Shown: positions 1 through 25,705, counted from the first letter of the stretch. The stretch is DNA of 25,705 nt from a virus (IMGVR_UViG_3300034118_000868:1-25705), one strand, 5' to 3'. Made by a program: numbers and translations. The notes: a model not told the origin generated them from the letters alone.

Positions 1-2
1 AA

Positions 3-164
3 TTTTCCGGCGATGAACTGGTTGTCTTGGCCGGGAAAAATTACTGTGGGTGGACGGATGGGTTTGACGTGACCAGACCGCTAGAAGGCATGGGTATAGG
101 CCAGCAACTTCAATTTTTAACAAAGGAAAACGAGCATGAAAGCAATCAAGGATTTTTATTTTAG
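3..164 (+). CDS. C-terminal end of an unknown protein (5' partial)
   Basis: An open frame enters from the left edge and runs 53 codons to a TAG at 162-164, overlapping the start of queD by 29 bases. The residues (for example LVVLAGKNYCGWTDGF) look like ordinary soluble protein, and the overlap with the next gene fits the tightly packed style of this operon. I do not recognise a family. Too little of it is in the window to be sure it is translated. Confidence 0.35.
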   Translation, partial: FSGDELVVLAGKNYCGWTDGFDVTRPLEGMGIGQQLQFLTKENEHESNQGFLF

Positions 165-486
165 CGCGGCGCACCAGTTGGCAAAGGTGCATGACGGTCA
201 CAAGTGCAAGAACCTGCACGGCCATAATTACCGGATCAGGATCGAATGCACCGGAAACGAACTTGACCACCGGGACATGGTGCTTGACTTCGATGACATC
301 AAGGAAGTCGTAAAGCCGTTGATCTACATGCTTGACCACAAAAATATCAACGATGTGCTTGGGTATGAGAACACAACATCGGAGTGGTTGTGCCAGTGGT
401 TTGTTATACAGATCGGCAGTCGCTTGCCTTTGTCGGCGGTTGAAGTGTGGGAAACAGAAACGTGTGGTGCGCGGGTTGATGTCTAA
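136..486 (+). CDS. queD: 6-carboxy-tetrahydropterin synthase family protein (QueD)
   Basis: A 116-residue T-fold enzyme of the QueD/PTPS family. In queuosine and other 7-deazaguanine pathways QueD converts dihydroneopterin triphosphate to 6-carboxy-tetrahydropterin. The zinc ligands are visible as His13 (FSAAHQL) and His28/His30 (LHGHNY). The catalytic set is also present: Cys24 in CKNLHGH, Asp67-His68 in MLDHKNIND, and Glu106 in VWETET. The length is normal for QueD. The start is supported by AAGGA about nine bases upstream. It lies 61 bp before the recombinase gene and reads in the same direction. It looks more AT-rich than the late genes. Phages use such genes either to support host tRNA queuosine or to make deazaguanine-modified DNA. 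Partner genes (folE, queE, queC, dpdA) would have to lie left of the window, so which role applies is not decided here. Confidence 0.92.
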   Translation: MKAIKDFYFSAAHQLAKVHDGHKCKNLHGHNYRIRIECTGNELDHRDMVLDFDDIKEVVKPLIYMLDHKNINDVLGYENTTSEWLCQWFVIQIGSRLPLSAVEVWETETCGARVDV

Positions 487-492
487 CTTAAA

Positions 493-517
493 TTCGACGA
501 CACCTGATGTCGCCTAA
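493..517 (+). other. Imperfect hairpin between queD and the recombinase gene
   Basis: A perfect 5-bp stem (CGACA 498-502 with TGTCG 508-512) around a 5-base loop, with outer pairs G496-C514 and TT493-494 with AA516-517 separated by mismatches. It is not followed by a T run, so it is not a convincing terminator. The AGGAGG ribosome site at 535-540, seven bases before the ATG at 548, explains the rest of the gap. Confidence 0.35.
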
Positions 518-547
518 ACCACCTCAATAACGTCAGGAGGCACGGCA

Positions 548-1564
548 ATGCTAGTTACTGACAGTCACAACACGACAGCAACGCCTGTCGTTCAACAACC
601 GCCGCGTTTGCTGGCGCAAATCCGTGCCTTGCTCAGAACCAAGCATTACGCCTTACGCACCGAGCAGGCCTATATCCACTGGGTGAAGCGGTTCATCTTC
701 TTCCATGGGAAACGCCATCCGAAGGATATGGGGGCGCCCGAGATCGAGTCGTTCTTGTCTCACTTGGCGACAGAGAGAACCGTGGCGGCGAGCACTCAGA
801 ATCAGGCGCTGGCGGCCTTGCTGTTTTTGTACCGCGACGTCCTGGACGTGGACTTGCCTTGGCTGGACAACATCACCCGGGCGAAGCCGAGCAAGCATTT
901 GCCGACGGTGTTAACCCAGGCTGAGGCAGCTTCACTTATCCGGCATTTGAAGCCGGATACGAATGGGCTGATCGTGCAGCTGCTGTATGGGACCGGGATG
1001 CGGCTGCTGGAGTGCCTGCGGCTGCGGGTGAAAGATCTGGATCTGGCTTCGTTATCGGTAACGATCCGGGACGGCAAAGGGGGTAAGGATCGGGTGACGA
1101 TGTTGCCGTCGAAGTTGGTGCAGCCGTTGCGGGAACATCTGGTCGCTCGGCGCCGTTGGCATGACGTCGACCTAGCTTCCGGGCACGCGGATGTGGAGTT
1201 GCCGGATGCGTTGAGGCGGAAGTATCCGAAGGCACCGATGGAGTGGGCGTGGCAGTATGTTTTCGCCGCGCCGACCTACTCGCGCGATCCGCGTTCCGGG
1301 GCGGTTCGCCGGCATCATTGGGGCGAGCGGAATATTCAGCGGGCGGTGAAGGCGGCGGCGTTCGCGGCGGGCATTGCGAAGCCGGTGCATCCGCACTGTT
1401 TGCGCCACTCGTTCGCCACACATCTACTCGAAATGAATTACGACATCCGGACGGTGCAGGAGCTGCTTGGCCACTCGGATGTGAAGACGACGATGATCTA
1501 TACCCACGTGCTTAATCGCGGTGGGCGTGGGGTGGCGAGCCCGCTGGATCGGATCTCCTCATGA
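548..1564 (+). CDS. intI: Integron-type tyrosine recombinase (IntI family)
   Basis: A 338-residue site-specific tyrosine recombinase that resembles integron integrases far more than ordinary phage integrases. The N-terminal domain has the IntI-like stretch around [15 protein letters not shown] (about 36-50). The catalytic residues are Arg152 (GTGMR), Lys180 (GKGGKDR), His283 and Arg286 (HPHCLRHSF), His309 (LLGHSD) and the nucleophile Tyr318 (TTMIYTH). The integron-specific extra segment lies at about 217-240 ([13 protein letters not shown] through WAWQYVFA), followed by [11 protein letters not shown]. IntI enzymes recombine attI with folded single-stranded attC sites. A strong AGGAGG lies seven bases before the ATG. 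The gene ends in an ATGA overlap with the next phage gene, so it is built into the operon. No attC array or full attI is seen. It may serve as the phage's own integrase; that is inference. Confidence 0.94.
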
Positions 1565-2205
1565 CCGAGCTACTCCTATTCGCCAGCGTCTACGTCTCGG
1601 TGTTTGCCCTTGGCTTCCAAAGCCAGAACGTCAACCAGGGCCACTACAAATCCGCCTTTCTGACCAGTTTCGCCATTGGCGCTGGCCACCTGGCTCTCTA
1701 TCGCCTCATGCCCGGAGCAAGCCCGAGCGAGGTCGCCGCCTTTCTGGCTGGCGGCCCGTTCGGCATCGTATCCAGCATGTACGCCCATCGCCAAACACTT
1801 GGGAGAAAAACCAATGGCAACCACACGCCGGAGAAAACACGGAAGTGGGAAGCCGACGCGAAGGACCAGGCCAGGGCAGCGATGGGCGGAGAGCCGCCCC
1901 TGCAAGGACCGCTCAAGGTCGAGGTCATCGCCTACTTCGCACCAGCGCAAAGCTGGCCGGACTGGAAACGCCAGGCAGCCCTGAACGCACAGATCGCGCA
2001 CACCAGCCGACCCGACGCGGACAACATCGGCAAGGCGGCGAAGGATGCCCTCAACGGGGTGGCTTGGCTGGACGATTGCCAGGTGAAACGGGTCATCGTG
2101 GATAAGCGATTCAGCGACCAGCCCAGGGTCGAAATCTTCATCCGCAAGACCGGACAGGCCAGCAGCCAAGTGACGCGAAAAGACCAGATCAGGAGCGCAT
2201 CATGA
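1561..2205 (+). CDS. Membrane protein fused to a RusA-like Holliday junction resolvase
   Basis: A 214-residue protein of two parts. Residues 1-83 look like a separate small phage membrane protein with two or three hydrophobic segments ([35 protein letters not shown]). Residues from about 87 on are Rus[11 protein letters not shown], then [16 protein letters not shown] and WLDDCQV, which carry the acidic and lysine residues expected at the active site (Asp152, Asp154, Lys158, Asp171). RusA resolves Holliday junctions during phage recombination and replication. The usual N-terminal RusA strand and its KGRPR-like loop are missing, so the join looks like an in-frame product of an internal deletion. 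An out-of-frame ATG at 1814 with its own GGGAG may be the relic of the original RusA start. Translation is coupled to the recombinase gene through ATGA. Whether the fusion is active is unknown. Confidence 0.82.
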
Positions 2206-2516
2206 CGACATCAGAAGCGAACGCGATGATAAAAGCCTGGGTGGATTGGCACGGCGATTTATCAGGCGAAGATATTCCCGCAGTCAATTTGAGCTTTGAA
2301 AAAGGGTTCAACGCGGCGCTGGAATTCAAAGCGGAAGAAACAGCAGGGTTCATCAGCCAGATCAATGCCGACAGACATCAAGCGTTGGATTGGAAGCGCG
2401 GCTTCGAACGCTACGAAAAACTGAGAAAACTATCCCCGCGAAACTTCATGGAGCTATGGCACCGAAGCCTGGGCGGAGAGCGATTCGACGACCTAGTGGA
2501 CCGGATTAAAAAGTGA
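2202..2516 (+). CDS. Small phage protein of unknown function
   Basis: A 104-residue soluble, charged protein that starts in an ATGA overlap with the RusA fusion and ends in a GTGA overlap with the next frame. It has no membrane segment and no motif I recognise. The middle (FEKGFNAALEFKAEE) and the C-terminus look alpha-helical. The region has more A and T than the late genes, as is common for phage accessory genes. Coupling on both sides supports real translation. Confidence 0.75.
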   Translation: MTTSEANAMIKAWVDWHGDLSGEDIPAVNLSFEKGFNAALEFKAEETAGFISQINADRHQALDWKRGFERYEKLRKLSPRNFMELWHRSLGGERFDDLVDRIKK

Positions 2517-2524
2517 GGATGAGC

Positions 2525-2791
2525 ATGAACCAGAAAAGCCTTGATCGGCTGCAAGAAGCCATCGATGACCTCAAGCGATACCACCAAGAAACCGCCCAGG
2601 AACGCAGGGTCGTTATTCCAGAAACGAAAGCATGCTCATGGAAGCATGACGATGAAGATGGCGCGTTTGATACCGAATGCGGCAATCGATTTCTGATGGA
2701 AGACGGCACCCCGGAAGACAACGGATTCCGGTTTTGCCCCTACTGCGGAGGTAGGTTGGTGGTTGAAAGGGAGGGAGAAAATGAAGCGTGA
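2525..2791 (+). CDS. Small zinc-ribbon-like phage protein
   Basis: An 88-residue protein with cysteines at CSWKHDD, TECGN and CPYCGG, a pattern typical of small phage zinc-ribbon proteins of unknown role. The frame is open from a GTG at 2513 that overlaps the previous stop, with ATG at 2519 and 2525. I chose 2525 because GAGG lies about six bases before it. The N-terminal part (LDRLQEAIDDLKRYHQE) is a likely helix. It overlaps the next gene by eleven bases. Confidence 0.75.
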   Translation: MNQKSLDRLQEAIDDLKRYHQETAQERRVVIPETKACSWKHDDEDGAFDTECGNRFLMEDGTPEDNGFRFCPYCGGRLVVEREGENEA

Positions 2792-3305
2792 TGAAACAAC
2801 GTCCACAGGATTATTCCTGGACCGTAAAACCGGATGGCTGATCGATAAACGGCTGCGCCAAACAATGGCACCAACCGTGATGCGCATCATCACTCACATG
2901 GAAGTGCACACGAAGCCGATCGATGCCATCGATTTGGCGGAGAAGGTGCACGCGGATCGCAACGGCGTGGCGAAATACCTCGGACAGTTGCACGAAGCCG
3001 GCATTATCCGCATCGCCGGATGGCGCAAGCCGCGCGAGGGCAGCCCAGGTGCTTACTCACGCCTTTTCGCAATGGCAGACGGTAAGCGAGACAAGCCGCA
3101 CCCCCCGCTGCCACACCCGACAAAAACCTGCCGAGAACGGCGGGAACGGCTGCGTGCGCTGCTGGGGGAACACTACGGCGCGGTCAATCAATCGCGCCAT
3201 AAAGGCGGCGCGGAAGTCCTATCGATTGCAGGGCATCTGGTATATCGGCGCGGCAGCGGGGTCGATTACGACGCGCTGAGACGGGCACAAGGGGACCGAC
3301 TATGA
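2781..3305 (+). CDS. Winged-helix DNA-binding phage protein
   Basis: A 174-residue protein with a probable winged helix-turn-helix near the N-terminus: VMRIITHMEVHTKPIDAIDLAEKV, then DRNGVAKYLGQLHEAGIIRIAGWRK, the pattern of a two-helix reader followed by a wing. The C-terminal half is basic (KTCRERRERLRALLG). The frame extends back to a TTG at 2763, but the ATG at 2781 has a purine-rich GGGAGGGAG just upstream and is preferred. It may be a transcriptional regulator or a replication-associated protein; the exact role cannot be read from the sequence. Its stop overlaps an ATG at 3302. Confidence 0.78.
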   Translation: MKRDETTSTGLFLDRKTGWLIDKRLRQTMAPTVMRIITHMEVHTKPIDAIDLAEKVHADRNGVAKYLGQLHEAGIIRIAGWRKPREGSPGAYSRLFAMADGKRDKPHPPLPHPTKTCRERRERLRALLGEHYGAVNQSRHKGGAEVLSIAGHLVYRRGSGVDYDALRRAQGDRL

Positions 3306-3463
3306 CAACGATCAACGACCTACTGGCGAGCAAGCCGCGCCGCGGACTCAGCCGGAAGGCCGGTTATCCACCCGTAGTATTAGACGCTTTTACCAGGCTA
3401 ATCCCACCCGAATCCGCGCCTCAAATTCTGGGCGTGCAGACGTATCAACGCGCACCTGATTGA
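3302..3463 (+). CDS. Possible small or truncated gene at the convergent junction
   Basis: A 53-codon frame that begins in an ATGA overlap with the winged-helix gene (MTTINDLLASKPRRG) and runs head-on into the 3' end of the leftward lysis operon, overlapping it by 74 bases. Coupling supports the first half. The second half is antisense to a good gene, so this may be the stump of a longer early gene cut off at the junction. No family recognised. Confidence 0.3.
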   Translation: MTTINDLLASKPRRGLSRKAGYPPVVLDAFTRLIPPESAPQILGVQTYQRAPD

Positions 3464-3986
3464 TATCCACGCCGACCCTGGCCGCCATATCCACAAGCGG
3501 CATTTGCAGGTCTCGCTCCACCCATATGCCCAAGGTCTGCTGCATCGGCTCCCAGGATACGCCGGAGGCCCATAGCTTCTGGGTAGGCTGGATCACCATC
3601 GGCTCGACCGGGACGTCGAGGCCGCCCACGACCTGACCATCGGGCGAGCTGGCCAGGACGCGCCGGCCGCCGCCGGCATCGCGGATCAGGGTCATGTCCA
3701 CCGTCACCGGCGGGCAGGGTGGCCCGGACTCGGGGGCGGCATCAGGCTGGACGGTCACTCGGGCGATCCGCTCTACGGTCGTCCCGCGCGGGGTCTGCTG
3801 CCGCGGCCGTGCCGTCGGGTCTGGTCGGCGCTCGAGCATCAGGCTGCCGTCGGCCTGGCGCATCTCCGGTGTGGGCGGCTCCATCACCTCCATCGGCCGC
3901 CAGATCAACCAGCCCGCATACGCGACGCAGGCGACAAGGGCAGCGGCGATCATCGTATATGCAATCCATGGCCGACCCTTGCTCAT
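3390..3986 (-). CDS. Membrane-anchored periplasmic protein in the spanin position
   Basis: A 198-residue protein with one N-terminal membrane segment (about residues 9-28, WIAYTMIAAALVACVAYAGW) and a proline- and arginine-rich region, then a compact C-terminal part. It starts in an ATGA overlap with the lysozyme stop and is the last gene of the late operon. In lambda-like phages this slot holds the inner-membrane spanin Rz, which links to an outer-membrane lipoprotein to break the outer membrane. This protein lacks the usual long coiled coil, and I find no lipobox protein beside it. A spanin role is therefore only a positional inference. Confidence 0.78.
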   Translation of the reverse strand: MSKGRPWIAYTMIAAALVACVAYAGWLIWRPMEVMEPPTPEMRQADGSLMLERRPDPTARPRQQTPRGTTVERIARVTVQPDAAPESGPPCPPVTVDMTLIRDAGGGRRVLASSPDGQVVGGLDVPVEPMVIQPTQKLWASGVSWEPMQQTLGIWVERDLQMPLVDMAARVGVDINQVRVDTSARPEFEARIRVGLAW

Positions 3987-4477
3987 AGCTGATCGCCGAG
4001 GCATTGCCGGTACTCGCCCTGCCGGCGCTTGGCCAGGCCGCCGCACAGGCGGGCATTGGCGGGCAGATTGCAGTCTCGGCCCTGGTAATAGGTCCAGCGC
4101 AGGATCTCTCGGCAGGCGCCCGGATAGTCGTGGCCATTGAGCTTGCGCACCAGCGTCGACCGGCAGAACGCACCGGGCCCAACGTTGTACGCCAGGCTCA
4201 AATAGGCGTCGTACTCGTGCTGGTACAGCGGCGCCGTGACGCACTGGCGCAGCGCGCCCTCGTATTTGGTGACATCCGCCATGGCGCGAGCCAGCGCCAC
4301 CGGGGGCGTGATCGTGTCGCCCAGCCGAACGCCTGATGTCGAGCCGAATCCGATGGTCGGCACGTCGCCCGGCACCGGGATGACGGCGCGGGCGGTGTAG
4401 TCCTCATGGGCCACGATGCCGACCAGTCCGGCGGCGGACAACGACAGGGCGGCAATGGCGATCCGTATTTTTGACAT
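3983..4477 (-). CDS. SAR-type endolysin (glycoside hydrolase 24 lysozyme)
   Basis: A 164-residue phage lysozyme that cleaves peptidoglycan glycan strands. The N-terminus (IAIAALSLSAAGLVGIVA) is a weakly hydrophobic segment rich in Ala, Gly and Ser, as in signal-anchor-release endolysins of phages P1 and 21. Catalytic Glu25 (AHEDY) follows at once, then Asp38 and Thr41 in GDVPTIGFGST, matching the E-D-T triad of the family. LSLAYNVGPGAFCRSTLVRKLN is the conserved mid-region. The start at 4477 has GAGGAAG about nine bases upstream. It lies two bases after the holin stop and overlaps the next gene by four. Confidence 0.93.
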   Translation of the reverse strand: MSKIRIAIAALSLSAAGLVGIVAHEDYTARAVIPVPGDVPTIGFGSTSGVRLGDTITPPVALARAMADVTKYEGALRQCVTAPLYQHEYDAYLSLAYNVGPGAFCRSTLVRKLNGHDYPGACREILRWTYYQGRDCNLPANARLCGGLAKRRQGEYRQCLGDQL

Positions 4478-4479
4478 GG

Positions 4480-4677
4480 TCAGTCTTCCTCGATCGGCAA
4501 CGTGCAATTGGCCCGGGCGATCTTGCGCAGCTCCCGCTTGTGCATGACGTTGTGGGCGAAAGCGGCGATGGCGACCACGCTGCCGATGACGGCAGCCCAG
4601 TCATTGAGCGTCAGGCCGCCTAGGATGGCCGCTCCGGATGCTGAATAAGTGATGAATCCGCTGACTCGACCTAGCAT
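4480..4677 (-). CDS. Small holin, pinholin-like
   Basis: A 65-residue protein with a first membrane segment rich in Gly, Ala and Ser (FITYSASGAAILGGL), a second one (WAAVIGSVVAIAAFAHNVM) and a charged tail (HKRELRKIAR). This order resembles phage 21 pinholin S21, whose first segment leaves the membrane before small pores form. Pinholins depolarise the membrane and activate SAR endolysins, and a SAR endolysin gene follows directly. A GTG at 4683 overlaps the previous stop, but GGGAG about five bases before the ATG at 4677 makes that the better start. Confidence 0.83.
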   Translation of the reverse strand: MLGRVSGFITYSASGAAILGGLTLNDWAAVIGSVVAIAAFAHNVMHKRELRKIARANCTLPIEED

Positions 4678-4679
4678 GA

Positions 4680-5075
4680 TCACTCCCTCAACAGTTTTTC
4701 CGCCGCCTCGGCGGTGATGGGCAATCCATAGCGCTCGGCGATGAACCGCGCGAACACAGCCCGTCGGTCATCCGGATAGCACCGCGCCTGCGCCCTGTAG
4801 GACTGCACCTCGCAGTGCAGCCGATACTCAGGCAGCCAGGTATACAGGGCCGTATGCAGCAGCGCGCCGATGGGCGAAAGCGCCGGTGCGATCAGGTAGA
4901 TCGCCGCGACGCCGAGGATGGTCAGAGTCAACCACTGCATGACGTGGGTCAGCTCGTGCCGATACAGCCCGGCATCGCCTCGGCAGCGTGGTCGGATGAA
5001 GATCACCGGGCCGCGTGCGCAGGCCTGGTGCGGCTCTGGCACGAAACGGTCGGCGTAGATGGTCAGCAAACCCAT
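4680..5075 (-). CDS. HExxH metallopeptidase-like membrane protein in the lysis cassette
   Basis: A 131-residue protein with a zinc-peptidase motif, HELTH at residues 40-44, followed by a hydrophobic segment (about 49-66) and a possible third ligand Glu89 in HCEVQSYRAQ. HExxH with a downstream Glu is the usual pattern of gluzincin-type peptidases, though the protein is small. I used the ATG at 5075; the frame extends to a TTG at 5102 that is less likely. It sits directly before the holin and overlaps its start region, so a role in late lysis, envelope damage or processing is suggested. Activity is not established. Confidence 0.68.
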   Translation of the reverse strand: MGLLTIYADRFVPEPHQACARGPVIFIRPRCRGDAGLYRHELTHVMQWLTLTILGVAAIYLIAPALSPIGALLHTALYTWLPEYRLHCEVQSYRAQARCYPDDRRAVFARFIAERYGLPITAEAAEKLLRE

Positions 5076-5143
5076 ATCAACACCCCGGCAAGGCTCGCCC
5101 AAAACGCCAGCAGCATCAGCGCCACTTGTCGAACAGTCGGCAT
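5063..5143 (-). CDS. Possible 26-residue single-span membrane peptide
   Basis: A short frame begins three bases after the previous stop and ends inside the start of the HELTH gene, filling an otherwise empty 70-base gap. It encodes one hydrophobic span (VALMLLAFWASLAGVLIWV) with a basic residue near the start. No clear ribosome site is seen. It could be a real tiny lysis-cassette peptide or only a translational relay. Confidence 0.35.
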   Translation of the reverse strand: MPTVRQVALMLLAFWASLAGVLIWVC

Positions 5144-5145
5144 GG

Positions 5146-5547
5146 CTACAGCCCCAGCGCGGCTTTTTGCTCGCGGCCCCAGGCGCGGCAGGCCTCGACG
5201 TGGTCGTTGTAGGCCGTCGACTCCGCGCTCGGGGCGAGGCGGATCATTTTGATCTCGTCGTCCATGCTGTAGCGCTCGCGCACTCGCTCGACCACCCTCT
5301 GGTTGATTAGTCGCACATGCGGGCTGGCGGCCTTGATCTCATCGCGCAGGGAGTCGGTCAGCGCGACGGCGGCGATGCTGGCGGCGATCTCATCCGGCTG
5401 CTCGACTGGCAGCGTGGCGCCGGCGGGCAGGCAGACGTAGGTCGTACCGTCGCTCAGTGTGGCCAGCTCGGTGGCGCCGTCAGGCGTGCGCAGTTCGCGG
5501 GTGACCTGGCTGGTGATAAATTTTCGGTAGGCGACAATAGAGGTCAT
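5146..5547 (-). CDS. Phage protein of unknown function after the DGR
   Basis: A 133-residue soluble protein starting inside the last 68 bases of the reverse transcriptase gene, with GGAG seven bases before the ATG. Residues 1-45 look beta-rich and the rest alpha-helical (DEIKAASPHVRLINQRVVERVRER; DHVEACRAWGREQKAAL). Its place between the tail/DGR module and the lysis genes is where many phages carry tail-fibre assembly chaperones, but I see no chaperone motif. The overlap with the RT means that it may be co-translated with it. Confidence 0.77.
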   Translation of the reverse strand: MTSIVAYRKFITSQVTRELRTPDGATELATLSDGTTYVCLPAGATLPVEQPDEIAASIAAVALTDSLRDEIKAASPHVRLINQRVVERVRERYSMDDEIKMIRLAPSAESTAYNDHVEACRAWGREQKAALGL

Positions 5548-6496
5548 GGTGATGCTCCATCAAGAGGCGCAGCAGGTGCTGCAAAGAGTGGGTTTTTCTG
5601 GCGTGGCCGAGGATACTGACTACGCTATCCATGGCGCCGCGCTTGGCGGCGGATTTGAAGGTGTAGAGGCTGTGCCGGCGGATAAAGCGCCGGCTTGACC
5701 AGGTCCTGAAGCCGACGAAATTAATCCCGCGCCTGACCATGGCCAGGGTTGATCGCGACAGCGTAAGACGCAGGCCAACCAGGTAATCGACCACACGATC
5801 TCGGGCGGTGATTGCGGCCTCGCGGGTCAGGCCGAATAGCACGAAGTCGTCGACGTACCGGCAATAGCGCGGCGGCTTGATCTCGCGCCGGATGAAGTGG
5901 TCCAGCGGGCTCAGGTAGATCAGCGCGTAGAGCTGGCTCAGCAGGTTTCCGATTGGGATGCCGACCGGTTCACCGTGGTCAGCGAAGGCCATCATCAGGT
6001 CAACGAAGCGGCGGTCCTTGATCTTGCGCTCGATCAACGTGCGCAGGATAGGGCGATCAATGCGGTAAAAAAACTTTCTGATATCCAGCTTCAGCGTGTA
6101 GCTGTCGCGCGGACAAGCCTGTAATGCAGCCTGGGCGTAGTCCGCCGCCCTATGGGTACCTAGCCCGGTCCGACAGGCAAACGACTGATCGATAAAGCCA
6201 CGATTGAATACGGGGTACACCACGGCATAGATGGCATGCTGCACCACCAGGTCGCGAAAGGCGGGCGCGTAAATCTGCCGCGTCTTGGGCTCGTGCACCA
6301 TGAAGCTGTAATAGGGCCGTGGCCGGTAGGTGCCGGCGTGCAATTCGTCGTGCAGGGCGGCCAAGTTGGTCGCTAAGTGTTTCTCGAACTGAAAGCAGGC
6401 GCGCTTGCCGCGCTTGTGCCGTGCCGCGGCGTGAAAGGCCGACAGCAGCGCCTCGCGCGTGAACGCCTGCTCGAATAAATAACCGATGCGTTTCAT
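5480..6496 (-). CDS. DGR reverse transcriptase
   Basis: A 338-residue reverse transcriptase of the diversity-generating retroelement class. It has the first catalytic Asp at 138 (LKLDIRKFF), the motif GIPIGNLLSQ at 179-188, where DGR enzymes carry an xGxxxSQ form, and the catalytic YVDD at 214-217. The last ~90 residues are basic (thumb). In a DGR the enzyme, with Avd, copies the TR RNA and misincorporates opposite adenines; the cDNA then replaces VR. The neighbours (Avd, TR, VR target) support this assignment over group II intron or retron enzymes. The ATG overlaps the stop of the frame running through the TR (ATGA). Only a weak AAGG lies upstream, so expression may depend on coupling. Confidence 0.97.
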   Translation of the reverse strand: MKRIGYLFEQAFTREALLSAFHAAARHKRGKRACFQFEKHLATNLAALHDELHAGTYRPRPYYSFMVHEPKTRQIYAPAFRDLVVQHAIYAVVYPVFNRGFIDQSFACRTGLGTHRAADYAQAALQACPRDSYTLKLDIRKFFYRIDRPILRTLIERKIKDRRFVDLMMAFADHGEPVGIPIGNLLSQLYALIYLSPLDHFIRREIKPPRYCRYVDDFVLFGLTREAAITARDRVVDYLVGLRLTLSRSTLAMVRRGINFVGFRTWSSRRFIRRHSLYTFKSAAKRGAMDSVVSILGHARKTHSLQHLLRLLMEHHHDLYCRLPKIYHQPGHPRTAHA

Positions 6497-6635
6497 GCCG
6501 CCAGGCCTTCGAGACGGCGAGCCGCCCTACCAGCAAGGCGCATGCACACCGATTTCGCCGAGGCTTGCGCCTCGCGCCGGAAGGCGTCTCCCTTGGTTCC
6601 ACTTCGATCTTTCGATCCGTGAGGTGAAGCCGAGT
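6497..6635 (-). ncRNA. Structured spacer of the DGR template RNA
   Basis: The 139 bases between the TR and the RT start would be the 3' part of the template RNA. In the coding direction I see three short hairpins with tetraloops: GATC-GAAA-GATC (6606-6617), CGCC-UUCC-GGCG (6575-6586) and CGAGGC-GCAA-GCCUCG (6559-6574, six perfect pairs, GNRA loop). In BPP-1 the region downstream of TR is needed for Avd-RT-primed cDNA synthesis, so a similar role here is plausible. The exact RNA ends are unknown. Confidence 0.45.
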
Positions 6636-6746
6636 CCGCGCGGAACCCAACGTTATCGTTCGAGTTGCCCCGCGCATTGTTGAGATTCAACGCCCAGACC
6701 CCCGCGTTCGAGGAGTTGTTCCAGTTGCCGCCGGCAATCGGGCACA
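6636..6746 (-). repeat. DGR template repeat (TR)
   Basis: A 111-bp sequence between avd and the RT that matches VR (7188-7298) without gaps except at 12 positions. On the coding strand every mismatch is an A in the TR. Of 22 adenines in the TR, 12 differ in VR and 10 are unchanged. The variable codons are AAC or AAT (Asn) and one GAT, the arrangement that lets A-mutagenesis reach many amino acids without making stops. The 3' end (GTTGGGTTCCGCGCGG) is A-free and identical in VR, as expected for the region where mutagenic homology starts. Confidence 0.96.
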
Positions 6747-6748
6747 TG

Positions 6749-7156
6749 TCAAGACGCCTCCCGTTTGTCGAGCACACGCTCGGCGACTATCCAGCCGCCG
6801 ATCATGCGCCCCAACTCATCCACCAGCCGCGAGAGGGCGAGGTAGCGATGCTCGCCCGTCGCCTCCGGCCGGTCGTTGCGCTGGCCGTCCTTGAACTCGA
6901 AATAGCCGAGCGTATGCGCCAGGCGCAGCAACATGCGAAGCTGCTCGTGGCGCACATCCAGGTTGGTCAGTGCGGTTTTCTTGTGATAACGCTTTTGCGC
7001 CTCCACGATGAAGCTATAGGTCTCGTAGGCCGCGCGCCGGATCTCCAGCGCGAGCCCGTACTTCTCGTGCTTCGGGAAGTGGTTGAGATAGACGTTCAAC
7101 AGCTTTGCCATCTCGCCGAACTTCCGGTCCAGCTTGGCTTCATCGTGCAGGCCCAT
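6749..7156 (-). CDS. avd: Accessory variability determinant (Avd), four-helix-bundle protein
   Basis: A 135-residue, all-helical, basic protein in the position of BPP-1 avd, between the VR target and the TR. Helices are evident around EAKLDRKFGEMAKLLNVYL, LALEIRRAAYETYSFIVEAQ, VRHEQLRMLLRLAHTLGYF and RYLALSRLVDELGRMIGGWI. The family forms a positively charged barrel-shaped pentamer that binds the RT and the template RNA and is needed for mutagenic homing. The length is near that of BPP-1 Avd. The start lies 17 bases past the target stop, has no good ribosome site, and sits in the arm of a 6-bp hairpin. Confidence 0.93.
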   Translation of the reverse strand: MGLHDEAKLDRKFGEMAKLLNVYLNHFPKHEKYGLALEIRRAAYETYSFIVEAQKRYHKKTALTNLDVRHEQLRMLLRLAHTLGYFEFKDGQRNDRPEATGEHRYLALSRLVDELGRMIGGWIVAERVLDKREAS

Positions 7157-7173
7157 CGCTATCGCTCGGGCCT
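7149..7173 (-). promoter_or_regulatory. Hairpin immediately downstream of VR, covering the avd start
   Basis: AGGCCC (7173-7168) and GGGCCT (7154-7149) pair perfectly over six bases around a 13-base loop that holds two copies of AGCGAT. It begins right after the target stop codon and 14 bases beyond the VR end. BPP-1 has a hairpin/cruciform just downstream of VR that promotes retrohoming; this one sits in a comparable place but has a shorter stem and larger loop. It also includes part of the avd ATG, so it may affect avd translation. Confidence 0.45.
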
Positions 7174-8532
7174 TCAGAGATACAAGGCCGCGCGGAACCC
7201 AACGTTAGCGTACGAGTCGCCCCGCGCACCGCTGAGAAGCAACGCCCAGACCCCCGCGCTCGAGGAGGTGCCCCAGTTGCCGCCGGCAATCGGGCACAGC
7301 TCGTTGGTGCTGTAGTCGTTGAGTTGATCGTTGCCGAACATATTCGACCCGCCGGCCACCAGCGGAATGCCTGCGCCGGCCATCTTCCAGGCGGTTCCGC
7401 TGGTGGCGTGACTGAGCACCTGGCTGGCGCTGCCCATGGTGATGGCGCGGTCGCTGAAGTTGACGGCGTAGCCGGTAAAGCTGTTCATCAGGCCGAGGTC
7501 GTCATAGAGCGCGGCAATGCCGGTGGCGCCCCACAGGTCGGTGGCCAAGGTGTTGCTGCCGGTAACGTCCTTCATCGCGGCGGCGGTCTTGAGCACATAG
7601 AAGTTGCCCACGGCCGGGTCGGAACTGTTCATTGTCAGGCCCGGGGTGATCTCCCACAGGTTGCCGTTCAGGTCGCACACCCCGCAGTTCTGGCCGTTGT
7701 GGGTGGTTCGGGCAAAGAAGTTGGCGCTGCCGGTCTTGGCGCTGTTTCCGCTGCCGTATCCGTCGTGGATGAATGCCAGCGTGGTGTCGTTGGCGTCGCC
7801 GAGGGCGTTGTTGTTGCAGCCCTTGGGGTGGTTTTTCACGCCGGTGGCGTCGTACCAGGCGCACCAGGTGGCGGCCGTGGCGGCCTGGCCATGGGCCAGA
7901 CTCAACAGGGCCAGGGCCTTGAAGATGAACAGGCTGGAGCAAAAGAAGCTCGCGCCACGTGTCTTTGCGGCGGCGATGGCGCCGGCGTAGGTGTTGGCCG
8001 GTGCGCCGCTCAGGCCGCCGAACGGGTTGTGCGCGGCAGCACTTGAAAGCGGCAGGCCGAGGCGGATCGAGCTGGCGACGCCGCTGTTGTTGCTGGCCAA
8101 GTACTTGTCGACGAACACGCCTGACTTGATCGCGCCGCCATCGTAGAAAGCTCTGTGGAGCGCATAGCCGGCGGTGTTGGCGGTGGCCACGTCGGCGTAG
8201 GTGCCGAACGGCTTGATGTCGACCAGGTTGACGGCCAGGCCGTTGCTGCCGGTGCCGATCTTGTAATAGTAGGCCGGCATCCAGCACATGACCGAGCCGT
8301 CGGAATACTGGTAGTTGCCGTAGTTGTCCGAGGCTGGGTCGAGCGTTCCGGACATCTCGGTCATTCCGGACGGCAGCGGGCCCGGGCAGATGCCGACGCC
8401 AAAGCCCTGCTGTCCGGCGATGCCGATGTCGTTGATGCCGCCGGCATTGCCGCTGCCGATGGCGATGCCGGTGGGGAAATAGACGGGGCCGCCGTCTTTC
8501 CCGGTGATCTGGCGGACGGATAGATTGCTCAT
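7174..8532 (-). CDS. DGR target protein with variable C-type-lectin/FGE-like domain (probable receptor-binding tip)
   Basis: A 452-residue protein whose last 40 residues are encoded by VR. Residues from about 80 on resemble the formylglycine-generating-enzyme/C-type-lectin fold used by many DGR targets: MPAYYYKIG, FVDKYLASNN, NGNLWEITPG (290-299, like the family GNVWEW motif), and the end CPIAGGNW...GVWAL...ARG...VGFRAALYL. The variable residues are 421, 422, 425, 432, 434, 435, 439, 441 and 442 (now G, T, S, L, S, G, D, Y, A). In BPP-1 the matching residues line the receptor-binding face of Mtd. The start is in an ATGA overlap with the previous gene and has GGAG six bases upstream. It is the last tail gene, so it probably binds the host surface. 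Confidence 0.95.
   Translation of the reverse strand: MSNLSVRQITGKDGGPVYFPTGIAIGSGNAGGINDIGIAGQQGFGVGICPGPLPSGMTEMSGTLDPASDNYGNYQYSDGSVMCWMPAYYYKIGTGSNGLAVNLVDIKPFGTYADVATANTAGYALHRAFYDGGAIKSGVFVDKYLASNNSGVASSIRLGLPLSSAAAHNPFGGLSGAPANTYAGAIAAAKTRGASFFCSSLFIFKALALLSLAHGQAATAATWCAWYDATGVKNHPKGCNNNALGDANDTTLAFIHDGYGSGNSAKTGSANFFARTTHNGQNCGVCDLNGNLWEITPGLTMNSSDPAVGNFYVLKTAAAMKDVTGSNTLATDLWGATGIAALYDDLGLMNSFTGYAVNFSDRAITMGSASQVLSHATSGTAWKMAGAGIPLVAGGSNMFGNDQLNDYSTNELCPIAGGNWGTSSSAGVWALLLSGARGDSYANVGFRAALYL
7188..7298 (-). repeat. DGR variable repeat (VR)
   Basis: The 111-bp 3' end of the target gene (codons 412-449), offset exactly 552 bp from the TR. The 12 differences from the TR fall in nine codons; three codons carry two changes each (Asn to Gly twice, Asn to Leu). 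All are substitutions at TR adenines and there are no other changes or gaps. This means the element was active recently relative to normal drift. Confidence 0.96.
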
Positions 8533-8999
8533 AGGATGCTCCAGTTGGCGTGGTCGTTGATGGTGACGGTGGTGCTCTCGGCGATCTCGAGCGGGCCGGC
8601 CGAGTAGGCGTTGTAGTGGCTTGGGATGGTGGTGTCCTGGGCGACCACGGAGGGGTTCATGCGGATCACCGGATTGAGGTCCGGGTTGGCCGCCAGGGCG
8701 GCGGTCCACGCGGCATCGGCGGCGTCACGGGCCGTCTCGGCCTGGGTCTTGGCCGTGGCCGCGGTGGCGGCGTTGCTGGCGGCCGACGCCAGGCCGGCCG
8801 ACATGGCCGCGGTGTAGGTGGATTGCACGGCGTCGTGCTTGGTCGTGACATCCGCCGCGTGGGCGGCGACCTCGGCGGCCACGACGTTGGTCTCGGTGAC
8901 CATCGTGGGCAAGGCCCCGAGCAGGGCGTCGGCCCGGGCGGAAAAAGTCTCCGGGTCGTTGCGGGACGGTGGCGTGGGTAGTGGCGTGATGCTGCTCAT
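8529..8999 (-). CDS. Tail-tip/fibre adaptor with alanine-rich coiled coil
   Basis: A 156-residue protein with a Pro-rich start, a motif common in phage tail fibres (NDPETFSARADALLGALPT, about 14-32), then a long Ala/Thr-rich helical stretch (about 40-105) likely to form a trimeric coiled coil, and a short C-terminal beta region (ESTTVTINDHANWSIL). It overlaps both neighbours by ATGA. Standing directly before the DGR target, it may be the stem or adaptor that holds the variable protein on the tail; that is inferred from position and composition. Confidence 0.8.
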   Translation of the reverse strand: MSSITPLPTPPSRNDPETFSARADALLGALPTMVTETNVVAAEVAAHAADVTTKHDAVQSTYTAAMSAGLASAASNAATAATAKTQAETARDAADAAWTAALAANPDLNPVIRMNPSVVAQDTTIPSHYNAYSAGPLEIAESTTVTINDHANWSIL

Positions 9000-9892
9000 C
9001 AGATCATCCCTTCAATCTCTAGGCTGCACTGGGACAGGGTTGGGTAGGCAATCTCGATGTCGAAATTGCGGTAGAAGCCGAACACGATCAGGGGCGAATA
9101 GATGTATTCGCCGCTTCCGATCCACAGGCATGGCGTGGCGCGCAGCTCGGCCAGCTTGCGCTGGACGTAGCCGAGCCGGGTGTTGTCGACCTGGACCGGG
9201 GCCGACATGCGCTTTGAGTAGTGGCGCTCGACAAAACTGGTGACGCCGAATGCGTCGGTCTCCTTGCGAGAGTAATCGATGATCCCGAACTGCGCGCCGT
9301 ATTGCGTATCGCCGATGTCGATGTTGTCGCCGACGACCAACATGCCGCACTTGGGTGTGCCGGACGACGCCAGCGAGACGGTGATCCGGCCGTCGCCATA
9401 GACCGGGATGTCGGTCAGCACCAGGTCGCGGCGCAGGTCGTAGGGCTCAAAGAAATAGGTGTACCAATCGATGATCGGTGTGTCGTCCAGGCTGATCGCG
9501 CGGCTGTACACGGTGGCGCCGACACCGTCGACCATGGCCACGTCCAGGCTGATGGCGTCCATCTCCATCAGCGCCAGGCTGTTGATCATGCCCGGCTCGA
9601 TGACGATGGTCAGCGGGCTGGTCGCCTCGACCGTCTGCGTGCTGACCGAGGTGTCGAACATCGCCCAGCGATTGGTCGGCCCGATATCCACCCACCAGGT
9701 CGGCGATGTCTCGGGCGTGTGGCCGGTGTTGGCCGCCTGCAGGCTCTCGTAGATCCGGTGCGTGCTGGCTTGGATGACCCGGTCGGCCAGGGCGTAGGTG
9801 GTGCCGGCGGCATAGGCGGCGTAGTCATCCTCCGGCACCGTGCTGCTGATCAGCATGGCGGTGGTGAGGGCGGTCGGCTTGATCACGTTCAT
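8999..9892 (-). CDS. Tail-tip structural protein with carbohydrate-binding-like segment
   Basis: A 297-residue beta-rich protein following the tape measure. Residues 28-80 (YAAGTTYALADRVIQ, then HRIYESLQAANTGH and PTWWVDIGPTNRW) have the short Tyr/Trp pattern of CBM5/12-type chitin-binding modules seen in phage tail proteins. The rest (IVIEPGMINSLALMEM; GRITVSLAS; FGVTSFVERHYSKR) looks like a distal tail or baseplate protein. GAGGG lies eight bases before the start, which overlaps the tape measure stop. It probably caps the tube and anchors the two following proteins. Confidence 0.82.
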   Translation of the reverse strand: MNVIKPTALTTAMLISSTVPEDDYAAYAAGTTYALADRVIQASTHRIYESLQAANTGHTPETSPTWWVDIGPTNRWAMFDTSVSTQTVEATSPLTIVIEPGMINSLALMEMDAISLDVAMVDGVGATVYSRAISLDDTPIIDWYTYFFEPYDLRRDLVLTDIPVYGDGRITVSLASSGTPKCGMLVVGDNIDIGDTQYGAQFGIIDYSRKETDAFGVTSFVERHYSKRMSAPVQVDNTRLGYVQRKLAELRATPCLWIGSGEYIYSPLIVFGFYRNFDIEIAYPTLSQCSLEIEGMI

Positions 9893-12800
9893 GCGGCTAC
9901 CCTCGTCGCCAGGGCGTCGCCGTCCGGCATGGCGCGGTCCAGCAGGCGGGCGGTCTTGGCGGTGTGGCTGACGGTGGCGCGGGTCTCGGCGCGCAGGCCG
10001 TTGACCTCCGCGCGCAGGCCGCGCAGCTCGGCCAGCAGGGCGGCGTTGTCCTGCCCGCCCTGGCCGCCACGGACCGGGATGCCGTAGCGGCGCAGGCCGG
10101 ACATGGTGGCGGCGTCGACCACCGCCTCGCCGGCATGCAGGCGGGCGGTGTAGTCGTCGTAGGGCACCCAGGGCAGGCCGTCGGCATGGCCCGGCAGCGT
10201 GGTGCCAAGGGTGGCGCCGAGGTGGTCGCGGATCTGCACCAGCACGTCGACGGTTGCCGATTTGCTCGCCTCGATGGCGGCGACGATCTGCTGGTCGGCG
10301 GTCTGCAGCCCGGTCTGCAAATTGGTCAGACCCAGGTCGATGCCGGACAGCAGGGCCAGGGCCTCGGCCTCGTATCCTGCCGGCGCCTGGGCGTCGACCC
10401 GGGCGGCGATGGCCTCGGCCTGGGCTAGGGCGCGGCCGGCCTGGCGCTGCCAGTCTGCCCGGGTGGCGGACTGGTCGGCCAGCCCAGCCACCAGGCCGGG
10501 CAGCAGCGTGCTGAGCTGGTCGGCATAGCCGGCCAGGACCGCGCCGCTGGTGCTCCCGGCCAGGGCGTAGGCCCGGTCGAACTGGCCGCGCACGTCGCCG
10601 AGCTGGCCGGCCTGGCCAAGCATCGAGGCACGGCCCTTGCCGATCTCGTCGCGCAACCGTCCGGCGCTGGTCGCCATCAGTTTTGCCAGGGCGTCCTGCG
10701 CCTGGTAATAGCGCATGGTCTCGCTGCGCAGGGCCTCCAGGGTGGCGATGGCCTGGGTGGCGTCGCCGGCATAGGCCAGGATGGCGTCGGCATAGTGCTG
10801 TTGGGCCAGGGTCAGGGCCTCCTGGGCGCCGGCGCTTCCGCCTAGGCTGGCGATCAGTTGCTCCTCGATCGCCATGGCGGCGCTGTTCGCGGCCAGGATC
10901 TGGTTGCCCTTGCTCAGGCTGGCGATCAGCGCCTTACCCTCGGCGTCGGCCTTGAATGCGGTCGCCTGGGACAGGTTGTTGGTGTATGTCATCTGGCCGT
11001 ACCCGGCCAGGCGGTTGGTCTCCTGGTTGTAGGCGTAGGCAGTGTTGCTCAGCTCGATCGGGCCGGACCGGGCGTTGAGATATACGCCGTGCTTGACGGC
11101 GATCTGGTACAGGCTGGCCACCGAGGCCTGGAGCGAGCGCACATCGCTGGCGTTTTCCGTCTCCAGACCGGCCAGGCGCTGCTCGGCGGACTGGGCGGCG
11201 CTGTATCGGTCCGATTCCGCCAGCACCGCCGTCATGCTGGGCAGGCTGAGCCCCGATCCGGCCGAGGCGATCGACTCGCGCAACTGCGCCGCCGTCGGCA
11301 CCGCCAGCGGGTTGATCTCCAGGGCCGAGGCGGCCACCGAACCGCGCACCTGAGCCAGGCTGGCCGCCACCTGCTGCAACGTCTGCGACAGGCTGGCCAG
11401 GTACTGCTGCTCCAGTTGATAGCGTGACATAACCGCCTGATGCAACTGCCCCTCCAGCTCGACCCGGGTCTGGATGTCCGACGTGTCGGCCAGCAGCCCA
11501 GTCAGTTTGCTGATGCTCTCTGTCGCCTGCCTGGACTGCGCCGCGGCGGCGGTCATGGTGCCGGACAGGACATCGATGTCCGTGCCCAGCGCGGCGCGGA
11601 TCGCGGCCGCGGTGTCCAGGGTCGCGGCCAGGCGCTGCAGGGTCGCGTCCACCTCCTCGCCAGTGCGGCGGAAGGCGTCCCACAACTGCGGCAGCGCGGT
11701 GCGCACCATGCCGTCCAGCACCGTCTTCATCCAGGCGTCGACGCCGGAGGCCGCACCCTTGTAGCTGGCCGTATACTTGGCCAGCCGGGCCGCGGCATCC
11801 TCGCCGCCGATCTGGGTCAGCAGCTTGGCCACCTGGCCCAGGCTGGCATCCATGCCAGACAGGTCGACGGCGGAGTAATTGGTCCAGTAACTGGAGTCGC
11901 CGAACCAGCCGCCCGATTCCTTGTATTGCGTGTAGCTCCGGCCCGAGGCGTCGGCGCCCTTGACCGACAGGTCCAGGCCCTGGTCGAACACCTTCACCTC
12001 GCCGCCGAAGATCGAGCTGCCGAACGCGCCCAGTATGCCAGCGGCAATCCAGCCCCAGACCGGGATAGACGACAGCGCCGAGCCGATGCTGCCGGCGATG
12101 GTCGACGACGCCGCCAGTCCGGCCTCCTGCGCCGCCAGCATGGCCGTCTGGGCCGAGCCGATGGCCGTGCCATAGGTCGCGGCGGTCGAGATCATCGAGC
12201 CGGTTGAGCCAAGGATGGCGCCGAGTGAGGTGGTGCCGTTGAACAACCCGCCGGCGGTGGCCGAGAGCATGTTCCAGGTGTTCCCGCCCATGGAAAACAG
12301 GTTGGCCAGGCTGGAGGCGTTGTTGATCGCGCCCAGGGCCGAACCGCCGCCGGCGCTGGCGTAGTTGGCCAGGCTGGAGCCGCCGCCCAGGCCAGAGGCG
12401 GACGCCATGCCGGGCATGAACATCGACGCCACGGCCCCGCCGATCGGCTGCACCACGGCCTGGACGATCGGCCTCAGCACCATGGTGTTGAAGGTCGAGA
12501 CGATGGTCGACGCCAGCGAATCCAGGAAGCCGCGGCCGTTCTCGAAGCCGCGCATCAGCGCGTCGGTCAGGCTGCGGTTGATGTCCTCAGCGGCCCGGTC
12601 CCATTCCTCGGCGGCGCGCAACGCCTCGTCGGCAGGCAGGAACCGGCCCTTGCTGTCGCGGAAGGTCTTGGCGATCGACTTCCCGGCCGCGTCCACCGCC
12701 TTGGCTGCGCCCTGGCTGCCGGTCTCGATCCCGTCCATGGTCTTCATCACCGCGCGGGAATAGACCTCCCAGGTGATCGTGCCGTCGGCCAGCATCTTCT

Positions 12801-15249
12801 CGTAGCCGGCCATGTCCTCGGCGGCGCGCTCGAACGGCGTGCGCAGGGAATTGGCCAGCGATTCGGCGGCACGTTGCGCGGCCTCGGCGACCTTGGTCTG
12901 GTCGGCGCTCCACTCCTTCCAGAGCGCCGCCTCGTCGGCTAGCGTGGCCTTGAGCCAGTCGGCGGTCAGCTTGTCCTTAGCGCCGTAGAGCGCCTGCTCG
13001 CCCAGTTTCTTGGCGGCGGCATGGACATCCTTGACCTTGGCCAGGATGCCGGCCTTCATGCCCTCCCCGGCCATCTCGCCGACCAGGAAGAACTGACGCG
13101 ACGGCGAATGGATATCGAGGGCGTCCCGGATCGCCTTGAGCGCGCCCTTGCCCAGGGCCTTGACCTCGTCCCACATCGCCTGGGCCTTGGCCTTGATGCC
13201 CTGGATGATGCCGTCGACGATCTGTCCGCCGACCGCCAGCCACTCCTTGGTCTGGGTCTTCAGGTAAGCGACCGCCTCGGTCAGCTTCTTGCCGATGCCC
13301 AGCTCGCCCTTGAGGGCGGCGGTCATGCCCTCGCGCAGGGCGGCGATCAGGTCGGCGCCGGCCTGTTTCATCTTTTCCCAGCCGCCCTTGATGGTCTGGA
13401 TGATGCCGCCCTCGCCCTCGATCAGGTCATAGAGCGCGGTGCCCAGGGTGGCGGCCTTGTCGCCGGTCAGGGCCTGCACCTGGCCGTCGATCCAGTCGGC
13501 GATATAGCCCCCCGCGGCATAGCCGGCCGCGCCAGCGGCGGCGAGGCCGAGCAGCGTGGCAACAACCGGATTGGCGGCCAGAAACGTGGCGACACCAGAC
13601 AGCGCGGTGGTAATGGTGCCAATGGCGGTGACGGTGGCGCCGATGCCGAGGATGACCGCGCCGCCGACAGCCAGGCCGGCCGAGCCGAAGATCAGCCACT
13701 TGGCCAGGTCGGGGTGGGCATCGACCCAGGCGCTGACGCTGTTCAGGCCCTCGAGTATTGCCCGGATACCGCCGCCCTCGCCGGACGAGGCGGTGGCGCT
13801 GATCTTGAGCTTGTCGATCTGCGCCGAGGTGGATTGCATCTGGGTGTCAAAATCCTTTGCCGAGACGCCCACAGCCTGGAACGCATCCTGGCCGATGCGC
13901 TTGTAGTCGTCCAGGTCCAGGATCAGGCGCTGAACGAACTGGCCGGCCTCGGCGTCGGGAAACAACTGGGCGATCTTGGCTGTGTCGCCGCCGGTCAGGC
14001 GCTTGATCTCGTCGGCCATGGTGCCGATGAAGTCGCCCGAGGCGCGGGCGCGCTGCTTGATCAGCTCCAGGTCGGCACCCATCTTGTCGAAGGTCTTGGC
14101 GGTGCTGTTGCTGTTGAGCTTGTTGAGCCAGTTGCCCAGGTTGTTGGCCGCGATCGAGGCATCGCCCGACGCGCGCCGGGAAATCTGCGCCGCGGCGGCC
14201 AGTTGCGCCAGGCCGGCGGTGCCCTTGATGCCCAATACCTCGGACTTGCTCGTCAGCATCTCGAAATAGCCGGCCATGTCCTTCAGCTCGAAGGCACCGT
14301 CCTTGCCGGCCTGGGCCATGATGTCGAGCATCTTTTTTGTGTCGCTGCTGGCGATGCCGAGTTTTGAAACGCCGGCCTCGGCGGCGATGGCCATGCTCAG
14401 GATATCGGCCTGGGCGGCGGTGGCGGCCTGGCCGATGGGCTTGAGCATGGCGAGGGCGGCCTTTGGATCCATGCCCTTGGCGACCAGGGTATTCAGTGCC
14501 TCAACCACGCTGGCCTGCTGCTGGTTGGTGTCCTTGGCGATCTGGTTGATGGCCCCGGTCCAGGCCGTGACGGCGGTCTTGGCCTGGTCACCAGCCAGGC
14601 CGGCGGTGCTGGCGATGCCGTAGAGTGATTTCTCAACGTTGATCGCTCCGCCCACCAGGCTGCGCAAGTCCAAGTCCATCTGGCCCAGGGCGGCCTGGCC
14701 GCCGCCACCGATGGCGGCGAGTCGGATGCCAACAGACTCGATCGCGCGGCCGGCGGCGGCGGTCTTGGTGCCGATCTCTTCGACTCGCTGCTTGAAGGCC
14801 TTGAGGCCGTCTTCGCGGCGCAGTTGCTCATTCAGCTGGGTCAACTGCCCGCCCAGATGATCGACATCAAGACCGGCCGAGCGCATCGATTCGCCCAGAT
14901 CGCGCAGGGTGCCGCGCTTGGCGTCCACCTGGGCCGCAAGGTCAAGCACCTCCTGCTTGGCCTCGCGGATGTCCCGGGCGAACAGCTTGGCGCCATCGGC
15001 GCCGCCGGTCTCGGCCGACTGCAGGAAAAAATCGCGCTTCTTCTTGGCCTCGACCAGGGCCGTGGACAGCGTGTCCAGCTCGGCCTTGAGGCCGTCGAAC
15101 AGCTTGATCTTTTCGACCCGCTGGGCGGTGATCGAGAGCTCGTCGAAATGCTTCTTCGCGCCCTGGATGGCGGTATCGAGCGGCTGGCTCAGCTCGTCCT
15201 GGAGCTTGAGCACGGCCGCCAAGGTGAGTGCCGTAGTGCCGTAGGCCAT
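9889..15249 (-). CDS. Tail tape measure protein
   Basis: A 1786-residue protein that sets tail length and is ejected with the DNA. The N-terminus is coiled coil (about 1-170). A conserved tape-measure domain follows (about 200-480, including AAEAGVSKLGIASSDTKK and NLGNWLNKLNSNS). Hydrophobic segments lie near 530-600 (LIFGSAGLAVGGAVILGIGA; ANPVVATLLGLAAAGAAGY), then Ala/Gln-rich helices. The C-terminal part has LHAGEAVVDAATMSGLRRYG, frequent near tape-measure ends. It is about twice the length of lambda gpH. GGAG in the preceding short frame lies nine bases before the ATG. Confidence 0.95.
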   Translation of the reverse strand: MAYGTTALTLAAVLKLQDELSQPLDTAIQGAKKHFDELSITAQRVEKIKLFDGLKAELDTLSTALVEAKKKRDFFLQSAETGGADGAKLFARDIREAKQEVLDLAAQVDAKRGTLRDLGESMRSAGLDVDHLGGQLTQLNEQLRREDGLKAFKQRVEEIGTKTAAAGRAIESVGIRLAAIGGGGQAALGQMDLDLRSLVGGAINVEKSLYGIASTAGLAGDQAKTAVTAWTGAINQIAKDTNQQQASVVEALNTLVAKGMDPKAALAMLKPIGQAATAAQADILSMAIAAEAGVSKLGIASSDTKKMLDIMAQAGKDGAFELKDMAGYFEMLTSKSEVLGIKGTAGLAQLAAAAQISRRASGDASIAANNLGNWLNKLNSNSTAKTFDKMGADLELIKQRARASGDFIGTMADEIKRLTGGDTAKIAQLFPDAEAGQFVQRLILDLDDYKRIGQDAFQAVGVSAKDFDTQMQSTSAQIDKLKISATASSGEGGGIRAILEGLNSVSAWVDAHPDLAKWLIFGSAGLAVGGAVILGIGATVTAIGTITTALSGVATFLAANPVVATLLGLAAAGAAGYAAGGYIADWIDGQVQALTGDKAATLGTALYDLIEGEGGIIQTIKGGWEKMKQAGADLIAALREGMTAALKGELGIGKKLTEAVAYLKTQTKEWLAVGGQIVDGIIQGIKAKAQAMWDEVKALGKGALKAIRDALDIHSPSRQFFLVGEMAGEGMKAGILAKVKDVHAAAKKLGEQALYGAKDKLTADWLKATLADEAALWKEWSADQTKVAEAAQRAAESLANSLRTPFERAAEDMAGYEKMLADGTITWEVYSRAVMKTMDGIETGSQGAAKAVDAAGKSIAKTFRDSKGRFLPADEALRAAEEWDRAAEDINRSLTDALMRGFENGRGFLDSLASTIVSTFNTMVLRPIVQAVVQPIGGAVASMFMPGMASASGLGGGSSLANYASAGGGSALGAINNASSLANLFSMGGNTWNMLSATAGGLFNGTTSLGAILGSTGSMISTAATYGTAIGSAQTAMLAAQEAGLAASSTIAGSIGSALSSIPVWGWIAAGILGAFGSSIFGGEVKVFDQGLDLSVKGADASGRSYTQYKESGGWFGDSSYWTNYSAVDLSGMDASLGQVAKLLTQIGGEDAAARLAKYTASYKGAASGVDAWMKTVLDGMVRTALPQLWDAFRRTGEEVDATLQRLAATLDTAAAIRAALGTDIDVLSGTMTAAAAQSRQATESISKLTGLLADTSDIQTRVELEGQLHQAVMSRYQLEQQYLASLSQTLQQVAASLAQVRGSVAASALEINPLAVPTAAQLRESIASAGSGLSLPSMTAVLAESDRYSAAQSAEQRLAGLETENASDVRSLQASVASLYQIAVKHGVYLNARSGPIELSNTAYAYNQETNRLAGYGQMTYTNNLSQATAFKADAEGKALIASLSKGNQILAANSAAMAIEEQLIASLGGSAGAQEALTLAQQHYADAILAYAGDATQAIATLEALRSETMRYYQAQDALAKLMATSAGRLRDEIGKGRASMLGQAGQLGDVRGQFDRAYALAGSTSGAVLAGYADQLSTLLPGLVAGLADQSATRADWQRQAGRALAQAEAIAARVDAQAPAGYEAEALALLSGIDLGLTNLQTGLQTADQQIVAAIEASKSATVDVLVQIRDHLGATLGTTLPGHADGLPWVPYDDYTARLHAGEAVVDAATMSGLRRYGIPVRGGQGGQDNAALLAELRGLRAEVNGLRAETRATVSHTAKTARLLDRAMPDGDALATRVAA

Positions 15250-15324
15250 CTATACTTGCTCCATGATCGCGTCTGCCCTATTCCTGTTCGTCCTGGCCGC
15301 CATGGCCACCGCGGTGGTGCTCAT
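15250..15324 (-). CDS. 24-codon bridging mini-gene between the GT frame and the tape measure
   Basis: The frame starts in an ATGA overlap with the stop of the T frame and ends with a TAG directly abutting the tape measure ATG. It would encode a 24-residue basic peptide (MSTTAVAMAARTNRNRADAI...). It fills the only gap in this part of the operon and contains the tape measure's ribosome site. It is either a translational relay or a tiny gene; no family is known to me. Confidence 0.4.
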   Translation of the reverse strand: MSTTAVAMAARTNRNRADAIMEQV

Positions 15325-15734
15325 TCCGATCCTGCTGCTGCGCGTCGCCTGGCTGTGGTGGACCCTGGTCCACCGGCCTCGCTGAACGCCTCCAGCGCGG
15401 CGGACTCCATCACCCGCAGGCCGGCGAACACCTCCGGCCACTCCCGCCAGGCCACACCCAGGCCGCGCAATACCGTCGGCGTGATCGCCGAGTAGTCCAT
15501 GCCGGTGACGCCGCCCATGGGGGCCGAGCGCCACTGGGTGGCCAGGCCCATGAATGTCGTGACGGTCTGCCAGTTGCACGGCCATACCTCGTAATCCCCT
15601 TTCGTTCCGGCACCGAGCTGCTCGGCCAGGCGCTCGATGTCGTCCTCCGCCGCGCCGAACAGGCGCAATTCGCGGCGCAGTTCGGCGTCGTCGGCTCGGC
15701 CGCCTAGTGCCCAGTGGCGGCCGGCGGCGGCGAG
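15321..15734 (-). CDS. T-like part of the tail assembly chaperone, made by -1 frameshifting (GT; DUF1799-like)
   Basis: This frame is open from the slippery site in the end of the G gene to a TGA at 15321 and encodes 137 residues. It resembles the DUF1799 phage family (NWQTVTTFMGLATQWRSAP, then MGGVTGMDYSAI). It lacks a good own start: only a TTG at 15668 with no ribosome site. Reading through the shift gives a 240-residue GT fusion, 103 residues from G and 137 from T. In lambda, gpG and gpGT coat the tape measure before tube assembly, with GT the minor product. Gene order (tail tube, G, GT, tape measure) matches lambda. Confidence 0.85.
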   Translation of the reverse strand, partial: LAAAGRHWALGGRADDAELRRELRLFGAAEDDIERLAEQLGAGTKGDYEVWPCNWQTVTTFMGLATQWRSAPMGGVTGMDYSAITPTVLRGLGVAWREWPEVFAGLRVMESAALEAFSEAGGPGSTTARRRAAAGSE

Positions 15735-15740
15735 TTTTTT
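15697..15740 (-). promoter_or_regulatory. Programmed -1 ribosomal frameshift signal
   Basis: The heptamer A AAA AAC (15740-15734) is in the right phase of the G frame (CTA AAA AAC), a classical bacterial -1 slippery site. Ten bases later CGGCCGCC (15723-15716) pairs perfectly with GGCGGCCG (15704-15697) around an 11-base loop. This stem would pause ribosomes. The G stop codon lies at the loop/stem border. Confidence 0.88.
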
Positions 15741-16042
15741 AGCTGCGGCGCCCCGGCCAGCTCGGCCAGGTAGGCCTTGGCGATCTGGCTGCCAAGTCCC
15801 GGGTAGGCGGCCAGCATCTCGGCCAGGTTCTCATCGGAGAAGTCGGCGTCGAAGTCTTTGCGCGTCCAACCGCACACCACTGCCTTGGTGATGTCGTTGT
15901 CGTTGCTGGCGCCTTCCAGCACGTTCTGCAGCTCCTCCTGGCCGAAGTGGCGGCCCTCGAAGGTGCAGATTTGACGGCCTTCGCCCGGGGCGTGCAGGGT
16001 GGCCTTGAACGGGAAGGTGGCTTTCGGTTTGATCTTGAACAT
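15704..16042 (-). CDS. Tail assembly chaperone, G-like
   Basis: A 112-residue protein directly after the tail tube gene, in the place of lambda gpG. It has a small beta-rich start (KPKATFPFKATLHAPGEG) followed by helices (EEELQ-like segment GQEELQNVLEGASNDND; LAEMLAAYPGLGSQIAKAYLAELAG). The frameshift site is ten codons before the stop, so most of G is shared with GT. The start has AGGA seven bases upstream. Confidence 0.86.
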   Translation of the reverse strand: MFKIKPKATFPFKATLHAPGEGRQICTFEGRHFGQEELQNVLEGASNDNDITKAVVCGWTRKDFDADFSDENLAEMLAAYPGLGSQIAKAYLAELAGAPQLKNSPPPAATGH

Positions 16043-16082
16043 GTCTGTTTCCTGGTTGGGCGCGGCCGGGCCGCGCCGTGGG

Positions 16083-17012
16083 TTACTTGATGGTGAGCAC
16101 CAGCTCGTCGTTGCCGGAATTCGGCGTCATCACCAGGTCGAAGGCGATCAGCATCTGGCCGTCGACCTCTTGCCGAGTCGGGTTGGTGAGCTGGACTTTG
16201 GGGCCGTCGATCTGGACGATGTTGCCGGCGGCGGTGCCATGGATGACCTGGAAGGCGTTCAGGGCGCCCGACTCGACCAGCTGGATCAGGGCGCGCTCCT
16301 CGGTGGCCGAGGCGTCGATCACCACCTTGGCGACCGGCTCGCGGTCGGTGATCTCGACGCTCTCGCGGCCGACCAGCGGGGTGTGCTTGACCTGGTTGGC
16401 CAGGTTGACGTTGCAGCTTTCCCAGCTGTAGGTGCTGCCGGCAATGGTGATGAGGCCGGAGTTGGTATCGGTGACCGCGAGCGGCTGGGTATAGGTCGGC
16501 AGGGTGCCGCTGGGGTTGGCGACGATGGTGGGTGTGCCGCCATAGAGACCCTCAAAATTGAAGGTGTACATGGGGATGTCGCCCACGCTCAGGTTCAGCT
16601 CGACGTTGCCGCGGGCGCCCAGCAACTTGTAGAGCAGGCCGTCGTCGTGGCCGTAAATGGTCGTTGACTCGAATGCCGCGCTGATCGGCTTGTATTCCAC
16701 CTTGACCCCGGCGCTGATGGTCTGGGCCAGGCCGCAGGCGCGCAGCAGGTCGGCATAGGCCGGCGCGGTGCCGGCGGCGCCGGCGCCGGCGACTTCGACG
16801 CCGAATTTGACGCTGGACTTGGTGGTGGTCATCACCGAGCCTGGCGCGCCCAGGTACGGCCGGATGACCTTGCGCTTGGCGAACGCGGCCTCAATGCCGT
16901 TGAGCTGGATATCGCCACATAGAACGGCATTGGCGATCAGGGGGCTCGAGTCCTGGCCTGAGGTGGTTTCGATCTTGGCCAGCAAGACGCGCTTTTTCGA
17001 TAGACGGGCCAT
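16083..17012 (-). CDS. Major tail (tube) protein
   Basis: A 309-residue protein of the siphovirus tail tube class. It begins MARLSKKRVLLAKIETTSGQ and has GIEAAFAKRKVIRPYLGAPG, typical of long tail tube proteins, then a beta-rich body (MYTFNFEGLYGG; STYSWESCNVNLANQVKH) and a C-terminal beta region ending VMTPNSGNDELVLTIK. It polymerises as hexameric rings around the tape measure. AAGGAG lies six bases before the ATG. Position between the tail terminator and the G/GT chaperones fits. Confidence 0.92.
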   Translation of the reverse strand: MARLSKKRVLLAKIETTSGQDSSPLIANAVLCGDIQLNGIEAAFAKRKVIRPYLGAPGSVMTTTKSSVKFGVEVAGAGAAGTAPAYADLLRACGLAQTISAGVKVEYKPISAAFESTTIYGHDDGLLYKLLGARGNVELNLSVGDIPMYTFNFEGLYGGTPTIVANPSGTLPTYTQPLAVTDTNSGLITIAGSTYSWESCNVNLANQVKHTPLVGRESVEITDREPVAKVVIDASATEERALIQLVESGALNAFQVIHGTAAGNIVQIDGPKVQLTNPTRQEVDGQMLIAFDLVMTPNSGNDELVLTIK

Positions 17013-17015
17013 GGC

Positions 17016-17243
17016 TTACTCCTTGGTGGATTTCGGGGTGGGGGTGTCGACAGCCGGCGCGGGCGCGGGCGTCACGTCGGCCGGTGCAGACGTCTGCACC
17101 GCAACAACGGGCGGGGGGCTGCCCCGGTCAGGTGCTTGGGTTTGCGCCACCAGGTGACGCACGCCGGTAGTCGGGTCGATCTCATAACTGCCGCCCTGGC
17201 CGTCGTATTCATCGGCCGCGGGGATGGGTGAGGCTTTGGCCAT
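17016..17243 (-). CDS. Small Pro/Ala-rich phage protein
   Basis: A 75-residue, probably disordered protein (PPPVVAVQTSAPADVTPAPAPAV) with a short ordered start (DEYDGQGGSYEIDPTTGVRHLV). Two ATG codons are adjacent at 17246 and 17243. AAGGAG is two bases from the first and five from the second, so the second is preferred. Such small proteins are frequent between tail terminator and tube genes; the function is unknown. Confidence 0.75.
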   Translation of the reverse strand: MAKASPIPAADEYDGQGGSYEIDPTTGVRHLVAQTQAPDRGSPPPVVAVQTSAPADVTPAPAPAVDTPTPKSTKE

Positions 17244-17677
17244 CATGACTCCTTGGAGGTTTCGGTGGTTCGGTACACGACCTGGAAGGTCATCGTGATC
17301 TTGGCGCTGCCCTCGCCCAGCTCGTCCTTGATCCGCTCGGTCGCGCCCTCGAGGGTATCGATGGCCAGGCCGCCTAGTTCCGGGGCGGCGAGGATCCGGC
17401 CGGCGGCCTCGGTGGCGATCGGGTCGGCGGCCACCAGGGGCGTGGCGCCATTGGCCAGGACGCTGACGTGCACCAGCACGCTGCGCTGTTTCGCCCCGGT
17501 GACCGGCCGGGTCGGCGGCGACTCATCGCCAAGCTCGACGCACAGCAGCGGGTAGTCGGCCGAGTCCAGGGCATCGAGCGGGTCGCGCAATACCTCCGCC
17601 GCCGTCATGCCGGTCAGGGGCGGCACGGTCAGCCGGGTGATGATGGCCTGGGCGATCTGTTCGGCTTTGCTGGTCAT
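17243..17677 (-). CDS. Tail terminator / minor tail protein (gpU-like)
   Basis: A 144-residue protein with an N-terminal helix (KAEQIAQAIITRL), then DYPLLCVELGDESP and a beta strand set (QRSVLVHVSVLANG; KITMTFQVVYRT), the pattern of tail terminator proteins that cap the tail tube. AAGG lies six bases before the ATG. It sits between the FII-like connector and the tube gene, as in lambda-like phages. Confidence 0.83.
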   Translation of the reverse strand: MTSKAEQIAQAIITRLTVPPLTGMTAAEVLRDPLDALDSADYPLLCVELGDESPPTRPVTGAKQRSVLVHVSVLANGATPLVAADPIATEAAGRILAAPELGGLAIDTLEGATERIKDELGEGSAKITMTFQVVYRTTETSKES

Positions 17678-17678
17678 G

Positions 17679-17969
17679 TCAGACCTTGCGCAGTGTGAGG
17701 CGGCGGACCGAGCCGTCGTCTATCGGCCAGATCTCGCGCACCTTATAGCTGGTGCCCGAGATGGTGACCGTGGCGCCGGCCCGGATACTGGGCAGGCTGA
17801 GCGCCGACAGCTCGATGGTGTAGTCGTTGCTGATCCCGGCACCGGACAGCGCCGCGGCGCCCGGCGCGGTGAAGTAACCGCGCGCGGTCTGCGTTGCCCC
17901 GTCGACAGCGACACTGATGTCGGTGCCGAACTCGGCATACAGGGCGGCAAGGTCCGGGCCGAAGTCCAT
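17679..17969 (-). CDS. Head-tail joining protein (gpFII-like)
   Basis: A 96-residue beta-rich protein starting MDFGPDLAALYAEFG, with a loop about residue 30-40 and a C-terminal SGTSYKVREIWPIDDGSVRRLTL, which matches the general plan of lambda gpFII (DF.. start, strand, then VDRVSPDDGG-like end). It would form the interface between the completed head and the tail terminator. The ribosome site is weak. Confidence 0.82.
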   Translation of the reverse strand: MDFGPDLAALYAEFGTDISVAVDGATQTARGYFTAPGAAALSGAGISNDYTIELSALSLPSIRAGATVTISGTSYKVREIWPIDDGSVRRLTLRKV

Positions 17970-17971
17970 GC

Positions 17972-18469
17972 TCAGTCAACGATGGCGGAGATGGCCTGCG
18001 GGCTGGCGTGGCGGGCGCCGTGCAGGGCATACATGACCGCGCCGACGGCGTTGGCCATGAGCAGGCTGTCGACGCGGATACAGTCGAAACCGTTGGCCAC
18101 GTCCAGGTCAGAGGCCGCCACCTCGATCACGTACATAAGATTCTTGTTGTCCGTGGTGTCGGTGGTGAAGGTGTTGCTGGTGACGGCGGTATCGGTCAGG
18201 GTATCGCCGGCGGCGCAGTCGACGTTGGCCCGCATGGAGCTGAATGCCAGGGCCTTCTCGTCGGTGCCGGCCACGGCGGTGGCCTGCTTGAGGGTGATGG
18301 CGGCACCGGTGACGGTGGCGGCGTTGTCGACCAGGATGATGATGGTGGCGCGGTCATAGCCCTTCAGGCTGACGTAATCGCAGTCGCCGTTGGTGGTGGC
18401 CAGGGCGCCGATGATGGGGGAGCCCATCACCAGCTTGGCGACATCGGTCAGGGGGACGTTGGGGTGCAT
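17972..18469 (-). CDS. Probable head structural protein after the capsid gene
   Basis: A 165-residue beta-rich protein (KGYDRATIIILVDNAATVTGAAITLKQ; NLMYVIEVAASDLD; GFDCIRVDSLL) that lies right after the major capsid frame. In this slot phages carry head decoration or completion proteins. The composition fits a virion protein, but I do not recognise the family. AAAGGA lies about six bases before the ATG. Confidence 0.78.
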   Translation of the reverse strand: MHPNVPLTDVAKLVMGSPIIGALATTNGDCDYVSLKGYDRATIIILVDNAATVTGAAITLKQATAVAGTDEKALAFSSMRANVDCAAGDTLTDTAVTSNTFTTDTTDNKNLMYVIEVAASDLDVANGFDCIRVDSLLMANAVGAVMYALHGARHASPQAISAIVD

Positions 18470-18514
18470 GGTGTGTCCTTTCGGTCATGGGCCGGCCCGG
18501 GCCGGCCCGTAGGG

Positions 18515-19816
18515 TTAGGCGCGTGCGGCCAGGGTGGCGAAGTGGCTGCGGGTGGCGGCGCTGTTGGGCGGCGTCACGGCGGCGGACAGGGAGGGCTGGC
18601 CATCCATGCGGAACACCAGCTTGTAGGCGACGATGTCCTGGTCGAAGTGCAGGTGCATGGACTCGCTGAAGGATTCGCCGCCGGCCTTGGTGATGGAGCG
18701 GTAGCCGCCCATGTTGGCCAGGATCAGGTCGCCGACATCGCCGACGGTGTCACAGGCGTCGGTTTCGATCAGGGGCCGGCCGAGCAGGAAGCCGTTGGGC
18801 GCGCCCTGGAAGCCCTGGTTGTTCGGCACCCAGATCGGGTTGCTGTTGAGCGACAGGGTGATGATCTGGGGGAAGGCGTCCGGGTTGTGCAGCCATACCA
18901 CCGGGCCGCCGGCCTTGAACACCCGGGCGTACATCTTGGCGATGTTGGCGGCGACGATGGAGTCGGCGGCCTGGCTGGTTTCCTTGGCGACCTCCACCAC
19001 GGAGCCGCCGCGCAGGATGCCCAGGGGCTGGCCGACGCCGGTGCCGTTGATGATGGCGTCGTTGGACTTCCAACGCACGGCCTGGCCCATCTTGTTGCGC
19101 AGGTAGGCGGCCATGGCCTGGGTATCGGCCAGCAGCTCGTCGGTGGCCTTGACCATGCACACCAGCTTTTTCAGGCGCAGGTGGTCGAGACTGAGCACCG
19201 GCTTGCGCTCGGTGTTGGTATCGCCCTCGCCTTCCCAGTTCGCGATGACGCCGGTGGAGCCCCAGGGCGTGGTCTCGTCTTTGGGGAAGGACATGCTGTT
19301 GCCGGTGACCGGGGTGGAGTCGGTCATGGCCAGCAGGGAGTCTTCTTCCATGGCCAGGGCGGCGATGGCTTGGGCGAACTGGGGCGGGACGGCGAAACCG
19401 CCGTCGCCGCCGCTGCCTTCGTTGGCGTAGCTGGTGGCGGCGGCGCGTACCAGGCGCTCGTCGACGCGACCATTGCCGAGGGCGGCGTTGCGCACGTGGT
19501 GGGCAAATTCGCCGAAGTGTTTGAAACCGTTGGTCTGGGCGTCCAGGTTGTCCTGGGCCCGAGCCCCGGCGCCATAGGTGGCGTGGGCCGGGCCGGCGGC
19601 CATGGCCTTCATCAGGGCGGCGTTGAGCTGGTCTTTTTCCCAGCCCTCGGCGACGGCCTGCATGGCCAAGGCTTCGCCGCCGAACTTGGCGTAGGCCTTA
19701 CCGGTGTCGATCAGATCGCGGTTACGGGCCTGGATGTCGGCCAGGGCCTTGGCTTGGATGGCCTGCACATCCACCGGAGCGGCGGGGGCAGGGGCGGTGG
19801 TGGCGGGATCAGCCAT
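18515..19816 (-). CDS. Nested in-frame capsid product from an internal start
   Basis: Inside the protease-capsid frame, Met246 (MADPATTAPAPAAP) is preceded by AGGAG with a 7-base spacer, a better ribosome site than many gene starts here. Initiation there gives a 433-residue scaffold-plus-capsid protein without the protease, matching the length of stand-alone HK97-type capsid precursors. It is analogous to lambda Nu3, which is made from an internal start in C. It would solve the stoichiometry problem of the fusion. This is inferred from the sequence, not shown. Confidence 0.6.
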   Translation of the reverse strand: MADPATTAPAPAAPVDVQAIQAKALADIQARNRDLIDTGKAYAKFGGEALAMQAVAEGWEKDQLNAALMKAMAAGPAHATYGAGARAQDNLDAQTNGFKHFGEFAHHVRNAALGNGRVDERLVRAAATSYANEGSGGDGGFAVPPQFAQAIAALAMEEDSLLAMTDSTPVTGNSMSFPKDETTPWGSTGVIANWEGEGDTNTERKPVLSLDHLRLKKLVCMVKATDELLADTQAMAAYLRNKMGQAVRWKSNDAIINGTGVGQPLGILRGGSVVEVAKETSQAADSIVAANIAKMYARVFKAGGPVVWLHNPDAFPQIITLSLNSNPIWVPNNQGFQGAPNGFLLGRPLIETDACDTVGDVGDLILANMGGYRSITKAGGESFSESMHLHFDQDIVAYKLVFRMDGQPSLSAAVTPPNSAATRSHFATLAARA

Positions 19817-20551
19817 GGTGGTGCTCCTAGTGATTGCGGGTTCGGGCGGGGTTTGCTTGGTGCGGACTTCGCCCGGTTTCGGGTCCGCTGCAATGGTGTG
19901 ATTCAGGTTGTGGCGGGCCTGGATGCAGGCGCGCAGGCTGGCGGCGATCTGCTCTACCGGCCGGGTACGGGCCGGCGGCGGTGCGAGTTCGCCGCGGATG
20001 ATCTCGGGGTCCGTGACGATTGCGTCGACGAAACCCTGGTCCAGGCAGTCCTGCGGGGCGAAGTGGTGGTCGGTCCCGTCCAGGTAGGCCTTGACATCGA
20101 CGCCAGTGAGGCGGAGGTAGTCGTCGGCGAAGATGGCGGTGATCTCGTCGAGCATGTCGGCGACTTCGCGCAACTGCTCGGCGGTGCCCGATACGTCCTC
20201 AGCCCAGGGCTTGTGGATCATGATGCCGCTGGCATTGGCGGCGATCTCGCGGCGCTTGCCGCTCATGGCGATCAGCGAGGCGATGGAATAAGCGCGGTCT
20301 TCGACCCGGGTGGTGATGGCGTGCGGGTAAGACTTGATGGCCTCGGCGATGCGCAGGCCCTGGATATAGCTGCCGCCGATGGAGTTGATGCAGATCAACA
20401 GCGGCGTGCCCATGGCGGCGTACCAATTGAGGGCGTCGATGAAGTAGTCGGCATCGACCGCGTCGCCGTCGTCCCAGTAGCCGATGACACCGTCGATCTC
20501 GATCTCGACCTGGTTGGCCTGCATGGCGCGGATGCGGATTTTTTGGCTCAT
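18515..20551 (-). CDS. ClpP-type prohead protease fused to HK97-fold major capsid protein
   Basis: A 678-residue polyprotein. Residues 1-180 are a ClpP-like serine protease: ICINSIGGSYIQG, then AYSIASLIAMSG with probable catalytic Ser89, and MIHKPW with His113. Residues about 246-380 are Ala/Gln-rich and helical, like a scaffold or delta domain. From about 385 (GGFAVPPQFAQAIAAL) to the end is an HK97-type capsid: KATDELLADTQAM, then GTGVGQPLGIL. The protease would cut itself and the scaffold from the capsid during prohead maturation. Gene-fused protease-capsids are known in some phages. GGAGAA precedes the ATG, which overlaps the portal stop. An internal start is listed separately. Confidence 0.93.
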   Translation of the reverse strand: MSQKIRIRAMQANQVEIEIDGVIGYWDDGDAVDADYFIDALNWYAAMGTPLLICINSIGGSYIQGLRIAEAIKSYPHAITTRVEDRAYSIASLIAMSGKRREIAANASGIMIHKPWAEDVSGTAEQLREVADMLDEITAIFADDYLRLTGVDVKAYLDGTDHHFAPQDCLDQGFVDAIVTDPEIIRGELAPPPARTRPVEQIAASLRACIQARHNLNHTIAADPKPGEVRTKQTPPEPAITRSTTMADPATTAPAPAAPVDVQAIQAKALADIQARNRDLIDTGKAYAKFGGEALAMQAVAEGWEKDQLNAALMKAMAAGPAHATYGAGARAQDNLDAQTNGFKHFGEFAHHVRNAALGNGRVDERLVRAAATSYANEGSGGDGGFAVPPQFAQAIAALAMEEDSLLAMTDSTPVTGNSMSFPKDETTPWGSTGVIANWEGEGDTNTERKPVLSLDHLRLKKLVCMVKATDELLADTQAMAAYLRNKMGQAVRWKSNDAIINGTGVGQPLGILRGGSVVEVAKETSQAADSIVAANIAKMYARVFKAGGPVVWLHNPDAFPQIITLSLNSNPIWVPNNQGFQGAPNGFLLGRPLIETDACDTVGDVGDLILANMGGYRSITKAGGESFSESMHLHFDQDIVAYKLVFRMDGQPSLSAAVTPPNSAATRSHFATLAARA

Positions 20552-22158
20552 GCCGGAATTTCTCCATTGACGGGCGCGGGCGGCGCTTGGTTGTAGTTCG
20601 GAGCCTGGACGGCGGCATCGAGGTCGACGCCATACTTGGCGGCCAGCGCGCGGTCTTGCTGGCGCTCGATGAGCAGGTCTTCCAGGTCGATGCCGCGCTC
20701 GGCCAGGACGCGGCGGTGGCTGGTGAGGCAGCCCTTGATCTGCTGGAGCTTGGCTTCGACATCGTCCTTAGGATTGACCCAATCCCATCGGCGGCCCTGG
20801 AAGCTGGGCGCGTTGAACTTGTCGATCTTGCTGGCGGGCAGGTAATCGAAGGGGCGGGCTGGAGACAGGAAGCCGTAGCTCAGGAACGCGCTGTAGGTGT
20901 CGCGCGACTTGCTGTCAATCAGCCAGTCCTGGATCAAGGTCCAGGAATCCCGGTCGTCCAGTACGGCGTGGCGGATGCTGGTCCAGGTGACGCCCTGGCG
21001 GTCGTTGCTCAGGCTCTCGTAGGCGACGTTGAGGCCGGAGGCGATGCCGCGCACACCGGCCAGGACGAACGGGCCGTAGTTGGCGTCCGGGTAGTTTGGC
21101 ACCCAGGACGCGGGCTCGGTGCCGGCGGGCAGGATGTCGACGGCGCCCTTGCTGGAGCGCCAGACGAAGGTGCCGTCGTTTTCCTCGCCATCGGTCATGG
21201 CGGCGGCGGCGCCCGGCTCGGTCTCCTTTAGCATCATGACCTTCTCGGCGCCGATGCGGGCGGCGATGATGGCGGCCTCGTTGTACTCGCCCATCTGGTA
21301 CAGGCGGGTCATGGCGGCGTGGATCCAGGGCACGCCGCGCACTTGCTCGGGCCGCATCGGCACGAAGTAGTGGCGCACCACGTCGGCGCTGTAGCGGGTG
21401 CGGCTGTAGCCGGCGCGGCCGAGGCTGTCGCCGGGGTGGCGATCGCGCAGCCAGTAGGCCACTGGGCGTCCTGCCGGGGAGAGCTCGACGCCCATGATGA
21501 TGCGGCTGCCGTCGGGCCGGTCTTCGTTCAGGGTCTCGTCGAGCCAGTCGGCTTCGATCATCTGCAGGCGGAAGCCCCAGCGGCTGGTTGGGTCGGAGAC
21601 GATCTTTTCCAGGACTTCACCGTCGCGGGCGATGGTGCGGATGAGCAGGCGCTCATAGGCGGCGCGGCCGAGTTGGCCGGTGACATCGTATTCGCCGCGG
21701 CGGGAGAACAGGGCGTACTCGCGCTCGAAGATGCGATTGGCGGCGGCGTCCATGACGGTGCGGCCATCCGGGCCGATATTGCCGACCCGGCTTTGCAGGC
21801 TGACGCCCTGGGCACCGACCACGTTGGTCTCGACCAGGGCCAGGAAGCGTTTGACCAGCGGGTCGTCGCGTTCCAGGGAGCGCGAGCGGGCGCGCATGGT
21901 GGTCAGGGTGTAGCGCAAGGCCTGGTTGGCGTTGCTGTGGCTGGCGATCCAGTTGGCGTTGTGGCGCTGGATGGTGCCACCGGCATACTCGGCCCGGACC
22001 CGGGCGCGGTGGTGGGCGAGCACATGGGGCGGCTTGACCGCCTCGGAGCGCACGGCGGCCCAAGTGTTCAGGCGGCGCGGCGCGGGCATCGGCTGGCCGG
22101 CCTGGCGGACGCGCACCGGGCCCAGGGTTACGTCGGCGAGGATTGGCGTGGTCGTCAT
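20548..22158 (-). CDS. Portal protein, lambda gpB family
   Basis: A 536-residue portal protein, the dodecameric ring through which DNA is packaged and leaves. Family features: N-terminal HRARVRAEYAGG and RYTLTTMRARSRSLERDDPL, then VVGAQGVSLQSR, a segment EVLEKIVSD, WLDETLNED, IIMGVELSPAGRPVAYWL, and the C-terminal DYLPASKIDKFN. The length matches gpB. It overlaps the protease-capsid start by four bases. The last 30 residues are Pro/Ala-rich and may be flexible. Confidence 0.93.
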   Translation of the reverse strand: MTTTPILADVTLGPVRVRQAGQPMPAPRRLNTWAAVRSEAVKPPHVLAHHRARVRAEYAGGTIQRHNANWIASHSNANQALRYTLTTMRARSRSLERDDPLVKRFLALVETNVVGAQGVSLQSRVGNIGPDGRTVMDAAANRIFEREYALFSRRGEYDVTGQLGRAAYERLLIRTIARDGEVLEKIVSDPTSRWGFRLQMIEADWLDETLNEDRPDGSRIIMGVELSPAGRPVAYWLRDRHPGDSLGRAGYSRTRYSADVVRHYFVPMRPEQVRGVPWIHAAMTRLYQMGEYNEAAIIAARIGAEKVMMLKETEPGAAAAMTDGEENDGTFVWRSSKGAVDILPAGTEPASWVPNYPDANYGPFVLAGVRGIASGLNVAYESLSNDRQGVTWTSIRHAVLDDRDSWTLIQDWLIDSKSRDTYSAFLSYGFLSPARPFDYLPASKIDKFNAPSFQGRRWDWVNPKDDVEAKLQQIKGCLTSHRRVLAERGIDLEDLLIERQQDRALAAKYGVDLDAAVQAPNYNQAPPAPVNGEIPA

Positions 22159-22160
22159 GG

Positions 22161-22721
22161 TCAGCCCACGAAGTGCATGCGGTTGCGACTGGGCAGACCT
22201 TGCCGGCGCCGCTCGGCGGCCTCTTCGCGCTGCACTTCGACCTTGAGCTGGTTGCGCAGCGTGGTCAGGCCGCCGGCGTCGCGGGTCAGGCTGCGGTCGG
22301 CCAGGGCGCTGGTGACCACGTCCAGGCGGCCTGAGCTGCCGCGGCTGAGCAGCTCGGCTTCGACATAGTCGAGCAGGGTACGGGCAAAGGTGCGGCCATC
22401 GATGGCGACGGCGGCGCTGTAGTCGGGCAGGACAGTGGTCTTGCCGCGGTCGACCTCATGGCGCTCGGTGGCGTTTCCGACCACAGCGACCCAGTCATAG
22501 GCACCGGCGCCGTAGGTGGCTGTGATGGCCTTGGCCACGGTGGCGAGATAAGCATCGCCATCGGCCGCGGCGACGACGTTGAAATAGTGGGTGGCGGTGC
22601 GGAAGTAGTAAGTGAGCGTCCAACCATCGCCCGCCGGGTAGTCGGACAGGTCGTCCCGGCGCCAGGTCCAGGTATCGCCGGCGCGCAGTTCTGTGGGTTC
22701 GGTGGTTTGGATGGATGCCAT
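22161..22721 (-). CDS. Head-tail connector with gpW-like C-terminal part
   Basis: A 186-residue protein between the terminase and portal genes, the position of lambda gpW. The last ~60 residues (SLTRDAGGLTTLRNQLKVE, then EAAERRRQGLPSRNRMHFVG) resemble the gpW ending, in which a helix is followed by a basic RRRG-type tail. In front of it is a ~115-residue beta-rich domain (TWTWRRDDLSDYPAGDGWTL; YDWVAVVGNATERHEV) that lambda gpW (68 residues) does not have. ATGs lie at 22733 and 22721; neither has a good ribosome site and I chose the second. Function in closing the portal is inferred. Confidence 0.75.
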   Translation of the reverse strand: MASIQTTEPTELRAGDTWTWRRDDLSDYPAGDGWTLTYYFRTATHYFNVVAAADGDAYLATVAKAITATYGAGAYDWVAVVGNATERHEVDRGKTTVLPDYSAAVAIDGRTFARTLLDYVEAELLSRGSSGRLDVVTSALADRSLTRDAGGLTTLRNQLKVEVQREEAAERRRQGLPSRNRMHFVG

Positions 22722-22763
22722 GGGGCGAAGCATGGCAAGCGGTTGTGGACTCGTAGGGCCGAG

Positions 22764-23027
22764 TCAGTCCACTTTTTTTCTGACGACCTTGTGGACCCAG
22801 GATCGCGTGACGCCATACCTGCTTGCCACTACATCGGTGGGTAGGCGTTTCGCTGCCTCGGCGATGGCAATTTTTTTCGATGCGTCAGGCCGCGGAATGT
22901 AGACCTTCTCGGCCGGGAATGTCTTGGCGATCTGTCTCTCAATCTGTTCGGCGCAGTCGGCGCTTAGGCTGTGCCCGGTCTGCTCGGCGCACTCGACCAC
23001 GAATTGCATCAGCTCGCGCAGGGTCAT
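22764..23027 (-). CDS. Mor-like helix-turn-helix protein
   Basis: An 87-residue protein starting one base after the terminase stop. The C-terminal half, VYIPRPDASKK, then DVVASRYGVTRSWVHKVVRKK, matches the plan of the Mor/C activator family of Mu-like phages: the VYIP strand followed by an HTH. The N-terminus (MTLRELMQFVVECAEQ) would be a dimerisation helix. Mor-family proteins activate middle or late phage promoters; in this operon position the protein could instead assist packaging. Lambda has no such gene here. Confidence 0.75.
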   Translation of the reverse strand: MTLRELMQFVVECAEQTGHSLSADCAEQIERQIAKTFPAEKVYIPRPDASKKIAIAEAAKRLPTDVVASRYGVTRSWVHKVVRKKVD

Positions 23028-23028
23028 G

Positions 23029-25128
23029 TCAGGTCCGGCGCGAAACGCCGCCGGTGCGGCGGGACAGGCTTGGTGATCGGCGCGGTGGCAATGGCACGGG
23101 TGCGCTCGGTGCAGACGTAGGCACGGTTTCATGGGTCTGCGTTTCGCTTTCTTGGGCTGTTGTTTCGCTTTCTGGCGCTGTTGTTTCAGGCGGTGTGGCA
23201 AACAGGTCTGGGGTGAGGTTGGCTTCCCAGCGCTCCCAGACGCTGGCCGGTGTGTTGTGCAGGCCGAGCACCTGGATCAGGAACAGGCACCCGACCGTGC
23301 AGTCAAGCACCTCGTTTCGGTGGCCGCTGGGGCAGACCCAGCGCTCGGCCCAGCCGTGGGCCTGGCGGACCCGGATGCGGTGCTCGGCGGTGAGCTGGTC
23401 GTAGAACTCCTGGGGCAAGTGGCGGTTGAGGTGGATGTAGCCGGGGCCTGGACGCTTGACCTGTTCCAGGCGGCCATGGAGCAGGTCCTTGGCGGTGTCG
23501 ACGCAGATCCGCCAGAGCTTGACGCCGTGCTTGATGACGCGCCCGTAGGCGTTCACGTCAACCTGGCTTGGCTTCATTTTGATGGGCTTGCCCAGGGCGG
23601 GGTCGCCCTTGCAGGCGTAGACCTTCTGGTGGGCCCGCAGCCGGCAGTAGTTGTAGGCCTGGTGGGTCCAGTTGGTGCCGCCGGTGTCGATGCCGATGGC
23701 GTCGAGGGTCATTTCGTGGCCGTGGGTGTGGCGGTATACGGTGCGGATCAGGGGGTCGAGCTTGTCGGCCCATTCGGCCTGGTCGGCGGGGGTGCCGTAG
23801 ATGACGCGGTAGTCGATAGGCCACATCTCTTCGCCACGGCCGATGGCCCAGGTGACGGCTTCCCAGCGGTCGGCCTGGGTGTCGACGAACATCAACAGCT
23901 TGCAGGCGCCGGACGGGACTACATGCAGAGGAATGTCGAGGTCGGTCTGGGCGCGCTTGACCAGGACGCTGGCGTCGGTGTGTTCGTACTCCTCTTCCCA
24001 GACCTCGGCCAAGGTCTCGTTGACGAAGCCCTGCATGGGGCCGTTGTCGCCGGCCTTCTTGGCCTTTCTGGCCTCGAGGAACTCGCGCAGGATGTCAGGC
24101 CAGGCGCGCTGGGGGCTGTAGGCGGTCCAGGCGCGCACGAAGGCGACGTGGCGCGGCGCCGGCCTGGGCATGCCTTCGCCGTCCTGCCAAACCTTGGCCA
24201 CGTGGTCGTAGTGGTACTGTCCGCAGCGGCTGATCCAGCGGCCGTCTTCCCACACGGCCAGGTAGTCGGCCTGCGTGATGGACTGGCGGCAGTGCGGGCA
24301 GACGTGCCTAACGGTGGCCAGAGGCTCGTCCTCCTCCCACTGCATTCCGGTTTCGTCGGCCTCGTCGCGCAGACGGCCGTAGCCAAGGGCATGGCGATGG
24401 CCGCAGTGCGGGCAAGGGATAAGGTATTCCATGACCGCTTCGGCGGCGTCCACGCGCCGGCGGATGTGGCTGGTGAGCTTGTGCCTGGGCGTGGTGCCCA
24501 GGACCACTTTCGGAAACGGGGCCCCCTCCAAGCGGCCGACGGCGCCGGTGTAGGGATCGATGGTCTTTTCCACCACGGTATCCATGGCGTCGACCTCGTC
24601 CAGGACCGAGACGGCCACCGTGATTCGGCGGAAATTCCGCGCGGCCTTGGCGCCCAGGTAGTGCTGGACGCTGCCGCGGAAGCGCACGAAGCGGACGGTG
24701 TTGGCGTCACGATCGTGACGTCGTACTGCCGCCAAGGCCTTGCAGATGTCGAAAGCGGGCGCGACCTCGCTCTTGACGAATGAGTCCCGGTCATCGTCGG
24801 TCGGCTGCCAGATGGCCAGCTTCCGGCGCCGATGGCTGGCGTTGTATTCGGCGAAGGCCACCACGCTCTTGGTGTAGCCGACCCGCTTGGCCTTCTCGAC
24901 GTCGACCTCGAAGATATCGTCGTTGCTGAATGCGTCCATCCAGCCGATCTGGATCGGCCAGGCCGCCCACAGGCCCCGGCGGTGGCTGGATTCTTCATCC
25001 ATCTCGAAGTGCTGCTCAGCCCAGGTGGACAGGGGCATGGGCGGATCGGCGCGCAGCGGTGCCAGTCCGGCGCGGACGGCGCGGACGACGGCGGCGCGCG
25101 TAGCGATCGGGAGGGTATGCGGGATCAA
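23029..25128 (-). CDS. Terminase large subunit, lambda gpA family
   Basis: A 699-residue packaging ATPase and nuclease. The gpA-type phosphate-binding segment is AKRVGYTKSVVA (80-91) and the Walker B is VLDEVDAM (about 175-182). Two CPHC motifs (CPHCGHRH and CPHCRQSI) suggest a zinc site. The C-terminal nuclease region includes AIGIDTGGTNW. After about residue 640 is a low-complexity tail with repeated ESETTA-type units and a basic end (SLSRRTGGVSRRT). The start codon is TTG in a TTGA overlap with the small subunit, with AGGAGG seven bases upstream. gpA-type enzymes usually make cohesive ends. Confidence 0.94.
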   Translation of the reverse strand: MIPHTLPIATRAAVVRAVRAGLAPLRADPPMPLSTWAEQHFEMDEESSHRRGLWAAWPIQIGWMDAFSNDDIFEVDVEKAKRVGYTKSVVAFAEYNASHRRRKLAIWQPTDDDRDSFVKSEVAPAFDICKALAAVRRHDRDANTVRFVRFRGSVQHYLGAKAARNFRRITVAVSVLDEVDAMDTVVEKTIDPYTGAVGRLEGAPFPKVVLGTTPRHKLTSHIRRRVDAAEAVMEYLIPCPHCGHRHALGYGRLRDEADETGMQWEEDEPLATVRHVCPHCRQSITQADYLAVWEDGRWISRCGQYHYDHVAKVWQDGEGMPRPAPRHVAFVRAWTAYSPQRAWPDILREFLEARKAKKAGDNGPMQGFVNETLAEVWEEEYEHTDASVLVKRAQTDLDIPLHVVPSGACKLLMFVDTQADRWEAVTWAIGRGEEMWPIDYRVIYGTPADQAEWADKLDPLIRTVYRHTHGHEMTLDAIGIDTGGTNWTHQAYNYCRLRAHQKVYACKGDPALGKPIKMKPSQVDVNAYGRVIKHGVKLWRICVDTAKDLLHGRLEQVKRPGPGYIHLNRHLPQEFYDQLTAEHRIRVRQAHGWAERWVCPSGHRNEVLDCTVGCLFLIQVLGLHNTPASVWERWEANLTPDLFATPPETTAPESETTAQESETQTHETVPTSAPSAPVPLPPRRSPSLSRRTGGVSRRT
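23146..23187 (-). repeat. Two tandem 21-bp repeats in the terminase tail
   Basis: Positions 23146-23166 and 23167-23187 are nearly identical and keep the frame, giving ETTAPES and ETTAQES in the C-terminal tail. They are purine-rich on the coding strand (GAAACAACAGC...AGAAAGC). This probably grew by slippage and only lengthens a disordered linker. Confidence 0.7.
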
Positions 25129-25652
25129 GCGTCGACCTCCTCGACCGTCGGCTCATCATCTTCCTGCAGGTCCGTGGGGTCCAGGGCATCGGCAACCAGG
25201 GAGGCGGTCTTGCGCGCCATCTCGTTTCGGGCCGAGGCGATCTCGGCCATCACCGCGTCACGCGCCGCCTGCGGAAGGTCGGGACATACTCGGCGCAGGT
25301 CAGCCGGGATCTGCTCCAGCCGGTCTACCACCGCCTGGGCGGCATTGGCCAGCACATCGGACAGCAGATCGATAGGAGCGTAGGTGCCCATGGCCACGTT
25401 GTTCTTGATGTCCTGGCCATGGCGCTGGGATCGGGCCAGCATCGCCCGTTCGGTTGCAAGATCCAGGTCGCCGGCGGCAGCCCGGCCGGCGGCCATCTCG
25501 CGTAGGTGCCCGCAGTACTCACGGAGCCATTGCCCCGCCGTGCCATCCTCGGAGAGCACGCGCCTGGAGAACAGGTCCGAAATGGCTTGCTGGCTGACCC
25601 CAACCAGTTCACCGAATTCCGCTTGCTTACACCTGGCCATCAGGTCAACCAT
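25125..25652 (-). CDS. Terminase small subunit, Nu1-like
   Basis: A 175-residue DNA-recognition subunit. The N-terminal HTH (CKQAEFGELVGVSQQAISDLFSRRV) would bind the cos site. A linker (ATERAMLARSQRHGQDIKNNVAMG) matches the Nu1 pattern of RLTRAQADAQELKN. The C-terminal helices (LEQIPADLRRVCPDLP) and the acidic tail would contact the large subunit. The first ATG at 25652 has AAGGGG five bases upstream; a second ATG at 25640 is possible. It is the first gene of the late operon in this window. Confidence 0.9.
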   Translation of the reverse strand: MVDLMARCKQAEFGELVGVSQQAISDLFSRRVLSEDGTAGQWLREYCGHLREMAAGRAAAGDLDLATERAMLARSQRHGQDIKNNVAMGTYAPIDLLSDVLANAAQAVVDRLEQIPADLRRVCPDLPQAARDAVMAEIASARNEMARKTASLVADALDPTDLQEDDEPTVEEVDA

Positions 25653-25705
25653 ACAACCCCCTTAGCAACCTCCACAAACCCTGAAAAGACGTGGTTCGAA
25701 TAACC

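Follow-up and report, generated by a model that had tools for sequence, protein, structure and literature searches.

Comparative evidence for a complete and active diversity-generating retroelement of a known kind in a siphovirus, with a covarying spacer RNA

The locus described here raises the question of whether a phage carries a complete diversity-generating retroelement (DGR) that is at work in nature, and of how such an element may copy its template, reach its target and move between phages. The window, that is, the whole stretch of DNA analysed, is the 25.7-kb virus record IMGVR_UViG_3300034118_000868:1-25705 (25,705 nt). A cassette lying entirely on its minus strand was found to hold all parts of a DGR, in the order target gene with variable repeat (VR), hairpin, avd, template repeat (TR), 136-nt spacer and reverse transcriptase (RT). 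The target tail gene (7174..8532) encodes 452 aa; the VR (7185..7298), a 114-nt repeat of the TR, forms its C-terminus and stops 11 nt short of the gene's end. The hairpin (7149..7173) lies directly after the target stop codon and is followed by avd (6749..7156, 135 aa), by the TR (6633..6746), which is 114 nt long and rich in AAC codons, and by an intact RT gene (5480..6496, 338 aa). A preliminary description had proposed a complete DGR in the order of phage BPP-1, and target, VR, avd, TR and RT were indeed all located in that order. It was silent on the hairpin, the structure of the spacer RNA, a conserved 133-aa gene downstream and an integron integrase, which are described below.

The RT carries the motifs YVDD and IGNLLSQ, which correspond to the YxDD and GxxxSQ of DGR-type enzymes. 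It matched RVT_1 (52 bits) and the PHROG family ‘Reverse transcriptase’ (318 bits, 3e-94), its closest solved relative was 8ub7 (E 6.9e-51), and 80 relatives could be aligned along its whole length or the greater part of it. Avd matched PF22296 bAvd with 66.3 bits against a cut-off of 40, as well as the PHROG ‘Avd protein of DGR’ (8.5e-23). Together with a target fold closest to TaqVP, a DGR variable protein of Thermus aquaticus, these results agree with the earlier view that the key parts are intact.

The TR and VR share 89% identity over 114 nt. All 13 mismatches fall on TR adenines, so that 13 of 23 adenines and none of the 91 other bases were changed (A>G 7, A>C 4, A>T 2). The same specificity was observed in 74 distinct TR/VR pairs from the window and its relatives, obtained in scans for RT relatives: 1117 of 1990 adenine sites differed, compared with 47 of 6422 other sites, and the adenines had been replaced by G in 589 cases, by C in 340 and by T in 188. 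No second VR was found within the window. The last mismatch (TR A 6635, VR C 7187) was rejected as a product of hypermutation because 68 of 69 distinct pairs have C at this VR position; since this difference is fixed across the family, the diversified count in the window becomes 12 of 22. The changed adenine nearest to the fixed C lies, as a rule, 16-19 nt upstream in the family comparison. The GACTC motif at the TR end was invariant in 34 sequences, and the VR codes for a fixed residue at this point. The fixed site is the boundary of the diversified stretch on its 3' side.

In order to judge activity, near-identical phages were compared. An identical RT was encoded by five IMG/VR records, four of which include the VR. 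In the four sister records the VR differed from that of the window at 13, 13, 15 and 15 adenine positions, whereas a single difference was detected among 24,171 compared bases outside the VR (five records, stretch around the cassette, window 4001-11000); these figures come from independently assembled records, possibly of linked samples, and do not date the events. All four sister records with a TR/VR pair carry the same TR, and each sister VR differed from its own TR at adenines only. Two records (L002 and L006) have the same VR, which gives four alleles in five genomes, window included. A second clade (80% RT identity) showed a similar picture: seven records with an identical TR carried six VR alleles, and the flanks near the cassette were identical or nearly so. 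The VR was therefore neither monomorphic nor drifting like its flanks, so that the condition which the preliminary description had set for its own refutation was examined and did not hold. Such hypervariation on a near-identical background indicates a DGR at work in nature, and the earlier description of the element as working holds for these assembled records. As judged by these comparisons, the DGR is complete, intact and naturally active.

It may be asked whether the element was once active and is now silent, the VR differences then reflecting an exchange of old alleles between phages through homologous recombination. Differences between assembled records alone give no date, and two records (L158 and L166) still differ in their VRs though no RT was seen in their fragments, as such a history would allow. 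The flanks of the window clade, however, lie 1 base apart in 24 kb while their VRs are 13-15 sites apart, so that the import of alleles would require breakpoints close to the repeat every time; moreover, the RT, Avd, RNA and hairpin have all been kept across the family. We regard a silent DGR as very improbable. Metagenomic phages as similar as these could also be mis-joined inside repeats during assembly, which would turn co-occurring strains into chimeras with apparent VR differences. Mis-joins do not make new adenine-specific substitutions, whereas each sister VR departs from its own TR at adenines only, and the VR common to L002 and L006 likewise speaks against an artefact; this explanation is improbable in the extreme. 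An active DGR is thus the preferred reading.

The RNA that would serve as template was found to be structured. The last 25 nt of the TR and the 136-nt spacer (6497..6657, minus strand) were aligned in 34 sequences and form seven helices. In this alignment 95.6% of the pair cells are standard pairs, compared with 37-49% when the partners were slid, and 22 of the 34 pairs show changes on both sides. The covariation score was 0.527, against at most 0.10 in the slid versions. When folded alone, the window RNA was unremarkable (z -1.07), and the support for the structure is its covariation. No family was matched in an Rfam search. With the covariance model built from the alignment (R1), the spacer RNA was detected next to RT relatives as distant as about 46% identity. 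In helix P1 the last TR bases and the first spacer bases (6634-6630) pair with 6596-6592; its four pairs are formed in every sequence, and two of them show compensating changes. A covarying spacer RNA that is absent from Rfam and pairs with the TR 3' end is a new detail of these elements.

P1 hints at the way in which cDNA synthesis may begin. In BPP-1, the known cDNA start is TR G117 and the priming base is spacer A56. These positions fit the BPP-1 sequence: pairing is possible between the bases that follow G117 and the spacer as far as A56, and this pairing (TR118-125/Sp49-56) has the same layout as P1, with two pairs, a mismatch and further pairs. The BPP-1 spacer gave no credible match to R1 (best 7.4 bits, inside brt); the priming analogy therefore rests on the layout and on these BPP-1 positions. 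By this analogy, P1 may set up self-priming of cDNA synthesis here too.

The hairpin after the target gene reads AGGCCC-GA-GC-GATA-GC-GAT-GGGCCT, with the avd start codon inside its 3' arm and a DNA fold z of -4.1. A GRNA loop, GATA in the window, was present in all 82 sequences bearing a TR and VR. The stem sequence varies among them with compensating changes; its tandem GA mismatches and the avd start in the 3' arm are found in the window and most close relatives. The corresponding hairpin of BPP-1 is needed for efficient homing (PMC3240598), and the window hairpin is, by analogy, the probable match of that element.

The target protein was evaluated next to its neighbours on the minus strand. 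Its PHROG matches include a tail-protein family, and no match was obtained in Pfam or NCBIfam. The AlphaFold model was of middling confidence (pLDDT 70, pTM 0.80). The best structural match of this model was TaqVP (5vf4, E 2.8e-10, TM 0.47-0.57), followed by weak matches to formylglycine-generating enzymes (FGE) and Mtd. The proposal of a C-type-lectin/FGE-type target ending in the VR is thus in line with the model. The target start overlaps the stop (ATGA) of a gene for a 156-aa tail-fibre-like protein (8529..8999; PHROG tail fiber, 2.3e-8), which is common to several DGR relatives. Upstream lie a gene for a 297-aa protein (8999..9892), probably a tail protein from its position after the tape measure (phrog_6278, function unknown, 1.4e-89), and the gene for the tape-measure protein itself (9889..15249, 1786 aa; PHROG tape measure, 1e-31).

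Farther downstream, the conserved 133-aa gene (5146..5547, minus strand), whose product has no recognised fold, begins within the RT gene, which it overlaps by 68 nt. It was found in 87 loci of RT relatives, nearly always overlapping the RT end. A search with its own profile gave 78 loci, 71 of them with an RT match upstream; in six of the remaining seven the target lies upstream of the 133-aa gene. Neither avd nor a full RT is left in five loci (L147, L158, L166, L202 and L216). In L147 (2906-3001) the avd-TR-RT block has been deleted, the first avd codons running into the last RT codons at a 6-nt ATTCAT, while target, hairpin and 133-aa gene are kept; this locus is a clean natural deletion derivative of the DGR. 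L158 and L166 encode closely similar 841-aa targets (434-2959) with different VRs and no DGR downstream, so the element was either lost recently or acts from elsewhere. The AlphaFold model of the 133-aa protein was of high quality (pLDDT 96). It had no clear structural match in the PDB, which does not make the fold new. Searches of Pfam, PDB and phage records gave nothing above noise except a weak match to PHROG 11820 and one to A0A516LIE3, an unnamed viral model (E 7e-6). A ‘tail assembly chaperone’ PHROG was matched weakly by 9 of 47 members (best E 0.0011), and the family was matched in 2 of 399 genomes of one host order. Bbp4 of BPP-1 was rejected as a homologue, as no similarity was detected by BLASTP or profile comparison.

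Two further alternatives concern the roles of these proteins. The 133-aa protein might be a DGR accessory factor that acts with RT or Avd and not the partner of the target, a role to which the start of its gene inside the RT gene and the RT alongside in 71 of 78 loci would both point. This assignment is weakened by loci that have a target without an RT: the target is just upstream in six of the seven RT-less loci, and avd and the full RT are gone from the five listed above. The weak chaperone matches argue in the same direction, and we consider an accessory role unlikely. The 133-aa protein appears to belong to the target because RT-less loci keep its gene after the target gene, and it is probably the target's assembly partner; it follows that avd-TR-RT would be nested between the target gene and that of its probable partner. 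As to the target, the DGR could work on a structural or otherwise non-receptor tail protein and create diversity without a switch of tropism. TaqVP, the nearest solved relative of the target, is not known to have a ligand, as would fit such a role. On the other hand, the target gene follows the tape-measure and tail-fibre-like genes, and its fold is related to those of known DGR variable proteins. Phage DGR lineages are also tied to host attachment proteins, according to a large survey (PMC8144416). A non-receptor target is, on balance, quite unlikely; in the preferred reading the tail tip presents many C-type-lectin faces, whose most likely use is to bind host receptors as these change, and the DGR would thereby switch tropism as the preliminary description had supposed.

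The distribution of the cassette was compared with that of the phage backbone. Most relatives whose target and RT are some 55-80% identical to those of the window have no terminase in common with the window phage. In 28 records tested, window included, a gpA terminase exceeded the cut-off in six and a contractile baseplate gene in three, so relatives of the cassette also sit in contractile-type records. Since the cassette is shared without the backbone, it moves between unrelated phages, and the 133-aa gene travels with it, as its 71 loci with an RT match show. Like the spacer RNA, the nested layout and the transfer and loss of the cassette are new details. The phages that exchange it probably infect mostly betaproteobacteria.

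The genes further upstream in the window encode tail tube, capsid, portal and terminase of a lambda-type siphovirus. The markers were the terminase (PF05876/PF20454), the portal (TIGR01539), two tail chaperones (PF08748 and PF08809) and the PHROG tape measure; Baseplate_J was absent from the window record, which is a fragment whose siphovirus type is read from its genes alone. The lambda-type assignment made earlier stands for terminase, portal and tail chaperones. The window departs from that type in having a fusion of ClpP-type protease and capsid protein, and no gpJ-like tail fibre was identified in it. The fusion (18515-20551, minus strand) joins a ClpP-like prohead protease to an HK97-type major capsid protein. 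The idea that the element is unusual because its phage is not a podovirus was rejected: siphovirus DGRs are already described (PMC8143477), so the contrast with the podovirus BPP-1 is no novelty.

We consider it highly probable that the locus is a complete, active phage DGR with a mobile, nested avd-TR-RT module, for which self-primed copying, hairpin-guided VR replacement and a receptor-binding tip are proposed. In the proposed mechanism, the transcript of TR and spacer would fold so that the TR 3' end pairs with the spacer through P1 and primes its own copying. A complex of RT and Avd would reverse-transcribe the TR, making errors at its adenines; with the hairpin behind the stop codon as guide, the cDNA would take the place of the VR at the target gene's 3' end. 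The resulting variety of lectin faces would reside in the tail tip, and the module between the target gene and that of its probable partner travels between unrelated phages.

An integron integrase gene (548-1564, plus strand; TIGR02249, 466 bits against a cut-off of 265) was also found in this phage. In G441 (L232/L233) and G442 (L230/L231), the right end of the window joins early genes and then the integrase, which places the integrase gene inside the phage genome and makes the map circular or permuted. The interval that separates the early genes from the integrase varies in content: it is occupied by queD in the window, by small ORFs separated by six attC-like sites in G441, and by a single such site with no additional ORF in G442. 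Immediately 5' of the integrase, otherwise near-identical phages thus carry different DNA, and in every record the breakpoint beside intI lies at 484/485, at an AAC (GTT) core. The seven attC-like sites were picked by eye; three fold well as DNA (z -3.0 to -4.8) and four do not, and two automatic scans found no more than one or two of the seven. The DNA beside the integrase in the sister records is therefore likely, not proved, to be a gene-cassette array, and an active phage-borne integron is possible. Integrons are rare in phages: 10,705 genomes yielded three complete integrons and one integrase that lacked cassettes (PMC9892861). That one phage combines two programmed diversity systems, a DGR rewriting its tail tip and an integron cassette array exchanged between near-identical phages, is put forward tentatively, with slightly more doubt than confidence. 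In the same region, a plus-strand gene (1561-2205) whose start overlaps the integrase stop apparently joins a holin-like membrane segment, at the N-terminus, to a RusA-type resolvase. The stretch 1820-3371 (plus strand) is replaced by other genes in L005 and G442 with both sides identical, and G441 diverges from the window at 3341.

At this locus, DGR action in nature can be read cleanly against genomes that are otherwise nearly identical. The locus also provides a covariation-supported model of a DGR spacer RNA outside BPP-1, so that self-priming can be tested in another lineage, and the nested layout with its deletion derivative shows how phages gain and lose DGRs. Should the integron be active, the virus would offer a natural setting in which to test two diversity generators at work in one genome.

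Compared with known systems, the window shares with BPP-1 (mtd-avd-TR-brt) the gene order, the adenine-specific change from TR to VR, Avd, a hairpin with a GRNA loop after the VR and a TR end that pairs with the spacer in a like layout. BPP-1 differs in being a podovirus, in an RT 36% identical to that of the window and in a spacer RNA not found by the present covariance model. Its hairpin differs from that of the window, which carries tandem GA mismatches in the stem and extends over the avd start, and Bbp4 stands in place of the 133-aa gene without a detectable relation between them. TaqVP resembles the target in structure and also in sequence at the VR end, but it has 16-17% identity over the fold and comes from another organism and another element. 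The closest isolate RT (60%) was that of Pseudomonas phage Bise (OR683401), where genes for a hypothetical protein, a four-helix-bundle (avd-like) protein and an RT stand in that order; Bise, however, is contractile-tailed, and its genes gave no match to the 133-aa protein. Siphovirus DGRs have been described in Bacteroides uniformis phages (PMC8143477), and a survey of >30,000 DGRs reported wide activity of phage-associated elements (PMC8144416). These DGRs belong to other lineages than that of the window, and in the passages of the two papers that were examined neither spacer-RNA covariation nor a nested layout of target and partner was found described. The present DGR is of a known kind, and its guide RNA and its integration into phages are unusually well documented here.
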